A stretch of 64,000 nt of DNA from Lacunisphaera sp. (GCA_029945445.1 JAQSCO010000057.1:294985-358984), one strand, 5' to 3'. Shown: positions 1 through 64,000, counted from the first letter of the stretch. Made by a program: numbers and translations. Notes: generated from the letters alone by a model not told the origin.

Positions 1-588
1 GACGCCGGAGAACTTGCAGCAGACGTTCGGCCGGCGCGCGAGTTCGGCCAGGTCGCGGCGCCACTCAGCCGGCGGCCTGCCGGTGATCACGGGTTTGGCG
101 AGGTGGTCGAGCACGAAGGCCAGGTTCGGGTGCCGGTCGACGAGCGCGATGGCAGCGGGCAGCTGCGGGGCCTTCACGAGCAGGTCGTAGCTGAGGCCGT
201 GCGCGGCCACGGCGCGCAAGCCGGCGTTGAAGGCCGGTTCCGCCAGGTAGGCGTCGGGTTCGTCCTGCAGGACGTGGCGCACGCCCTTGAGTTTTTTCTC
301 CTCGCGCAACTCGTCGAGGAGGTTGGGGATTTTAGGATCGGTGAGCGGCACCCAGCCGACGACGCCCTTGATGAACGCGTGGCGGTGCGAATGCTCAAGC
401 AGCTGCATCGTCTCCTCGAGCATCTGCCGGGCCTGCACCACGACGGTGCCGTCAACGTTGGCGGCGGCCAGCACCGGTGCGAGGTCGGCCGGATAGAAAT
501 TGCGCCGCAGGGCGCCCAGGTCGTCGCTGATCCAGCCGAACTCCTCCGGCGTGTAGCGCCAGAAGTGATGATGGGCGTCGATCTTCAT
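1..588 (-). CDS. Amidohydrolase 2 family protein (C-terminus missing)
   Basis: Metal-dependent TIM-barrel hydrolase of the amidohydrolase_2 type, the family that includes L-fuconolactonase and L-rhamnonolactonase. The ATG at 588 opens with MKIDAHHHFW, which supplies the N-terminal HxH metal ligands. Further along are a VVVQA strand, a GVVGWVPL segment and a FVLDHLAKP motif typical of the family. The first 196 codons are visible and the reading frame runs off the left edge, so the usual C-terminal part (about 80-100 residues) lies outside. It is the last visible gene of a minus-strand group downstream of a sugar kinase, which fits a role in sugar-lactone metabolism. The substrate cannot be read from the sequence. 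Confidence 0.85.
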   Translation of the reverse strand, partial: MKIDAHHHFWRYTPEEFGWISDDLGALRRNFYPADLAPVLAAANVDGTVVVQARQMLEETMQLLEHSHRHAFIKGVVGWVPLTDPKIPNLLDELREEKKLKGVRHVLQDEPDAYLAEPAFNAGLRAVAAHGLSYDLLVKAPQLPAAIALVDRHPNLAFVLDHLAKPVITGRPPAEWRRDLAELARRPNVCCKFSGV

Positions 589-730
589 GCGGTCACGCCG
601 ATCAGGTTGGCAATCAGACCGGGCACGGCGGGACGGAAGAGGCCGGATTTAAGCATGGCGGGGCAAGGAGTCGGTTAACGGCAGGGTCGCCGGGCCGATG
701 GCACGGGGCAAGGCCGGGTTATGTGATGCG

Positions 731-1612
731 TCAACCGGGGGCCAGCAGCCGCTCGCACAGCGCCACGAGCCGCGCCCGCAGGGGCTGGCTGCGCTCGGCG
801 AAGTCGCGTTGGTGTCGCTCGTATTCGGCGCGGCCCTCCGGTGTTTCGATGCGGATCGGAGGGAAGCCGAGTTTTTCGAGATCGTAGGGACTCGCGCGCA
901 TGTCGACCTCGCGGATGTGGCGGGCCAGGGCAAAGCAGTCGGCGATGAGTTCGCTCGGCGTGAACGGCGCCAGTTTGAACGCCCACTTGTACAGATCCAT
1001 GTTCGCGTGCAAGCAGCCGCGCTGCTCGAACTGCGCGGCGGTGGCGCGTTCCGGCTGGAGCTTGTTCAGTGGCCGGGCCGGCGCCGTGAAAAAACGGAAC
1101 GCATCGAAGTGCGAGCAGCGCACCGGCTGGGCCTCGACGATGCGCGCGAGCTCGTCCGGGGCGAAGCGCAGCGGCCAGGCGTTGTGCCGCACCTCGTCCG
1201 GCGTCTGCCGGTAGACCATCGCCCACTCGTGCAGGCCGTAGCACGCGAAGAGCGGCGGCCGCTCGACCGTGGCGCGCAGCAGCGCCAGCATCCACGCCAC
1301 GCTCTCGCGCCGGGGCAGCGCCGCGACGTTCAGCACGACGCCGCCGTCGAGCTCGTGGTATTCGGACCAGCGGAGAAACTCCCGCGCGGCCGCGCCCTGC
1401 AGCATGACGTCCGGCCCCGGATGCCAGCGGCGCAGCCACGCCGGACGGAAACGGTAGTATTCAAACAGGAAATCATGGACCGGGTGTTTCTCGCCGCGGG
1501 CGGCGCGCGCCTGGTGCGGATCGGTCCAGGCCCGGACGCGCGCTTCATGCGCGCGCTGGCGCGCCTGCCACTCGGGTTCCGCGAGGATCGCCGGCTGGAC
1601 CGTCGAGATCAT
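731..1612 (-). CDS. Conserved protein often annotated as 3-methyladenine DNA glycosylase
   Basis: A 293-residue soluble protein. Its N-terminal stretch (RAHEARVRAW, then GEKHPVHDFLFEYY and the following WLRRWHPG) matches a family I remember from actinobacteria and Verrucomicrobia that carries the label 3-methyladenine DNA glycosylase. I see no helix-hairpin-helix or other classic glycosylase motif, so the biochemical label is weak. The start codon lies one base after the stop of the upstream kinase gene, so the two are probably co-transcribed. It is unrelated to the genuine Tag-type glycosylase encoded at 10744-11316. Confidence 0.6.
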   Translation of the reverse strand: MISTVQPAILAEPEWQARQRAHEARVRAWTDPHQARAARGEKHPVHDFLFEYYRFRPAWLRRWHPGPDVMLQGAAAREFLRWSEYHELDGGVVLNVAALPRRESVAWMLALLRATVERPPLFACYGLHEWAMVYRQTPDEVRHNAWPLRFAPDELARIVEAQPVRCSHFDAFRFFTAPARPLNKLQPERATAAQFEQRGCLHANMDLYKWAFKLAPFTPSELIADCFALARHIREVDMRASPYDLEKLGFPPIRIETPEGRAEYERHQRDFAERSQPLRARLVALCERLLAPG

Positions 1613-1613
1613 C

Positions 1614-2537
1614 TCAGAAGCCCTTCGTCAGCAACCGGCGCACGCCCTCGATCGGGGCGAGCGCGATGAAGCGCAGTTCCACCGGCCAGTTGAGCTTGCT
1701 CGCGAGCGAGCGCAGGGCGAAGGCCGCGGGGGCGCTGTTGAGGATCCGGCCGCTTACGCCGCACGGGAGCTTGGCGGCGGGCTGCGGGAAAAGCCGGTGG
1801 ATGACCTCGTCGGCCTGCCGCGCGAGATCGGTGAGGGAATCCGCCAGCACCTGCTGCGCGGGCCCGCAATCCTGCGCGGCCAGTTCGATGACGCGCGGAG
1901 CGAAGGCGGCGATCTGCGCATTGGCCGCCGGGTCGTTATAGAAGAAATGCGAGTTCGCCGAGTAGTCGGCCAGCCCGGTGTGGGCGCGCAGGGCCGCGAC
2001 CAGCGGCGAGGGTGGGGCGGTTGCGCCAATCCGGAGCTCGAGCATGGCCAGGGCGATTGCGCGGCGGCCGAGATCGAAGCCGCTGCCGGGATCGCCGAGC
2101 TTCCAACCCAGCCCGCCCGCGTAGTGAATGGAGCCATCCGGCGCGCGGGCGGCGACGAAGGACCCGGTGCCGGCGTGCAGCACGAGCCCGGGTTGGCCCT
2201 CGGTGGCAAGCTCGAGCACGGGCTGCGAGTCGTCGGTCGTGGTGATTTTGCCGTAGCCCGTCAGCGCGTCCGCGGTCTCGCGCCAGAAGTTGCGGTTGCC
2301 CGCCATGCACCAGAGGGAGGCGGAAATGATCCCGGTTTTTTTGGCGGTCAACGCGCGCAGGGCCTCGTGCAGGACTGCGCACGCCTTGTCCGGGCCGATC
2401 TGGCTGGGGTTGCAACCGGGTGCGCGATGTTGCGCCGCGATGCCGCCGGCGGAATCGACGAGCACGAGCTCCGTCTTGGTGCCGCCGCCATCGATGCCGA
2501 TCTGGTAGTTGGTGTCCACGGAATCCACGGAATACAC
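1614..2537 (-). CDS. BadF/BadG-type ATPase, N-acetylglucosamine kinase-like
   Basis: Sugar kinase of the ASKHA fold. The phosphate-1 loop IGIDGGGTKTE is near the N-terminus and a second phosphate motif, LHAGTGSF, is near residue 145, followed by GGLGWKLGDPGSG, the hallmark of N-acetylglucosamine kinase/BadF proteins. Length (about 300 residues) fits the family. The likely reaction is ATP-dependent phosphorylation of an amino sugar such as GlcNAc or glucosamine, perhaps from wall or chitin turnover. The start is uncertain: in-frame GTG codons at 2537, 2528 and 2519 all lie in a 9-base tandem repeat and none has a clear ribosome binding site. The downstream gene starts one base after this stop. 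Confidence 0.8.
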   Translation of the reverse strand: MYSVDSVDTNYQIGIDGGGTKTELVLVDSAGGIAAQHRAPGCNPSQIGPDKACAVLHEALRALTAKKTGIISASLWCMAGNRNFWRETADALTGYGKITTTDDSQPVLELATEGQPGLVLHAGTGSFVAARAPDGSIHYAGGLGWKLGDPGSGFDLGRRAIALAMLELRIGATAPPSPLVAALRAHTGLADYSANSHFFYNDPAANAQIAAFAPRVIELAAQDCGPAQQVLADSLTDLARQADEVIHRLFPQPAAKLPCGVSGRILNSAPAAFALRSLASKLNWPVELRFIALAPIEGVRRLLTKGF

Positions 2538-2541
2538 AGAA
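2515..2541. repeat. Three tandem 9-mers at the kinase start codon
   Basis: On the plus strand the units read TCCACGGAA, TCCACGGAA and TACACAGAA. They overlap the start region of the minus-strand kinase, so each unit carries an alternative in-frame GTG. Gain or loss of a unit would preserve the frame and add or remove a Val-Asp-Ser triplet. Confidence 0.75.
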
Positions 2542-2563
2542 GCACGCGCGACGGAATGTTATT

Positions 2564-3595
2564 TCAGTGGGAGAAAGAGAACCCGACCGAGCCGAACACG
2601 TCGCGGCGCAGCTGGCCGTAGAATTCCTTCGTCCGGTAATTCTGCGTGTAGGCGAGCTGGAAGCGGGGCCAGTGCAGGACGAAGCCGAGGCTGAGGTCGG
2701 CGACCACCGGCCGCTTGGCCACCGAGGGGCTGTCCCGCCAGGTATTGCCGTCGAGGAAAATGTCGCGGGCGATGGCGCGCACCTCGCCGCTGGCGTAGGT
2801 GTAGGCGGAGAAGCGGTCGGGCCCGCCGTCGTTCGCCATGTTGCCGCCACCGGGGCGGATCAGGTCGGCGCCGAAATCGGCCGGCATCCGCCAGCCGATG
2901 CGCACGACCGCGCCGCCGGCGAGGTGGGTGGCCACGTTGCCGAGCGTGACGCGATGTCGGAGCACCAGGTCGACGCCGAGATTGGAACCCCCGGCGGCGT
3001 TCCACTGCCAGGTGCGGTAACGGCGCTCCCACGAGAGCTGGAGGCCGGGCTCATCGTGCAGCTGGTTGGCCCAGCCCTCGGCGTGGGGAACGTTGATCAC
3101 ATCATGCCAGGCGTTCTGCGTCAGCTCGCCCAGCGCCGAAGGACCGACGACCCCGAGGGAGAGCTCGACCAGGCGCAGCTGGTTGTTGAGCTGGGCGTGC
3201 AGGAGGATCGAGCCGTAGAGCCAGCCGGCGTAGGGCCGGTCGTCGGGGATCAGGGACGTCGTGTCGGTGTCGGTGGGCGTGTAGGTGTTCTGGCCGAGGG
3301 CGAAGCCGGCCTTGTAGTGCCAGTCGACGTGCTCGGGGTCCATCCAGGGGATGAAGCGGGCGGCGGTCTGCACGAACTGGCGTGACTTGTTCAGATCGGT
3401 CTCACCGAGCCACGTCATCTTGAAGCCGTTCGTGTAGTGGCGGTCCGTGCCGGCAAAATACTTGTCGTTCTCCGTGACGATGCTGAAGGTGCGGTGCCGG
3501 ATCTTGATCTCGGGCAGCAGCGGGGCGGCCTCCGCGGCGGCAAGCGCCGCGCCGGTCGTGGTGATGCACAGAAAAAATTTCCACCAGGCGGACAT
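2564..3595 (-). CDS. LpxR family outer-membrane lipid A deacylase (DUF2219)
   Basis: Predicted outer-membrane beta-barrel of 343 residues with an N-terminal signal peptide (MSAWWKFF, hydrophobic core, AAAEA cleavage region). The family removes the 3'-acyloxyacyl chain from lipid A. The catalytic Asn-Asp of LpxR is recognisable in TENDKYFAG, the Thr in HYTNGFK, and a His in QLHDEPG. The C-terminus ends in an aromatic-rich strand (FGSVGFSFSH), as expected for a barrel. The start was chosen at 3595 because its ATG shares one base with the upstream TGA (TGATG), a typical coupling. A longer in-frame ORF upstream is only a shadow of the methyltransferase gene. It suggests a diderm envelope with lipid A. 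Confidence 0.82.
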   Translation of the reverse strand: MSAWWKFFLCITTTGAALAAAEAAPLLPEIKIRHRTFSIVTENDKYFAGTDRHYTNGFKMTWLGETDLNKSRQFVQTAARFIPWMDPEHVDWHYKAGFALGQNTYTPTDTDTTSLIPDDRPYAGWLYGSILLHAQLNNQLRLVELSLGVVGPSALGELTQNAWHDVINVPHAEGWANQLHDEPGLQLSWERRYRTWQWNAAGGSNLGVDLVLRHRVTLGNVATHLAGGAVVRIGWRMPADFGADLIRPGGGNMANDGGPDRFSAYTYASGEVRAIARDIFLDGNTWRDSPSVAKRPVVADLSLGFVLHWPRFQLAYTQNYRTKEFYGQLRRDVFGSVGFSFSH

Positions 3596-4488
3596 CAGCT
3601 GCTCTCCCAGCGGCCAAAGATGCCGCAGGGGAGGACTTTCCCGTCGCGCCGGACCGGCAGGCCGACCTCGCCGCCGGAGAGGCGTCCACCGGCGCCGGAC
3701 AGCAGGCCCGCGAGGAGGTTGACGACGACGGTGGGGGAGAGGCGCGCGGTGTAGGCGTTGATCAGGAAAAACACAGGGCGGTCGCTGAGCACCTGCTTGC
3801 ACTCGGACAAAAGCTCCCAGAGGTGGTCCTCGAGCTTCCACATCTCGCCCGTGCTGCCGCGGCCGTAGGTCGGCGGGTCCATGATGATGGCGTCGTATTT
3901 GCGGCCGCGCTTGATCTCGCGGCGGACGAATTTCAGGCAGTCGTCGGTGATGTAGCGCACGGGCGCGTCGGCGAGGCCGGAGAGCGCGGCGTTTTCCTTG
4001 CACCACTTGACCATGCCCTCGGCGGCGTCGACGTGGCAGACGCTCGCGCCGGCCGCGGCCGCGGCGACCGAGGCGGCGCCGGTGTAGCCGAAGAGATTGA
4101 GCACGCTCACCTCGCGGCCGGCGGCCTTCGCGGCCTTGATCTTTTGGGTGAACCAATCCCAGTTCACCGCCTGCTCGGGGAAAAGCCCGGTGTGCTTGAA
4201 GCTGGTCGGGTGGATCTTGAACTTCAATTTGCCGTAGTTGATCGACCAGTGGTCGGGCAGTTTTTGGCGGAACTCCCACTTGCCGCCGCCCGTCTCGCTG
4301 CGGTGGTAGAAACCATCCCAGTTGTCCCAGCGGACGTTGGCGCCGGTGCGCGGCCAGATGATCTGCGGGTCGGGACGCACCAGGGTGTAGGGGCCCCACT
4401 GTTCGTGCTTCATGCCCAGGCCGCAGTCGAGCAGCTGGTAGTCCTTCCAGCCGTCGGCGACGATGAGACCCGGGCGATCGATGATCAT
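3595..4488 (-). CDS. Class I SAM-dependent rRNA (cytosine/guanine) methyltransferase, RlmI/RlmK-like
   Basis: Cytoplasmic methyltransferase of about 297 residues. SAM-binding motif I reads LNLFGYTGAASVAAAAAG and motif IV reads IIMDPPTYGRG, the DPPxYG signature of the RlmI/RlmK-type rRNA methyltransferases. The N-terminal region LDCGLGMKHEQWGPY belongs to the same family. The start ATG at 4488 (MIIDRPG) was preferred over the longer GTG start at 4650 because the extra N-terminal residues read antisense to the divergent secreted-protein gene and look non-coding. The 3' end overlaps the LpxR-like gene by one base, so the two genes form an operon although their functions differ. Which rRNA base is modified is unknown. 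Confidence 0.8.
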   Translation of the reverse strand: MIIDRPGLIVADGWKDYQLLDCGLGMKHEQWGPYTLVRPDPQIIWPRTGANVRWDNWDGFYHRSETGGGKWEFRQKLPDHWSINYGKLKFKIHPTSFKHTGLFPEQAVNWDWFTQKIKAAKAAGREVSVLNLFGYTGAASVAAAAAGASVCHVDAAEGMVKWCKENAALSGLADAPVRYITDDCLKFVRREIKRGRKYDAIIMDPPTYGRGSTGEMWKLEDHLWELLSECKQVLSDRPVFFLINAYTARLSPTVVVNLLAGLLSGAGGRLSGGEVGLPVRRDGKVLPCGIFGRWESS

Positions 4489-4561
4489 TGGCCGCAACTT
4501 GCCCGCGATTGGCGGGCTTGAACACGAAAAAATGGAATGCCCCGCCGGCTTCGCGGCTCCC

Positions 4562-5275
4562 ATGGACGTGCGCGCCTTCCTCCTGCTCTGCCTCCTTGCC
4601 GCTCCGCTGGCCGCGGCGCCGTGGAAATTTACGAGCGGCCCGACCCGCACGCACCTCCTCGAGCTCTACAGCTCCGAGGGCTGCAGCAGCTGCCCGCCGG
4701 CGGAGCAATGGCTCGGCGAACTGCGTGGCGCGCCGGGGCTGTGGCGGGACTTCGTGCCGGTGGCGTTCCATGTCGTCTACTGGGACCGGCTCGGCTGGCG
4801 CGACCGGTTCGCGAGCAAGGAATTCACGGCCCGTCAATACGCCTACGCCAGCCAGTGGGGCGGCGACACGGTCTACACGCCGGGTTTCGTGCTCGACGGC
4901 GCGGAGTGGCGGGCAACTTTCGAGCGGCACCTGCCGCCGCCGGCCGTGGAAAAAACCGGCGTCCTGTCGGTCGAGTATGCGGAGGGCGGTGCCGGTCGGG
5001 TGAGTTTTGCCGCAACGGGCGACTTCGAGGTGCACGCGGCCGTGCTCGGCGGCGGCATCACCTCGCCCGTGCACGCCGGCGAGAACGAGGGCCGCACGCT
5101 GCGGCATGAATTTGTGGCGCTGGCCCTGGCGACCGCACCGCTCCAGGCGGGGGCAGCGGAACTTAATCTGCCGAAACCCGTGGTGGCCGGCGTCACCCGG
5201 CATGCACTGGCCGTGTGGGTGACGCGCCGCGGCGAACTTACGCCGTTGCAGGCGACGGGCGGCTGGCTGGATTAA
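4562..5275 (+). CDS. Secreted DUF1223 (thioredoxin-like) protein
   Basis: A 237-residue exported protein. The start MDVRAFLLLCLLAAPLAAAP is a signal peptide, which is why the ATG at 4562 was preferred over one at 4532. The mature part begins LLELYSSEGCSSCPPAE, the CxxC-bearing motif of DUF1223, followed by AFHVVYWDRLGWRDRF and an ASQWGGDTVYTPGFVLDG segment. These proteins are thioredoxin-like with a possible periplasmic redox role, but no function is established that I can name. Its TAA stop overlaps the stop of the convergent gene on the other strand (TTAA at 5272-5275). Confidence 0.8.
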   Translation: MDVRAFLLLCLLAAPLAAAPWKFTSGPTRTHLLELYSSEGCSSCPPAEQWLGELRGAPGLWRDFVPVAFHVVYWDRLGWRDRFASKEFTARQYAYASQWGGDTVYTPGFVLDGAEWRATFERHLPPPAVEKTGVLSVEYAEGGAGRVSFAATGDFEVHAAVLGGGITSPVHAGENEGRTLRHEFVALALATAPLQAGAAELNLPKPVVAGVTRHALAVWVTRRGELTPLQATGGWLD

Positions 5276-5757
5276 ACGGCGGGATATTCCAGCTCGAGCG
5301 TTTTGCCGGCCGGCAGGGCACGCCAGCGGGCCAGCAAGGTGTCGAGGGATTGCTTCATCCGCCGCAGGACGTCGTCACTGATCGCCGGTGCGCGCGCGCC
5401 CGGACGGACGCCCGCGACGGCCGAACCGACGAGCCAGTTGAATTCCTCGGCGCGCGGTTCCTGCGTGGCGAACACGACATTGCTCAACTGTCCCACGATA
5501 CACTCGGCGACCAGCGCCTCCTCAGGCAGCTGCTGGGCGGCGCCCTGCAACTCGAAGTCCGGAATGTTCCAGCCGGCGGCCAGCAGACCGTAGAAGCCCT
5601 GGCGCAAACCCAGCGTGGTCTCCACGGCGTAGTGCGTGAGGTCGTGCACGGCCCCGAAGCCACCCGCGCCCAGCCGTCCGCTCGTGGCGGAGCCGTCGTC
5701 GCGAACGCAAGTCACGACCGCGTCGCCGGCATCGTGCTTCTTGATTTTCAGTTTCAC
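5272..5757 (-). CDS. Conserved hypothetical protein
   Basis: A 161-residue soluble protein with no domain I recognise. It starts MKLKIKKHDAGDAVV, contains a glycine-rich stretch GRLGAGGFGAVHDLTHYAVE, and ends LPAGKTLELEYPAV. It has neither signal peptide nor membrane segment. The gene sits directly downstream of upp in the same direction (25-base gap) and may be co-transcribed with it. Coding is supported by a clean ATG and by frame use that is better than that of the overlapping frames. Confidence 0.65.
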   Translation of the reverse strand: MKLKIKKHDAGDAVVTCVRDDGSATSGRLGAGGFGAVHDLTHYAVETTLGLRQGFYGLLAAGWNIPDFELQGAAQQLPEEALVAECIVGQLSNVVFATQEPRAEEFNWLVGSAVAGVRPGARAPAISDDVLRRMKQSLDTLLARWRALPAGKTLELEYPAV

Positions 5758-5782
5758 GGCCGGTAGGACCGCGGCGGGCGGC

Positions 5783-6400
5783 TCAGGTGCCGTAGAGCCG
5801 GTCGCCGAAATCGCCCAGGCCGGGCAGGATGTATTTGCGGCTGTTGAGCTCGCGGTCGAGCGCGCCGGCGTGGATGGGCACCTCAGGGTGCGCCTTCTGC
5901 ATGACGGCCACGCCCTCGGGCGAGGCGACGATGCACACGAAGCAAACTTCCTTCCCGCCGGCAGACTTTACGACGTCGACGGCCTGCGCGGCCGAGCCGC
6001 CGGTGGCGAGCATCGGGTCGACGACGATCACGCGTTTGCCGTCGAGCGGCGGCAGCTTGCAGTAATAGCTGCGGGCGATGGCGGTGGTGTGGTCGCGTTC
6101 GAGTCCGACGTAGCCGACGGAGACATCAGGGAAGATGTCGTGGAACGGCTGCAGCATGCCGAGGCCGGCGCGCAGGATGGGCACGACCACGAGCGGCCGG
6201 GCGAGCACACGGCCCGGCATCGCCTCAAGCGGGGTCTCGATGGATTTTTCCTCGGTGGCGAGGTCGCGGGTGGCCTCGAGGGCGAGGAGCAGCGCGATCT
6301 GGTAGCTCAGGGTGCGGAAGAGTGCGGGCTTGGTGGTCTTGTCGCGCAAGTGCGTGAGCACATGGGCGCCGAGCGGATGGGAGAGGACGTGGAGGGACAT
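5783..6400 (-). CDS. upp: Uracil phosphoribosyltransferase
   Basis: Salvages uracil to UMP using PRPP. The 205-residue length is normal. The PRPP loop reads VVDPMLATGGSA, preceded by RPLVVVPILRAGLGM, and the C-terminus carries the uracil-binding segment LPGLGDFGDRLYGT. The ATG at 6400 gives the typical N-terminus of the family (VLSHPLGAHVLTHLRDK). Immediately upstream lies an AT-rich palindrome at 6423-6451 that contains a TATAAT on this strand, so the promoter and an operator are probably there. Confidence 0.95.
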   Translation of the reverse strand: MSLHVLSHPLGAHVLTHLRDKTTKPALFRTLSYQIALLLALEATRDLATEEKSIETPLEAMPGRVLARPLVVVPILRAGLGMLQPFHDIFPDVSVGYVGLERDHTTAIARSYYCKLPPLDGKRVIVVDPMLATGGSAAQAVDVVKSAGGKEVCFVCIVASPEGVAVMQKAHPEVPIHAGALDRELNSRKYILPGLGDFGDRLYGT

Positions 6401-6422
6401 GGGAGGCGGAATTTAGACCGGG

Positions 6423-6451
6423 AAATGTGTAACGTATTATATTACACATTT
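6423..6451 (-). promoter_or_regulatory. Palindromic operator/promoter candidate upstream of upp
   Basis: Perfect inverted repeat AAATGTGTAA (6423-6432) and TTACACATTT (6442-6451) around a 9-base centre. On the minus strand the centre contains TATAAT, a good -10 hexamer for upp, about 35-45 bases from its ATG. No good -35 is visible. A dyad over a -10 box suggests a dimeric repressor site. It also lies just past the end of the penicillin-acylase gene, so a role as a transcript end is an alternative, though no T-run follows. Confidence 0.5.
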
Positions 6452-6457
6452 GATTGG

Positions 6458-8887
6458 TCAGGGTGGTGTCAGTGTCAGGGTGTGCAGCGCGGGGCCGGGC
6501 AGGAAAGGCGTGGGCTCGCCCTTCACCCAGGCCTCGTGGCCCGCGCGATAAAAAGGCGAAAGCGGATGGCCGCTCTGGCCACCGGGCATGTGCAGGATGC
6601 CCTCCGCCTCATGGCCGGGGGAAACCACCATGCGCTCCGACTGGCCGAAGCGCGGGGTTTGCACGCGGGGCATGTCGCTGTCCCCGGGCAGTTGCACGGC
6701 GGGCATGTCGAGGAAGCGCGCCAGCAGCGCCGGCAAGAAGCGGCCGAAGGGGTGCTGCATCCTGAGCGTGTTGCGCGCGCCCCAGGTGAACTGCGCGAGC
6801 GAACCGCCGGACTTCTCGACATCGGTCGAGACGTCATCGGCGGCGGCGAGGAGCAGGGCCTCCCAGGAAGGCTGCGCGGGGTCGAGCAGCTTGGCCGGCT
6901 GCTCGTGGGCCAGCTGCCAGACCGCGTCCTCATAGATGAAGCCCCGGTAGTTGAACGCGGCGTAGCCCGCCTTCGCCTGCTCTGCGAAGGGGGCCAGCGC
7001 CCGCTCGATCACGTGGCCACGGAAGGCCTTCACCGCCCGGTAGGCCACGGAGTCCGTGCTGGCGAGCCCGCCCCAGGTGCGCACGGCGTCGCGCAACGCG
7101 CCGCGGGATTTTTTCTGCGCAACCGCGTCGTCGGTCAGGACCTCGAGGAGGAAGTTCTGCCAGCGCGCCAGAAAGACCGCGCGGTCGTCCAGCTGGATGG
7201 CGAACAGGTCGGCGGGCGCGGCCTTCTTGTCCGCGGCGATCAGTGCGCGCAGGTCGTCGCGGATCTGGCCGGCGCGCGGGCCGTCGTCGTAGCCGCTGTC
7301 GCCGAGCTGCGCGAGCGCCGCGCCGCCGACGGCACGGTTGTTGCCGGACCAGACCGCGTCGCCGTTGATCACCGGGATTTCCTCCGGCTTCAGCCAGCCG
7401 TCCCAGCGGCGGTCGCCGTAGGCCCACGAGACGGGCAGACGGCCGTCGTAGCCGACGCGCCGCGGCACGAGGCCGATGATGGTCCAGGCCACGGCGCCGT
7501 CGGCGTCGGCGATCAATATGTTCTCGTTTGGGATGCCGCTCTGATGGGCGATCGCGACCGCCTCGGCGGTGGTGCGCGCGGTTTCCAGGCCCATGGATTT
7601 CAGGTTCGTGGCCACGGCGTCATGGGCGGACCAGCGCAGCACCTTGTAGCGGCCGTCCACGGGCCCGCTGAGGATCGGGCCCCACTCGGTCCAGCGGGCG
7701 GTGAACGTGACCGACGGCTTGCCCTTCACCTTGATCTCCTCCTTGCGGTCCTCGATCTCCGTCATGCCATGCGGCGTGCGGTAGAAGATTTGCGCGATGT
7801 TGTCGGTCTCGGCGATGACGACGTCGGTGGTGTCGATGTAAGCGTCGGTGAAGCTCCAGGCGACGCGGCCGTTGCTGCCGGCGGTGATGAAGGGCGTGCC
7901 GGGCAGCGTGACCCCGGCGAGGCGGCGCGGGCCGGCGGCGTCCGGCCATTGCAGCACGGTGCGATACCAGATGTGCGGCACATTGAGGTCGAGGTGCATG
8001 TCGCCCGCCAGCAGCGCGGCGCCGGTGGCGGTATGTGCGCCCGCGAGGGCGAAGGCGTTCGAGCCTACCACGCGCTTCGCGGCCGGCTCGGTGGGGGCGA
8101 CTGCGGCCGTGGCGGGCGCGACCGGCGGCTGGAACCGGAAGGTCGGCAGCAGCGGCGGCGCGAAGGTGCTGCCGTCGAGCGCGGCGTCCCACGAATTACC
8201 GCGCGGGGCGAGGAACTCGAGCGCGGGCTGCCCGAGCGCAGCGCGCAGCGCGTCGCGGTTCAGCTCAAAGGTGCCGCCGGCGTCCTGCAGGTCGAACCAC
8301 ATGGCGTAGATGCACAGCAGGCTGTCCTCCGCGCGCCACAGCTGCGGCGGGGTGCGGAGCACGAGGTATTCCCACGGGACCTTGGGCAGCGCGGCGAGAC
8401 CGGCGTTCACCCCCGCGGTGTAGGCGTCGAGCAGGGTGCGCTCCACGGGCGACAGCGCCGCGACGACCTGACCGGCGGTGCGCCGGAAACCATGCAGGCG
8501 GTGCGACCGGTCGAGGGGCACGGCCATGGCGCCGAAAATCTCCGCCAGTTCGCCGGCGCCGCTGCGGCGCAGCAGGTCCATCTGGAAAAAGCGGTCCTGC
8601 GCGTGGAGAAAACCGAGGGCCCGGGCCACGTCGGGGCGCGTGGTGCCGGTGATGGTCGGCACGCCCAACGCGTCGCGCTCGATCTTCACCGGGGCGGAAA
8701 AACCGGCGATCGTGCGCTCGCCATCAAGCTGGGCGAGGCTGCCGCGCATCTGCCACCAGCCCCAGGCGATCGCGGCGAGCACGATCAGCAACAGCACGCT
8801 CAGGATCGAGAGCAGGTAGGCGAGGCGGGTGCGCAGGGCCGACATCGGGAGGGCAAGGGGCGACGCGGCGGACGCGGACTCAGGCAT
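6458..8887 (-). CDS. Penicillin acylase family (Ntn-hydrolase) protein
   Basis: Membrane-anchored or exported N-terminal-nucleophile hydrolase of about 809 residues. A hydrophobic segment (LAYLLSILSVLLLIVLAAIAW) follows a short basic N-terminus. The alpha chain holds LHAQDRFFQMDLLRRSGAGEL, and the self-cleavage site is recognisable at VVGSNAFALAG, which would make Ser about 276 the beta-chain nucleophile. LLAGDMHLDL and a late RMQHPFG segment also fit the family. Members hydrolyse amide bonds in penicillins, acyl-homoserine lactones or related compounds; the substrate cannot be deduced. Starts at 8908 (TTG), 8887 (ATG) and 8845 (ATG) are possible. The 8887 start has a weak GGA upstream and overlaps the preceding gene by 8 bases. 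Confidence 0.88.
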   Translation of the reverse strand: MPESASAASPLALPMSALRTRLAYLLSILSVLLLIVLAAIAWGWWQMRGSLAQLDGERTIAGFSAPVKIERDALGVPTITGTTRPDVARALGFLHAQDRFFQMDLLRRSGAGELAEIFGAMAVPLDRSHRLHGFRRTAGQVVAALSPVERTLLDAYTAGVNAGLAALPKVPWEYLVLRTPPQLWRAEDSLLCIYAMWFDLQDAGGTFELNRDALRAALGQPALEFLAPRGNSWDAALDGSTFAPPLLPTFRFQPPVAPATAAVAPTEPAAKRVVGSNAFALAGAHTATGAALLAGDMHLDLNVPHIWYRTVLQWPDAAGPRRLAGVTLPGTPFITAGSNGRVAWSFTDAYIDTTDVVIAETDNIAQIFYRTPHGMTEIEDRKEEIKVKGKPSVTFTARWTEWGPILSGPVDGRYKVLRWSAHDAVATNLKSMGLETARTTAEAVAIAHQSGIPNENILIADADGAVAWTIIGLVPRRVGYDGRLPVSWAYGDRRWDGWLKPEEIPVINGDAVWSGNNRAVGGAALAQLGDSGYDDGPRAGQIRDDLRALIAADKKAAPADLFAIQLDDRAVFLARWQNFLLEVLTDDAVAQKKSRGALRDAVRTWGGLASTDSVAYRAVKAFRGHVIERALAPFAEQAKAGYAAFNYRGFIYEDAVWQLAHEQPAKLLDPAQPSWEALLLAAADDVSTDVEKSGGSLAQFTWGARNTLRMQHPFGRFLPALLARFLDMPAVQLPGDSDMPRVQTPRFGQSERMVVSPGHEAEGILHMPGGQSGHPLSPFYRAGHEAWVKGEPTPFLPGPALHTLTLTPP

Positions 8888-9335
8888 TCGTCCAGGCTTG
8901 CGCGGCAACGGGGTCGCGGCCCTCGTCGAATTCGTTCATGTCCATGAAGGTCTCGATCGGCTTCCCGGCGAGGCCGAGATCGACCATGCGTTTCTGCAGC
9001 TGCGCCGAGGCCTCGTCGCGCCAGCCGCGCTTCGCCATGAAGCTGTTCCAGATGAGGCACTGCTCGTCGGTGCGGGCACCGCCGCGCTCGTGACACCAGG
9101 CGAGGATCTCCTCGTTGGTGCCGCCCTGCCGGGCGCGGGCCGTCACGGCGGCGTGGTCGACGCCGAGGAAGCTGCAGCACCGGGCGTCGAAACCCTTGCC
9201 GAGGTTGGAGTGGTAGTCGGCGGGAAGTTTGCCGGCGGCGTGGAGCCGGATCTTGTCAATCATGCGGCCGAAGTAAATGAGGCGGCCGGTCTTGTCGTAG
9301 TTGCTGCGGAGTCCGGGGACGGGAACATGTGCCAT
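8880..9335 (-). CDS. DUF5069 domain protein
   Basis: A 151-residue soluble protein of unknown function. It has the DUF5069 pattern: LRSNYDKTGRLIYFGRMIDKIRLHAAGKLPADYH near the N-terminus, FDARCCSFLGVD in the middle, and a helical C-terminal half with WCHERGG and MAKRGWRDEAS. I associate this family mainly with Verrucomicrobiota and relatives, which supports the taxonomic guess. The stop overlaps the start of the penicillin-acylase gene, so the two are likely to be in one transcript. Confidence 0.8.
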   Translation of the reverse strand: MAHVPVPGLRSNYDKTGRLIYFGRMIDKIRLHAAGKLPADYHSNLGKGFDARCCSFLGVDHAAVTARARQGGTNEEILAWCHERGGARTDEQCLIWNSFMAKRGWRDEASAQLQKRMVDLGLAGKPIETFMDMNEFDEGRDPVAAQAWTNA

Positions 9336-9397
9336 GCCGCAAGGATTCCGGATTCTGCAGTCGGAATCGAGACGGAATTGTGCCGCCGGCCGCGGGT

Positions 9398-9670
9398 CTA
9401 CTCGCGCCAGTAGTAGGCAAGAGTGGCGAGCAGCCCGAGCAGGAAGGTCGGGGCGTTGATCCAGAGCTGGTGGAACGGCACGGCGTAGTGGTGCACGGCC
9501 CAGATGACGGCGACGTGTTTCACCGCGATGAGCGCCCAGCAGACCAAGATGATCTTCTCGAGGCGCGGGGCGCGCGGCACCGGTCGGCGCACCACGACCT
9601 CGGCGACGAAGGCCTGCTCATAGGCCTCGGGCGCGCGGCGGTTGATCCACTGGAAAAGGTCGGCGAACAT
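9398..9670 (-). CDS. Small membrane protein, hypothetical
   Basis: A 90-residue protein with two hydrophobic segments, around residues 40-60 (IILVCWALIAVKHVAVIWAV) and 68-86 (LWINAPTFLLGLLATLAYYW). The N-terminal 35 residues are soluble. I do not recognise the family. It stands alone between the DUF5069 gene and the EamA transporter, both on the same strand. Confidence 0.6.
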   Translation of the reverse strand: MFADLFQWINRRAPEAYEQAFVAEVVVRRPVPRAPRLEKIILVCWALIAVKHVAVIWAVHHYAVPFHQLWINAPTFLLGLLATLAYYWRE

Positions 9671-9789
9671 CTGCCGACACCATACCTCGATTCAGGAAAA
9701 ATGAAAGAGCGGTCAGGGAGATCGGTGCCGGCTGGTTCCGACTGGTCGGTCGAGGGCGAACCGATCCACGCGTCGCAGCCGCCGCGGTG

Positions 9790-10686
9790 TCAGCCGAGGA
9801 TTGTCAGCACGATGCCGGCGAGCACGCCGAGCACGGCGAGGAATTTCTGCCGGCTGTTGACCTCGCCGAAGAAGAACAGGCCGCCCGCGAACGCCACGAG
9901 CGTGCTGCCGCGGCGCAGGCTCGAGACCAGCGAGACGAGCGCGTCGGGATTACGCAGGGCGTCGAAGTAGACAAAGTCGGCCAGCAACAGTGCGCCCGAC
10001 ACCACGAGAATGCTCCACCGCCAGTGGAACACATGGCGCGGCCACACCCGCAGCTTCCAGCCGATCGCGAGGGGCAGGAACAGCAGCGAGAGGTAGATCG
10101 AGAACCAGCACTGGACGGTCGCGGCGCGGAAGCCCAGGCGACCGAGGAGGAACTTGTCGTACAGCCCGCTCAGCGCGCCGAGCACCGTGCCGGCGACGAG
10201 GAATCCGATCCACTTGTTCCGGCGGAAAGAGATGCCCTCGCGCGAGCCGGCGAGCGAGAGCCCGAAGAACGAGGCCAGCGTGAGGACGATGCCGAGACCC
10301 TCGAGCGCAGTCGGCCGCTCCCCCAGCACCAACACGGCACCGAGCAGCGTCCACACCGGGCCGGTCGCCCGCACCGGCGAGGCGAGCGACACCGGCAGAT
10401 GCTTGATCGCGAAATAACTGCAGACCCACGACGCGGCGACGAGGGCGGACTTGCCCAGCAGGAGCAGGTGCTGGGGGGCGGTGAGCGGTGTGACGAGCAG
10501 CGCGGCCGGCAGCGCGCCGGGGGTGTTCGCCGCCACCGCGAGCAACGCGCACCAGACGGTGGCGCTGCAGACGTTGGCGAAAAACAGCACGGGCAGCACG
10601 GCATTGTCGCGCACGGCGTGCTTGGTCCCCAGCTCATAGCAGCCGAGGAACAACGCGGACAACAGGCTGGCGACTATCCAATGCAT
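9790..10686 (-). CDS. EamA/DMT family transporter
   Basis: Inner-membrane permease of 298 residues with about ten hydrophobic helices arranged as two EamA repeats. The first ends with LPVSLASPVRATGPVWTLLGAVLVLGERP and the second with the matching SLRRGSTLVAFAGGLFFFGE, the usual end of each repeat. Drug/metabolite superfamily members move amino acids, sugars or nucleoside derivatives; the substrate is not readable. It is a distant counterpart of the DMT protein at 60994-61878. Confidence 0.85.
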   Translation of the reverse strand: MHWIVASLLSALFLGCYELGTKHAVRDNAVLPVLFFANVCSATVWCALLAVAANTPGALPAALLVTPLTAPQHLLLLGKSALVAASWVCSYFAIKHLPVSLASPVRATGPVWTLLGAVLVLGERPTALEGLGIVLTLASFFGLSLAGSREGISFRRNKWIGFLVAGTVLGALSGLYDKFLLGRLGFRAATVQCWFSIYLSLLFLPLAIGWKLRVWPRHVFHWRWSILVVSGALLLADFVYFDALRNPDALVSLVSSLRRGSTLVAFAGGLFFFGEVNSRQKFLAVLGVLAGIVLTILG

Positions 10687-10743
10687 TAAAGGGGCGAGGT
10701 GTGACGCCCCGTCCGCCGCCAGGCAAGGCTGCAGCCGGTCTTA

Positions 10744-11316
10744 TCAGCGCAATTTCGCGCACACCCGGTGCCGCGGGCAGGAGACGAGGTGGTCGTTGAC
10801 CATCCCCGTCGCCTGCATGAACGCGTAGCAGATGGTCGTGCCGACAAACTTGAAGCCGCGCTTTTTCAGATCCCTGCTCAGCGCATCGGACTCGGCGGTG
10901 CGCGCGGGAATCCGGTTGTGCGGCCCGAGGTCGTGTTGGAGCGGCCGGCCGCCCACGAACGACCAGATATACTTGTCGAAGGAACCGAATTCCGCCTGCA
11001 CGGCGAGGAAGGCGCGGGCGTTGAGCGTGGCGGAGGCGATCTTGAGGCGGTTGCGGACGATGCCGGGATCGACGAGCAGGCGCGCCGCCTTCCGCGCGGA
11101 ATACCGCGCGATCTTCTGCGCGTCGAACCCGTCGAACGCCGCGCGGTAGCTCTCGCGCTTTCTCAGGATGATCGCCCAGCTCAGGCCGGCCTGGGCGCCC
11201 TCGAGCAGCAGCAGCTCGAACAGGTGACGGTCGTCGTGCGACGGCACGCCCCACTCGGTGTCGTGGTAGTGATGTTGGCTCTCGGCCTCGGCCCAGGGAC
11301 AGCGGTGCTTCATCAT
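10744..11316 (-). CDS. tag: DNA-3-methyladenine glycosylase I
   Basis: Base-excision repair enzyme that removes 3-methyladenine. The 190-residue length and the N-terminus MKHRCPWAEAESQHHYHDTEWGVPSHDDRHLFELL are typical. The zinc site of Tag is present: Cys near residue 6 and His near 18, with the C-terminal pair in VSCPRHRVC. The active-site region reads EGAQAGLSWAIILRKRE, with the conserved Glu and Trp. Two adjacent ATGs (11316 and 11313) are equally possible starts. It diverges from yebC with an 84-base gap. Confidence 0.93.
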   Translation of the reverse strand: MMKHRCPWAEAESQHHYHDTEWGVPSHDDRHLFELLLLEGAQAGLSWAIILRKRESYRAAFDGFDAQKIARYSARKAARLLVDPGIVRNRLKIASATLNARAFLAVQAEFGSFDKYIWSFVGGRPLQHDLGPHNRIPARTAESDALSRDLKKRGFKFVGTTICYAFMQATGMVNDHLVSCPRHRVCAKLR

Positions 11317-11400
11317 GGCGCGAGCCTAGCACAGGCCGCTGACAACACCCTGTCAGGAGACTTGCCGTCCGTGCAATCCCCGTCGTAATGTCCGCCTCCT

Positions 11401-12132
11401 ATGGGACGCCAATGGCTGCATGCAAAACGCGCGATCGTTAACCTCAAGAAGGGCCAGACGGTCGGCAAACTCGTGAAGGAAATCACCGTGGCCGCCAAAC
11501 TCGGCGGCGGCGACCCGGCGGGTAACGCCCGGCTCAACGCCGTGCTGGAGAAGGCCCGCAAAGCCAACGTGACCCGCGAGGCCATCGAGCGCGCCATCGC
11601 GAAGGGCACGGGCGTCGGCGGCGACAAGTCCTCCTTGGACCACGTCGTCTATGAGGGCTACGCCCCGCACAAGGTGCCCGTGATCGTCGAGGTCTACACC
11701 GACAACCACCAGCGCACCGCGCCGGAAATCCGCTTCCTCTTCAAGACCGGCGTGCTGGGCTCGGCCGGCAGCAACAAGTTTCTCTTTGATCACGTCGGCC
11801 TGGTCGAGGCGCACACCCCGGCCGCGGAGACCGACCTCGAGGCCGTGGCGATCGAGGCCGGCGCCAATGATTTCAGCGCGCTGGCTCACGCGGAGAACGA
11901 CGACATCCCCGAGGGCGTGACCGGCGCGCGGTTTGTGACCGACCGCACCGCCGTGCATGCCGTCTCCGTCTGGCTCAAGGCGCACGGCTGGCACGTGGTC
12001 ACGTCCGAGATCGGCTACGTGGCCAAGCAGTATCCCGAGCTCGACGAGGCGGGTCGCGCCGAGGTCGGCGAATTCCTGCAGGCGATCGAGGACCACGACG
12101 ACGTGCAGCGCGTCTGGGCGGCGGTAAAATAA
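11401..12132 (+). CDS. YebC/PmpR family protein
   Basis: A 243-residue member of the YebC family, proteins now linked to relief of ribosome stalling and in some species to transcriptional control. The family N-terminus GRQWLHAKRAIVNLKKGQTVGKLVKEITVAAKLGGGDPAGNARL is intact, as are NVTREAIERAIAKGTG and YEGYAPHKVPVIVEVYTDN. The C-terminus contains LDEAGRAEVGEFLQAIEDHDDVQRVW, as in other members. No Shine-Dalgarno is seen before the ATG. The gene stands alone on the plus strand. Confidence 0.92.
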   Translation: MGRQWLHAKRAIVNLKKGQTVGKLVKEITVAAKLGGGDPAGNARLNAVLEKARKANVTREAIERAIAKGTGVGGDKSSLDHVVYEGYAPHKVPVIVEVYTDNHQRTAPEIRFLFKTGVLGSAGSNKFLFDHVGLVEAHTPAAETDLEAVAIEAGANDFSALAHAENDDIPEGVTGARFVTDRTAVHAVSVWLKAHGWHVVTSEIGYVAKQYPELDEAGRAEVGEFLQAIEDHDDVQRVWAAVK

Positions 12133-12166
12133 AAATTTCCGCGCGGGGTCGGTCGCAGGGAGGGCG

Positions 12167-12197
12167 AAAAAAAACGCCGGCTCGAAGAGCCGGCGTT
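12167..12197 (-). terminator. Rho-independent terminator of the lysine-rich micro-ORF
   Basis: Perfect 11-base-pair stem, AACGCCGGCTC (12173-12183) and GAGCCGGCGTT (12187-12197), with a GAA loop. On the minus strand it is followed by a run of eight T (plus-strand A at 12167-12174). It therefore ends a minus-strand transcript that begins downstream of malQ on that strand, i.e. the short gene at 12227-12274. Confidence 0.8.
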
Positions 12198-12226
12198 GAG
12201 GGGAGAGACAAGGAGCAACGCGAACG

Positions 12227-12274
12227 TTACTTCTTCTTTTTCTTGGCCTTCTTAGCCGGTTTCTTTTTAGCCAT
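12227..12274 (-). CDS. 15-residue lysine-rich micro-protein
   Basis: ATG at 12274 to TAA at 12227 encodes MAKKKPAKKAKKKKK, eleven lysines in fifteen residues, resembling the tails of histone-H1-like proteins. It is separated from malQ (118 bases on) and has a strong terminator 30 bases after its stop, so it looks like a self-contained transcription unit of roughly 100-150 bases. No Shine-Dalgarno is visible; the leader is rich in A and T (a run reading AAAAAATTCCC lies about 20 bases upstream). It might bind nucleic acid, or the transcript could function as RNA. Function is unknown. Confidence 0.5.
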   Translation of the reverse strand: MAKKKPAKKAKKKKK

Positions 12275-12392
12275 GCCGCAGTATCGGGAATTTTTTGCGC
12301 GGTTGCACTAACATTCGCAACGTGAGGCGATTTTTTTCCCGCGCTAAAAAATGAAAAATCAGCGGCGAAATATTTTCCGCGCGCCGAAAAAA

Positions 12393-14024
12393 TCACCGGC
12401 CGGTTAGCGTCGCGAGCTCGCGCAGGTAGGTGGTCGTCGACCCGAAAAGTTTTTCCAGCGCGGCCGCGCGGTAGCGCCACTGCCAGTTGCCCTCGGCCTT
12501 CGCCGGCGTGTTGAAGCGCGCGACGCTGCCGAGCGCGAACACATCCTGCAGGGAAAACACGGCGAGCCGTGAGACGCCGCCGTAGCTGGCGCGGATGAAA
12601 TCCCACGGGACGTCCGTGCCGGACACGCGCAGATAACGGCGCACGTAGTTGCGCTCCGCCTCGGGCGCGGCCTGATACCAGCCAAGGGTGGTGTCGTTGT
12701 CGTGCGTGCCGGGATAGATGACGGAGTTGGGCACGGCGTTGTGGGGCAGGTAGCCGTTGCCGGCGTCGCTGCCCCAGGCGAACTGCAGCACCAGCATGCC
12801 GGGCAGGCCGGAATCGTCGCGGAGCTGGACGACGGAATCAGTGAGCACGCCGAGGTCCTCGGCGATGATGCGCGCGTCCGGCAACGCGGCGCGGAACGCA
12901 CGGAACAGGTCCAGGCCCGGCCCCGGCACCCATTCGCCGACGCGGGCGTTTTTCGCGGGAAACGGAATGCGCCAGTAGGCGTCGAACCCGCGGAAATGGT
13001 CGATGCGCACGACATCGCAGATCTCGAATGATGCCCGCAGCCGCGCGATCCACCAGGCGTAGCCGTCGGCGCGGTGTGCCTCCCAGCGGTAGAGTGGGTT
13101 GCCCCAGAGCTGCCCGTCGGCCGAGAAATAATCCGGCGGCACGCCGGCCACGGCAAGCGGCAGGAAGGTCTTGTGATCGAGTTCGAACAGGGCCGGGTTG
13201 CCCCAGGCGTCGGCGGAATCCGCGGCGACGAAGATCGGCAGGTCGCCGATGATCTGGACGCCGCGTTCGCGCGCGGCCGCACGGACCAGCGCCCACTGTC
13301 CGAAGAAAAGATACTGGGCGAACTGGTGGGCGGCGATGGCGTCGGCCAGCTGCGCGTGCAGCGGAGACTTTCTCGCCTTGGCGAAATCGCGCTCGCCCGC
13401 CGGCCATTCCCACCAGGCGATGCCTTTGAAATGATCCTTCAGTGCGCGGAAGTAGGCGTAGCCGTCGAGCCAGTGCGCTTCCCGCCGGCAGAAGGCCGGG
13501 AAGTCGCCGTAGGGCAGCGCCGGTTTTTTCTTCCGGAATTTTTCAAAGGCCGCGCGCAGCAGCCGGGGCTTGATCCGGTAGATCGCGCCGTAGTCCGTGC
13601 GATCCGGCGGCAGCGCGGCCAGCTCGGCGAGGTCGTCCGCGGCCAGCAGGCCGAAGCGGATCAGCACCGCGAGGTCGACGAGGTAGGGGTTGCCGGCGAA
13701 GGCGGAGAAGCACTGGTAGGGTGAGTCGCCATAACCCGTCGGGCCGAGCGGGCAGACCTGCCAGTATTTGAGGCCGGCCTCCTTGAGGAAATCCAGGAAG
13801 CGGACCGCGTGCTGGTCGAACACGCCGCAGCCCTGTTCGCCCGGCAGGCTGGTCGGGTGCAACAGCACGCCGGCAGCGCGCTGCTTGAGCCAGTTGAAGA
13901 GGGGAGTCGGGTGATCGTCGCTCTCGTCGGGACCCCGCAGGGGCTCGGAAATCACCTCGAGCGCATGGGGGGAAGGGACGGGGGCGGACCGGCGGGGGGA
14001 AGACGTCTTCGAACGGGTGGCCAC
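12393..14024 (-). CDS. malQ: 4-alpha-glucanotransferase (GH77, amylomaltase)
   Basis: Disproportionates malto-oligosaccharides and glycogen breakdown products. GH77 landmarks are present: RAAGVLLHPTSLPGEQGCGVFD at the N-terminal side, GDSPYQCFSAFAGNPYLVDL, the nucleophile region VRIDHFRGFDAYW, the acid/base region IIAEDLGVLT and the third carboxylate in IYPGTHDNDT. Size is that of the short (about 500-residue) class, not the 690-residue enterobacterial type. The start is uncertain: GTG codons at 14024 and 13955 are candidates, and the longest frame (to 14135) would overlap ggt. The residues before RAAGVLL are Ser/Arg/Pro-rich and may not be translated. Confidence 0.9.
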   Translation of the reverse strand: MATRSKTSSPRRSAPVPSPHALEVISEPLRGPDESDDHPTPLFNWLKQRAAGVLLHPTSLPGEQGCGVFDQHAVRFLDFLKEAGLKYWQVCPLGPTGYGDSPYQCFSAFAGNPYLVDLAVLIRFGLLAADDLAELAALPPDRTDYGAIYRIKPRLLRAAFEKFRKKKPALPYGDFPAFCRREAHWLDGYAYFRALKDHFKGIAWWEWPAGERDFAKARKSPLHAQLADAIAAHQFAQYLFFGQWALVRAAARERGVQIIGDLPIFVAADSADAWGNPALFELDHKTFLPLAVAGVPPDYFSADGQLWGNPLYRWEAHRADGYAWWIARLRASFEICDVVRIDHFRGFDAYWRIPFPAKNARVGEWVPGPGLDLFRAFRAALPDARIIAEDLGVLTDSVVQLRDDSGLPGMLVLQFAWGSDAGNGYLPHNAVPNSVIYPGTHDNDTTLGWYQAAPEAERNYVRRYLRVSGTDVPWDFIRASYGGVSRLAVFSLQDVFALGSVARFNTPAKAEGNWQWRYRAAALEKLFGSTTTYLRELATLTGR

Positions 14025-14091
14025 GCGTCCAGCAAACGTCGGCGGGGCCGCGCTCGCGAGCCTGATTTTCTGGCGCGGTTCGCGCGACGGA

Positions 14092-15825
14092 TCAATAGCC
14101 GGCGGCCTGGCCGTCCTTGCGGGATTCACTCGCACCCCAGTAAACCTTGTTCACCGGATCCCAGCGGATGGCCTGGTAGCCGCCGAAGCCACCGCTGCCA
14201 CCGACCACCACGTGTCCGCGCTGCGCGAGGGCGCGCGTGCTCTCGTAGGGGATGCCGCTCTCGACCTGCACCTCGCCGCCGTCGGTCATCTTCTCACCGG
14301 TGGGCTCGCTCGAGCCCTCGTGCTGCCAGCGCGCGGCGTCGCCCGCCTCCTGCACGCCCATGCCGAAGTCGATCTGGTTCACGAGCACCTGCACGTGGCC
14401 CTGCGGCTGCATCGCGCCGCCCATGAGGCCGAACGCCAGCCAGGGCCGGCCGTCCTTCATGACGAAGGCCGGGATGATGGTCTGGAACGGCCGCTTGCCC
14501 GGCGCGTAGACGTTGGCGTGGCCGGGCTCGAGCGTGAAGAGTTCGCCGCGGTCCTGGAAGGTGAAGCCGAGGCCCGGCACACTGATGCCCGAGCCCATGC
14601 CGCGGTAGTTGGACTGGATGAGCGAGACCATGTTGCCGTCGGCGTCGGCGGTGCAGAGGTAGATCGTGTCACCGTCTTTCAGCGCGGGATTGCCGGCGTC
14701 GTAAGCTTTCGCGGCTTTCGTGAGGTTGATGAGCTTGCGGCGCCCGGCGGCGTATTCCTTCGAGAGCAGGCCCTGCAAGGGGATCCTGGCGAAGGCCGGA
14801 TCAGCATAGAACTTTGCGCGATCCTCGAAGGCGAGCTTCTTGGCCTCGATGAGCACATGCAGCGCGTCGGGTGAATTATAGCCCATCTTCGCGAGGTCGT
14901 AGCCCTCGAGGATGTTCAGCATCTGCAGCGCGGCGATGCCCTGCGAGTTAGGCGGCAGCTCATAGACGTCGTAGCCGCGGTAGTTGACCGACGCCGGCTC
15001 GACCCAGGTCGGCGCGTTCTTCTCGAAGTCGATCTTCCGGAGAAACCCGCCGTGGGCGCGCATGAAGGCGTCGATCTGGTCCGCGATTTCGCCCTTGTAG
15101 AAGGCGTCGCGGCCCTGCGCGGCGAGCAGGCCGAGCGTGTGGGCGAGCGCGGGGTTGCGGAAGATCTCGCCGTCCTTCGGCGCATTCCCGCCGGGCGCGT
15201 AGACGTCGAGGAACGCGCCGGGAAACCTGTCCGCCCTGGCGTTGCGGACCCCGATGCCCCAGAGGTAGCTGATGTATTGGGTGACCGGGAAACCCTCGTT
15301 CGCGTAACGGATGGTGGGCGCGAGCAGGTCCTTCATTGGCAGCTTGCCGAACTTACCATGCAACGCGAACCAGCCGTCGACGGCGCCGGGCACGGAAATA
15401 GGGAGGAAGCCGCGCGGCGGGATGTGGTCCGGGTTGGCGGTCTTCGCGAGCTCGGCCTTCAGCTGTTCATAGCCGAGGCCGAGCGGGGAACGGCCGGAGG
15501 CGTTGAGGCCGTAAAGCTTCTTGGTCTTCGCGTCGTAGACGATGGCAAAGAGATCCCCGCCCACGCCGTTGCTCACGGGCTCCATCAGACCGAGCGCGGC
15601 GTTCGCGGCGATGGCGGCGTCGACCGCGGTGCCGCCCGCCTTGAGGACATCGAGGCCGATCTGCGTGGCGAGCGGGTGGCTGGTGCACACCATGCCGTGC
15701 TGGCCGAGCACCGGCGAGCGGGTGGCGAAGGCGCGGCCGTTGATGCGGTCGATTTGGGCGAAGGCGGTGGCGCAGAGGACCGAGGACAGGAGACAGAGGA
15801 CGGGGAGGGCGCGGAGACTCTTCAT
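14092..15825 (-). CDS. ggt: Gamma-glutamyltransferase
   Basis: Exported Ntn-hydrolase of 577 residues that cleaves gamma-glutamyl amides such as glutathione. A signal peptide (MKSLRALPVLCLLSSVLCATAFA) is followed by GMVCTSHPLATQIGLDVLKAGGTAVDAAIA, the family signature. The autocleavage Thr sits in LKDGDTIYLCTADADG, which begins the small subunit and is followed by NYRGMGSG and GFTFQDRG. The C-terminal GLMGGAMQPQGHVQVLVN segment is typical. The downstream malQ start lies very close, so a shared transcript is possible. Confidence 0.93.
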   Translation of the reverse strand: MKSLRALPVLCLLSSVLCATAFAQIDRINGRAFATRSPVLGQHGMVCTSHPLATQIGLDVLKAGGTAVDAAIAANAALGLMEPVSNGVGGDLFAIVYDAKTKKLYGLNASGRSPLGLGYEQLKAELAKTANPDHIPPRGFLPISVPGAVDGWFALHGKFGKLPMKDLLAPTIRYANEGFPVTQYISYLWGIGVRNARADRFPGAFLDVYAPGGNAPKDGEIFRNPALAHTLGLLAAQGRDAFYKGEIADQIDAFMRAHGGFLRKIDFEKNAPTWVEPASVNYRGYDVYELPPNSQGIAALQMLNILEGYDLAKMGYNSPDALHVLIEAKKLAFEDRAKFYADPAFARIPLQGLLSKEYAAGRRKLINLTKAAKAYDAGNPALKDGDTIYLCTADADGNMVSLIQSNYRGMGSGISVPGLGFTFQDRGELFTLEPGHANVYAPGKRPFQTIIPAFVMKDGRPWLAFGLMGGAMQPQGHVQVLVNQIDFGMGVQEAGDAARWQHEGSSEPTGEKMTDGGEVQVESGIPYESTRALAQRGHVVVGGSGGFGGYQAIRWDPVNKVYWGASESRKDGQAAGY

Positions 15826-15866
15826 CAGCGCAAACTAGGGCGGACCGCCGGCGCGGTCAACCCACG

Positions 15867-16901
15867 TCAAGACACGACAGACACGACGGTGCGCGTGGCG
15901 CCACCGAATTTTTCCAGCTCGTCCAGCACGGCGTTGATCGCGCCGGCTTCGAGCGGCACGGCGCGCGTGACGATCGGCCGCAAGTCGAGCCGGCCATCGA
16001 CCGTCAGGCGCAGCAATTCCGGAATCTCGCGGGCGAGGTGGTCGGACACGCCGATGATCTCGGCCTCCTGGTTGATCAGCTCGGTGTAGGGATGCACGCC
16101 GAAGGGCTGCTGCGTGAGGCCGGCGAGCGCGGCGCGGCCCATTTTGCCCAGCACGCGCACGGCCTGCTGCATCGTGAGCGGCAGGCCGATCAGCTCGAGC
16201 GCGACGTTCACGCCGCGGCCGCCGGTCAGGTGGAGGATCTCCGCGACCGGGTCGGCGGTGCGGGCACTCACCGGCACCGCGCCGAATTTTTCCGCGAGCG
16301 CGAGTTTGGCCTGGTTGAGGTCGACCGCGTAGACGGTCGCGGCCCCGAGCGCACGGGCCAACTGTACCGCCGAGGCGCCCAGTCCGCCGAGGCCGAAGAC
16401 CGCGACGGTTTCGCCCGGCTGCAGGCGGGCCTTGCGCAGCGCATGCAACGCAGTGGCCGAGGAGCACATGAGCACCGCGCCGTGGGCAAACGATATTTCC
16501 GGCGGCAGCACAAACAGGCAGGCGGCCGGCATGACGGTATATTCCGCAAAACCGCCCGGGCGGTGCTTGCCGAGCATCTGTCCGGCGGCGCAGAACTGCT
16601 CGTGGCCGCCGGCGCACCAGGCGCAGGTGCCGCAGGTCGCGAGATAGTGGACGCACACGCGGTCGCCCGGGCGGACCGAGCGGACTTTTTCGCCGACCCG
16701 TTCGACCACGCCGGCCACCTCGTGACCGAGGGTGAGCGGCAACGGGCCAGCCGGCGAGACGCCGGCCCGGTAATGCACGTCCGAATGGCAGATGCCGGCG
16801 GCGTGAACGCGGATCAGCGCGTCGGTCGGGCCCGGGACGGGCACCGGAATGTCATGCAGTTCGAGCGGACGCCCGGCGGCGACAAGGCGGACGGTTTTCA
16901 T
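15867..16901 (-). CDS. Zinc-dependent alcohol dehydrogenase (MDR, AdhP-like)
   Basis: NAD-dependent medium-chain dehydrogenase of 344 residues. The catalytic zinc ligands are in AGICHSDVHY and TLGHEVAGVVERVGE, and the structural zinc Cys cluster is CGTCAWCAGGHEQFC. The Rossmann loop reads VFGLGGLGASAVQLARALGA. The start at 16901 (MKTVRLV) fits the family; an upstream frame adds only MRRARL. The pattern is closest to propanol-preferring alcohol dehydrogenases. It diverges from nifJ with a 200-base gap. Confidence 0.88.
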   Translation of the reverse strand: MKTVRLVAAGRPLELHDIPVPVPGPTDALIRVHAAGICHSDVHYRAGVSPAGPLPLTLGHEVAGVVERVGEKVRSVRPGDRVCVHYLATCGTCAWCAGGHEQFCAAGQMLGKHRPGGFAEYTVMPAACLFVLPPEISFAHGAVLMCSSATALHALRKARLQPGETVAVFGLGGLGASAVQLARALGAATVYAVDLNQAKLALAEKFGAVPVSARTADPVAEILHLTGGRGVNVALELIGLPLTMQQAVRVLGKMGRAALAGLTQQPFGVHPYTELINQEAEIIGVSDHLAREIPELLRLTVDGRLDLRPIVTRAVPLEAGAINAVLDELEKFGGATRTVVSVVS

Positions 16902-17052
16902 CAGCCGGGCGCGCCGCAATCATCATAAGACGTGGGGATGGGCACGGGTTGATAAGAGCAGCTTCTGCCAAAAAGAAAAGCCGGGGCCCGTGCTGTCCCG
17001 CCTGTTTTCAGAGGGAGATGCGCGGCACCCGGGCTGCGCATACGGCAAGCAC

Positions 17053-17096
17053 TGCCCCACGTTGGGCAATATCTGCGCAGATGAGGTGATGCGCAT
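17053..17096. promoter_or_regulatory. Cluster of palindromes just upstream of nifJ
   Basis: Three dyads in 44 bases: imperfect TGCCC...GGGCA (17053-17068), perfect ATCTGCGCAGAT (17071-17082) and ATGCGCAT (17089-17096). They lie 9-50 bases before the ATG at 17105. This density suggests operator sites or a structured leader controlling nifJ, but no named regulator motif is recognised. Confidence 0.35.
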
Positions 17097-17104
17097 ATGG
17101 CATC

Positions 17105-20100
17105 ATGGCAGGAGCCCTTTTCACGCCTATGATCAGCCCAGCCAAAGCCCCGAATTACGTGACCTGCGACGCCAACGAGGCCGTCGCCTCGGTTGCCTAC
17201 CGCCTCAACGAAGTGATCGCCATCTACCCGATCACGCCGTCGTCGACGATGGCGGAGTTCTGCGACGAGTGGGCGGCCGGGCGCAAGCCGAACCTTTGGG
17301 GCGAAGTGCCGCGGATCGTGGAGATGCAGTCCGAGGGCGGCGTCGCCGGCGCGGTGCATGGCAGCATGCTCGGGGGCGCGCTGACCACCACCTTCACCGC
17401 GTCGCAGGGCCTCCTGCTGATGATCCCCAACCTCTACAAGCTCGCGGGTGAACTCCAGCCGTTCACCATGCACGTGAGCGCCCGCGCCCTCGCCGCGCAG
17501 GGCCTGTCGATTTTCGGCGACCACGCCGACGTCATGGCCTGCCGGGCCACGGGTTGCGCGCTGCTCTGCAGCAACTCCGGCCAGGAGGCGCACGATCTGG
17601 CCCTCGTCGCGCATGCCGCCAGCTACAAGGCCCGGCTGCCCTTCATCCATTTCTTCGACGGTTTCCGCACCTCGCACGAGGTTTCCAAGCTGGCCTTGCT
17701 CCCCGACGACGTGCTGCGCGCCGTCATCGACGAGGCCGACATTGCGGACTTCCGCGCCCGCGCCCAGTCGCCCGACCGGCCGATGCTGCGCGGCACGGCG
17801 CAGAATCCCGACGTCTATTTTCAGGGTCGCGAGTCGGTGAACCGTTTCTACGATCACCTGCCCGCCACGGTGCAGGCGGTGATGGACAAGTTCGCGGCCG
17901 CCACCGGCCGGAGCTATCACCTCTACGACTACTACGGCCACTCCGCAGCCGAGCGGGTCATCATCGCGATGGGCAGTGGCATCGAGACCATTTCCGAGAC
18001 CGTCGATTTTCTCAACGCCAAGGGCGAGAAGACCGGCGTCGTCTCCGTGCGGCTCTTCCACCCGTTCGACGTGCCGGCCTTCCTCGCCGCGCTGCCGAAG
18101 ACGGTGAAGCAGATCGCCGTTCTCGACCGCACGAAGGAGCCCGGCTCCATCGGCGAACCCCTTTACCTCAACACGGTCGCGGCGCTCTCCGCCGGCTGGA
18201 CCGGCGCGAGGCCCAAGGTCTGCGGCGGACGCTACGGGCTCGGCTCGAAGGAGTTCACCCCGGGCATGGTGTGTGCGGTGTTCCAGCACCTGTCGGCCGC
18301 GCAACCGCGGCACAATTTCACCGTCGGCATCAACGACGACGTCACCGGCCTGTCGCTGCCCTACGAGGCCGACTTCGACCTCGAGGCGGCGGACGTGCGC
18401 CGCTGCGTTTTCGTCGGGCTCGGCGCCGACGGCACCGTCGGCGCGAACAAGAATTCCATCAAGATCATCGGCGAGCAGACGGACAACTTCGCCCAGGGCT
18501 ACTTTGTCTACGACTCGAAGAAGTCCGGCTCGATGACGACCTCGCACCTGCGTTTCGGCCCGCGGCCGATCCGGGCGCCCTACCTGATCCGGCGTGCCGA
18601 GTTCGTCGCGTGCAGCCAGTTCAGCTTCGTCGGCCGCACCGACGTGCTCGGCTTCGCCGCCCCTGGTGCGGTCGTGCTGCTCAATTCGCCGTATTCCGCC
18701 GCCGACACCTGGGCCAAGCTGCCGCTCGACTGGCAGCAGACCATCATCGCAAAAAAACTGCGGCTCTTCGTCATCGACGCCACCCAGGTTTCGCAGGCGA
18801 GCGGCATGGGCCGCCGCACGAACACGGTTCTCCAGACCTGCTTCTTCTTCCTCTCCGGCGTCCTGCCGCAGGACGAGGCCATCAAGCAGATCAAAAAGGC
18901 GATCGAGAAGACCTACGGCCGCAAGGGCGACCAGATCGTCAAGATGAACTACGCGGCCGTGGACGCGGCGCTTGCCGGCCTGCACGAGGTCAAGGTTCCC
19001 GTCTCGCCGCTGGCCGACGCGGTGGCCACCTTGCCGCCGACCTATCCGGGTGCGCCGGCCTTTGTCCGCGAGGTCACGGCCCGCCTCCTCGCCAACGAGG
19101 GCGACCTGATGCCGGTCAGCGCCCTGCCGAACGACGGCGCCTGGCCTACTGGCACCGCGCGTTTCGAGAAGCGCAACATCGCCCTCGAGATCCCCACTTG
19201 GGACGCCTCGATCTGCATCCAGTGCAACAAGTGCGTGTTGGTCTGCCCGCACGCCGCCATCCGCGCCAAGTTCTATGACCCCGTCGCGCTCGTGGGCGCG
19301 CCGGAGGACTTCAAGTCCGTGCCCTTCCGCTCGAACGAATTCCCGGGCCAGAAATACACCATCCAGGTCGCGCCCGAGGATTGCACCGGCTGCTCGCTCT
19401 GCGTGCAGGTCTGCCCGGCCAAGGACAAGTCCAACCCGCGCCACAAGGCGATCGACATGGTCGCCCAGGCGCCGCTGCTCGAGGCCGAGCGCACCAACTG
19501 GGATTTCTTCCTCGGTCTGCCCGATCCGGACCGCACCAAGCTTGATCTCTCGACGGTCAAGAACTCGCAGTTCCTGGCCCCGCTCATCGAGTTCTCCGGC
19601 GCCTGCGCCGGCTGCGGTGAGACGCCCTACCTGAAGCTCCTCACGCAGCTCTTCGGCGACCGCCTCGTGATGGCCAACGCCACGGGCTGCTCCTCGATCT
19701 ACGGCGGCAACCTGCCGACGACGCCCTATTGCGCCAACAAGGAAGGCCGCGGCCCGGCGTGGGCCAATTCGCTCTTCGAGGACAACGCCGAGTTCGGCCT
19801 CGGCCTGCTGCTCGCGGTCGAGCAGCGCGCCAAGTCCGCCAATGAAAATCTCCAGAAACTCGCCGCCAAAGTTGGCCCGGACCGCGTGGCCGCGCTTCTG
19901 CAGGCCGATCAAAGCACCGAGACCGGCATCGCCGAGCAACGCACGCGGGTCGCCGCCCTCAAGGTGGCGCTCGCCAAGTTCGACGAGGCCGACGCCCAGC
20001 GCCTCCTCGCGCAGGCCGACGACCTCGTCAAGAAGACGGTCTGGATCATTGGCGGCGACGGCTGGGCCTACGACATCGGCTACGGCGGGCTCGACCACGT

Positions 20101-20743
20101 GCTCGCCTCCGGCGCCAACGTGAAGGTCCTCGTGCTCGACACCGAGGTCTACTCCAACACCGGCGGCCAGGCCTCGAAGTCCACGCCGATGGGCGCGGTC
20201 GCCAAGTTTGCCTCCGGCGGCAAGGCCACGGCCAAGAAGGACCTGGCGCTTATCGCCATGCAATACGGCCACGTCTACGTCGCCCGCGTCGCCTTTGGCG
20301 CCAAGGACAACCAGACGCTCGCCGCCTTCCGCGAGGCCGAGGCCTATGACGGCCCCGCGCTCATCATCGCGTATTCGCACTGCATCGCGCATGGCTTCCC
20401 GCTCCACCTCGGCCTCGAGCAGCAGAAGCTCGCGGTCGACACCGGCTACTGGCCGCTCTTCCGCTACGACCCGCGCAACCTCGCGAAGGGCGAGGTTGGG
20501 CTGAAGCTGGATTCCGCCGCGCCGAAGACCGCGCTGTCGAAGTTCATGGCGAACGAGACACGCTTCGGGATCCTGCGCAACGTCGACCCCGACCGCGCCA
20601 GCGAGCTCGGCGCGATGGCCCAGGAACAGGTGCGCACGCATTACGCCCTCTACCAGCAGCTCGCCGCAGCGCCGGCGGGAGCCAAGTCGTCCGCCCCGAC
20701 GGCCACGCCCGACCCGAAACCCCCAACCCCCGCCACGCCATGA
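17105..20743 (+). CDS. nifJ: Pyruvate:ferredoxin (flavodoxin) oxidoreductase
   Basis: Oxidatively decarboxylates pyruvate to acetyl-CoA and CO2, reducing ferredoxin or flavodoxin. It is a single-chain enzyme of about 1,212 residues with fused domains in the usual order. The N-terminal pyrimidine half has AIYPITPSSTMAEFCDEW, then a GTVGANKNSIKIIG gamma domain. The two-[4Fe-4S] ferredoxin domain has CIQCNKCVLVCP and CTGCSLCVQVCP. The proximal cluster and TPP domain has CAGCGETPYLKLL, ATGCSSIYGG and GGDGWAYDIGYGGLDHV. The last residues are a Pro/Ala-rich tail. A second ATG at 17129 is an alternative start. The 3' end overlaps the DHOD-like gene by four bases (ATGA). Confidence 0.95.
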   Translation: MAGALFTPMISPAKAPNYVTCDANEAVASVAYRLNEVIAIYPITPSSTMAEFCDEWAAGRKPNLWGEVPRIVEMQSEGGVAGAVHGSMLGGALTTTFTASQGLLLMIPNLYKLAGELQPFTMHVSARALAAQGLSIFGDHADVMACRATGCALLCSNSGQEAHDLALVAHAASYKARLPFIHFFDGFRTSHEVSKLALLPDDVLRAVIDEADIADFRARAQSPDRPMLRGTAQNPDVYFQGRESVNRFYDHLPATVQAVMDKFAAATGRSYHLYDYYGHSAAERVIIAMGSGIETISETVDFLNAKGEKTGVVSVRLFHPFDVPAFLAALPKTVKQIAVLDRTKEPGSIGEPLYLNTVAALSAGWTGARPKVCGGRYGLGSKEFTPGMVCAVFQHLSAAQPRHNFTVGINDDVTGLSLPYEADFDLEAADVRRCVFVGLGADGTVGANKNSIKIIGEQTDNFAQGYFVYDSKKSGSMTTSHLRFGPRPIRAPYLIRRAEFVACSQFSFVGRTDVLGFAAPGAVVLLNSPYSAADTWAKLPLDWQQTIIAKKLRLFVIDATQVSQASGMGRRTNTVLQTCFFFLSGVLPQDEAIKQIKKAIEKTYGRKGDQIVKMNYAAVDAALAGLHEVKVPVSPLADAVATLPPTYPGAPAFVREVTARLLANEGDLMPVSALPNDGAWPTGTARFEKRNIALEIPTWDASICIQCNKCVLVCPHAAIRAKFYDPVALVGAPEDFKSVPFRSNEFPGQKYTIQVAPEDCTGCSLCVQVCPAKDKSNPRHKAIDMVAQAPLLEAERTNWDFFLGLPDPDRTKLDLSTVKNSQFLAPLIEFSGACAGCGETPYLKLLTQLFGDRLVMANATGCSSIYGGNLPTTPYCANKEGRGPAWANSLFEDNAEFGLGLLLAVEQRAKSANENLQKLAAKVGPDRVAALLQADQSTETGIAEQRTRVAALKVALAKFDEADAQRLLAQADDLVKKTVWIIGGDGWAYDIGYGGLDHVLASGANVKVLVLDTEVYSNTGGQASKSTPMGAVAKFASGGKATAKKDLALIAMQYGHVYVARVAFGAKDNQTLAAFREAEAYDGPALIIAYSHCIAHGFPLHLGLEQQKLAVDTGYWPLFRYDPRNLAKGEVGLKLDSAAPKTALSKFMANETRFGILRNVDPDRASELGAMAQEQVRTHYALYQQLAAAPAGAKSSAPTATPDPKPPTPATP

Positions 20744-21735
20744 AACTCGCGACCACCTACCTCGGGCTCAAGCTGAGCAACCCCCTCATCGTCGGCGCCT
20801 CGCCGTTCTGCGACAACGTCAAGCTCGCCTGCCAGCTCCAGGATGCCGGCGCCGGCGCACTGGTCATGCGCTCACTCTTCGAGGAGCAGATTGACCTCGA
20901 GCAGCGTGCGATGGTGCGCGACATCGAATCAGCGACGGCGGCGGGCGGCTCCGAGGCGGCGAGCTACTTCCCGGAATACTCGGAGTATCAGCTCTCGCTC
21001 GACCGCTACCTGCGCCAGATCCAGGGCCTGAAGGCGCTGGTGAAGGTGCCCATCATCGCCTCGCTGAACGGCTGCCGGCCGGGTGGCTGGACCGACTTCG
21101 CGCGGCGCTTCCAGGATGCGGGCGCGGACGCCATCGAGCTGAATCTTTACAACCTCGCCACCGATCCTGGAATTTCCGGAGCGGAGGTGGAATCGGACAT
21201 GCTGGAAACCGTCGGCAACGTAGTCGGGGCGGTGCATATTCCCATCACGGTGAAGATATCGCCGTTCCACGCCTCGCCGGTGAATTTCGCCATGGAGCTG
21301 GAAAAAGCCGGCGCGAAGGGCGTGGTGCTGTTCAACCGGTTTTATCAGCCGGACTTCAACCTCGAGGACTTCGAGGTGCATCCGCAGCTCAAGCTTTCCG
21401 ATTCCAGCGAACTGCTGCTGCGTTTGCGCTGGCTGGCCAACATTTCCCCGCATTTGCAGGGCTCGCTCTCGGCGACCGGCGGCGTGCACACTTCAGAAGA
21501 CGCGATCAAGGCGCTGCTGGCCGGGGCACACACCGTCCAGCTCGTGTCGGTGCTGCTCAAGCACGGCCCGCGCTATCTCTACACGCTGTTGCAGGGCATG
21601 CGGAAATGGATGGAGGAGCACGGCTACGAAAGCATCGACCAGCTCCGGGGCGCGCTCAACCAGCACCGCTGCCCGGACCCCTCGGCGCTGGAGCGCGCGA
21701 ACTACATCCGCGTGCTGCAGAGCTGGCGGGTGTGA
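20740..21735 (+). CDS. Dihydroorotate dehydrogenase-like protein linked to nifJ
   Basis: Flavin-binding TIM barrel of 331 residues. It resembles class 1 dihydroorotate dehydrogenase/PreA enzymes: YLGLKLSNPLIVGASPFCDN at the start, a long central insertion, DAGADAIELNLYN, VKISPF, GVVLFNRFYQPDFNL and SLSATGGVHTSEDAIKALLAGAHTVQLVS at the FMN phosphate site. Its start overlaps the nifJ stop (ATGA), so the two are translationally coupled. Homologues commonly sit beside nifJ, and a redox partner role for PFOR or ferredoxin is plausible but unproven. It is probably not the pyrimidine-pathway enzyme, given this context. Confidence 0.85.
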   Translation: MKLATTYLGLKLSNPLIVGASPFCDNVKLACQLQDAGAGALVMRSLFEEQIDLEQRAMVRDIESATAAGGSEAASYFPEYSEYQLSLDRYLRQIQGLKALVKVPIIASLNGCRPGGWTDFARRFQDAGADAIELNLYNLATDPGISGAEVESDMLETVGNVVGAVHIPITVKISPFHASPVNFAMELEKAGAKGVVLFNRFYQPDFNLEDFEVHPQLKLSDSSELLLRLRWLANISPHLQGSLSATGGVHTSEDAIKALLAGAHTVQLVSVLLKHGPRYLYTLLQGMRKWMEEHGYESIDQLRGALNQHRCPDPSALERANYIRVLQSWRV

Positions 21736-21762
21736 GCGGTGGGCGCGGCCGGCGGGGGATTT

Positions 21763-21798
21763 CTATAGGCCCGATACGGCCTATAGGGCTTATGGGCC
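21763..21798. repeat. Four degenerate tandem 9-mers between convergent operons
   Basis: The units read CTATAGGCC, CGATACGGC, CTATAGGGC and TTATGGGCC. The first and the second/third also form a 9-bp inverted repeat, CTATAGGCC (21763-21771) and GGCCTATAG (21778-21786), around CGATAC. It lies between the ends of the DHOD-like gene and nuoN, where it could form a shared transcript-end hairpin. It is a second instance of 9-base periodicity in this window. Confidence 0.65.
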
Positions 21799-21819
21799 GC
21801 ACAAGGCAGGGCTCCCGAT

Positions 21820-23274
21820 CTACTGGAACAGCCCCAGCAGCGCCGACGGCCACAGGCCGAGCACCACGATCAGTGCCGCGGCGGCCAGCAGCGCGAGGGC
21901 GGCGGTCGCGGGCACCTTGATCGGTGACGACTCCTTCGCCGGCGCGACCAGCGCCTGTTTCAGGATCAGCAGATAGTAATAAAGGGCCACGGCACTCAGC
22001 GCGATCGCCAGCAACGCCAGCCATCCCGCGGGTCCGCCCATTTGCAGCGCGGCGGAGAACACGACGAACTTGCCGACAAACCCGGCCAGCGGCGGGATCC
22101 CCGCCAGCGACAGCACGAAGACAAACAGGCAGCCGGCGAGCAGCGGCGAGCGCGCGCGCAGGCCGGCGAGGTCGCCGAGGTCGCCGAGGTTTTGGCAGCG
22201 GCCGGCACGCTCGACCACCGCGATGACGCCGAAGGCCCCGACCGTGGCGAGGCCGTAGGTCGCGGCATAATAGAACAGCGGTCCCGGGCCGGAGTGCCCG
22301 GCGGCAATCACGCCCAGCAGCAGCGCGCCGGCGTGCGCGATGGCCGAGTAGGCAAGCAGCCGGCGGACATTGCCCTGGGCCAGGGCGGCGAAATTGCCGA
22401 GCAGCATCGAAGCGGCGGAAATCAGCGCCACGACGGGCAGCCAGCCGGCCGCCCCGGTCAGATTGCCGGCCGCCGCACCGAGCCCGGGCCAGAGCAGCCG
22501 GAGGAAAAGGGCGAGCCCGGCGAGCTTGGAGGCCGAGGCGATCAGGGCGGCGGACGGAGCGGGCGCACCCTCGTAGACATCCGGCGCCCACAGGTGGAAG
22601 GGGGCGGCGGCGGCCTTGAAGCCGAAGGCCACGAGAATCATCACCAGCGCCACCACCAAGAGCGGGCTCGGGCCGCTCATCGCCAGCTGGACGGAAATTT
22701 CCTGCAGTTCGATCGAACCGGTCAGGCCGTAGAGCAGGCTGAAGCCGAAGAGCAGGAAGGCCGCGGAGACGCCGCCGACCAGGAAATATTTCAGCGCCGC
22801 CTCGGCGGACTCGGGCCGCGACTTGTCGAAGCCCGCGAGCACATAGAGCGACAGGCTGGCCGTCTCCAGCGCGAGGAACGCCAGCAGCAGCTGCTGGGCG
22901 ACGGCCATGAGGGTGAAGCCGGTGGTGGCGAACAGGATCATCGCGACCAGCTCCGCCGGGTGGCGCAGCCGGGAGGTGCCGGCGGTGACGCCGAGCGCGA
23001 GGAGCGCGAGCCCGAGCACGCCCGCGCGGGTGGCTTGGGCCAGCATATCAAGTGAAAGGACGCCGCCAAAGAGCGGCCCCGGCTGACCGGCACCCAGACC
23101 CCACACACCGGCGGTGACGAGAGCGAGGACGCCGAGGGCGGCGGAGATTTGCAGGCGCTGCTGCGGGCTGCGCGAATTTTTCGGCAGGTCGACCGCCAGC
23201 ACGGCCAGCGCACCCGCGACGAGGCAGATCTCGGGCCGCAGCGCGAGCAGGAGTTCGCCATAGGGCGTGTTCAT
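21820..23274 (-). CDS. nuoN: NADH-quinone oxidoreductase subunit N
   Basis: Antiporter-like membrane subunit of complex I, about 484 residues with some 14 hydrophobic helices. Conserved features are a Glu in LAFLALETASLSLYVL and Lys in AFGFKAAAAPFHLWAPDVYEG and IASASKLAG, the ion-path residues of the Mrp-type antiporter fold. The start at 23274 overlaps the stop of the second nuoM (ATGA), so upstream in-frame codons were rejected. It is the last gene of the nuo operon, followed by a short repeat and the convergent DHOD-like gene. Confidence 0.93.
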   Translation of the reverse strand: MNTPYGELLLALRPEICLVAGALAVLAVDLPKNSRSPQQRLQISAALGVLALVTAGVWGLGAGQPGPLFGGVLSLDMLAQATRAGVLGLALLALGVTAGTSRLRHPAELVAMILFATTGFTLMAVAQQLLLAFLALETASLSLYVLAGFDKSRPESAEAALKYFLVGGVSAAFLLFGFSLLYGLTGSIELQEISVQLAMSGPSPLLVVALVMILVAFGFKAAAAPFHLWAPDVYEGAPAPSAALIASASKLAGLALFLRLLWPGLGAAAGNLTGAAGWLPVVALISAASMLLGNFAALAQGNVRRLLAYSAIAHAGALLLGVIAAGHSGPGPLFYYAATYGLATVGAFGVIAVVERAGRCQNLGDLGDLAGLRARSPLLAGCLFVFVLSLAGIPPLAGFVGKFVVFSAALQMGGPAGWLALLAIALSAVALYYYLLILKQALVAPAKESSPIKVPATAALALLAAAALIVVLGLWPSALLGLFQ

Positions 23275-24773
23275 GGGTGGCCTCCCTTGATCACGGCCTG
23301 GAAAGCCGGCGACTGCAGGGCGGGAACGATCCAATCAAGCAGCACGTCCGGCTTGAGTCCGACATACACGGTGGCCCCGAGGAGCAGCAACGCGCCGGCC
23401 TTTTCGGCGAGCGTGATCGGCGGCAGCGGATGGCTGTCGGCTGGCGGGGCGGAGTGCGCGCCGGCCGAGCCGAAGAACGAAACCTGGATGACGCGCAGCG
23501 TGAACGCGCCGGCCACCACAATGCCGAGGGCGGCGACGGCGGCCCAGAGCGGTTTCGCCTGCCACGCGCCGATGAGGATGCTCAGCTCGGCGGGGAAGCC
23601 GCTGAAGCCCGGCAGGCCGAGCGAGGCGAGCCCGGCCACGACAAACACGACGGCGGCGAACGGCAGCAGGCGGTGCAACGGCATCGCCCTTAGTTCGGCG
23701 AGCCGGCGGGTGTGGGTGCGTTCATAGACCATGCGGCCGACCACGGCGAAGAGTAGGCCGGCGATGACGCCGTGCGAGAACATCTGCAGCACCGCCCCCG
23801 CCAAGGCCAGCGGCGTGGCGGCCGCGAGCCCGAGCAGCACGAAGCCCATGTGGCTCACGCTCGAGTAGCCGATGACAAACTTGAAGTCCTCCTGCACGAG
23901 CGCGATGAAACCCGCGTAGAGGATGCCCGCGAGGGCGAGCCACGCGATGACCGGCTGCCAGTAGGCGAAGGCCTCGGGGAACAGCGGCATTGCCACGCGC
24001 AGGCAGCCGTAGGCGCCGAGCTTCATCACCACGCCGGCGAGCAGCATCGAGGCGGCGGTCGGCGCGGCCACGTGGCCGGTCGGCGCCCAAGTGTGAAAGG
24101 GAAACAGGCCGGCCAGGACGGCGAAGCCGAGGAAGACCAGCGCGAAGATCGCGAGCTGCGTGCCATGGGGGATGTGGACGGCGGCCGCGCTGAGTTCCGC
24201 GAGCCCGAAGCCGTGCGCGCCGCCCGCCGCGTAGGCCCACAGCATCCCGGCCAGCACCAGTGCGCTGCCGGCGAAGGAATAGAGCACGAGCTTCATCGCG
24301 CCGTATTCGCGGTTGGTGGAGCCCCAGATCGCGATGAGAAAATATTTCGGCACGATCGCGATCTCGTAGAACACGAACAGCACGAAGACATCGGCGCTCA
24401 GGAACACGCCATACACGCCGCCGATCAGCGCAAGGAAGAGCGCGAAAAACTCGCCCGGGCGCTCCTCAATGTTCCAGGAAAACAAAATGCCGGCGGTGGC
24501 CGCGAGGCCCGTGAGCACGAGCAGCGTCAGGCTGATGCCGTCGACCGCGAGGTGGTAGTTCACGCCCAGCTCACGAATCCACGGGACGTCGACGAGGGTC
24601 TGCAGACTGGAACCGGGTACAAACTCCCGGGCGGCGAGGAAGGTCAGCGTCGCGCCGGCCACCGCGGTGGCGAGGGCGACCCAGCGGGCGGCCGTGGCCG
24701 AGCGTGCCCCGACCACCAGCGCGAGGAAGGCGCCGGCAAAGGAGACGTAGATGGTCCAGGGCAGCAGGTTCAT
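23271..24773 (-). CDS. nuoM: Second NADH-quinone oxidoreductase subunit M (variant)
   Basis: Antiporter-like membrane subunit of about 500 residues, the second of two adjacent and clearly different NuoM proteins. It keeps the conserved Glu (E137 in VFYEIAIVPKYF) and the helix-8 Lys (K251 in VVMKLGAYG). The helix-7 lysine (Lys234 of E. coli NuoM) is replaced: AVLAGLFPFHTWAP here against AVKVPLFPFHTWLP in its neighbour, giving Leu at residue 220. A GHVAAPTAASMLLAG loop follows. Start 24773 overlaps the preceding stop by four bases. The gene lies between the canonical nuoM and nuoN, which fits an extra pump module in the membrane arm. Confidence 0.92.
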   Translation of the reverse strand: MNLLPWTIYVSFAGAFLALVVGARSATAARWVALATAVAGATLTFLAAREFVPGSSLQTLVDVPWIRELGVNYHLAVDGISLTLLVLTGLAATAGILFSWNIEERPGEFFALFLALIGGVYGVFLSADVFVLFVFYEIAIVPKYFLIAIWGSTNREYGAMKLVLYSFAGSALVLAGMLWAYAAGGAHGFGLAELSAAAVHIPHGTQLAIFALVFLGFAVLAGLFPFHTWAPTGHVAAPTAASMLLAGVVMKLGAYGCLRVAMPLFPEAFAYWQPVIAWLALAGILYAGFIALVQEDFKFVIGYSSVSHMGFVLLGLAAATPLALAGAVLQMFSHGVIAGLLFAVVGRMVYERTHTRRLAELRAMPLHRLLPFAAVVFVVAGLASLGLPGFSGFPAELSILIGAWQAKPLWAAVAALGIVVAGAFTLRVIQVSFFGSAGAHSAPPADSHPLPPITLAEKAGALLLLGATVYVGLKPDVLLDWIVPALQSPAFQAVIKGGHP

Positions 24774-26290
24774 GGCAGGTGCGCGGCCCACGCGGTGACC
24801 AGCGGGTTGAAAACGCTGATGACGATCTGCGGCAGCACGCCGAACAGGAACATCAGGACGACGAAGGGCAGCAGGGTGAGAAACTCGACGCGGTCGAGGT
24901 CGCGGAACGCCGCGACGCCCGCGGCCACGGGACCGTGGAAGACGCGTTGCCAGAAGGTGAGCAGGAAAAGCGCGGTGGCGAGCAGCCCGAGACAGGCGAC
25001 GCCGGCGGCCCACGGCGCAAGGCCGAACACGCCGCGGAAGATGAGGAATTCCCCAACGAAGCCGTTGAGCCCCGGCAGGCCGAGGGACGAGAACATCGCG
25101 ATGCCGCAGAAGCCGGCGAAGAGCGGAGCGACGGTGCGCACGCCGCCGAAGTCATCGAGCCCGCGCAGGCCGCCCGCGCGGGCCTCGAGGATGCCGACGC
25201 ACGCGAACAGTGCGGCGGCGGAGAGGCCGTGGTTGAACATCTGCAGCAGCGTGCCGCTGAGCGCGGCCGCCGCGGCGTCCGGCTTGGTCGCGCTGGCGAC
25301 GGCAAAGAGCGCGAGCAGGCAGTAGTTGAGGTGGTTGATCGAGGAGTAGGCGACCATGCGCTTGAGGTCCGTCTGCTTCATCGCCGCGAAGGCCCCGAGC
25401 ACCACGCCGCCGAGCGCGAGCCAGAGCAGGCACGGGGCGGCGGCGTGCAGCTGCGCCGGGAAGAGCGGCCAGAGGATCCGCAGGAAACCGTAGACGCCCA
25501 TCTTCGACATGACGCCGGTGAGGAACATCGAGACGCCCGTCGGCGCCTCCGCATACGCCGGCGGCAGCCAGGTGTGAAAGGGGAACAGCGGAACCTTGAC
25601 CGCCAGGCCGAGGAACACGCCGACGAAGACCACCTGCGGCCAGAAATGGCCGAGGCCCGCGAGCTTGGGGCCGAGCTGGCCGGTGGCGGCCAGTTGCGCG
25701 AGATCGGTGAAGTTCAGCGTGCCGGTCGCCGCGTAGAGGGCGGCGAAGCCCAGCAGCATGCACGCGCCGCCGGCGAGCGTGTAGATGACGAACTGGTAGG
25801 CCGCGCGCGTCGCGCCAGGGCCGCCCCAGATCTTGATCAGGAAGAAGGCGGGCACGAGGCTCACTTCCCAGAAGATGAACCAGTGGAAGAAATCGAGCGC
25901 GAGGAACACGCCGAGGGCCGCGCCCTGCAGCAGCAGGAAGAGCATCCCGAAGGCGCGCGGGCAGCGCTCGACCCGCCATGAGGCGAGCAGGCAGAGCGGT
26001 GAGACGATGCCGGTGAGCAGCACCAGCAGCAGGCTCAGGCCGTCGAGGCCGAGGTGGTAGTTGACGTTCAGCGCCTTGATCCACGCGTGGCGCTCAACGA
26101 GCTGGTAACCGGCAGCGTGTGGATCGAAAGAACCCAGCACCACGAGGGCCAGTGCCAGGGTGGAAAGGCTGAAGAGCAGTGCGAGCGCGCGGTTCGTGCT
26201 GGCGCTGACGCTGCGGCCGACGAAGGCGAGCACGACGGTTCCGGCCCACGGCGCGAAGACGATCAGGGAAAGCAGGGGCAGCGAGTTCAC
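24770..26290 (-). CDS. nuoM: NADH-quinone oxidoreductase subunit M (canonical copy)
   Basis: Antiporter-like subunit of complex I, 506 residues, about 14 helices. All ion-path residues expected for NuoM are present: Glu142 in FIFWEVSLVPAFFLIKIWGG, Lys232 in AVKVPLFPFHTWLPPAYAEAPTG and Lys263 in VMSKMGVYGF, together with DLKRMVAYSSINHLNY. It overlaps nuoL upstream and the second nuoM downstream, each by four bases. It differs along its whole length from the second NuoM, so this is an old paralogue pair and not a recent duplication or an assembly error. Confidence 0.95.
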   Translation of the reverse strand: MNSLPLLSLIVFAPWAGTVVLAFVGRSVSASTNRALALLFSLSTLALALVVLGSFDPHAAGYQLVERHAWIKALNVNYHLGLDGLSLLLVLLTGIVSPLCLLASWRVERCPRAFGMLFLLLQGAALGVFLALDFFHWFIFWEVSLVPAFFLIKIWGGPGATRAAYQFVIYTLAGGACMLLGFAALYAATGTLNFTDLAQLAATGQLGPKLAGLGHFWPQVVFVGVFLGLAVKVPLFPFHTWLPPAYAEAPTGVSMFLTGVMSKMGVYGFLRILWPLFPAQLHAAAPCLLWLALGGVVLGAFAAMKQTDLKRMVAYSSINHLNYCLLALFAVASATKPDAAAAALSGTLLQMFNHGLSAAALFACVGILEARAGGLRGLDDFGGVRTVAPLFAGFCGIAMFSSLGLPGLNGFVGEFLIFRGVFGLAPWAAGVACLGLLATALFLLTFWQRVFHGPVAAGVAAFRDLDRVEFLTLLPFVVLMFLFGVLPQIVISVFNPLVTAWAAHLP

Positions 26291-28299
26291 TTGGCCCCTC
26301 CCATCACGACGAGCAGCACGAGAATGACGAAGCCCAGCGCGATGAACCGCAGGTAACCGTGCACATCGCCGGTCTGCGCGCGGGAGTAGGCGAGGCCGGT
26401 GCCGCGGACTTTTTCGCTGACGCTGTTGAAGCCGCCGTTGAGCGTGCGCTCATCCGCCTCGCGATTCACCAGACCGGTGAACTCGCCGAGCCGGGCGAGC
26501 AGCGTGACGATCCCGCCCCACAGCCAGACCTCGAGGAAGTTGGCGAACGCGGCCGACGCGGCATTGAGCCGGCCGAACGTCGCGGCGTAGAGTTCGTCGA
26601 ACTTCAGTTTCGCGGCGAGGAAGGCGATGAGGCCCGGCGAAGCGGTCGCGAGGGGATCGGCGGACGTCTCGCTGACACGCGGTTTGCGGCCGTAGATGGC
26701 CCAGCCGCTGCCGAGGCCGAGCGCGACGAGCACGATGGAAAGAACCATGAGGCTGATGCCGTCCGGTTCGCTGTGCGCCGAAGGGTCGAGTTGGTGCTGC
26801 AACCACGGCGAGGGCCACGCGAGCAGGCTCAACAGGACGGCGCACACGGCGAGGATCACGAGCGGGATGGTCATCGTCGCCGGGCTCTCGTGCGCGTGGC
26901 CGGCCGCGTCGGAGCGCGCCTTGCCGAAGAAGGTCTCGGCCACGAGACGCGTCATGTAGAACGCGGTCAGGACGACGGCGATCAGGGCGGCGTAGAACGG
27001 CAGCTGGGAAACTTCCCAACCGTGCGCGGCGTGCAGGATGGCCTCCTTGCTCCAGAAGCCGGAGAAGAGGAACGGCACGCCGGAGAGAGCCATCATGCCG
27101 ATGGCAAAGGTGGCGAAGGTGACCTTCATCGGCCCGCGCAGGCCGCCGAGCCGGCGGATGTCCTGCTCGTGGTGCGCGGAATGAATGACCGAGCCGGCGC
27201 CGAGGAAGAGGAGGGCCTTGAAGAAAGCGTGCGTGAGCAGGTGGAAGATGGCGGCGACCCACGAGCCGACGCCGAGGGCGAGCATCATGTAGCCGAGCTG
27301 CGAGACGGTGGAGAACGCGAGGACGCGCTTGATGTCGTTTTGCGCGACGGCGATGCAGGCGCCCATGAGCGCGGTGATGGCGCCGATAAAGGCGACAACG
27401 GTCAGCGCGTGCAGCGGAACGTGCGCCAACACCTGGTCGGCGGACATCAGCGGGTAGACACGGGCGATGAGGAAGACGCCGGCGGCCACCATCGTGGCGG
27501 CGTGGATGAGAGCGCTGACCGGTGTCGGGCCCTCCATCGCGTCAGGGAGCCAGACATGCAGCGGGAACTGGCCGGACTTGCCGACCGCACCGCAGAAAAT
27601 CAGGAGACCGATGGCGGTGGAGACGGCGAGGCCGCCCGCCGTGAACTGCGCCGCGAGCGAGCCCAGCGCGGCGGTCTCGAGCACACCGGCCCCGCCGTCG
27701 AAGAAGAGCAGCGAGCCGGTGGAATTGTAGAGCCACAGCATGCCGAGCAGCAGGCCGAGGTCGCCGATGCGCGTTGTGATGAAGGCCTTTTTTGCGGCGG
27801 CAGCGGCGGACGGCTTGTGGAACCAGAAGCCGATGAGCAGATACGAGGCGAGGCCGACCAGCTCCCAGCAGATGAAGAGCAGCAGGAGGCTGTTGGCGAC
27901 GAGCAGGCCGAGCATCGCGGCGGCGAACAGGCTGAGAAAGCAGAAGAACTGCTTGAAGTTCTCGTCCGCCTTCATGTAGCCGAGGCTGAAGATGAAGATC
28001 AGCGCACCGACGAAGGTGACCATCACGCACATGAACGCCGTGAGCGGGTCGAGCAGCCAGCCGAGGCGCAGCGCGCTGGTCCCGAGGTCGAACCAGGCGA
28101 AGTTGTGCACGAGTTTGGCGGCCGGGTCGGCCAGCGCGGTGCTCAGCGCGACACAAGACACGAGGAAGGCCGCGAGCATCGCCGCGATGGCGGCGCCGGC
28201 GGCGATTGCGCGTCCGCTCCGCGGCATCAGCGCGCCAACGGCGGCGGCGGCGAGCGGCAGCGCGGGGATGAACCAGAGTTTTTCGGCGGAAAGGGTCAT
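26287..28299 (-). CDS. nuoL: NADH-quinone oxidoreductase subunit L
   Basis: Distal antiporter-like subunit of complex I, 670 residues. Key residues: Glu146 in LLFICWELVGLASYLLIGFW, Lys241 in GAVGKSGQFPLHVWLPDAMEGPTPVSALIHAATMV, and the helix-12/13 region. The C-terminal lateral amphipathic helix that braces the membrane arm lies about residues 565-650, from FDELYAATF to AQTGDVHGYLR. From FDELY to QTG this stretch is roughly 25 residues longer than in the proteobacterial sequences I can recall, which is what a longer arm would need. The ATG at 28299 follows nuoK by 3 bases and the stop overlaps nuoM by four. Confidence 0.94.
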   Translation of the reverse strand: MTLSAEKLWFIPALPLAAAAVGALMPRSGRAIAAGAAIAAMLAAFLVSCVALSTALADPAAKLVHNFAWFDLGTSALRLGWLLDPLTAFMCVMVTFVGALIFIFSLGYMKADENFKQFFCFLSLFAAAMLGLLVANSLLLLFICWELVGLASYLLIGFWFHKPSAAAAAKKAFITTRIGDLGLLLGMLWLYNSTGSLLFFDGGAGVLETAALGSLAAQFTAGGLAVSTAIGLLIFCGAVGKSGQFPLHVWLPDAMEGPTPVSALIHAATMVAAGVFLIARVYPLMSADQVLAHVPLHALTVVAFIGAITALMGACIAVAQNDIKRVLAFSTVSQLGYMMLALGVGSWVAAIFHLLTHAFFKALLFLGAGSVIHSAHHEQDIRRLGGLRGPMKVTFATFAIGMMALSGVPFLFSGFWSKEAILHAAHGWEVSQLPFYAALIAVVLTAFYMTRLVAETFFGKARSDAAGHAHESPATMTIPLVILAVCAVLLSLLAWPSPWLQHQLDPSAHSEPDGISLMVLSIVLVALGLGSGWAIYGRKPRVSETSADPLATASPGLIAFLAAKLKFDELYAATFGRLNAASAAFANFLEVWLWGGIVTLLARLGEFTGLVNREADERTLNGGFNSVSEKVRGTGLAYSRAQTGDVHGYLRFIALGFVILVLLVVMGGAK

Positions 28300-28302
28300 G
28301 GC

Positions 28303-28614
28303 TCAGCCTTTCAAGCGGGTCGCCTCCTGCAGGCGGATGTTTTGCTGGTGACGGTAGATCGCGATCACGAGCGCCAGGCCGACGGCGGCCTCGGCGGCGG
28401 CGGCGGCGATGGAAAACAGGACGAAGATGACGCCGGTGCCGGCGTCCGGGTGCGGGCCGTAGCGCCAGAAGGCAATGAAGTTGATGTTGGCGGCGTTCAG
28501 CATCAGCTCGACGCCGAGCAGCACGAGGATGGCGTTGCCGCGCGACAGCACGGCGACGAGCCCGATGCAGAAGAGCAGGCTGGAGAGGACGAGGCAGAGC
28601 TGCAACGGACTCAT
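28303..28614 (-). CDS. nuoK: NADH-quinone oxidoreductase subunit K
   Basis: Small membrane subunit of 103 residues with three helices. It carries the two conserved Glu of the ion channel near the quinone site: one in LLGVELMLNAANINF and one in AAAAAEAAVGLALVIAIYR. Start MSPLQLCLVL at 28614 overlaps the nuoJ stop by four bases; a longer in-frame ORF upstream is a shadow of nuoJ. The length and motif order are standard. Confidence 0.94.
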   Translation of the reverse strand: MSPLQLCLVLSSLLFCIGLVAVLSRGNAILVLLGVELMLNAANINFIAFWRYGPHPDAGTGVIFVLFSIAAAAAEAAVGLALVIAIYRHQQNIRLQEATRLKG

Positions 28615-29129
28615 GGCGCGTCCTCCGGTTGGTCGCGGCGTTCGTCCGACGCCAGCACCACGGCGCCGAGCAGCGACACGGTGAGCAACAGGCCGATGAC
28701 GAGCAGCGCGGCGGTGTGCGGTCCCATTAGCTGCGCGCCCAGAGCCTTGACGGTCAGCGTGGGCGTGGTCCCCGCGGTGCGGACCTCCAGCGGCATGCCG
28801 AGGATCGCCCCAAGCAGCACGCCTGCGACCCCGCCGCCCGCGATGAGCCCGGTGATGAAGCGGCTGACGGAATTGAACTCGACCGGCTCCGGGGCGTGGC
28901 CCTGCTTGGTCAAAAGCACGGCGAACAGCACCACCATGGAAATGGCGCCGACATAAATGAGGATCTGCGCAAAAGCCACGAACTCGGCGCCCGCCCACAG
29001 GTAGAAACCCGCGATGCCCGCCCAGCTGCCGATGAGCAGCAGCGCGCTGTAGATCAGGTTGCGCAACGCCATTGCCACCGCGGCGGAGCCCAGGATGAGC
29101 AGCGACAGAAGGATGAGCGCAAAGGTCAT
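28611..29129 (-). CDS. nuoJ: NADH-quinone oxidoreductase subunit J
   Basis: Membrane subunit of 172 residues with five predicted helices. The helix-3 signature AEFVAFAQILIYVGAISMVVLFAVLLT, with the pi-bulge region of NuoJ, is intact. Start MTFALILLSLLILG at 29129 overlaps the nuoH stop (ATGA), and the stop overlaps nuoK in the same way. The last residues (ASDERRDQPEDAP) are cytoplasmic and acidic. Confidence 0.93.
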   Translation of the reverse strand: MTFALILLSLLILGSAAVAMALRNLIYSALLLIGSWAGIAGFYLWAGAEFVAFAQILIYVGAISMVVLFAVLLTKQGHAPEPVEFNSVSRFITGLIAGGGVAGVLLGAILGMPLEVRTAGTTPTLTVKALGAQLMGPHTAALLVIGLLLTVSLLGAVVLASDERRDQPEDAP

Positions 29130-30361
29130 GACGCGGCGTATTGGTAGGTGCGCGGCGCGCGGCCGGCGTTGAGCCGGCGGCCGATGAGGACGAACGGGAG
29201 GACGACGATCGCAATCGATACGCCCCAGCGGACAAACTGCAGCGGGCCGGTCCAGCCGGCGGTCAGCGCCCAGAAGGCGGCGTTGCCGATGTTGACGAGC
29301 GCGAGCGGCACCATGAACTGCCAAGCTAGGCGCGTGAGCTGGTCGATGCGCAGGCGCAGCAGCGTGCCGCGCACCCAGATGAAGAAGACGATCATGCCGA
29401 TCAGCTTGCCCATGAACCAGAGATAAGAGGGGATGAACTGCAGGAAGGCGCACGGGGCCTGCCAGCCGCCGAGGAAGAGCGTGACGCCGAGGCCGCTCAG
29501 CGCGGTGAGGCCGAAATACTCGGCCATGAAGAACAGCGCATACTTGAAGCCGGAATATTCCGTGAGGTGGCCGGCGATGAGTTCACTCTCGGCCTCGGGC
29601 AGATCGAACGGCGAACGGTTGCTCTCGGCCAGCGCGGAGACCAGGAAGAGGACGAAGCCCGCGGCGCCCCACGGCGTGAAGACGAACCAGTGCGGCAGCG
29701 CGCCGAAGGTCCAGAAGCCCTGCGCGACGACGATTTCCCTCGTGGAAAGCGTGCCGGCGATGAGCACGACCGGGACGACGGAGAGGAGCAGCGGCAGCTC
29801 GTAGCTGATGACCTGCGCCAGCGCGCGCATGGCGGCGAGCAGCGAGTATTTGTTCCGGCTCGCCCAGCCGGCCATGAAGATGGCGAGCTCGGTGGCGGAA
29901 CCGGCGGCGAAGAAATAGAGCAGCGCGGCGTCGAGGTCGACCGGGATGAGGTTCCGGCCGAAGGGCAGCACGGCGAACGTGAGCAGCGAGAACGTCACGA
30001 CGAGCACCGGCGCGAGGAAGTGCAGCAGCTTGTCGGCGGCGGCGGGTACGATGTCCTCCTTGGTGAGCGCCTTCACGGCGTCGGCAAATGGCTGGGTGAG
30101 GCCCCAGAGCTTGGGGCCTTTCTGCCACCAGGGCAGGCCGGCGCGGTTCGGGCCGAGGCGGTTTTGCAGGCGGCCGAGCAATTTCCGTTCGGCGATGGTC
30201 GTGAACGCGAAGAAGGTGCCGAAGACCGCGAGGATCACGCCGACCGTGATCAGGTGGTGCACCAGCCACTGCGTGGGTGCGGGAAACCACTGCACGATGG
30301 CGTCGCGCAGCACGAGGGGAACGCGTTCGAGGTAGGCGTCGGCTCCGGCGGCGGTGTTCAT
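29126..30361 (-). CDS. nuoH: NADH-quinone oxidoreductase subunit H
   Basis: Membrane subunit at the quinone-binding junction, 411 residues. Signature segments: TIAERKLLGRLQNRLGPNRAG (ERKxLGRxQxRxGPNxxG), GWASRNKYSLLAAMRALAQVISYELPL, and the charged loop ESNRSPFDLPEAESELIAGHLTEYSGFKYALFFMAEY. The N-terminal helix is preceded by about 30 extra residues. It overlaps nuoI upstream and nuoJ downstream by four bases each. The gene order D-I-H here differs from the E. coli order G-H-I. Confidence 0.95.
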   Translation of the reverse strand: MNTAAGADAYLERVPLVLRDAIVQWFPAPTQWLVHHLITVGVILAVFGTFFAFTTIAERKLLGRLQNRLGPNRAGLPWWQKGPKLWGLTQPFADAVKALTKEDIVPAAADKLLHFLAPVLVVTFSLLTFAVLPFGRNLIPVDLDAALLYFFAAGSATELAIFMAGWASRNKYSLLAAMRALAQVISYELPLLLSVVPVVLIAGTLSTREIVVAQGFWTFGALPHWFVFTPWGAAGFVLFLVSALAESNRSPFDLPEAESELIAGHLTEYSGFKYALFFMAEYFGLTALSGLGVTLFLGGWQAPCAFLQFIPSYLWFMGKLIGMIVFFIWVRGTLLRLRIDQLTRLAWQFMVPLALVNIGNAAFWALTAGWTGPLQFVRWGVSIAIVVLPFVLIGRRLNAGRAPRTYQYAAS

Positions 30362-31023
30362 GCGGCGGGCGTCGTCGGTTTAGGGGCCGCCGCGCCGGGC
30401 GCGGGAGCTGGGTTGGCGGGAGGCGTGGCCGGGGCGGCGGCTTTGGCGGCGGCGGCCGCAGCCTTGGCCGCAGCGGCGGCCGCGGCTTTCTCCTCGGCGG
30501 CCTTGCGCTCGGCGGCGAGGCGCGTGTCGACCTCGTTGGCGTCCGTCGGGTGGATCTCGTGGAAGTAGCTGTTCGGCTTCGCGAGTTGCTCGCGGTTCAG
30601 GAGCAGGCCGGTGAAGCGGTTGGTCGCGGCGACCTCGAAGACCTGGTCCATCTTGATCGCGTCAAAGGGGCAGACCTCAACGCAGATCTGGCAGCTCATG
30701 CAGACGGAGGTGTCGATGGCGAAGACGGCGGGATAGAGCTGCGCCTTGCCCGTGGCGTCGGGCTTCTTGTCCTTGCTCTTCTCGATGTAGATGCACTGCG
30801 GTGGGCATTCCTTCTCGCAGATCTGGCAGGCGACGCAGCGCAGCGTGCCCATCGGGTCCGTGGCATTCTCGGTGACGAGGAAGGGGAAGTTGCGGTAATT
30901 CTCCGGGAGCTTCGGGCGCTCCTCGGGATACTGTTGGGTCACCATTCGCGCGGGATCGTGGTAGCTCCCCGCGAAATTCTTCGCGGTGACCAGGAGACCT
31001 TTGACTATGCCGGAGCCGAGCAT
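30358..31023 (-). CDS. nuoI: NADH-quinone oxidoreductase subunit I with Ala/Pro-rich tail
   Basis: Peripheral-arm subunit carrying two [4Fe-4S] clusters (N6a/N6b) that pass electrons to NuoB. The cluster ligands are Cys63-66-69-73 (CVACQICEKEC) with Cys77, and Cys108-111-114-118 (CMSCQICVEVC). The ferredoxin fold ends about residue 165. The remaining 55 residues are an AAAKAAAAAAK helix and a Pro/Ala tail without known function. Start at 31023 (MLGSGIVKGLLVTAKNF) fits the family. In a complex without NuoE/F/G this subunit would be the probable docking site for ferredoxin or another donor. Confidence 0.94.
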   Translation of the reverse strand: MLGSGIVKGLLVTAKNFAGSYHDPARMVTQQYPEERPKLPENYRNFPFLVTENATDPMGTLRCVACQICEKECPPQCIYIEKSKDKKPDATGKAQLYPAVFAIDTSVCMSCQICVEVCPFDAIKMDQVFEVAATNRFTGLLLNREQLAKPNSYFHEIHPTDANEVDTRLAAERKAAEEKAAAAAAAKAAAAAAKAAAPATPPANPAPAPGAAAPKPTTPAA

Positions 31024-31047
31024 GGGTGAAATGAAAGTGGGTGGAAA

Positions 31048-32220
31048 TCAGCGGTCGACCTCGCCGAGGACGATGTCGATGGAGCCGAGGATGACGACGG
31101 AGTCGGCGATGGTGTGGCCGAGGCACATTTCCTCGAGGAGGGTAAGGTTGATGAGGGAGGGCGGGCGGACGCGGTAGCGATAGGGATTCGGTGAACCGTC
31201 GCTGATGAGATAGAAACCGAGCTCACCCTTCGGGCTCTCGATGCGGCCGTAGGCCTCGCCGGGCTTCGGGCGGAAGCCGCGGATCTTCGCCTTCGGGTCC
31301 ATGACCGGGCCGGCGGGCAGGTCGCGGAAGGCCTGCTGGAGGATTTTCACCGACTCGCGCATTTCGAGGACGCGCATCATATAGCGGTCGTAGGTGTCGC
31401 CATGCGCGCCAAGCGGCACGCGGAAATCAAAGCGCGGGTAGAAACCGTAGCCGTCGACCTTGCGGATGTCGTAATTGTAGCCGCTGGCGCGGAGGACCGG
31501 GCCGGTGAGGCCGGCGTTGACGGCTTTTTTTGCGTCGAGGACGCCGATGCCCTGGGTGCGGGCGAGCATGATCTCATTGCCCGTGAGCATCATCTCGTAT
31601 TCGTCGAGGAAGCGCGGGAAATTATTGACCAGCTGGCTGGCGGCGGCGAGCCACTCGGGGCTGGGATCAACGCGGCAGCCGCCGAAGCGCTGGAAGTTGC
31701 ACATCATGCGCGAGCCGCTGAGGGACTCGAAGAGATCGAGGATCTTCTCGCGCTCGCGGAAGGCATAGAGGAGCGGCGTGAACGACGTGCCGAGATCGTT
31801 GAACAGGAAGCCGACGAGGCAGCTGTGGTTCACGAGGCGCGTCAGCTCGGCGAGGATGACGCGGAGATACTGCGCGCGATCAGGCACGGCCTGGCCGGAG
31901 AGTTTCTCGACGGCGAGGGCGTAGGCCCAGTTGGTCGACATCGAGCAAAGGTAGTCGAGCCGGTCGGTGTAGGGCATCGAGCCGAGGTAGCTGGTGTTCT
32001 CGGCGATCTTCTCGTGGTTGCGGTGCAGGTAGCCGAAGACGGGCTTGAGCTTGACGACAATCTCGCCGTCGAGCGTCACGACCATGCGGAACACGCCGTG
32101 CGTCGACGGATGCTGCGGTCCCATCGAGACCTCGAGCAGGTCGCCGTGGAACGGGTCCTTGACCGCGCGGACGGTCGGGCCCGACGCGGGCGTGAAGGAG
32201 GAGAGATCGGAGACGCTCAT
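31048..32220 (-). CDS. nuoD: NADH-quinone oxidoreductase subunit D
   Basis: Quinone-site subunit of the peripheral arm, 390 residues, homologous to the large subunit of NiFe hydrogenases. Start [20 protein letters not shown] at 32220 overlaps the nuoC stop by four bases; a longer ORF upstream is a shadow. The quinone-binding loop [14 protein letters not shown] with its His pair is intact, as are [16 protein letters not shown] and the C-terminal [28 protein letters not shown]. The last residues, DIVLGEVDR, match the usual NuoD end. Confidence 0.96.
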
Positions 32221-32909
32221 GGCTTCCCCTCCTTCGCTGAAGCTACGGAGGGCCCGTCCGGCGGCTGCGCTGCAGGCGGGGGCGTTGGGTAATGCTGCTT
32301 GGCGCGATCGAGCACCTCGGCGTGCGGCGTGGGCTCCCATTCGTAATCGTCCGGGTCGACGTAGTCCTTGCGCATCGGATAATCCTTGAACTCGTCCCAC
32401 ATCAAAATGCGGCGCAGGTCGCGGTGGCCCTCGAAGACGATGCCGTAGAGGTCGAAGATCTCGCGCTCCTGGAAGTCGCACGAGCGCCACACCGGCGTGA
32501 GCGAGGGCAGCGTCACCTGGTCGGAGCGGTTGGTCGTGCGCAGCCGGATGATGACCGGGCCGTGGCGCAGCGCCATCGAGTAAAGATGGTAGACGGCCTC
32601 GAGGTAGCCGGGATCCATGCGCTTGGTTTTTTCTTCAACGATCTTGGGGGCGCCGCCCGCGGGGTCGGGCACGGTGAGCTTCTTGACGTCGATGATCTCC
32701 TTGTCCGGCCAGTCGACGCCGGTGGCGTTGGAGCAATAGTCGAGCTGCAGCGCGGGGTCGTCGCGGAGGAAGAGCGCGATCGCGTGGGCGTGGGCGGCCC
32801 CGAGGAGCAGCGAGTGCTCGGCGGCCGGGCCGGGATTCGTCACGAGCGTGACCGTGGCGCCCGGGAAGCGGGCGAGGAGACGGTCGCGGATTTGCTCGGT
32901 GGTTTCCAT
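32217..32909 (-). CDS. nuoC: NADH-quinone oxidoreductase subunit C
   Basis: Peripheral-arm subunit of 230 residues. The family signature is present: [49 protein letters not shown]. It is a separate protein, not fused to NuoD as in E. coli. The C-terminal 35 residues are low-complexity ([11 protein letters not shown]). Start 32909 lies three bases after the nuoB stop. Confidence 0.94.
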
Positions 32910-32912
32910 GGC

Positions 32913-33644
32913 TCAGGCCTTGGTCGGGCGGGAGAGGGGCGCCGTCGGCTTCCAGACCTCGGGGTTCTTCGGCGGCTGCAAGTCGTGCGCGCCGTATTCC
33001 GGCACGGGAAACTCGCTCGGCATTTCCGGGCGCAGGTGGCGGCCCTGGGCGGGGCCGGACAGCGTCTCGGCGCGGATCTGTTTCTGCAGTTCCATGAGTC
33101 CGTTGAGCAGCGCCTCGGGGCGCGGCGGGCAGCCGGGGATGTAGATGTCGACGGGGATGAAGCGGTCGATGCCCTTGAGGACATTGTAGCCCTGCTTGAA
33201 GGGGCCGCCGGAAATCGCGCACGCACCCATCGCGATGCAGTATTTCGGCTCGGGCATCTGGTTCCAGAGGCGGACGACCTGCGGGGCCATCTTCTTGGTG
33301 ACGGTGCCGGAGACGATCATCAGATCGGCCTGCCGCGGCGAGGGGCGGAAAATCTCGGCGCCGAAGCGCGCGATGTCGAAGCGCGCGGTGGCCGCGGCAA
33401 TCATCTCGATGGCGCAGCAGGCTAGGCCGAACTGGAGCGGCCAGATGGAATTGGTGCGGCCCCAGTTGTAGAGCTCCTCGAGGCTGGTGAGCAAAATGCC
33501 GTGGCGCCGCAGCTCCTCGCGCTCGGCGTCGGAGATGTTGCCGGCGGCGGGGAAAGGCTGCACCGTTCCGGCCTGCTGGCCGGCCGGTGTTTGTCCGGGC
33601 CGGTCGCCCGGCAAAGGTGCTGGCGTGGATTGGGGGTCGCTCAT
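32913..33644 (-). CDS. nuoB: NADH-quinone oxidoreductase subunit B
   Basis: Carries cluster N2, the last [4Fe-4S] centre before quinone. Ligands: tandem Cys76-Cys77 in [10 protein letters not shown], Cys in [10 protein letters not shown] and Cys in [10 protein letters not shown], all intact. The core is flanked by a 45-residue Pro/Gln-rich N-terminal extension and a 50-residue C-terminal extension, making 243 residues against about 160-220 in many species. The start ATG at 33644 is one base from the nuoA stop. Confidence 0.95.
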
Positions 33645-33645
33645 G

Positions 33646-34017
33646 TCATTTCCACTCGAGGTGTCCGCGGTGCCAGGCCCAGACCAGGCCTTCGGCGAGC
33701 AAGAGGATGAAAACCAGCATGGCGAGCAGCGCGCCCACCGGGAGGCTGGTGAAGGTGACGGCGAAGGGCAGGAGGAACAGCACCTCGACGTCGAAGATCA
33801 GGAACAGGATCGCATAGAGGTAATAGTGGGCCTTGAACTGGATCCACGAGTCGCCGGACGGGGCCAGGCCGCACTCGTAGGTGGAGTTTTTCATTGGTCC
33901 GGGCTTGGCTGCCTGAAAACACCGAATCCAGAGCTGGGCGACCCCGAGCAGGATGAGCGGAAACGCCAGCGCGACCCCGGCAAAGAGGGCGAGAAAAGCG
34001 TAGGGGTGGTCGCTCAT
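33646..34017 (-). CDS. nuoA: NADH-quinone oxidoreductase subunit A
   Basis: Small membrane subunit, 123 residues, three helices. The loop between helices 1 and 2 has [50 protein letters not shown], the complete NuoA signature including the YECG Cys that changes exposure with the active/deactive state. It is the first gene of the operon. The promoter should lie in the 198-base space shared with the divergent ferredoxin gene. Confidence 0.95.
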
Positions 34018-34215
34018 GAACCGTAAAAGTGGGTGGGGAGCGGCCTTGCTTCAATGGCAAATCCTCCCTGCCCATTGTCCAAAGCTTCTCATCCCTTGTC
34101 CTGTGCCGCCGGCGGGGCGGTCCCGCCCGGGCAATATCCGGCAAGCTTTGGTCAATCGGTGCAGAGCCCCAAGCCGGCCCCGCTGGTAGACTGGAGGCTC
34201 AACCCACCTATATAT
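34018..34215. promoter_or_regulatory. Divergent control region between nuoA and the ferredoxin gene
   Basis: No gene is seen in these 198 bases. They hold an inverted repeat, CAAAGCTT (34080-34087) and AAGCTTTG (34143-34150), enclosing a GC-rich hairpin-prone segment, and a TATATATATG run that includes the ferredoxin start. Promoters for both the nuo operon and the ferredoxin must lie here, but no convincing -35/-10 pair was found. Confidence 0.4.
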
Positions 34216-34449
34216 ATGCCTATTCTCGCTGATCGCCTGCCCGAAAATGTCGTCGGACGCTTCTATGTGGACTCAAGTTGCATCGATTGCGACCAGTGCC
34301 GCACCCAAGCCCCGGAATTCTTCGCCCGCAACGCCGACAACGGCACCTCCATGGTCATCAAGCAGCCGGTGACCCCCGACGAAATCGCCCTGGTTGAGCA
34401 AGCCGCCAACGACTGCGCGACCTGCTCGATCGGATCCGACGGCGTCTGA
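34216..34449 (+). CDS. Single-cluster [4Fe-4S] ferredoxin
   Basis: Soluble ferredoxin of 77 residues. Cluster ligands are Cys22, Cys25 and Cys28 (CIDCDQC) and Cys67 near the end (NDCATCSIG). The usual CPTGSI ending is altered, with a second Cys at residue 70 that may or may not bind. Chain layout resembles Bacillus-type monocluster ferredoxins (DxSxCIxCxxCxxxAPEFF). Start ATG at 34216 follows a TATATA run; the longer ORF upstream reads through the control region and is not favoured. Its position, divergent from nuoA and in the same block as nifJ, makes it a candidate carrier from PFOR to complex I. A weak hairpin (34481-34502) may end the transcript. Confidence 0.85.
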   Translation: MPILADRLPENVVGRFYVDSSCIDCDQCRTQAPEFFARNADNGTSMVIKQPVTPDEIALVEQAANDCATCSIGSDGV

Positions 34450-34627
34450 ACCGACTTATCCCCCGGGCAAAATCCCCCCGCCCGCTCTCGCCAGGGAGCG
34501 GGGCGTGGTGGTTTTCAGATTTATGACGCGCGCCCGCAGACGGCGCAGGCTTGCTCGACTAGGCCCATCCGCACTTAACGGTATCGCCGTCGCAATCATT
34601 GCGACCGGTGCCAGCCTCAACCCCGCT

Positions 34628-37084
34628 ATGTTCCGCATGAGTCTTTGCCCTTTACTTCACCGTTTGGCCTTAGCCGGTCTGCTGCTGGCTACCGCGCACG
34701 CGACCGACGACCGCTTCATCACCGCCCGGCCCGCGGCGCCGATCTACCACGAGGGCTGGATCGACCTGAACAAGAACGGCGTGAAGGACCCCTACGAGGA
34801 TCCCGCCGTGCCGGTCGAGCAGCGCATCACCGATCTCCTCGGGCGTATGACCGTGGACGAGAAGACCGCGCAGCTCGTCACGCTCTATGGCTTTCCGCAC
34901 GTGACGAAGGACGAGCTGCCGACCGAGGGGTGGAAAACCGCGTTCTGGAAGGACGGCATCGGCAACATCGACGAGCACATGAACGGCAACGGCGAAGGCA
35001 AGCTGGTGCAGCCGCACTACGCCTTCCCCTGGCCGCTCCACCCGCGCGGGCTCAACGACGTGCAGCGCTTCTTCATCGAGGATACCCGCCTCGGCGTGCC
35101 GGCGGACTTCACCAACGAGGGTATCCGCGGCCTGCTGCATGTGAAGACCTCCAGTTTTCCCGCGCAGATCGCCGTCGCCTGTGCGTGGGATCGCGAGCTG
35201 GTGCGCACCATCGGTCGCATCACCGGCCGCGAGGCCCGTGCCCTCGGTTACACCAACGTCTACTCGCCGATCCTCGACCTCGCGCGCGACCCGCGCTGGG
35301 GCCGCACGGTCGAGACCTACGGCGAGGATCCCTTCCTCATCGCCGAACTCGGCGTCGAGCAGGTCCGCGGCATCCAGGAAAACCGCGTCGTCTCCACCGT
35401 GAAGCACTTCGCCGTCTACAGCATCCCGAAGGGCGGCCGCGACGGCCACGCCCGCACCGACCCGCAGGCCACGTGGCGCGAGGTTGAGACGATGTATCTG
35501 CAACCGTTCCGCCGCGCCGTGCGCGATGCCGGGGCCCTCGGGGTCATGGCCTCGTACAACGACTACGACGGTGTGCCAGTCGAGGCCAGCCGCCTCTTCC
35601 TCACCGACATCCTGCGCAAGGAATGGGGCTTCCGGGGCTACGTGGTCTCTGACAGCGAGGCCGTGGAATTCATCCACAGCAAGCACCGCGTCGCGGGCAC
35701 GCCGCTCGAGGGTGCAGCGATGGCCGTCGATGCCGGGCTAAACGTGCGCACGAACTTCACCATGCCGGAGACCCACGGCAAACTCATCCGCGAGGCGATC
35801 ACGACCGGCCGCCTGACGATGGACACGATCGACGCCCGCGTCCGCGACGTGCTGCGCGTGAAGTACTGGACCGGACAGTTTGACCAGCCCTACGTCGCCG
35901 ATCCCACCGCCACGGAGCGGATTATCCGCGCGCCCGACGCCATGGCCGCCGCCGCGCGAGCGGCGCGCGAAGCCATCGTGCTCCTGAAAAACGAGCACAA
36001 CGCACTACCGCTCGCGAAGAATCTCCCACGCATCCTCGTCACCGGCCCGCTGGCGGACGACCTGCGCGCCTGGTGGACGCGCTACGGCCCACAGAAGCTC
36101 GACTTCATCACGCCGCTCGCGGGCATCCGCCAGAAGCTTGGTGCGGCCACCGACGTGCGCTACGCGAAGGGTTGCGACGTCATTGACGAGAACTTCCCCG
36201 AGAGTGACACCTTCAGGGAGCCGATGTCGGAAAAGGCCCGCGCGGGCATCGCCGCCGCCGTGGCCGCCGCGCAGGACGTCGACCTGATCATCGCCGTGCT
36301 CGGCGAGATCGAGGATATTTCCCAGGAGTCGCACAGCCGCACGAGCCTCGACCTGCCGGGCAACCAGGAGGAATTGCTTCGCGCCCTCGCCGCCACCGGC
36401 AAGCCGCTCGTGCTCGTGCTGAGCAACGGCCGGCCGCTCAGCGTCAACTGGGCCGCGAGGCACGTGCCTGCGATCGTCGAGCTGTGGTTTCCCGGCGAAC
36501 AGGGCGGCACTGCCCTGGCCGACATCCTGTTCGGCGATGTGAACCCGTCCGGCAAACTCTCGATCACGATTCCGAAATCCGCCGGGCAGCTCCCGTATAA
36601 TTTTCCCGCCAAGCCCGCTTCGCAGGCGCAGGACCTCGGCATGGTCGAGGGGCCGCTCTTCGCGTTCGGCCACGGCCTGAGCTACACGAAGTTCGCTTAT
36701 GGTGATTTGAAAATCTCACCCGAGCGCGCCGGCACAGAGGCATCGATCACCGCGACGTGCACCATCACCAACACCGGGACGCGCGCCGGCGAAGAGGTTG
36801 TGCAGCTCTACCTGCGCGACGATTACAGCAGTGTCACCACCTACGACAAGGCGCTGCGCGGCTTCGCCCGCGTGGCGCTGGCCCCGGGTGAGACGAAAGC
36901 CGTCAGCTTCACGCTCATGCCCGAGCACCTGCAGCTCTACGACCGGAACAGCAGGTGGACGGTCGAGCCCGGCCGTTTCACGGTGTTCGTCGGTGCCTCT
37001 TCCGCTGACATCCGGCTCAAGGGCAACTTTACGCTGACCCGGCCCGACGGCACGGCGCCGGAAGAAGATCCACTGAAGGACTGA
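34628..37084 (+). CDS. Exported glycoside hydrolase family 3 (beta-glucosidase-like)
   Basis: Secreted or periplasmic glycosidase of about 818 residues. A signal peptide (LHRLALAGLLLATAHA) is followed by ARPAAPIYHEGWIDLNKNG, a segment with an EF-hand-like DLNKNGVKD. The GH3 N-terminal barrel has ILDLARDPRWGRTVETYGEDPFL, KHFAVYS and the nucleophile Asp in GYVVSDSEAVEFIH. The second domain has LVLVLSNGRPLSVNW and ESHSRTSLDLPGNQEELL, and a fibronectin-III-like C-terminal domain (TCTITNTGTRAGEEVVQLYL) follows. The polymer attacked is not readable; beta-glucoside or beta-xyloside is likely. A second ATG at 34637 is an equally good start. Confidence 0.92.
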   Translation: MFRMSLCPLLHRLALAGLLLATAHATDDRFITARPAAPIYHEGWIDLNKNGVKDPYEDPAVPVEQRITDLLGRMTVDEKTAQLVTLYGFPHVTKDELPTEGWKTAFWKDGIGNIDEHMNGNGEGKLVQPHYAFPWPLHPRGLNDVQRFFIEDTRLGVPADFTNEGIRGLLHVKTSSFPAQIAVACAWDRELVRTIGRITGREARALGYTNVYSPILDLARDPRWGRTVETYGEDPFLIAELGVEQVRGIQENRVVSTVKHFAVYSIPKGGRDGHARTDPQATWREVETMYLQPFRRAVRDAGALGVMASYNDYDGVPVEASRLFLTDILRKEWGFRGYVVSDSEAVEFIHSKHRVAGTPLEGAAMAVDAGLNVRTNFTMPETHGKLIREAITTGRLTMDTIDARVRDVLRVKYWTGQFDQPYVADPTATERIIRAPDAMAAAARAAREAIVLLKNEHNALPLAKNLPRILVTGPLADDLRAWWTRYGPQKLDFITPLAGIRQKLGAATDVRYAKGCDVIDENFPESDTFREPMSEKARAGIAAAVAAAQDVDLIIAVLGEIEDISQESHSRTSLDLPGNQEELLRALAATGKPLVLVLSNGRPLSVNWAARHVPAIVELWFPGEQGGTALADILFGDVNPSGKLSITIPKSAGQLPYNFPAKPASQAQDLGMVEGPLFAFGHGLSYTKFAYGDLKISPERAGTEASITATCTITNTGTRAGEEVVQLYLRDDYSSVTTYDKALRGFARVALAPGETKAVSFTLMPEHLQLYDRNSRWTVEPGRFTVFVGASSADIRLKGNFTLTRPDGTAPEEDPLKD

Positions 37085-37089
37085 CAGGA

Positions 37090-37149
37090 TTTGTAGGGCC
37101 GGCGCTTGTCGCCGGGCCGCGGCCTGCCGAAAAGCGGCAGCCCTACAAA
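37090..37149. repeat. 60-base palindromic element with two internal hairpins
   Basis: Outer 10-base inverted repeats TTTGTAGGGC (37090-37099) and GCCCTACAAA (37140-37149). Inside are two perfect small hairpins: CCGGCG-CTTGT-CGCCGG (37099-37115, sharing one base with the outer arm) and CTGCCG-AAAAG-CGGCAG (about 37124-37140). The element folds as a three-way junction and starts six bases after the GH3 stop codon. It looks like a REP/MITE-type dispersed repeat, but only one copy is in the window. Confidence 0.7.
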
Positions 37150-37183
37150 AACAGCACCCGCCCTCGCGCGGAGCGAAGGCGGG
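37149..37183 (-). terminator. Terminator of the sigma/anti-sigma/DUF4097 operon
   Basis: Stem CCCGCCCTCGC (37157-37167) and GCGAAGGCGGG (37173-37183) with one mismatch and a GCGGA loop. Read on the minus strand, the hairpin is followed by TGCTGTTTTTG, which fits a rho-independent terminator about 23 bases past the DUF4097 gene. Confidence 0.6.
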
Positions 37184-37205
37184 CGAAAGTTGAAACGGGC
37201 GGGAC

Positions 37206-38234
37206 TTACTTCGTCTGCCGGAGGGTGATCTCGCCGTTCATGGTGGAGATTTTGATATCCACGCCGCCGCCGTTGAGTTCGCCGGTGACGAGCTTGCCGC
37301 CGGTGATGGGTGGGATCGGGGCCCGCGGGGCCCGCGGTGTCCGAGGGACAGCGGGGACGACGGCCGCATCGCCATCATGGTCCTTGACCGCCCGGGCGAC
37401 TTCGCGGGCGACCTCACGGGAAACATCCCGGCCGATCTGGGCCGCAGCGCGCGCGGCATCGGCGGCTGCCCGCGCCATATCACGGGCACTGCCTTCGCTG
37501 CCGTAGGAGTAGCTGTAGCCGCCGTGCTTGCTGCCGCCCTCGGACTTCGTCTTGAGCACGTTCTCGTCAAAGTCGGTGAGAATCGAGCCGTTGTGGGTGC
37601 GCATCCGGATGTTGGCCTTCGTGTCGGAGGGGACGCGGAGATCGACCTCGCCGTTCATCGACGTGATGGAGACGAGCTTTGTCGGCGCCTTGGCGTAGAC
37701 GGCCCGCACCTCGCCGTTCATGGTGTTGATGACCGCGGAGCCGACCACGCCCTCGAGCTGGACCTCGCCGTTCATGTTGTTGACCTCGATGTCGCCCTCG
37801 ACGCCCTTGACGACGAGGTCACCGCCGGCGTCGGTCTTGAGGTTGAGCGCCATGGCGCGCGGCACGGAGATCTTGAATTCGGCATCGTGGCCCGCCCAGG
37901 GATTGTCACCGGCGAGCCGGAGCGTGACGGTGTTGTCGTGCTCGGTGAGCTCGAAGCTCACCTCGTCGTCGAGCCGGCGCAGGCCGCCGGGCCGGGTGGG
38001 TATGGCGTTCTTTTGCGTGAGCGTCGACTCGACCGTGACCGTGTCACCGTCGACGCCGGTGATATGGATGTCGGCCCAGGGCAGGTCGAGGCTCAGGGTG
38101 GCGGGCTTGCCGGGAGCGGAAAGCTTGACGGTGGCAGTGGAACCTTCGTCGTCGCCGGCGCGCGCCAGCGGGGCGGCGGCCAGGCTCGCGAAGAGCGCGA
38201 AATGAAGGAGGTGGCGGGGGATGGATGTTTTCAT
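37206..38234 (-). CDS. Exported DUF4097-like repeat protein
   Basis: A 342-residue protein with a signal peptide (HLLHFALFASLAAAPLARA). The rest is beta-strand repeats of the DUF4097/adhesin type, with four near-identical turns: NNMNGEVQL, NTMNGEVRA, TSMNGEVDL and STMNGEITL. An Ala/Arg-rich helix (ARDMARAAADAARAAAQIG) and a Pro/Arg segment interrupt the repeats at about residues 245-310. It is the third gene of an operon with an ECF sigma factor and anti-sigma factor (4-base overlap with the latter), so it is probably an envelope protein linked to that signalling unit. Its molecular role is unknown. Confidence 0.75.
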   Translation of the reverse strand: MKTSIPRHLLHFALFASLAAAPLARAGDDEGSTATVKLSAPGKPATLSLDLPWADIHITGVDGDTVTVESTLTQKNAIPTRPGGLRRLDDEVSFELTEHDNTVTLRLAGDNPWAGHDAEFKISVPRAMALNLKTDAGGDLVVKGVEGDIEVNNMNGEVQLEGVVGSAVINTMNGEVRAVYAKAPTKLVSITSMNGEVDLRVPSDTKANIRMRTHNGSILTDFDENVLKTKSEGGSKHGGYSYSYGSEGSARDMARAAADAARAAAQIGRDVSREVAREVARAVKDHDGDAAVVPAVPRTPRAPRAPIPPITGGKLVTGELNGGGVDIKISTMNGEITLRQTK

Positions 38235-39142
38235 GTGAGGGTGGGCTTGGCGTCCGGATTGAGGGTGGCGGTGGGTTTGCTGTCGGGCTGGGCGGGGAGG
38301 CGCAGCACGGCGAGGGCGCGGCGCGCGGCATCGCGGACGTTGATGTCGACGGCCTCGTCCCGGGTGAGCTTCTCGAAGACCGGCTGGGCGCCCTGCTCGC
38401 GGGCGCCGGCGAGGAGTTCGATCATGGCGACCTGCACCAGCGGGGCGTGCTCCTTGGGCAGTGCATACAACACCCCGGCGCGGACCAGCGAGTCGTCGGT
38501 GTGCTGCGCCAGGGCCTCGACCGCGGAGAGGCGGACATTGATCGACGGGTCGAAGGCGAGCGCGCCGACGAGGTCGGTGAGCACCTTGCGGTCGGGGCTC
38601 TTGAGATCCATCTTGCCCAGCACGGTCTGGAGGCGGTCGCTGGTCGACTGCTGCTGGAGCAGCGACAGGGTGACGAGCTGGCCCATCGAATCGACCTGCT
38701 TCCGGAGGTCGGCGAGCTCCTTTTTCGCGGAGTCGTCGGCGGGCGCGACCACGACGGGCTTGGCCAGGTAGTGCTGGCCGGCGAACAGGCCGCCGATGAG
38801 CAAGGCGACCGCGAGGGCGAACTGCAGCGCGGGCTGCGCGGGCAGCAGGGCGGCGAAGAAGCGGTCAATGCGGCCGCGAGCGAGGGCGAACGGGCTCGGC
38901 GCGTCGGCCTCGCGCTGATGCGTCTCGAGCATGGCGTAGAAATTCTCGCGCAGGCGCGGGCCGGGCTCGGCCGGGGTGGCGGCGAGCGTGTCGAGCTTGC
39001 GGGTCATTTCCTGCAGGGCGGACCATTCGCGCTGACAGGTCGGGCAACTGGCCAGATGGGCGCGGAGCGCGGCGGACTCGTCGGCCGGCAGCGAGCCGTC
39101 CTGGTAATCGATGAAGCTATCCTGGACGCGGGTGCAGTTCAT
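38231..39142 (-). CDS. Zinc-finger anti-sigma factor with HEAT-like periplasmic part
   Basis: A 303-residue membrane protein. The N-terminal domain has the zinc-binding anti-sigma pattern: Cys3 in MNCTRVQ, then His28-x3-Cys32-x2-Cys35 in LRAHLASCPTCQREW. A single transmembrane segment (LQFALAVALLIGGLFAGQHYL) follows at about residues 105-125. The outside part contains a coiled-coil stretch (KKELADLRKQVDSM) and HEAT-like helices (INVRLSAVEALAQH, NVRDAARRALAVL). It lies 37 bases after the sigma-factor gene, so it should hold that sigma factor inactive. The HEAT-like sensor part is unusual for this class. Confidence 0.8.
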   Translation of the reverse strand: MNCTRVQDSFIDYQDGSLPADESAALRAHLASCPTCQREWSALQEMTRKLDTLAATPAEPGPRLRENFYAMLETHQREADAPSPFALARGRIDRFFAALLPAQPALQFALAVALLIGGLFAGQHYLAKPVVVAPADDSAKKELADLRKQVDSMGQLVTLSLLQQQSTSDRLQTVLGKMDLKSPDRKVLTDLVGALAFDPSINVRLSAVEALAQHTDDSLVRAGVLYALPKEHAPLVQVAMIELLAGAREQGAQPVFEKLTRDEAVDINVRDAARRALAVLRLPAQPDSKPTATLNPDAKPTLT

Positions 39143-39179
39143 GGCGGTGTGGTGTTTAAACTCGGGGAAGGGGGAAAGG

Positions 39180-39812
39180 TTACGCGGCGCTTTCCTTGCG
39201 GATCTTGAAATAGACCTCGCGCAGTTCTTTGAGCGCGCGGTGGACGCGGACCTTGACGGCGCCGACGGAGCAATCGAGGAGCTTGGCGATTTCCTTGTGC
39301 TCGAGGCTCTGCAGGCGCGAGAGCACGAGCACCTCGCGCTGCTCGAGCGGCAGGCGGGCGAGGGCGGCGCGGAGGAGGACGGTGTCCTCGGCGGTGGCGG
39401 CCTGCTCGGAGGGTTGCGGGCCCGGCGCGACCTGCTCGAGCAGGTCGACGGGGTCGGTTGGGATCGGGGTGGCGGCGTGCTTCCGGAAATGGTCGGCGGC
39501 GACCTTGCGGGCGAGGTGGTAGATCCACGCGGAGAACTTTCCTTCGTCGCGGTAGGTGTGCCGGTATTTGAGAATGCGGTAGAACACGATCTGCACGAGG
39601 TCCTCGCTGACCGACGGCTGGTTGGTCAGGCGCACAAAGAAACCGTAGAGCGGCCGGTGATGGCGCTCGAAGAGATCGCCGAGCTTCCGGATCTCCCCGG
39701 CGCGCACGGCAATCATGAGTTCGTGGTCGGTGACGGCTTCCACGGCGACAGGCAGGCTAACGCTGGCGGGCCGGGAGGGAACTCGGAATTGGGTGGCAGG
39801 GGCGGCGAGCAT
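39180..39812 (-). CDS. ECF RNA polymerase sigma factor
   Basis: Extracytoplasmic-function sigma factor, 210 residues. Region 2: LGDLFERHHRPLYGFFVRLTNQPSVSEDLVQIVFYRILKYRHTY, then GKFSAWIYHLARKVAADHFRK. Region 4: ALARLPLEQREVLVLSRLQSLEHKEIAKLLDCSVGAVKVRVHRALKELRE, the helix-turn-helix for -35 binding. The first 25 residues before VTDHELM are poorly conserved and a GTG start there is possible. The downstream anti-sigma and DUF4097 genes form its operon; autoregulation is likely but no promoter was identified. Confidence 0.92.
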   Translation of the reverse strand: MLAAPATQFRVPSRPASVSLPVAVEAVTDHELMIAVRAGEIRKLGDLFERHHRPLYGFFVRLTNQPSVSEDLVQIVFYRILKYRHTYRDEGKFSAWIYHLARKVAADHFRKHAATPIPTDPVDLLEQVAPGPQPSEQAATAEDTVLLRAALARLPLEQREVLVLSRLQSLEHKEIAKLLDCSVGAVKVRVHRALKELREVYFKIRKESAA

Positions 39813-39924
39813 GGAAAGGTTTCATCGTGGTGTGCGGCAGGGAATACCGACCGGCAGGGCAAAGGTTACAGGGTTTTCATCTCCGGGCTCGCATCGGTCC
39901 GGGCCGAAAGCCTAGTTTCCAGCC

Positions 39925-40884
39925 ATGAACCGCCGTGATTTCCTCCTCAAATCCGGTGCGGCTGTCTCGCTAGGCCTGTTCGCGAGAAGCCCACTGTCGG
40001 CGCAGGCCACCCCGGCCACGCCCGCCCCCGCCCCGACTCCCGTCCCGGTGCAGCCGCCCACGCTCGTCACCAAGTTCACGCCGCTGCGCGGTGACGTCGG
40101 TTATTTCACCGGCCGCGGCGGCAGCATCGGGTGGCTGGCGTCGGCCGACGCGCTCGTGGCGGTGGACACGCAGTTCCCGGACACCGCGGCGATTTTCCTG
40201 AAGGACCTGCCCGGCCGCAACGGCCGCCAGCTCGACGCCGTGATCAACACGCACCACCACGCCGACCACACCGGCGGCAACGGCGTCTTCAAACCCGCGA
40301 CGAAGACCATCGTGGCGCAGGCCAACGTGCCGGACCTGATGCTCGCCGCCGCCAAGCGAAGCCCGAACATGCCTGCGCCGACACTGCCCGACGCCACCTT
40401 CGCGACGGAGTGGCAGCACGATTTCGGCCGCGAGAAGATCAGCTGCCGCTACTTCGGCCCGGCGCACACCAGCGGAGACATCGTCGTGCATTTTGAACAA
40501 GCCAATGTCGTCCACCTCGGCGACCTGCTGTTCAACCGCCTCTATCCCGTCGTCGACCGGCCGGCCGGGGCGCGCTTCAAAGGCTGGATCACGCGCCTCG
40601 AGGAGATCGTGAAGAATTACCCGGCCGACGCGATTTACGTCTGCGGGCATGGCAACGCAAAGTTCGGCGTCACCGGCACCCACGCGGACATCCTGGTGTT
40701 CCGCGATTACATTGCCGCGCTCCTCGCGCATGTGCAGAACGAGCTCAAGGCCGGCAAGCCACGCGAGGAAATCGTGAAGCTCGGGAATTTCCCCGGCTTC
40801 CCCGACCTGCACGTGCCCCCGGGCCCGGGCAACCGCCTCGCCGGCAATCTCGGCGCCGCCTTCGATGAACTGACCGGCGGCTGA
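39925..40884 (+). CDS. Tat-exported metallo-beta-lactamase-fold hydrolase
   Basis: A 319-residue protein. The N-terminus MNRRDFLLKSGAAVSLGLFA has a twin-arginine signal, followed by a Pro/Ala-rich linker to about residue 47. The MBL zinc site is INTHHHADHTGGN with a further His in GPAHTSGDIVVHF and Asp/His in VVHLGDLLFN and VCGHG. The fold resembles quinoprotein-relay SoxH-type and other periplasmic MBL hydrolases. The substrate is unknown. It is divergent from the sigma-factor operon with a 112-base gap, so co-regulation is possible. Confidence 0.85.
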   Translation: MNRRDFLLKSGAAVSLGLFARSPLSAQATPATPAPAPTPVPVQPPTLVTKFTPLRGDVGYFTGRGGSIGWLASADALVAVDTQFPDTAAIFLKDLPGRNGRQLDAVINTHHHADHTGGNGVFKPATKTIVAQANVPDLMLAAAKRSPNMPAPTLPDATFATEWQHDFGREKISCRYFGPAHTSGDIVVHFEQANVVHLGDLLFNRLYPVVDRPAGARFKGWITRLEEIVKNYPADAIYVCGHGNAKFGVTGTHADILVFRDYIAALLAHVQNELKAGKPREEIVKLGNFPGFPDLHVPPGPGNRLAGNLGAAFDELTGG

Positions 40885-40901
40885 ACCGCGCCGTCGGCCA
40901 A

Positions 40902-40933
40902 TAAAAAGCCCGGCTGGGTGAACAGCCGGGCTT
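40902..40933 (-). terminator. Terminator of ssrA (also able to act on the MBL transcript)
   Basis: Stem AGCCCGGCTG (40907-40916) and CAGCCGGGCT (40923-40932), loop GGTGAA. On the minus strand it is followed by TTTTTATT and starts 5 bases after the tmRNA CCA end. On the plus strand the run after the stem is short, so it mainly serves ssrA. Confidence 0.85.
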
Positions 40934-40937
40934 GAAA

Positions 40938-41288
40938 TGGTGGAGGTGAGGGGAGTTGAACCCCTGTGTCCCTGGCCTTCACGCGCCGCATCTACCTGTG
41001 TAGCGTCTGATTGGATCTCACCTCGGGGGCGCGATGACGCACGCTCCTCCCTCAGCCAGCCGTGGTTGAAGATACCACGGTGACGTCACGACGGCCGTCA
41101 CCGCTATTCCTGCTGTCGACGCTCCTAGCCACTAGCAGGTGTCATGGTAGGAACGTGGCTACGTTAAGCAGCCAGGGGCATTTCTTCGAATGTGCCGTTT
41201 GTTTGTTTTGAAGAGGGATTAACGAGAGACCTTCACTCTCGACAGGCAACGGCGCGCTCCAACCAAGGGTCGAATCCGGAACACCCCC
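40938..41288 (-). ncRNA. ssrA: tmRNA
   Basis: Rescues stalled ribosomes by trans-translation. The 3' end reads CACCTCCACCA (CCA encoded, ending at 40938), preceded by a T-arm GGGGTTCAACTCCCC. The 5' end starts GGGGGTGTTCCGGATTCGAC (from 41288), and its first seven bases pair with the 3' CACCTCC, including one G-U pair. Length is about 351 bases. The tag reading frame ends with TAA at 41166-41164 and reads back as NGTFEEMPLAA; the exact resume codon (ACA or AAC, around 41200) is not certain. A dyad GATTGCG-GAG-CGCAATC (41316-41332) lies in the promoter area. Confidence 0.95.
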
Positions 41289-41526
41289 GAAAATGATTTC
41301 GGACTGCCGACAGACGATTGCGGAGCGCAATCAAAGAACTGGGAGGCGCAAGCTGCCACATCGCGGCGGGAATGCAAGCCGGCGGCGGGGGTGGCGGCGG
41401 GGGCCGCTTAATCCCAAAGTGTTAAATGGACTCTTCGGCCCCGCCGCCGGTTGACTGTGGCCCCGCGCGGGAGGAGGTTGCTCCCCGATCCACCCCGCCT
41501 GCGCGCGCCTTCCGCGCCTCATTCCC

Positions 41527-43428
41527 ATGTCCCAAGCCACGCCGGAACCACCCGCCTCTCCTGAGGAGACCAAGTCGGTCATTGATATGTCGAAGATGAG
41601 CGAGGGGCAGCGGGCCGCGCTCCAGGTCACCGAGGCGGCGCGCGAGTCGCATGACGACCTCAGCTTTGTCGCCCATCTCTTCATGGGCCGCTGGCGGCCG
41701 GACAAGATCGCCCCGCTCACGGCCGTCGATGCCGAGGAGAAGATCCGGGCGGACAAGTTCCTCGCGGAACTCGCGGCGTTCCTGCGCGCGAAGGTCGACG
41801 GCGACCTGATCGACCGCATCGGGGAGATCCCGGACGAGGTCATGGCCGGCTTGGCGCGGCTCGGCTGCTATGGCATCAAGGTCCCGCCGCAATACGGCGG
41901 GCTTGGCTTCTCGCAGACCACCTACTGCCGGGCCTGCCAGCTGATCGCCAGCCATTGCACGAACACCTTCGCCCATCTTTCCATCCACCAGTCGGTCGGC
42001 GTGCCCCAGCCGCTGATGCTGTTCGGCACGGAGGAGCAGAAACGGAAGTTCCTGCCGCGCGTCGCGGCGGGGGAGATCTCAGCCTTCGCGCTCACCGAGG
42101 CGGGCGTCGGCTCCGATCCGGCGCGCATGACCACGCGGGCCGTGCCGACGGAGGACGGCGAGGATTTCCTGATCACCGGCGAGAAACTCTGGTGCTCCAA
42201 CGGCACGCGCGCCGGCCTGCTCATCGTCGCCGCGCAGACGCCCCCGAAGCTGGTCGACGGCAAGCCGCGCACCCAGATCACCACCTTTGTCGTCGAGGCG
42301 AAGGCCCCGGGAGTCGAGGTTCTCCACCGCAGCCAGTTCATGGGCCACCGGGCGATCTACAACGGCGTGATGCGCTTCACCAACGTCCGCGTGCCCCGGG
42401 CCAACATCGTCGGGGGCGAGGGCCGCGGCCTCAAGGTCGCGCTCACGACGCTCAACGCCGGCCGGCTCTCCATCCCGGCGGCCAGCATCGGCGTGACCAA
42501 GCGCTGCCTGCAGATCGCACGCGAGTGGGGGGCGGTCCGCATCCAGTGGGGCGTGCCGATCGGGCAGCACGCGGCCGTCGCGGAGAAAATTCGCCGCATC
42601 GCGGCGCACGCCTTCGCGATGGAGGCCATGCTCACCACGACCTGCCGCATCGTCGACCGGGACAAGAAAGCCGATATCCGCCTCGAGGCCGCCATGTGCA
42701 AGATGTGGGGCACCGAGAAGGCCTGGATGTGCCTCGACGACCTGATGCAGATCCGCGGCGGCCGCGGCTACGAGACCGAGCAGTCGCTCCTCGCCCGCGG
42801 GGAGAAGCCCTATCCCGTCGAGCGCCTGATGCGCGACAACCGCGTCACGACCATTTTCGAGGGCTCGTCCGAGATCATGCGGCTCTTCATCATGCGTGAG
42901 GCCCTCGACCCACATCTGAAGGTCGCCGGCATCGCCCTCAACTCCGAACGCCCCTGGGGCGAGCGGATCAAGAGCGCCATCCGCTCCGCCGGCTTCTATC
43001 TCTTCTGGTATCCGCAACAGTGGCTGCCCGTCTTTGGCGCCGCGCCGGAGGGGATGCACCCGCGCCTCGCGGATCACCTGGGCGAGGTGGCGTCTTTGAG
43101 CCGCCGGATGGCCCGCACGCTATTCCACCAGATGGTGCTCCACGGGGTGAAGCTGGAGAAACGACAGGTGCAGCTCGCCCGCCTCGCGGACATCGGCACC
43201 GACCTCTTCGCCATCGCCGCCGCCTGCGTCTATGCGCAAAAGCTGCTCCAGGACGGCGAAGCCGAGGGCAAGGTCCTCATGCTGGTGGACGATTTCCGGG
43301 CCCAGGCACTCATCCGCGTGGAGCAGAATTTCCGGGGGATCGGGCACAACGCCGACCAGCACGGCTACGACCTCGCCCAGCAGGTGCTTGCCGGCGAACA
43401 CCAATGGGTAGAACGTGGCATTGTCTAA
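41527..43428 (+). CDS. Acyl-CoA dehydrogenase (long form)
   Basis: FAD enzyme of 633 residues that makes the alpha-beta double bond in acyl-CoAs. Acyl-CoA dehydrogenase blocks: GCYGIKVPPQYGGLGFSQTTY, ISAFALTEAGVGSDPARMTTRA, LITGEKLWCSNGTRAG, MRFTNVRVPRANIVGGEGRGLKVAL, MQIRGGRGYETEQSL, and the base Glu in RVTTIFEGSSEIMRLFIMREA. An extra N-terminal 80 residues and a C-terminal helical domain of about 170 residues set it apart from the 380-residue class and resemble very-long-chain or FadE-type enzymes. It heads a plus-strand group with etfA and the ETF:quinone oxidoreductase genes. Confidence 0.9.
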   Translation: MSQATPEPPASPEETKSVIDMSKMSEGQRAALQVTEAARESHDDLSFVAHLFMGRWRPDKIAPLTAVDAEEKIRADKFLAELAAFLRAKVDGDLIDRIGEIPDEVMAGLARLGCYGIKVPPQYGGLGFSQTTYCRACQLIASHCTNTFAHLSIHQSVGVPQPLMLFGTEEQKRKFLPRVAAGEISAFALTEAGVGSDPARMTTRAVPTEDGEDFLITGEKLWCSNGTRAGLLIVAAQTPPKLVDGKPRTQITTFVVEAKAPGVEVLHRSQFMGHRAIYNGVMRFTNVRVPRANIVGGEGRGLKVALTTLNAGRLSIPAASIGVTKRCLQIAREWGAVRIQWGVPIGQHAAVAEKIRRIAAHAFAMEAMLTTTCRIVDRDKKADIRLEAAMCKMWGTEKAWMCLDDLMQIRGGRGYETEQSLLARGEKPYPVERLMRDNRVTTIFEGSSEIMRLFIMREALDPHLKVAGIALNSERPWGERIKSAIRSAGFYLFWYPQQWLPVFGAAPEGMHPRLADHLGEVASLSRRMARTLFHQMVLHGVKLEKRQVQLARLADIGTDLFAIAAACVYAQKLLQDGEAEGKVLMLVDDFRAQALIRVEQNFRGIGHNADQHGYDLAQQVLAGEHQWVERGIV

Positions 43429-43473
43429 GGCGGAGCGCGCCGACAGGTTTCCCTCCGCCCGCCTGATATCCCC

Positions 43474-44445
43474 ATGCAGAAGATTCTCGTCATCGCGGAA
43501 CAAGACCAGGGCCAGCTCAAGCTGGCGAGTTTCTCGGCCGCCGGTTTCGCCGCCCAGGTCAGCGCCGGCCGCGGCGGATCCTTCGACATCCTGCTGCTCG
43601 GTTCCGGGCTCGGCGCCGCGGCCGAGGCGCTCCGCCATGCGGGGGCGGCGGCCGTCCTTTGCGCCGACCATCCCGATCTGGCTCATCCGCTGGCCGACCG
43701 TTACGCGCAGGTGATTGCCGACACGGTCCGCGCCCGCGGCGCCACGCTGGTGGTCGCCGCGACCTCCACTTTCAGCAAGGACATCCTCCCGCGGGCGGCG
43801 GCGCTGCTCGACGCCGGGATGCTCAGCGACGTCATCGGGGTGGAAGCCGGGGCCGCCGGCCTCACGTTCCGCCGCGTGATGTTCGCCGGCAACGTGGTCG
43901 CCACCGTGCAGCTGGACGGCGACATCAAGTTCGTCGCGGTGCGCAGTTCGGCCTTTGCCGCCCCGGCTCCGACGGCCGCCCCATCGCCCGTCGAAGCCGT
44001 GGCCGTGGACGCCGCCAAGCTGCCCCGCCTGGCCACTTTCCTCGGCCGCGAGACGAAGGCCAGCGCCCGGCCTGACGCCACAGAGGCGCGGATCATCGTG
44101 TCCGGCGGCCGGGCGCTCAAGAACACCGAGGATTTCGAGCGCCTCGTGGGCGGCCTCGCGGACGTGCTGGGCGCGGCCGTCGGCTCCTCGCGCGCACTGG
44201 TCGATGCCGGTATCACGGCCAATTCTCTGCAGATCGGGCAGACCGGCAAGATCGTGGCGCCCGACCTCTATATTGCCGTCGGGATTTCCGGCGCCATCCA
44301 GCACATGGCCGGCATGAAGGACACGAAGGTGATCGCCGCCATCAACAAGGACGCCGAGGCCCCCATTTTCGAGGTCGCCGACTACGGGCTCGTGGCCGAC
44401 GTCTACGAGGCCGTGCCCGAATTGATCCAGAAACTGCGCCAGTGA
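43474..44445 (+). CDS. etfA: Electron transfer flavoprotein subunit alpha
   Basis: The alpha subunit binds FAD and accepts electrons from acyl-CoA dehydrogenases. Length is 323 residues. The FAD domain is clear: [41 protein letters not shown], then [65 protein letters not shown]. Its partner etfB is not adjacent; it lies about 5 kb away on the opposite strand. The stop overlaps the GTG of the next gene (GTGA), a sign of translational coupling to the membrane oxidoreductase. Confidence 0.95.
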
Positions 44446-45737
44446 CCCCGACCCGCGAGACCTTCGGGAACATTCCCCTGTCCTCCCAGCTTGCGTTCTA
44501 CGGGCTGGCGATGGTCGCCATGGGGATTTTCTGCTGGGGGGTCTGGCGCCGCTGGAAACTCTGGCGGCTGGGCACGCCAATCGCCTTCCGCGAGCTGATC
44601 AGCGGCAACCTGGCCGCGGTCTGGAAAAAAATCCGCCCGGGCGCGCGGCGGGTGGTGGTCGACGCCGGCGCGCAGCAACGCGTGCGCGGGCACGGCCTCG
44701 GCACCGTGGCGCATGTCAGCCTCTACGTCGGCTTCATGGCCCTGCTGGCCGGCACGACGCTGCTCGAGGCCGACAACATTCTTTCCCACGTCTCCGGGGC
44801 GCTGAAGTTTCATCGCGGCCTTTACTACGTTATCTACGAATACACGCTGGATGTGCTTGGGCTGGCGTTCCTGGCCGGCACGCTGTTCTTCTGCTGGCGC
44901 CGGCTGCGCCGGCCGGCCGCGCTGGGTCACCGGCCGACCGACTGGTATGTGCTCGTGTCCTTCCTCGCAATCGGGGTGACCGGCTATCTCGTCGAGGCGC
45001 TGCGCATCCTCTGGTCGCAGCCGACCGGGATCACGGCGCACTGCTCGCCGGTCGGACTCTGGCTCGCCGGCATTTTCGACGGCCTCACCGTGAGCGCAAC
45101 GCGCCGCGCGCACTTCGCCGTCTGGTGGATCCACTCCTTCCTCGTCTTCGGCTTCATCGCCTCGATCCCCTTCACGCGGCTCTTCCATTTCATCGCCGGG
45201 CCCATGAACATTTTCCTGGCGGCGCCCAGCCTCGGTCAGCTGGCGCCTGTGACGATGGAAGAAGTCGAGCAAACCGGCCGGGTCGGCCCGAGCGACATCC
45301 GCCATTTCTCACGGCAGCAGCTCCTCAGTCTCGATGCCTGCATGGAGTGCGGCCGCTGCGAGGAGGTCTGCCCGGCCTTCGCCACGGCCAAGCCCCTTTC
45401 GCCCAAGCGCGTGGTGCAGGACCTCAAGGGCCTCATGGAGGCCACCGGCGCGGCGCTCGCGGCCGGCAAGACGGAGGGGCCGGCGCTCCACGAGACCACC
45501 ATTGCCGCCGAAACGCTCTGGAGCTGCACGGCCTGCAGCGCCTGCGTGAACGTCTGCCCCGTCCGCATCGACCAACTGGCCCTGATCATCGGCCTGCGCC
45601 GGCATCTGGTCGCCGAAGGCGGACTTAGCGGCACCGCCGCCACGGCCTTGCGCCGGATGCAGTCCAACGGTAATCCTTGGGGCCTGCCCCCCGTCGAGCG
45701 CGCCAACTGGCGTGACGGCCTCGCGGCAAAATCCTGA
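44442..45737 (+). CDS. Membrane subunit of an EtfD/EMO-type ETF:quinone oxidoreductase
   Basis: A 431-residue protein with two parts. The first 280 residues hold about five transmembrane helices resembling the NarI/nitrate-reductase gamma domain (haem-binding His candidates in HVSLYVGF, FHRGLYY and WWIHSFLVFGF). The rest is a cytoplasmic domain with two [4Fe-4S] motifs, CMECGRCEEVCP and CTACSACVNVCP, as in heterodisulfide-reductase-like proteins. It starts with GTG overlapping the etfA stop. With the next gene it makes up the parts of the one-chain ETF:menaquinone oxidoreductase known in mycobacteria and syntrophs. The likely role is to pass electrons from reduced ETF to the quinone pool. Confidence 0.82.
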   Translation: MTPTRETFGNIPLSSQLAFYGLAMVAMGIFCWGVWRRWKLWRLGTPIAFRELISGNLAAVWKKIRPGARRVVVDAGAQQRVRGHGLGTVAHVSLYVGFMALLAGTTLLEADNILSHVSGALKFHRGLYYVIYEYTLDVLGLAFLAGTLFFCWRRLRRPAALGHRPTDWYVLVSFLAIGVTGYLVEALRILWSQPTGITAHCSPVGLWLAGIFDGLTVSATRRAHFAVWWIHSFLVFGFIASIPFTRLFHFIAGPMNIFLAAPSLGQLAPVTMEEVEQTGRVGPSDIRHFSRQQLLSLDACMECGRCEEVCPAFATAKPLSPKRVVQDLKGLMEATGAALAAGKTEGPALHETTIAAETLWSCTACSACVNVCPVRIDQLALIIGLRRHLVAEGGLSGTAATALRRMQSNGNPWGLPPVERANWRDGLAAKS

Positions 45738-45738
45738 C

Positions 45739-46518
45739 ATGAGCACTCCCGCCGCCCCGACCTGCCAGGAAAATCCCTCCTTCGAAATCCTCTACTGGGT
45801 CGGCTGCGCCGCGGCCTACGACCGCCGCGCCCAGCGCATTGCCCGGGCGATGGTCCGGCTGCTCCAGCACGCCAAGGTCAATTTCGCGATCCTGGGAAAG
45901 GAGGAGAAATGCACCGGAGACTCCGCGCGCCGGCTCGGCGACGAGTTTCTCTTCCAGGAACTCGCCACCGCCAACATCGCCACGCTCGCGAAATACAACG
46001 TGAAGCGCATCGTCGCCCACTGCCCGCACTGTGTGAACGCGCTGCTCAAGGACTATGCGCAGTTCGGCGGCAGCTACGAGGTCGTGCACCACAGCCAGTT
46101 GCTCGCCGACTTGATCCGCGCGGGCCGGCTGCCGGCCTTTCCCGGGGTCGCGGCCGGTCCGGGGGGCGCCGTCACCTACCACGACCCGTGCTACCTCGCC
46201 CGCGTGAACGGCATCCACGAGGCGCCGCGCGAAGTGCTTCAGGCCGCCCTGGGTGGTGCGTCGCTCTGCGAGATGAAGCGCAACCGCGCCGGCACCTCCT
46301 GCTGCGGCGCCGGCGGCGGGCGCATGTGGATGGAGGAAAATCCGCAGCAGCGCGTGTCGACCGAGCGGGCCAAGGAGGCCCTCGCCACGGGTGCGAAAAC
46401 CGTCGCGACCGGCTGTCCGTTCTGCCTCACGATGATGGCCGACGGCGTCGCGGCCAACGGCGCCGAGACCCGCGTTTTGGACCTGGCCGAACTGCTCGTC
46501 GAACGACTCGGCCTCTGA
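45739..46518 (+). CDS. CCG-domain subunit of the EtfD/EMO-type oxidoreductase
   Basis: A 259-residue cytoplasmic protein with two cysteine-rich CCG domains, as in HdrB/HdrD and GlpC. The first is the variant form GKEEKCTGDSARRLGDEFLF followed by AHCPHCVN; the CTGD variant is what I associate with ETF:quinone oxidoreductases. The second is canonical: TYHDPCYLARVN, AGTSCCGAGGGRMW and ATGCPFCLTMM. In known EMO proteins these domains are fused to the membrane part, while here a TGA stop followed one base later by ATG separates them. It probably binds a noncubane Fe-S cluster and docks ETF. Confidence 0.8.
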   Translation: MSTPAAPTCQENPSFEILYWVGCAAAYDRRAQRIARAMVRLLQHAKVNFAILGKEEKCTGDSARRLGDEFLFQELATANIATLAKYNVKRIVAHCPHCVNALLKDYAQFGGSYEVVHHSQLLADLIRAGRLPAFPGVAAGPGGAVTYHDPCYLARVNGIHEAPREVLQAALGGASLCEMKRNRAGTSCCGAGGGRMWMEENPQQRVSTERAKEALATGAKTVATGCPFCLTMMADGVAANGAETRVLDLAELLVERLGL

Positions 46519-46560
46519 CCCGCATTTTTCCAGAACCGGAAAACTCCAACCTCCCCTCCG

Positions 46561-48345
46561 ATGGCCGATCAAAAAGAACTCCCTGCGCACCTGACCGGTG
46601 GAGTTTTTCTGCTCGCCGAGACCAAAACCGAGCACGTTTTCACGCCGGAGGACTTGTCCGGCGAGGAACGCGAGATGGCGGCGACAGCGGAAAAATTCAT
46701 GGACAAGGAAGTCTTTCCGCGGCTCGAGGCGCTCGAGCAGCAGGAAGAGGGGCTGGCGTTGAAAATTTTCCGTCAGGCGGGCGAGCTCGGCCTGCTCGGC
46801 CTGGAGGTGCCCGAGGAACATAACGGTCTCGGGGTCGGCAAGGTCGCGGCCCTCGGGGTTGCGGAACAATTGAACCGGCTCGGGGGGTTCGGGATCACCT
46901 GCGGGGCGCACAGCGGCATCGGCACGTGCCCGATCACCTATTTCGGGACCAGCGCGCAGAAGGCGAAATACCTCCCGCGGCTCGCCACCGGCGAGACAAT
47001 GGCGGCCTATTGCCTGAGCGAGGCCGGCTCCGGTTCCGATGCCCTCGGCCTCAAGACCAGGGCGGTGCTCTCCGCCGACAAGACCCACTATGTCCTCAAC
47101 GGCGCGAAAATGTGGATCACCAACGCCGCGTGGGCTGGGGTCTTCATTGTCTTCGCCAAGGTGGACGGCGAGCACGTCACCGCCTTCATCGTCGAAAGCA
47201 CCTTTCCCGGTGTCACCACCGGCCGCGAGGAGCACAAGCTCGGCCTGAAAACCTCCTCCACCCGGCGCGTCATCCTCGAGGACGCGCGGGTGCCGGCGGA
47301 AAACCTGCTGGGCGAAATCGGCAAGGGCGCCTACATCGCTTTGAACATCCTCAACCTCGGCCGGTTCGCGCTAGGGGCGAGCACGCTGGGCGCCGCCAAG
47401 GATCTTCTGCGCGGCGCCGTGAAGTATGCCGGCGAACGCCAGCAGTTCGGGCGGCCCATCGCCTCCTTCGGCCTGATCCGGCACAAGCTGGGAGAAATGG
47501 CCGCGCGCATCCACGCCCTCGAAAGCGCGGCCTACCGCACCGCCCGGCAGCTGGACGAGGTCAAGGCCACCGGCGATGTCATCTATGCAACCAAGGCCGG
47601 GTTCCCGCGCTTCATCGAGGAATTCGCCCTCGAGTGCTCCGTGGTGAAGGTCGCGGGCAGCGAGATCCTCACCTTTGTGGCCGACGAGGCCCTGCAGATC
47701 CACGGGGGCTACGGCTTCACCGAGGAGTTCGCTCCCGCTCGCGGCACACGCGACGCGCGCATCAACCGCATCTTCGAGGGCACGAACGAAATCAACCGCC
47801 TCTTCATTCCCGTCAACCTGCTCCGCCGCGCCCAGCGCGGCCGGCTCGAGCTGAAGGCGGCGACCGCCGCCGCGCTCACCGCCGCCCCGGCGGCCGCCGG
47901 GACGGACGATCTGGACTCCGCCCGCCGGGCTTTGGGTTGCGCCAAGCAGGCCCTGCTCCTTCTCCTTGACTGTGCGCACCGGCAGTTCGGCGAGCAACTT
48001 GGTCGCGAGCAGGAGATCCTCGCCGTGCTGAGCGATATCGTGATCGACCTTTTCCTCAGCGAGAGCGCCGTGCTGCGCGCGCTCAAGCTCCGGGGCCGCG
48101 GGCCCAACGCCGCGACGCACGCCGACCTCGCGCTGATCTTCGTCAACGACAGTCTGGCCCGCATGGAAAATCGCGCCCGGGATGCGCTCGCTGCGCTGGA
48201 CGGGGACGGCGACAGCCGGCGGCAACTCGACCTCATCCGACCGCTGCTCCACTGGACGCCGCTCAACGCCATCGCCCTGCGCCGCCGCATCGCCGACCGC
48301 CTCGGCACCGTCGGTAGTTATCCCGCCCTCATTGCGATGAAATGA
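46561..48345 (+). CDS. Acyl-CoA dehydrogenase (FadE/VLCAD-like)
   Basis: FAD-dependent acyl-CoA dehydrogenase of 594 residues. Core motifs: [116 protein letters not shown] and the base Glu in [19 protein letters not shown]. The C-terminal 170 residues form the helical extension of very-long-chain and Bacillus FadE enzymes. It lies 43 bases downstream of the CCG-domain gene in the same direction. Confidence 0.92.
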
Positions 48346-48364
48346 GGCCGGACCCCTTTACCCC

Positions 48365-49561
<1,197 letters not shown>

Positions 49562-50317
49562 CTAGAGGACCTTGGCTTCGTCGCGGAGCTTGGCGATAAG
49601 TTCGTCCACGGTCTTGACCCGTATGCCGGCCTTGCGGCCGGGCGGACGCTCCAGCTTGAGCACGCGGGTGCGGCTGGCGGCGACGACCCCGAGGGCCTCG
49701 GGGGTGATTGTCTCCAGCGGCTTTTTCTTCGCCTTCATGATGCCGGGGAGCGACACATAGCGCGGTTCGTTCAGGCGGAGATCGGCGGTGAGGATGGCGG
49801 GAAGGGTAACGGTCACCTGCTCGATGCCTGCGTCGGTCTCGCGGCTGCAGCGCGCGGTGGTCCTGCCGGCGTCCAGCTCGAGCTTGGAAACAAAGGTGAC
49901 CTGGCCCACGCCGAGCAGGCCGGCGAGCATCTGACCCGCCTGGCTGGAGTCGTCGTCGATGGCCTGCTTGCCCATGAGCACGAGCGTCGGCTGCTCCTTC
50001 CGGTAAACGGCGGCGAGGAGCTTGGCGATGCCGAGCGAGTCGAGCGACGCGCCCGATTGCACGAGAATCGCCCGGTCGGCTCCCATGGCGAGGCCCGTGC
50101 GCAGTTGTTCGGCGCATTCCTCCCCGCCGATGGTCACGACAACGATCTCCCCTGCGCCCGACTTTTCCCGCAGGCGCAGTGCCTCCTCAAGGGCGATGGA
50201 GTCGAACGGGTTCACGGAAAACTTTACCCCGTCGGTTTCAATGCCGGCCCCATCGGCGCGCACCCGGATCCGGCTGTCGGAATCAGGGACTCGTTTTAAG
50301 GGAACTAGGATTTTCAT
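49562..50317 (-). CDS. etfB: Electron transfer flavoprotein subunit beta
   Basis: AMP-binding beta subunit of ETF, 251 residues. Motifs: MKILVPLKRVPDSDSRIRV at the start, VKFSVNPFDSIALEEALRLRE, and VLMGKQAIDDDSSQAGQMLAGLLGVGQ at the AMP site, followed by LPAILTADLRLNEPRYVSLPGIMKAKKK, the EtfB signature with the lysine-rich recognition loop for dehydrogenases. It is transcribed towards the dehydrogenase cluster and not with etfA, which is uncommon. The ATG at 50317 has no clear Shine-Dalgarno. Confidence 0.95.
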   Translation of the reverse strand: MKILVPLKRVPDSDSRIRVRADGAGIETDGVKFSVNPFDSIALEEALRLREKSGAGEIVVVTIGGEECAEQLRTGLAMGADRAILVQSGASLDSLGIAKLLAAVYRKEQPTLVLMGKQAIDDDSSQAGQMLAGLLGVGQVTFVSKLELDAGRTTARCSRETDAGIEQVTVTLPAILTADLRLNEPRYVSLPGIMKAKKKPLETITPEALGVVAASRTRVLKLERPPGRKAGIRVKTVDELIAKLRDEAKVL

Positions 50318-50724
50318 GCAGATAAAAGGTCGACGGATCCGGGGAGCATGTGGGCCGATATACCCTTGGCGCCCGGATCCGGATGAAAGCCAAATGCTAG
50401 GGGGGTGCCGGGCCAGCGCAACCGTGAAGCAGGTGGGTTCGTGCGCCAGAAACTCCAGCGGCCGGTCTTCGGGCCCTTGGCGAATCTCCGACGAAGCCGC
50501 GAACCTGGCGGCGGCGGTGGGCAAGGTTTACCAGCCGCCCAGTCACCTCAACCCGCTTCCCCGATCGGCACGCGGGCTTCGCGGGTGAAATAGGTCGGGT
50601 TGGCACCCAGTCGGGTGGCGATTGATCCGCGCACCCAGGCGGACCTTCAGCCGGCGACTCACCGCGGTTTCGCGGCGAAAGTGGTGCAGGTGTTCTTCAT
50701 TCCGAAGGAGCGGGGCAACCGGCC
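50318..50724. other. 407-base gap without a supportable gene
   Basis: This stretch between etfB and the Nudix gene has only short, overlapping frames on both strands. The best are a 48-codon plus frame ending at 50739 and a minus frame ending at about 50560 that reads WVRGSIATRLGANPTYFTRE. Neither has a start signal or recognisable family. The base composition stays GC-rich. It could hold a gene remnant and the etfB promoter. No riboswitch was identified. Confidence 0.4.
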
Positions 50725-51126
50725 TTACGCGGGCTGGTAACTGGCGATCACCGGCACGTCGGCGGGCGCGAGATCGTACGTCAGCAGTTCGCCAGGTGGG
50801 ACCCAGGCGAGGGCGACGTGCTCATGCGCGTGGGGCTCGGGTGAATCCGCGGCCAGCACGCAGACGTAGGGGATCATCTCGATGACGACGCGGCCGTAGT
50901 CGAAGGGGAAGCGCGGCAGTGCGCGGGTGAGGACGACGTTGCAGCCGAGCTCCTCGCGGATTTCGCGGACGATGGCGGCGGCGGGATCCTCGCCCGGCTC
51001 GACCTTGCCGCCGGGAAATTCCCATTTGAGCGGGAGGTGCTTGTCCACCGGGCGCCGGGCGAGCAGGAGGCGGCCGTCACGCTCGATCAACGCACAGACG
51101 ACAGGGACGGGAGGGGCTTGGGTCAC
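50725..51126 (-). CDS. MutT-type Nudix hydrolase
   Basis: A 133-residue Nudix protein, close in layout to MutT (8-oxo-dGTP pyrophosphohydrolase). The Nudix box is complete: GGKVEPGEDP followed by REIREELGC, with the EExG metal ligands. It is preceded by VCALIERDGRLLLARRPVDKHLPLKWEFPGG. LAWVPPGELLTYDLAPAD near the end matches MutT as well. Sanitation of oxidised nucleotides is the likely role. It is divergent from the small membrane protein gene. Confidence 0.87.
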   Translation of the reverse strand: MTQAPPVPVVCALIERDGRLLLARRPVDKHLPLKWEFPGGKVEPGEDPAAAIVREIREELGCNVVLTRALPRFPFDYGRVVIEMIPYVCVLAADSPEPHAHEHVALAWVPPGELLTYDLAPADVPVIASYQPA

Positions 51127-51192
51127 GGCGTGCTGTTGAACAGGGAGTTGCAGGGAGCTGCAACTTTTTCCCGGCAGCCGGGTTCTTGGAAT

Positions 51193-51483
51193 ATGAAAAC
51201 TTTCCTGAAAATCTCCCTCATTGTGGTGCTGTCGCTGCTGGCGCTCAAGTTTCTCCCGCTGGTCCTGGTCGGCGCCATCGCCGGCCTGTTGATCGCCGCG
51301 GTGCTCGGCGTGGTTGGGGTCTCGCTCCTTGCCGCGTTGCTGGCAGCCCTGCTCGCGGTGGCTCTCGGACTCGCCTTCGCGCTTTCGCCCATCTGGATCC
51401 CGGTCCTGATTGTGATGGGCGCCATCAGCCTCTACAAGAAACTCGGCGACACGCCGGCGGCGCCCCCGGTCATCGCGGCCTGA
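51193..51483 (+). CDS. Small hydrophobic membrane protein
   Basis: A 96-residue, very hydrophobic protein that starts MKTFLKISLIVVLSLLALKFLPLVLVGAIAG and has three near-continuous hydrophobic stretches to about residue 80 (IWIPVLIVMGAISLYKKL). No family is recognised; it may be an envelope-stress or stability-type peptide. The ATG at 51193 is the natural start; an ORF beginning at 51037 reads antisense to the Nudix gene. Low-complexity composition means that coding is probable but not certain. Confidence 0.6.
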   Translation: MKTFLKISLIVVLSLLALKFLPLVLVGAIAGLLIAAVLGVVGVSLLAALLAALLAVALGLAFALSPIWIPVLIVMGAISLYKKLGDTPAAPPVIAA

Positions 51484-51536
51484 AAATTATATCGGCCTCC
51501 TTGCCTCCGCCCGGGGCGCCTGCTTGAATCCGCGGC

Positions 51537-52241
51537 ATGGCGTCCCAGCCGGATCAGAAAAACGAGTTCGTCTCCCGCATCAGCCTCGTTGGCCGCAGCC
51601 ACGGGGCGGTGAAGTCCCTGGGCGGATTCAAGAAGCAGCACCACACGGTGCCGGATGCGGTCAATGCCGCGACCGCGGCGTTCCTTGGGAAACTTTGCGC
51701 CGGCGAACTCGCGGCCGAGGGTGAAAAATATTACCAGCGGGCCAAGCAGGCGTTCGGCTACAAGCGCACGGACCTGGCGCTGGAGGTGACGGGCCCGGCG
51801 GCCGTGCTGACCGCGAAGGATTTCACGCTGGAGCTGGCCTATGCCTTGGAGCGGGAAAACCCGGCGAGCTACCGCCTGACCCGCACCCTGCACAGCCTCC
51901 GCAACGGAGCGCTGGTGGACTTGCCCGAGTTTGATGAGCTGTTTGCGGCGATGTGCACGAGCGTGGTTTTCGGCCTGACCAAAGGGGCGAAAGTCGAGGC
52001 GGTGATCGATGAGGTCGAGGCGCGGCGCGGGGCGGGCGGGCTCACGGTCACCTATCCGTCGGACTGCCGACATTGCATTCTGGCGGTGTCGGGGGTGGAT
52101 GCCGAGGTGGTGTGCGACGGCGCGACGCTGGAAATGCGCTTCCCGCGCGCCGGTTCACCGCAGGAGTTGGTCGCCGCCTTTGCGGCGGTGCGGTCGGCCT
52201 TTGCGTTGGCGAAAAATCCCGTGCTGGCGGGATTGCTCTAA
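51537..52241 (+). CDS. Hypothetical protein
   Basis: A 234-residue soluble protein of mixed alpha/beta character that I cannot place in a family. Landmarks: ISLVGRSHGAVKSLGGFKKQHH near the start, YYQRAKQAFGYKRTDLALEV in the middle, and a repeated-looking C-terminal half where DLALEVTGPAAVLTAKDFTLELAYAL (residues 78-103) resembles ILAVSGVDAEVVCDGATLEMRF (181-202). There is no signal peptide or membrane helix. The start ATG at 51537 lies 54 bases after the small membrane protein gene. Confidence 0.6.
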   Translation: MASQPDQKNEFVSRISLVGRSHGAVKSLGGFKKQHHTVPDAVNAATAAFLGKLCAGELAAEGEKYYQRAKQAFGYKRTDLALEVTGPAAVLTAKDFTLELAYALERENPASYRLTRTLHSLRNGALVDLPEFDELFAAMCTSVVFGLTKGAKVEAVIDEVEARRGAGGLTVTYPSDCRHCILAVSGVDAEVVCDGATLEMRFPRAGSPQELVAAFAAVRSAFALAKNPVLAGLL

Positions 52242-52243
52242 TG

Positions 52244-52273
52244 AAAAGCGGCGGTCCGGGGAGGAACGCCGCT
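52244..52273 (-). terminator. Probable terminator of mdh
   Basis: Stem AGCGGCG (52247-52253) and CGCCGCT (52267-52273) with a 13-base loop. On the minus strand the stem is followed by TTTTCAT. It lies 28 bases beyond the mdh stop, in the convergent space with the hypothetical gene. Confidence 0.45.
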
Positions 52274-52300
52274 GGGAAATGAGGACGATATGGGCTGCCG

Positions 52301-53284
52301 TTACTTGATCATGTCGGCAACGAAGGCCCGCTCCTCGGTGAGCTCCTTGTTCGTCGTCGCGATCTTGGATTTCGCGAAGTCGTCCATCGCGTAGGTGGTG
52401 ATGACCTCGTAGCTGCCGGGCGTCGTGGTGCGCACGGGCATGCCGGCCCAGACGTTGGCGTCGAAGCCGTAGCGGCCCTCGCTCTTCACGGCAACGGAGT
52501 GGATGGCGCCGGGCGTGACCAGCGAACGGACGTGGTCGACCAGGGCGTTGGCGGCGGAGGCGGCGGAGGAGAGGCCGCGGGCGGCGATGATGGCGGCGCC
52601 GCGCTTGCCGACGGTCTCGCAGAACGGACCCTGCAGCCAGGCGGTGTCGGTGATGACGGAGGTGGCCGGCTGGCCATTGATCGTGGCGTGGGCGAAGGCC
52701 GGGAACATGGTCGGGCTGTGGTTGCCGTAGATGAAGAGGTCCTTCACCGCGGTGAGATCGACGCCGGCCTTTTGCGCCAGCTGGGTCTGGGCGCGGTTCT
52801 GGTCCAGACGGACCATGGCGGTGAAGCGCTCGGGCGGGAGGCGCTTGGCCTGCGAGGCGGCGATCATGCAGTTCGTGTTGGCGGGGTTGCCGACGACCGC
52901 CACGCGTGCGTCAGCGGCGGCGACAGCGTCGATGACCTGGCCCTGGCCGATGAAGATCTTGCCGTTATCCTTGAGCAGGTCGGCGCGCTCCATGCCGGGA
53001 CCACGCGGCTTGGCGCCGACGAGCAGGCACCAGTTGGCGTCCTTGAAGCCGACAGCCGCATCGGAGGTTTGGACGATGCCCTTGAGCAGCGGGAAGGCGC
53101 AGTCGTCGAGTTCCATCGCGACGCCCTCGAGGGCCTTCAGGGCCTTCTCGATCGGCGCCTCGATCAGCTGGAGGATGACGGGCTGGTCGGGTCCGAACAT
53201 CGCGCCGGAGGCGATGCGGAAAAGCAGGGAGTAACCAATCTGGCCGGCGGCGCCGGTAACTGCGACACGGATGGGGGTCTTCAT
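52301..53284 (-). CDS. mdh: Malate dehydrogenase
   Basis: TCA-cycle enzyme interconverting malate and oxaloacetate, 327 residues, of the cytosolic type-2 class. NAD loop: [27 protein letters not shown]. Substrate arginine region: [15 protein letters not shown], and the catalytic pair is in VRLDQNRA and [12 protein letters not shown] (His base). Start 53284 (MKTPIRV) was chosen over an 11-residue longer frame because it matches the family. The next gene upstream on this strand is aroG, 106 bases away. Confidence 0.95.
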
Positions 53285-53390
53285 AGAGAGGGGCAGGTTA
53301 GGGCTTCGTGCGCGCAAATCGACGTGAAATTTTATTCAGGCCGTTAAATCAGCCGGTGTTTCCAGTGCGGAAAGGCCAGCTGCTAGACGG

Positions 53391-54446
53391 TTACTTGAAC
53401 CGCGGGGCGAGGGCCGCGTGGATTTCGCGCACGAGTTGCTCCGTGGTCGGCCAGTCGATGCAGGCATCGGTGATGGAGACGCCGTAGCGGAGTTTCTCCT
53501 TCGGCTGGGGAAAGGCCTGGTTGCCGGCGGCAAGGTTACTCTCGATCATGGCGCCCATGATCGAGGTGCTGCCGGCGGCGATTTGCCCGAGCAGTTCGCG
53601 CATCACCTCGGGCTGGCGCTCAGGCTGCTTGGCGGAATTGTCGTGCGAGCAGTCGACGAGGATGGACTTGATCAGGCCGGCCTTCACCAGGAGCTGTTCG
53701 GTCTGGGCGATGTGCGCCGGGGAGTAATTTGGGCCGGTGGCGCCACCGCGAAGGACGACATGGCAGTCGGGGTTGCCGCGGGTTACGATCGCCGAGGCCG
53801 AGCCGTCGAGATTGATGCCGAGGAAGGTGTGCGGCTGCGCGGCGGCCTTGATGGCGTTGATGGCCGTCGCGATGGAGCCGTCGGTGCCGTTCTTGAAACC
53901 GAGCGGCATCGAGAGGCCCGAGGCCATCTGCCGGTGTGTTTGCGATTCCGCGGTGCGCGCGCCGATGGCCGACCAGCAGATGAGGTCGGCGATGTATTGC
54001 GGCGTGATGGGATCGAGCAGCTCGGTGGCGGTTGGCAGGCCGAGGTCGAGCATGTCGCGCAGGAAAGTCCGGGCGAGCCGCAGGCCTGCGGCAATGTCGT
54101 GTGAGCCGTCAAGGTGCGGGTCCATGACGAGACCCTTCCATCCGACGGTCGTGCGGGGTTTTTCGAAATAGACGCGCATCACGATCATCACGCGGTCCTG
54201 CACCTCGCGGGCGAGGGCCGCCAGCCGGCGGGCGTAGTCGCGGCCGGCCTCGAGGTCATGGATGGAGCAGGGGCCGACGATCAGGAGGAAACGTTTGTTG
54301 TCGGTGAAGATGACCCGGTGGATGTCACGCCGCGCACGGGTGACGAATTCGGCCTGGGCCTCGGTTTTGGGAAGTTCGGCCAGCAACGCCGCCGGGGAGG
54401 GCAGGGCGCGGGTCTCGACGACATTGATGTCGGAAGTTCGCTGCAT
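53391..54446 (-). CDS. aroG: 3-deoxy-7-phosphoheptulonate synthase (class I DAHP synthase)
   Basis: First enzyme of the shikimate pathway, joining phosphoenolpyruvate and erythrose 4-phosphate. Length is 351 residues and the sequence is of the AroF/G/H type. Motifs: FLLIVGPCSIHD, VMRVYFEKPRTTVGWKGLVMDPHLDGS, SAIGARTAESQTHRQMASGLSMPLGFKNGTDG, VVLRGGATGPNY, ILVDCSHDNSAKQ. Which of the three E. coli isozymes it corresponds to is not decided by sequence reading. Its 280-base upstream space carries two hairpins with T-runs in the minus direction, so a transcription-attenuation leader is possible. Confidence 0.93.
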   Translation of the reverse strand: MQRTSDINVVETRALPSPAALLAELPKTEAQAEFVTRARRDIHRVIFTDNKRFLLIVGPCSIHDLEAGRDYARRLAALAREVQDRVMIVMRVYFEKPRTTVGWKGLVMDPHLDGSHDIAAGLRLARTFLRDMLDLGLPTATELLDPITPQYIADLICWSAIGARTAESQTHRQMASGLSMPLGFKNGTDGSIATAINAIKAAAQPHTFLGINLDGSASAIVTRGNPDCHVVLRGGATGPNYSPAHIAQTEQLLVKAGLIKSILVDCSHDNSAKQPERQPEVMRELLGQIAAGSTSIMGAMIESNLAAGNQAFPQPKEKLRYGVSITDACIDWPTTEQLVREIHAALAPRFK

Positions 54447-54512
54447 GAAGGCTCAGCTTGCGCTGGCGGGTGGCACTGGATCAAGTCCCGGCTGTGTGCT
54501 ATGAATTTGGGC

Positions 54513-54593
54513 AAAGAAAAGGCCGGTCGCCTACCCCTAAGCGACCGGCCATTGCTTTCTTAGTTACCCCAAAACTCCCCGCTAGGCGGGGAG
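54513..54593 (-). promoter_or_regulatory. Two tandem terminator-like hairpins upstream of aroG
   Basis: On the minus strand a first hairpin with stem CTCCCCGC / GCGGGGAG (54575-54593) is followed by TTTTGGGG. A second, with 10-base-pair stem GGCCGGTCGC / GCGACCGGCC (54521-54550), is followed by TTTTCTTT. No minus-strand gene ends here, since ygfZ is divergent. The hairpins therefore belong to the aroG leader (attenuator) or to a separate small RNA. A short frame, MAGRLGVGDRPFLCPNS, begins in the second stem. There are no tandem Phe, Tyr or Trp codons of a classic leader peptide. Confidence 0.5.
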
Positions 54594-54599
54594 AAGTGT

Positions 54600-54729
54600 T
54601 ATCTAACTGACCTATATCTACTCCGTTCGTTCCTTCCGTCAACCAGAAGAACATAAGATTATCAAATCCTGTGCTAAATAACTAAATTTGATATATTTAG
54701 GATATATATTATTTTGATTTAGACAATTT
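54600..54729 (+). promoter_or_regulatory. AT-rich promoter region of ygfZ (and possibly of a minus-strand leader RNA)
   Basis: About 130 bases are strikingly AT-rich against the GC-rich surroundings, especially 54655-54729, with repeated TATATATT and AAATTTGATATATTTAGG segments. TTGATA-type -35 and TATATT/TATTTT -10 candidates occur on the plus strand just before the ygfZ ATG, leaving almost no leader. The minus strand offers equally good -10 boxes directed at the hairpins near 54590. I see no gene in it. Confidence 0.5.
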
Positions 54730-55629
54730 ATGCGCATCCACCTCTATCGCCCCGCGGCTCTGCTAAACGTCACTGGAGACGACGCGGGGACCTTTTTGCA
54801 GGGCCAATTCACCAATGATTTGCGACAAGACACGGGGGCGGCGGTGTATGGGCTTTGGCTCACCCAGAAAGGCAAGGTTCTGGCTGATTCATGTGTGCTC
54901 AAGCTGGCGGAAAACAAATTCCAGGTGGTGAGCCTCAATTCGCCGGTGACGGTCATTCAGCCAAGGCTTGAGGGATACATTGTCGCGGATGACGTGACGT
55001 TAACCGATCAAACATCACAGGCTCACGGTCTGGCTGTAGCTGGTTTGCGCAGCGGCGAAATGCTCCAAAAGGTGCTGGGCGGGACGCCGGGTCCGGGGCG
55101 GTTCATCAAAAGTGGGGACAGGTTGGCTTTCGCCGGACACCGGTTGCGCGGGGAAAATTACGAGCTCATCGGTCCTGAAAGCATCATCACCGACACTAGG
55201 CGGAAATTGATCGCGTTGGGCGGTCGTGAGGCGGACAGCGGAGAAATGGAGTTTGCCCGTATCATGGATGCGATGCCCTCGATCCCGCAGGATCTTGGCC
55301 CGGCCGACCTGCCGAATGAAGGCGGCCTGGAAGATGCGGCCATTTCGTTCACGAAAGGCTGCTACCTGGGGCAGGAAGTGATGGCCCGGTTGAAAACCCT
55401 GGGGCAGATTCGCCGCCGCTTGCAGGTGGTCCAAGGCGCCGGCGCGCCGCCGCCCTTGGCGCCGCTTTATCAGGGTGAAAAAAAGGTCGGGCAAATCCGT
55501 TCGGTTGCGACCCGGGGGAACGAATTTGTCGCGCTGGCCATGCTTTCCTTGGTCAATCTTGACCCGGCGGCGGGCCTTAGTCTGGCGCCGGATGCCGCCG
55601 CGACGGTCAAACTCATTTCCCGTGGATGA
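54730..55629 (+). CDS. ygfZ: Folate-binding YgfZ/GcvT-like protein
   Basis: A 299-residue tetrahydrofolate-dependent protein that aids assembly or repair of certain Fe-S enzymes and tRNA modification. The defining motif KGCYLGQEVMAR is present at about residue 209. Other family parts are GDDAGTFLQGQFTNDL near the N-terminus, AVYGLWLTQKGKVLADSCVLKL, and the RRRLQVV barrel near the end. The ATG follows an AT-rich segment with no Shine-Dalgarno, so it may be leaderless. The last 8 bases overlap the GTG start of the next small gene. Confidence 0.92.
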   Translation: MRIHLYRPAALLNVTGDDAGTFLQGQFTNDLRQDTGAAVYGLWLTQKGKVLADSCVLKLAENKFQVVSLNSPVTVIQPRLEGYIVADDVTLTDQTSQAHGLAVAGLRSGEMLQKVLGGTPGPGRFIKSGDRLAFAGHRLRGENYELIGPESIITDTRRKLIALGGREADSGEMEFARIMDAMPSIPQDLGPADLPNEGGLEDAAISFTKGCYLGQEVMARLKTLGQIRRRLQVVQGAGAPPPLAPLYQGEKKVGQIRSVATRGNEFVALAMLSLVNLDPAAGLSLAPDAAATVKLISRG

Positions 55630-55849
55630 GCTGACCAAACTCACCGGATTATGCGCCAAGCTCGGGGCCGCCCCGGCCCAGGCGGAGGCCATGGCCCGGC
55701 AACTGATCAAGCGCGCTGACCAGCTCTCGGCGGAGCGCAGCCAAGCGCGCGAGGAGACGATGGCCTATTTGCTCCGACTAGTGGTGCAGGGGCGGAGCGG
55801 GGAGGTGCCGCCGGAATTCCAGCCACCGAAGACTCCGGGCCCAAGCTAG
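55622..55849 (+). CDS. Small hypothetical protein
   Basis: A 75-residue helical protein starting at a GTG that overlaps the end of ygfZ (VDELTKLTGLCAKLGAAPAQAEAMARQLIKRADQLS). It has a charged middle and a Pro-rich end (PPEFQPPKTPGPS). The family is not known to me. The ORF could be read from 55475, but that part is antisense-like and within ygfZ. Its TAG overlaps the TAG of the convergent prepilin peptidase gene (CTAG at 55846-55849). Confidence 0.6.
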   Translation: MDELTKLTGLCAKLGAAPAQAEAMARQLIKRADQLSAERSQAREETMAYLLRLVVQGRSGEVPPEFQPPKTPGPS

Positions 55850-56745
55850 AGCATGACCGCCAGGTTGGCGAAGTAATCGTCCACCCAGCGGTGCAGGGCC
55901 AGGAAGTAAATCAACGCGGCGATGGCCAACATCGGGCCAAAGGGCACCTCGAGGCCGAAGCCCAATGGGGCCGGAGAAGCTGCACCGGGCGCGGCCGGCG
56001 CTGGCGGCCGGCCGTTGATTTTCCGCCAGAGCACGGCGACGGCAAACCAAACGCAGCCCACCACGGCGCCGCCGAACACGGCGAACACCGCGCCCTTCCA
56101 GCCGATGAAGGCGCCGATCGCGCCGAGGAATTTCACATCGCCGAAGCCCATGGCCTCCTTCTTGAGCACCACTTCCGCGAGCAGGGCGATCCACAGCACC
56201 AGCGCGGAGCCGATCATCAGGCCGAGCCCGGCATCAACCGACGAGCGGATGCTCGCAATCAAGAATATCTCGTGCTGGTGCCCGTGCAGGGCGGGCAACA
56301 CCAGCGACAGCAGCACACCGGTCAACGCCCCGCCGATGGTGAAGACGTCGGGGATGATCATGTGGTCAAGATCGATGAAGGTCGCGCAGATTAAGATGGA
56401 GCAGAACACCATCCCGGCGACGGCCTTGCCGGCCGGGAAGAGCAGCCAGCACCCGAGAAACAAGGCCGCCGTCAGCAACTCGATCGCCGGATAACGAAAA
56501 CTGAAGGGCCGGCCGCAGCAGCGGGCCCGGCCGCGCAGGATGAGCCAGCTGAGCACGGGCAGGTTGTCATACCAGGCGATAGGCTGGCCGCAGCCGCAGT
56601 GGGAACCGGGCCGGACGATGGACTCGCTCTTCGGGATGCGATAGATGCAGACGTTGAGAAAGCTCCCGATGCACGCACCGAAAATGGCCGCGGCAAGCGG
56701 AAAGAACCAGGGCAGAAGCCGGTTGATTTCGATGAATGATTCCAT
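55846..56745 (-). CDS. Prepilin peptidase
   Basis: Aspartic membrane protease and N-methylase of type IV pilin and type II secretion pseudopilins, 299 residues with about eight helices. N-terminal: AAIFGACIGSFLNVCIYRIP, and the cytoplasmic domain RPGSHCGCGQPIAWYDNLPVLSWLILRGRARCCG with Cys pairs. The two catalytic Asp are in ATFIDLDHMIIPD and GFGDVKFLGAIGAFIGWKG. A Pro/Ala-rich insertion lies near residue 250. It starts two bases after the aroE stop, so the two are co-transcribed. Confidence 0.93.
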   Translation of the reverse strand: MESFIEINRLLPWFFPLAAAIFGACIGSFLNVCIYRIPKSESIVRPGSHCGCGQPIAWYDNLPVLSWLILRGRARCCGRPFSFRYPAIELLTAALFLGCWLLFPAGKAVAGMVFCSILICATFIDLDHMIIPDVFTIGGALTGVLLSLVLPALHGHQHEIFLIASIRSSVDAGLGLMIGSALVLWIALLAEVVLKKEAMGFGDVKFLGAIGAFIGWKGAVFAVFGGAVVGCVWFAVAVLWRKINGRPPAPAAPGAASPAPLGFGLEVPFGPMLAIAALIYFLALHRWVDDYFANLAVML

Positions 56746-56747
56746 GT

Positions 56748-57662
56748 TCAGGCAGAGAGGAGGGCGGCACGCGCGGCGTCCTGCATGACGGACACCGGCA
56801 CTGCGGCGCCCGTCCAGAATTCGAGCGAGCGGGCGCCTTGGTGCACCAGCATGGAGAGTCCGTTGGCGGTGGCGATGCCAAGTACCGCCGCCTGCCGGAG
56901 CAGCGCGGTCTGGGGCGGGCGGTAAATCATGTCGTAGACGCTGGCCGGTTTCGGGATTTTTTTCAGGTCAAGAGGGGCGGCATCGTCCGGATTCAATCCG
57001 AGAGAGGTGGCGTTGAGCACGACGGCGCTGGTGGGCAGTGCGGCGGGCGGCTTCGCGAGATCGAAACCTTGGAGCGCGGTTTCACCTGTGAGCATCTGCA
57101 AGTCGGCCAGCAGCGAGGCGAGGGTGGCGGCGGTGCGGTTGCCGATCCAGAGCGATGCGCAACGGAGGCGCAGGCACTCGACCGCGGCGGCCCGCGCCGC
57201 CCCGCCGGCGCCAAGCAGGATGACGTTGGCCCCGCCCAGTTCGAGGCCGAGATCCTGGCGCAGCGCGGCGGACAGGCCGGCGCAGTCGGTATTCGCGCCG
57301 CGCCAGCCGGTGTCGGTGCGGATGAGGGTGTTCGCGGCGCCGGCGGCGCGCACGAAGGCATCGCTGGCCACGAGGTGCTCCACCGCCAGGGTCTTGTGTG
57401 GCACGGTCAGGTTGAGGCCGCAGAAATTCTTCGCGTGGAAAAGCGCGAGCGCGCGCGGCAGATCCTCCGGGGCGATGTCGAACTTGAAGTAGTGCCAGTC
57501 CCGGAACCTCGGCTGCGTGCGGGCCAGCTCCGCCAGCGCGGCGTTGTGGATGGCCGGGCTGAGCGAGTGGGCGACGGGCCGGCCGATGACGGCGAGCGCC
57601 GGGCCGGCGAAAGACCACGACTCAAGGTCGGCAAGGGTGTGGATGGGCTCGGCGGCGCTCAT
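56748..57662 (-). CDS. aroE: Shikimate dehydrogenase
   Basis: NADP-dependent reduction of 3-dehydroshikimate, 304 residues. Shikimate site: IGRPVAHSLSPAIHNAAL and LNLTVPHKT (catalytic Lys), with RGANTDCAGLSAAL further on. NADP loop: VILLGAGGAARAAAVECL. End: ATANGLSMLVHQGARSLEFWTG. The ATG at 57662 (MSAAEPI) was chosen; the upstream frame has low similarity to the family. Together with aroG at 53391 it places two shikimate-pathway genes within 4 kb. Confidence 0.93.
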   Translation of the reverse strand: MSAAEPIHTLADLESWSFAGPALAVIGRPVAHSLSPAIHNAALAELARTQPRFRDWHYFKFDIAPEDLPRALALFHAKNFCGLNLTVPHKTLAVEHLVASDAFVRAAGAANTLIRTDTGWRGANTDCAGLSAALRQDLGLELGGANVILLGAGGAARAAAVECLRLRCASLWIGNRTAATLASLLADLQMLTGETALQGFDLAKPPAALPTSAVVLNATSLGLNPDDAAPLDLKKIPKPASVYDMIYRPPQTALLRQAAVLGIATANGLSMLVHQGARSLEFWTGAAVPVSVMQDAARAALLSA

Positions 57663-57723
57663 GGGCGGCGGGAGCAAAGCCAAGTTAAGCGGGGAGAACG
57701 AGCCCGATTTTTTTGCCGGGGCT

Positions 57724-58593
57724 TCAGGGCTGCGCGTGGCGCTCGTAGGTCGACTCAAATTCCGCGACAAAGCCGGCGAACAACCGGGCGAGCCCGGATT
57801 CGTGGGCGGCGTTGTAATGATTGGCGAGGTTCCGGCAGCAGCGGCACAGCACCTCGCGCACCGGCGTGGGGGCCAGGTCGGAGACGGAGGCGTGGCCGCT
57901 GTTTTTCCGCAGGAGAATGAAGACCTCGCCGGCGCTCAGGAACACCCCGGCGTTGAAGGGATCGATGAAAAACGGCACGCTTTCGTCATAGCAGCCGACC
58001 ATGAAATGTCCGGGCAGGGCGACCGCCTCGAGCTGGAGCCCGACACGCTCCGCGACGAGCAGGTAGACAATGGAAAGGGAAATCGGGATGCCCTTGCGCC
58101 GCGCGAGCACCTGGTCGAGGTAGCTGTTGAGCGGGTCCGTATAGTTGTCGGCGTTGCCGTGCAGGCCGAATTCATGGAAGAGCACCCGGTTGAGCACGCG
58201 GCATTTTTCCCGGGCGGTCGCCGGCTCGGCGATGAGCTCGCGGCAGCGCGTGGCCAGGGCGTCGAGCTGCGTGCAGCAGGCCCCGACGTCGAGGTCGGGA
58301 TTGACCGTGCGGCTGAGCAGCAACGCGCCGGTCTCCAGTTCGTAGTTGAGCGAGCGGATGAAGCTCCGGAACTCGCCGACCGGGTCGGAGAAATGCAGTT
58401 CGCGCAGGAACCAGGCGGCGTGCAGCGCGAGCATCCGGTTGGGCTGGTGGATGAGATCCCGGAGCAGGACCACGCTTTCGCGGCCGTGGCGGGCAAGTTC
58501 ACCGAGGAGGGCCGTCCGCACGACCGGGGAAGGATCGTCCAGCAGCTCCGTCAGGGCTTGGCGCTGGGCGATCGTGAATTTCTTCGCTTCCAC
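57724..58593 (-). CDS. SirB1/transglutaminase-like family protein
   Basis: A 289-residue protein with the transglutaminase-like core of the SirB1 family: LNRVLFHEFGLHGNADNYTDPLNSYLDQVLARRKGIPISLSIVYLLVAERVGLQLEAVALPGHFMVG. The Cys of true transglutaminases is not evident, so enzymatic activity is doubtful. An N-terminal armadillo-like segment (LLDDPSPVVRTALLGELARH) precedes the core. A GTG at 58593 was preferred over a TTG at 58629. No operon partner is obvious. Confidence 0.78.
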   Translation of the reverse strand: MEAKKFTIAQRQALTELLDDPSPVVRTALLGELARHGRESVVLLRDLIHQPNRMLALHAAWFLRELHFSDPVGEFRSFIRSLNYELETGALLLSRTVNPDLDVGACCTQLDALATRCRELIAEPATAREKCRVLNRVLFHEFGLHGNADNYTDPLNSYLDQVLARRKGIPISLSIVYLLVAERVGLQLEAVALPGHFMVGCYDESVPFFIDPFNAGVFLSAGEVFILLRKNSGHASVSDLAPTPVREVLCRCCRNLANHYNAAHESGLARLFAGFVAEFESTYERHAQP

Positions 58594-58675
58594 GGAGCAG
58601 CAGCCAAGGCGGTTCCGGGGGCAGCGCAACGCGGAAAGTTTTTCCGCGGAAAAAATTAAGCTGGAATTCCGCGCG

Positions 58676-59371
58676 CTATTCGCGCGGGCCGTAGAGTGCG
58701 GTGCCCACCCGCACCAGCGTGCTGCCTTCGGTCACCGCCGTCTCCAGGTCGCCGGTCATGCCCATGGACAGCACGCGCAGCGGGGCGCCGAGGCGGGCCG
58801 TGAGTCCTTCGCGGATGGCGCGGAGGCTGGCGAAGGTGCGTTGCGCCACCGCGGGATCGGGGGACAGGGGGGCAATGGTCATGAGGCCGTCGACCTGCAA
58901 GTGTGGCCGGGCCAAGGCGAACTCCAGCAGGCGCGGGGCGATGGCCGGCTCGGCACCGAACTTCGCCGGGTCGTTGCCGGCGTTGATCTGGAGCAGCACG
59001 GGCATTTTTTTGCCGAGTTCGCCCGCCGCCCGATCGAGCGCGGTCAGCAGCTTCTCGCTGTCAACGCTCTGGATCCGGTCGAAATGGACGACGGCGAGTT
59101 TGGCCTTGTTCGATTGGAGGTGACCGATCAGTTCCCAGCGCAGGGCACCCGGGACCAAGGCACGCTTTTCCACGGCTTCCTGCACGCGGTTCTCGCCCAC
59201 GGCAGCCAGGCCGTAACGGATCGCATACTCCGCCGCGGCGGCTGGATGGGTTTTGGTGACGGGCAACAAGGTCACCTCGGCGGGGTCCCGTCCGGCGGTC
59301 CGGCAGGCGCCAGCTATTCGATAGAGCAGGGCATCAACGCGTTCGCGAAAGAGATCGTATTCGATAAACAT
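58676..59371 (-). CDS. YggS family PLP-binding protein
   Basis: Pyridoxal-phosphate homeostasis protein, 231 residues, TIM-barrel fold. PLP Lys is in LLPVTKTHPAAAA; other signatures are GENRVQEAVEK, WELIGHLQSNKAK, LLQINAGNDPAKFG and LRVLSMGMTGDLETAVTEGSTLVRVGTALYG. Family members carry and deliver PLP. It is divergent from the LysR gene with a 69-base gap, so it could be under its control, but no operator was identified. Confidence 0.92.
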   Translation of the reverse strand: MFIEYDLFRERVDALLYRIAGACRTAGRDPAEVTLLPVTKTHPAAAAEYAIRYGLAAVGENRVQEAVEKRALVPGALRWELIGHLQSNKAKLAVVHFDRIQSVDSEKLLTALDRAAGELGKKMPVLLQINAGNDPAKFGAEPAIAPRLLEFALARPHLQVDGLMTIAPLSPDPAVAQRTFASLRAIREGLTARLGAPLRVLSMGMTGDLETAVTEGSTLVRVGTALYGPRE

Positions 59372-59415
59372 CTATGAGCGGCGCTTTTAGAGTGGCCTGA
59401 TGATAAGGAGGATTT

Positions 59416-59460
59416 ATGCTGAGCCCAACTAAAAAGCCGTATGCAGATCGAGAACTTTAA
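59416..59460 (+). CDS. 14-residue leader ORF overlapping the LysR start
   Basis: A perfect AAGGAGG (59405-59411) is followed four bases on by ATG, then codons for MLSPTKKPYADREL and TAA at 59458-59460. The frame is shifted by one against LysR, whose ATG at 59441 lies inside it and has no Shine-Dalgarno of its own. An in-frame TGA at 59420 rules out a longer LysR start that uses this site. Such a layout suggests translational coupling or a leader-peptide switch. Confidence 0.55.
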   Translation: MLSPTKKPYADREL

Positions 59461-60331
59461 GATTTTTGCCGATTTGGTCGAGACGAAGAGCTTCTCCAAG
59501 GCGGCCAAGCTGAACGGCATAACGCAGTCGGCGGTCAGCCAGCAGGCCCGCTCGATGGAGCGCAATTTCAAGACCCTGATGATCGATCGCAGCCAGAAGC
59601 AGTTCAACCTCACCCGCGAGGGCCAGCGCATCTACGACGCGGCGAAGGAGATCCTGCATGTCTACGAGAAACTGGAGAGCGAGCTTCAGGAGATGAAGAA
59701 AGTCATCAGCGGCACGATCCGCATCTCCACCATCTACTCCATCGGCCTCCACGAACTGCCGCCCTACATCAAGAAATTCCTCCACGACTACCCCGCGGTC
59801 AACGTCCGCGTCGAATACCGCCGCTCCAACCTGGTCTATGAGGACATCCTGCACAACTCGGTCGACTTCGGCCTCGTCGCCTTTCCGCAACGCGTCCGGC
59901 AGATCGACATGATCCCGTTCCGCAACGACCGCCTGGTGCTGATCGCGCACCCGAACCATCCGCTGGCCAAGGCCGCCGAAGTGGACATCAGGACCCTCGC
60001 GGCGCACAAATTCATCGGCTTCGATCCGGACATCCCGACCCGCAAGGCCGTCGACCAGATTTTTCGCGACTACAAGCTCGAGATCACCCCGGTCATGGAA
60101 TTCGACAATATCGAGACCGTGAAGCGCGCGGTGGAGATCGACCACGGCATCGCCATTGTCCCGCAGGCCACCGTGCTCCAGGAAGTCCGGCAGGGCACGC
60201 TCGTCACCATCACCTTCAAGGGAAAGGAATTTACCCGCCCGCTCGCCATCTTGCACCGCAAAGGCCGCGTGCTTACGCCGGCGATGAAGAAGTTCATCGA
60301 GATCCTGAATGTCGAGCCGACCGCGGTCTGA
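59441..60331 (+). CDS. LysR family transcriptional regulator
   Basis: A 296-residue DNA-binding regulator. The N-terminal winged helix-turn-helix is complete: IENFKIFADLVETKSFSKAAKLNGITQSAVSQQARSMERNFKTLMIDRSQKQFNLTREG. It is followed by a linker helix and the effector domain (GTIRISTIYSIGLHELPPYIKKFLHDYPAVNVRVEYRR). The effector is not deducible. It stands next to yggS (divergent) and upstream of a TlpA-like thioredoxin. The start ATG at 59441 lies in an overlapping leader ORF. Confidence 0.93.
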   Translation: MQIENFKIFADLVETKSFSKAAKLNGITQSAVSQQARSMERNFKTLMIDRSQKQFNLTREGQRIYDAAKEILHVYEKLESELQEMKKVISGTIRISTIYSIGLHELPPYIKKFLHDYPAVNVRVEYRRSNLVYEDILHNSVDFGLVAFPQRVRQIDMIPFRNDRLVLIAHPNHPLAKAAEVDIRTLAAHKFIGFDPDIPTRKAVDQIFRDYKLEITPVMEFDNIETVKRAVEIDHGIAIVPQATVLQEVRQGTLVTITFKGKEFTRPLAILHRKGRVLTPAMKKFIEILNVEPTAV

Positions 60332-60403
60332 GGCCACGCGGGCCATGGTTTGGCGCATTTTCCGGGAACAAGCCGGCGCCCCGCGTCTCCTATCATCACT
60401 GCC

Positions 60404-60928
60404 ATGACACGTCTCCGCATCCTCTCCCTCTTCAGTGCTGCCGCGGCCTTGGCCGTCGGCACCGCCCTCTTCCAAGGCAACTCGCTGCAGGCGCAGGAAT
60501 CGCAGGCCACCCTGCAGCCCGCTCCGGCGTGGAAGCTCAAGGATCTCGACGGCCACGAGGTCAGCTCCGCGCAGTTCAAGGGCAAGGTGGTTATCGTGGA
60601 TTTTTGGGCGACGTGGTGCGGGCCATGCGTCGGCGAAATCCCCAGCTACGTCGAGCTCCAGAAAAAATATGGCAAGGACGGCCTCGTGATCATCGGCGCG
60701 CTGACGCACGACCCGAAAATCCCGGCCAAGATCAAGGAATTTGCCGCCAAGCTCGGCATGAACTACCTGATCGTGGTCAGCGATGATGCGACGGAGGAGG
60801 CCTTCGGCGGTTTCGAGGCCATCCCGACCACCTTCCTGATCAGTCGCGACGGCCGGATCATCCACCAGAAGACCGGCGCCCTGCCCGAGGGCAAATACGA
60901 GAAGCTGGTGCAGCAGGCGCTGAAGTAG
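60404..60928 (+). CDS. TlpA-like exported thioredoxin-fold protein
   Basis: A 174-residue protein with a signal peptide (RILSLFSAAAALAVGTALF) and a thioredoxin domain. The active-site motif is VDFWATWCGPCVGEIPSYVEL (WCGPC), preceded by LKDLDGHEVSSAQFKGKVVIV and followed by FEAIPTTFLISRDGRIIHQKTG (cis-Pro). It fits periplasmic disulfide reduction as in TlpA/ResA, often for cytochrome c maturation. Start 60404 was chosen because it begins the signal peptide. A strong terminator follows 24 bases after the stop. Confidence 0.9.
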   Translation: MTRLRILSLFSAAAALAVGTALFQGNSLQAQESQATLQPAPAWKLKDLDGHEVSSAQFKGKVVIVDFWATWCGPCVGEIPSYVELQKKYGKDGLVIIGALTHDPKIPAKIKEFAAKLGMNYLIVVSDDATEEAFGGFEAIPTTFLISRDGRIIHQKTGALPEGKYEKLVQQALK

Positions 60929-60952
60929 GCGCGCCGCCGCCGATTAGGATTG

Positions 60953-60979
60953 AAGCCGGACCCGAGAGTCCGGCTTTTT
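60953..60979 (+). terminator. Terminator of the TlpA-like gene
   Basis: Stem AAGCCGGAC (60953-60961) and GTCCGGCTT (60968-60976), loop CCGAGA, followed on the plus strand by TTTTTGTTTT. It lies between the thioredoxin gene and the DMT transporter gene. Confidence 0.85.
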
Positions 60980-60993
60980 GTTTTCCGTCCGCG

Positions 60994-61878
60994 ATGCAAT
61001 TTCACCTCAGTCTGCTCCTGCCACTGGCCTGCGCCCTGATCTACGTCTTCGGCGCCCTGACCGTGCGCCGGGCGGCGGCCCTCGGGGTGGGCGTCTGGCG
61101 CACCAGCTTCCTGTCCAACTGGATCATCGTGCTGCTGTTCGTGCCCGTGTGGTTCCGCGCCGGCGGCCAGGGGCATCCGCTGGCGGACTATTGGCAACCC
61201 GCGGCCACGGCGGTGCTCTTCTTCGGTGGCCAGGCCCTGACCTTCCTTGCACTCAACCGCGGCGATGTGTCGGTGATCACGCCGGTCATGGGCACCAAGG
61301 TCATTCTGGTCGCGCTCTTCAGCAGCCTGCTGCGCGCGGGTGAGGTGCCGCGGCAATGGTGGCTCGGCGCCCTGCTCAGCACCGCCGCCATCGGGTTGCT
61401 GCATCTCGGGGAAAAATCCGGGCGCCGCCCCATCGGCCCGACGGTGCTGCTGGCCTTTGGCAGCGCGGTGTCCTTCAGCCTCGGCGACGTGCTCGTGCAA
61501 AAATGGGTGCCGGCCTGGGGCCTGGCCAATTACCTGCCGCCGATGTTCCTGTTGGTCGGGCTGCTGTCCTGCGGGTTTGTGCCGTTTTTCCACGCGCCGC
61601 TCCGGGCGTTGAACGCGGCGGCCTGGCGCTGGGTCGCACCCGGGGCCTTGCTCATGGCGGTCAACAATGCCGGCGTGATCCTTGCGCTGGTCATCGTGGG
61701 CAGCGCCACGGCGGTCAACATCGTCTACAGCGTGCGCGGGCTCTTCAGCGTGCTGCTCGTGTGGTCGATCGGCCACTGGTTCGCGAACGACGAAAAGCAT
61801 CTCGCCGGCGGCGTGCTCGGGCTGCGCCTGCTCGGGGCCGCCCTGATGGTCGCCGCCATCGTGCTAGTGCTGGTTTAG
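60994..61878 (+). CDS. DMT superfamily permease
   Basis: A 294-residue membrane protein with about ten helices in two EamA-like repeats (GDVSVITPVMGTKVILVALFSSLLRAGEVP and the matching GSATAVNIVYSVRGLFSVLLVWSIGHWF). No substrate is indicated. Its end overlaps that of the convergent TPR protein gene by 15 bases. It is only distantly similar to the permease at 9790-10686. Confidence 0.82.
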   Translation: MQFHLSLLLPLACALIYVFGALTVRRAAALGVGVWRTSFLSNWIIVLLFVPVWFRAGGQGHPLADYWQPAATAVLFFGGQALTFLALNRGDVSVITPVMGTKVILVALFSSLLRAGEVPRQWWLGALLSTAAIGLLHLGEKSGRRPIGPTVLLAFGSAVSFSLGDVLVQKWVPAWGLANYLPPMFLLVGLLSCGFVPFFHAPLRALNAAAWRWVAPGALLMAVNNAGVILALVIVGSATAVNIVYSVRGLFSVLLVWSIGHWFANDEKHLAGGVLGLRLLGAALMVAAIVLVLV

Positions 61879-62625
61879 CCGTGCCAGCGCCTCCCGGGCC
61901 CGCTGCTTGGCCGGCTCGTCGGGCTTGGCTCGCGACGGCATGGCGAGTCCGCGGGCCCATTGTTTTTTCGCGAGGTCCGGCTGGCCCGCCGCTGCGTAGG
62001 CAAAGCCGAGCTCGATCCAGTGCGCAAGTTCCCCGGGTTCGAGCTCGGTCGCGCGCTGCAACTGTCGCACTCCCTCCTCGAACGAGGCCGCCGGCAGTCC
62101 GCCGTAAACGAGCCGCACGAAAAACTTCGACGCCGCGCCGAGTAACGCCACCTCGTAGTTCCACCGGCCGAGCAGGTGGTGCGCCCACGCGTAGTTTGGA
62201 TCCAACGCAAGGGCGCGCTCAGCTTCCTCGTGCATCAGGCGGGAATACTGCACTTTTTCCCTGGCGTCGCTGTAAAGGGCGAGTTTCCCATGGCAGACGG
62301 CCACGGAGAGCACATTGACGGCATCCGTGGGATGCAAGGCCACGGCGCGCCGGGCGTATTCCAGCGCGGTCTGCGCGTAGCGCTTCTTGTCCACGACTTC
62401 CGCCTGGTCGGACACCAGGTCGGAATACTGCCGGGCGATTTTTTGGAGGATAAAGGCATCGTTCGGCCGCGCGGCGTCGGCGGCCTGAAAAAGTTTCAGG
62501 GCCGCCTCGCAATCCACCTTCGCTTCCGCCGCCAGCGCGGCGCGCACCAACGCATCCGCGTCCGCGGCGTGCAGGCCGGGGGCGAGAGCCAGCAGGCCCA
62601 AGGCAAGCAACAGGCGGTGGCTCAT
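61864..62625 (-). CDS. Exported TPR-like protein
   Basis: A 253-residue protein with a signal peptide (MSHRLLLALGLLALAPGLHA) and TPR-like helical repeats: AKVDCEAALKLFQAADAARPNDAFILQKIARQY, RYAQTALEYARRAVALHPTDAVNVLSVAV, EEAERALALDPNYAWAHHLLGRWNYEVA, and ELAHWIELGFAYAAAGQPDLAKKQW. The repeat spacing and WNYEVA segment resemble the RMDN-like tetratricopeptide family. Its start overlaps the stop of the methyltransferase gene (ATGA). Confidence 0.82.
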   Translation of the reverse strand: MSHRLLLALGLLALAPGLHAADADALVRAALAAEAKVDCEAALKLFQAADAARPNDAFILQKIARQYSDLVSDQAEVVDKKRYAQTALEYARRAVALHPTDAVNVLSVAVCHGKLALYSDAREKVQYSRLMHEEAERALALDPNYAWAHHLLGRWNYEVALLGAASKFFVRLVYGGLPAASFEEGVRQLQRATELEPGELAHWIELGFAYAAAGQPDLAKKQWARGLAMPSRAKPDEPAKQRAREALARLNQH

Positions 62626-63641
62626 GGTTTGCGGAACAGATAGTGGCTGACGTGCCACTCCCCGCCAGCGCGGAAATTCCACAGCTCGGCGCAGGCGAGA
62701 TAGAACACGCGCCAGTAAGCCCACCATTTCACGGCGTCCTTGGCCCCGTAGGTTTCGGCGAAGAGCGGCATGATCTCCGCGCGGTGGGCGTCCATGTTCT
62801 GCAGCCAGTGCTCCGCGGTTTGCGCATAGTGGGTGCCGTTGACCTTCCAGGACTCGACCAGCTGGAGGTCGTCCTGGAACCGCGCGAACAGGTCGTGCGC
62901 GGGCATCAGGCCGCCGGTGAAGAAATATTTGCTCATCCAGTCGGTTTCATCCCGGACCACAAAGTGATAGGCGAACCGGGCGTGCACAAACACGTGGGCG
63001 AAGAACAGCCCGCCCGGTTTCAGCCCGCGGGCGATGTTCGCCATCAAGCGCGGCCAGTTCTTCATGTGCTCGAACATCTCGACCGACACGACGCGGTCGA
63101 AGCGGCTGGCGTCGATCGTGAAGTCGTTCATGTCACAGGTGATGACGTGCACGTTGGCCAGGCCGCGTTTTTTCGCCTCACCCATGATGTGTTCGCGTTG
63201 CGTGCGGGAGTGCGAGACACCGGTGATGCGGGACGCCGGATATTTCTCTGCCATCCACAGGGTGAGCGAGCCCCAGCCGCAGCCGAGCTCGAGGATCTCG
63301 AGTCGCTCCGTCAGTCGTGCCCGCTCGCAGGTGGCCGCGAGCATTTTCTCCTCGGCCTGCGCCAGCGTCTCGTCGCCGCGCTCGTAGAGGCCGCTGGAAT
63401 ATTTCAGGCGCGGACCGAGGCACTTCTGGTAGAACCGCGTCGGCACCTCGTAGTGCTGCTCCTTCGACTCGGCCGTGTTCACGGCGATCGGCATCGTCCG
63501 CAGCTCCCCGGCGAATTTCGCGACCTGCAACTCCGGGGAAGGGTGGTCGATCTCGCGCAGCCGCTGGCGCAGCAGGCGGCGGATGCCGACGCGGATGAGC
63601 CAGTCGGGCAGCAGGTCTTTTTCGAGCAAGGTGTCGATCAT
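62622..63641 (-). CDS. Cyclopropane-fatty-acyl-phospholipid synthase-like methyltransferase
   Basis: SAM-dependent methyltransferase of 339 residues. SAM motif: LEILELGCGWGSLTLWMAEKYP, followed by GVSHSRTQREHIMGEAKKRG, VSVEMFEHMKNWPRLM and a long C-terminal region (HYVVRDETDW-like) characteristic of CFA synthases and related lipid methyltransferases. The N-terminal HYEVPTRFYQKCLGPRLKYSSGLYE is also family typical. The ATG at 63641 (MIDTLLEKD) was chosen. It overlaps the DUF1295 gene upstream and the TPR gene downstream by four bases each. It probably modifies membrane lipids; the exact product is unknown. Confidence 0.88.
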   Translation of the reverse strand: MIDTLLEKDLLPDWLIRVGIRRLLRQRLREIDHPSPELQVAKFAGELRTMPIAVNTAESKEQHYEVPTRFYQKCLGPRLKYSSGLYERGDETLAQAEEKMLAATCERARLTERLEILELGCGWGSLTLWMAEKYPASRITGVSHSRTQREHIMGEAKKRGLANVHVITCDMNDFTIDASRFDRVVSVEMFEHMKNWPRLMANIARGLKPGGLFFAHVFVHARFAYHFVVRDETDWMSKYFFTGGLMPAHDLFARFQDDLQLVESWKVNGTHYAQTAEHWLQNMDAHRAEIMPLFAETYGAKDAVKWWAYWRVFYLACAELWNFRAGGEWHVSHYLFRKP

Positions 63642-64000
63642 GGAAGTTTTCGGGGAAGCCACGGCACAAAGGCACTCGTCGTCTGCTGGTAGCGGCGGTA
63701 GGCCTCGCCCTTCGAGCGGATGGACTGTTCCTCGGTGAGCGGGATGCCAGTCACCCGCAGGAGCAGGAAAAGGATGCTGGCCGGCCCGATGACCGCGACC
63801 CAGCCCCAGGGCGACGCCAGGGCGAAGACGAAATACGCCACCCAGATGAGCCATTCAAAAAAGTAATTCGGATGACGGCTGTAACGCCACAGGCCGGCAT
63901 CGCAGACGCGGCCCTGGCTGGCCGGGTCGCGCTTGAAGGCCGCGAGCTGGGCGTCGGCCAGGGATTCACCACCCAGGGCCAGTAACCATAGCACGGCGGC
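63638..64000 (-). CDS. DUF1295 / steroid reductase-like membrane protein (N-terminus missing)
   Basis: The C-terminal 120 residues of a membrane protein, running off the right edge. Motifs: DAGLWRYSRHPNYFFEWLIWVAYFVF (the conserved R-HPNYF-E of DUF1295 and isoprenylcysteine methyltransferase-like proteins) and PLTEEQSIRSKGEAYRRYQQTTSAFVPW. DUF1295 proteins often occur beside CFA-synthase-like methyltransferases, as here (4-base overlap), hinting at a joint lipid modification. The start lies outside the window. Confidence 0.85.
   Translation of the reverse strand, partial: AAVLWLLALGGESLADAQLAAFKRDPASQGRVCDAGLWRYSRHPNYFFEWLIWVAYFVFALASPWGWVAVIGPASILFLLLRVTGIPLTEEQSIRSKGEAYRRYQQTTSAFVPWLPRKLP

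Follow-up and report, generated by a model that had tools for sequence, protein, structure and literature searches.

The DNA analyzed here, a window of 64 kb out of a 4.17 Mb assembly of Lacunisphaera sp., encodes, as judged from its sequence, a complex I of the 2M type, made up by the products of twelve nuo genes (A-D, I, H and J-N), including two old and different NuoM subunits, and lacking an NADH-oxidising module. The enzyme is most likely a ferredoxin:quinone oxidoreductase that pumps protons, its membrane arm containing four pumps. The 2M complex itself is already known, and the new detail is the lysine pattern of M2, one of the two NuoM subunits.

Organization of the gene cluster

Reading frames and NCBIfam profiles define an uninterrupted nuoA-B-C-D-I-H-J-K-L-M1-M2-N array, located on the minus strand from position 34017 to position 21820 of the window. 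The open frames of nuoL, nuoM1 and nuoM2, and the end of nuoN at 21820, coincide exactly with the coordinates given in a preliminary description of this DNA. The genes for a pyruvate:ferredoxin oxidoreductase (PFOR) and for a dihydroorotate dehydrogenase (DHOD)-like protein, both on the plus strand, converge on nuoN, and a small ferredoxin gene, the product of which is a candidate electron carrier, diverges from nuoA. The features are the following:

17105-20743, plus strand: single-chain NifJ-type pyruvate:ferredoxin (flavodoxin) oxidoreductase (Pfam POR_N, POR, EKR, PFOR_II)
20740-21735, plus strand: DHOD-like flavoprotein (Pfam DHO_dh, 53 bits), overlapping the PFOR gene
21820-23274, minus strand: nuoN (TIGR01770, 358 bits, cut-off 333), start inferred at MNTPYGEL
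23271-24773, minus strand: nuoM2, 500 aa (TIGR01972, 442 bits, cut-off 264)
24770-26290, minus strand: nuoM1, 506 aa (TIGR01972, 474 bits, cut-off 264)
26287-28299, minus strand: nuoL, 670 aa, with a 25-residue insertion in the lateral helix, segment 567-644 (NCBIfam PRK06590, 630 bits, cut-off 556)
28303-28614, minus strand: nuoK (reading frame, start inferred; homologues at the same position in most loci)
28611-29129, minus strand: nuoJ (reading frame, start inferred; homologues at the same position in most loci)
29126-30361, minus strand: nuoH (PRK06076, 301 bits)
30358-31023, minus strand: nuoI, with two 4Fe-4S motifs (TIGR01971, 86 bits; Pfam Fer4)
31048-32220, minus strand: nuoD (PRK06075, 432 bits, over cut-off), start inferred at MSVSDLSS
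32217-32909, minus strand: nuoC, separate from nuoD (TIGR01961, 100 bits, under the cut-off of 122)
32913-33644, minus strand: nuoB (NCBIfam PRK14819, 332 bits, over cut-off)
33646-34017, minus strand: nuoA (NCBIfam NuoA-type matches)
34033-34449, plus strand: single-cluster 4Fe-4S ferredoxin (Pfam Fer4_13, 62 bits), with a counterpart in locus L096

The NuoI protein (30358-31023, minus strand) features an Ala/Pro-rich C-terminal tail, extending for about 50 residues beyond both 4Fe-4S motifs. On contig C51 the same genome has another complex I, of the canonical kind, with nuoE, nuoF, nuoG and a single nuoM, and on contig C56 a HoxEFU-type module, followed by the gene for a [NiFe] hydrogenase large subunit (L152, G000:C56 from 95000, 4440-9413).

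Two old nuoM lineages

The M1 and M2 proteins of the window are only 38.1% identical over 486 positions, and thus neither is a recent copy of the other. A recent tandem duplication of nuoM was rejected on this ground, and because the two proteins belong to different clades. In a tree of 67 proteins, M1, M2 and canonical verrucomicrobial NuoM form one clade each, and both M genes must therefore be old and have been kept. In the same tree M2 and canonical NuoM are sisters (98/93), M1 standing apart; their relation is only probable, because the tree has some long branches, and its backbone is not resolved around the NuoM of E. coli, Paracoccus and Thermosynechococcus.

M2 orthologues were found in 65 of the 150 genomes monitored in the family (Opitutaceae), and the L-M1-M2-N order recurs in Verrucomicrobiota and Acidobacteriota, so that chance or assembly error may be dismissed. 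2M complexes, of a putative ferredoxin type, are common in Opitutaceae, given this frequency. The best 80 loci in a scan of named genomes are from Verrucomicrobiota, Acidobacteriota, and a small number of MAGs whose names are questionable, the closest M2 proteins being those of Opitutaceae and other Opitutae (Verrucomicrobiota). The full A-B-C-D-I-H-J-K-L-M1-M2-N order is kept in Opitutaceae, other Verrucomicrobiota and Acidobacteriota. MAGs named Klebsiella pneumoniae or Akkermansia muciniphila (L073, L074, L080, L093 and L108) hold 2M clusters of Verrucomicrobiota type, and are apparently mislabelled.

Variation in gene arrangement was observed. M2 and nuoN are separated from L and M1 in five loci (L058, L059, L062, L111 and L116), hosted by Puniceicoccales, Spartobacteria and another Verrucomicrobiota MAG; in these genomes an extended NuoL is encoded elsewhere. 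A Cephaloticoccus MAG (L053:14417-20428) carries a different second complex I cluster (A, B, D, H, I, J, K, L), beginning about 2.5 kb past nuoN of its 2M cluster. Apparent three-NuoM complexes in L101 and L109 were discarded, since what looked like an additional NuoM was in either case the C-terminal part of a single M1 gene, read in a different frame. The M2-like match in genome G160 (L041/L154) was similarly rejected as a 2M complex, the M gene being single and NuoL unextended. The NuoM of this complex (L154, G160:C33) is M2-like, about 47% identical, with a leucine at the TM7 position and, as a further ground for the rejection, a threonine at the site of M2 Lys143; the complex possibly resembles a state preceding the 2M arrangement.

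Channel residues of M1, M2 and canonical NuoM

The four-residue set of the NuoM channel (TM5 Glu, TM7 Lys, TM8 Lys, TM12 Glu) is complete in M1 and incomplete in M2. M1 of the window retains Glu142, Lys232, Lys263 and Glu414, and among 68 M1 proteins the first three residues are invariant, the TM12 Glu being present in all except one gapped row. In M2 of the window Glu137, Lys251 and Glu396 are retained, Leu220 is found at the position of the TM7 lysine, and a lysine, Lys143, resides in TM5. The TM7 lysine (aligned to E. coli Lys234) is replaced by leucine in 81 out of 81 M2 proteins from two phyla. Invariant in the same proteins are TM5 Glu137, TM8 Lys251, TM12 Glu396, two channel histidines, and Lys143, a residue specific for M2 and located six residues past Glu137. 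The corresponding site is mostly Ala in M1, Leu in NuoN, and Ser in NuoL. Lys143 is also present in 43 members of a second collection of 44 M2-type proteins, drawn in part from the same genomes, the exception being the single-M G160 protein; so far, this lysine has not been found outside the M2 proteins of 2M clusters. Judged by its profile match (TIGR01972, 442 bits), M2 is still a NuoM, one channel residue of which is missing.

The loss of the TM7 lysine had to be rejected as a mark of M2 only. Canonical NuoM of Verrucomicrobiota also lacks this residue (GFGILVSLWPLHTW) and features two adjacent TM8 lysines (LKKFG), both in 26 out of 26 readable sequences (the canonical NuoM of this genome, with a leucine at the TM7 position as in M2, lies at 11670-13205 of L001, G000:C51:1-18000; further readings are from L122-L151). 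Hence, the loss is either earlier than the 2M arrangement or independent of it.

Because the TM7 lysine is a leucine, the gate between the proton half-channels of M2 would have to be built differently, and Lys143 is the candidate replacement for the lost residue. We tentatively suggest that M2 may be a rewired antiporter-like subunit, in which the lysine of the TM5 Glu/TM7 Lys gate is gone, its role being taken over by TM5 Lys143; if so, the gate of the fourth pump would differ from the gates of the other three. According to a recent review, the TM7 Lys/TM5 Glu pair belongs to the minimum set of residues, and is treated as conserved (PMC10212512); this review is all that was found in the literature on a TM7 lysine not conserved in NuoM. 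No description of the M2 lysine pattern was found in the literature searched, in which the work of Chadwick et al. 2018 is represented by the papers citing it, and nothing of use was found joining Verrucomicrobia, NuoM and ferredoxin. The coupling of redox chemistry to pumping over the long arm of complex I is still disputed. Current models tie the proton count to how many antiporter-like subunits are present, and treat the TM7 Lys/TM5 Glu pair as necessary. Both claims may be directly tested on a complex with four antiporter-like subunits, one of which is devoid of the TM7 lysine, in a cell that also has a canonical complex I, the sole NuoM of which lacks this residue as well.

The NuoL lateral helix

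The FDELY to QTG segment of the 2M NuoL (residues 567-644) is 78 aa long. The equivalent segment measures 52 aa in Thermosynechococcus NdhF and in Thermus, and 53 aa in Mycobacterium smegmatis and in the canonical NuoL encoded by this genome, the 2M protein exceeding by 25 residues both its canonical counterpart and the three solved structures. In one alignment of 62 NuoL from 2M clusters, counting from the D of FDELY through the G of QTG gives 77 residues in 59 proteins, and 78 in 3. This stretch spans 77-78 residues also in nine further NuoL from 2M genomes, five of which have M2-N apart from L-M1 (L158-L162). Since the same stretch is 51-54 residues long in four canonical NuoL, one of them from this genome, as well as in the single-M complex L154 (52 residues), the insertion is, on these alignments, tied to the second NuoM, and almost fixed in length.

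The AlphaFold2 model of 2M NuoL, obtained from a 33-row alignment (pLDDT 83.6, pTM 0.81), features one unbroken helix of 76 residues (564-639), vs. 53 residues (542-594) in the model of the canonical NuoL; the helix ends are predicted with low confidence, pLDDT being lower than 50 at residues 638-647 of the former and 586-613 of the latter. At 1.5 A each, the 25 extra residues lengthen the helix by about 37 A, a distance similar to the width that one antiporter-like subunit takes up along the complex I arm, and the extra helix would be close to the length needed to span one more such subunit. In structure comparisons the 2M NuoL model clearly matches NuoL chains, the best being 8e9g_L (Z 48.8, rmsd 3.4, 581 residues aligned). 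Close alignments (rmsd about 2) mostly end near residue 590, inside the lateral helix, and longer ones have a larger rmsd. The solved structure nearest to 2M NuoL is Thermosynechococcus NdhF.

The preliminary description had reported two adjacent nuoM genes between nuoL and nuoN, differing throughout, and a NuoL segment some 25 residues longer than in proteobacterial sequences, and had read them as a four-antiporter 2M arm with a longer NuoL helix. The frames, the level of identity and the separate, old M1 and M2 clades agree with the former, as the alignment (78 vs. 52-53 aa) does with the estimate of the insertion; the 62 homologous NuoL and the predicted helices add to the sequence in support of a four-antiporter arm.

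The electron donor

nuoE, nuoF and nuoG are absent from the 2M cluster of the window, and were not found inside the 2M cluster in any complete relative locus from Verrucomicrobiota and Acidobacteriota. A search for an extra nuoEFG set serving the 2M complex found none in the genome, as the C56 genes are hydrogenase genes; besides these HoxEFU-type genes, the only other NuoE/F-type genes are those of the canonical complex I on C51. Because nuoE, nuoF and nuoG are missing, a fact unremarked in the preliminary description, ferredoxin is a likelier donor than NADH, which strengthens the low-potential donor considered there. The other option considered there, more protons per electron pair via M2, is made less straightforward by the lack of the TM7 lysine, and is not assured.

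PFOR and DHOD-like genes converge on nuoN in the window, in L044, L045 and L096, in the Spartobacteria locus L113, and in L156 (genome G161, from another family within the same class). In the Acidobacteria loci L082 and L095 a PFOR gene is located upstream of nuoA, on the opposite strand. PFOR is no fixed neighbour, and adjoins nuoN in 4 of the 53 related loci extending for at least 4 kb past nuoN. Among the 150 genomes of the family, 65 have M2, 73 this PFOR, and 45 both. PFOR is found in 45/65 genomes with M2 and 28/85 without it (odds ratio 4.6, p 1.5e-5, uncorrected for relatedness); when close PFOR homologues are considered, M2 is found in 27/33 (odds ratio 9.4, p 6e-7, also uncorrected for relatedness). 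The recurrence of clusters lacking nuoE, nuoF and nuoG in two phyla, and the association with PFOR, favour ferredoxin over NADH.

In the mechanism we propose, both NuoM subunits would be lodged in one arm, flanked by NuoL and NuoN. Reduced ferredoxin, supplied for example by the neighbouring PFOR, would donate electrons at or near NuoI, whence they would reach quinone. The redox drop, bigger than that of NADH, would cover the cost of the longer arm and also, provided that M2 pumps, of moving five protons instead of four with each electron pair. Against this stand the rarity of the PFOR gene beside nuoN (4/53 loci), where it lies on the opposite strand, the 20 of 65 M2 genomes in which no match to this PFOR was found, and the lack of the TM7 lysine, which leaves pumping by M2 not assured.

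Alternative explanations

The complex may be driven by NADH, working as an NADH:quinone oxidoreductase with a longer arm, and borrowing either the HoxEFU proteins of the hydrogenase or NuoE, NuoF and NuoG of the canonical complex I. The genome does offer both, a complete E, F and G set being encoded on C51, and HoxE, HoxU and a NuoF-type subunit on C56. We consider this quite improbable, because no complete related locus, in either of two phyla, has E, F or G in the cluster, PFOR is associated with M2, and, on general bioenergetic grounds, the transfer of electrons from NADH to menaquinone yields little energy for five protons. The complex might also run in reverse, quinol being oxidised and ferredoxin reduced at the expense of the proton gradient. 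The adjoining PFOR yields reduced ferredoxin upon oxidation of pyruvate, and this makes reverse running unlikely, although the same gene content would permit it. Reverse running has been proposed for the Nitrospira 2M complex, as a supply of ferredoxin for CO2 fixation (PMC6606698, PMC12342949).

Other alternatives concern the second NuoM. M1 and M2 might reside in different versions of a three-pump complex, and never together, as both are full NuoM-type proteins, and M2-N lies apart from L-M1 in five loci (see above). This is highly improbable, because the 25-residue extension is found in every 2M NuoL examined, even when the genes are apart, and is absent from single-M complexes, and because separate M1 and M2 clades have both been retained. 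M2 might otherwise be a passive spacer or relay, lengthening the arm but pumping no proton. The leucine found at the TM7 position in all 81 M2 proteins, and the inclusion of the TM7 Lys/TM5 Glu pair in the minimum set (PMC10212512), are in line with this. Yet the canonical NuoM of Verrucomicrobiota likewise lacks the TM7 lysine (26/26 readable sequences) in an otherwise ordinary complex I, and M2 invariably keeps TM5 Glu, TM8 Lys, TM12 Glu and the two channel histidines, together with the M2-specific Lys143; a passive M2 seems therefore rather unlikely. A ferredoxin:quinone oxidoreductase with four pumps remains the preferred reading.

Comparison with known systems

The eleven-subunit complex I and the cyanobacterial NDH-1, in which ferredoxin is the donor, lack E, F and G as the complex described here, but have three antiporter-like subunits and no helix extension (segment of 52 aa). 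Green complex I has two MrpD-like subunits and no NuoL, whereas a true NuoL is encoded in the window.

The definition of 2M complex I goes back to Chadwick et al. 2018 (ISME J 12:2668), whose hypothesis, as rendered in citing papers, is that a fifth proton is translocated per cycle. The window shares with this type two NuoM genes accompanied by NuoL and NuoN, and a helix insertion of much the same length (25 residues, vs. about 26). The Nitrospira-type complexes (clade 3, e.g. Nitrospira moscoviensis) are described, in papers citing this work, as featuring a second NuoM, a lengthened NuoL, no NuoE and NuoF, and a hypothesised link to ferredoxin (PMC6606698); NuoC and NuoD are separate (PMC12342949), and the insertion in the NuoL amphipathic helix is about 26 aa long (PMC9040806). 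Compared by published description only, the window cluster shares the second NuoM, the longer NuoL, the separate NuoC and NuoD, and the absence of NuoE and NuoF. It lacks nuoG as well, has an insertion of 25 aa, and belongs to Opitutaceae, Verrucomicrobiota, a different phylum. The L, M1, M2, N order is that reported for the 2M complex I of Chloroflexi (nuoLM1M2N; PMC7117926). Acidobacterium capsulatum has an unusual complex I with a duplicated nuoM, which is transcribed, and is called NADH dehydrogenase in that paper (PMC11636273); the loci aligned here are those of other Acidobacteriaceae, and share with the window gene order, extension length and M2 signature. These published cases agree with the remark, made in the preliminary description, that 2M enzymes are known in other bacteria. 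As insertion length, lack of NuoE and NuoF, separate NuoC and NuoD, and LM1M2N order agree with those published, the complex encoded in the window is a new instance of the known 2M type.
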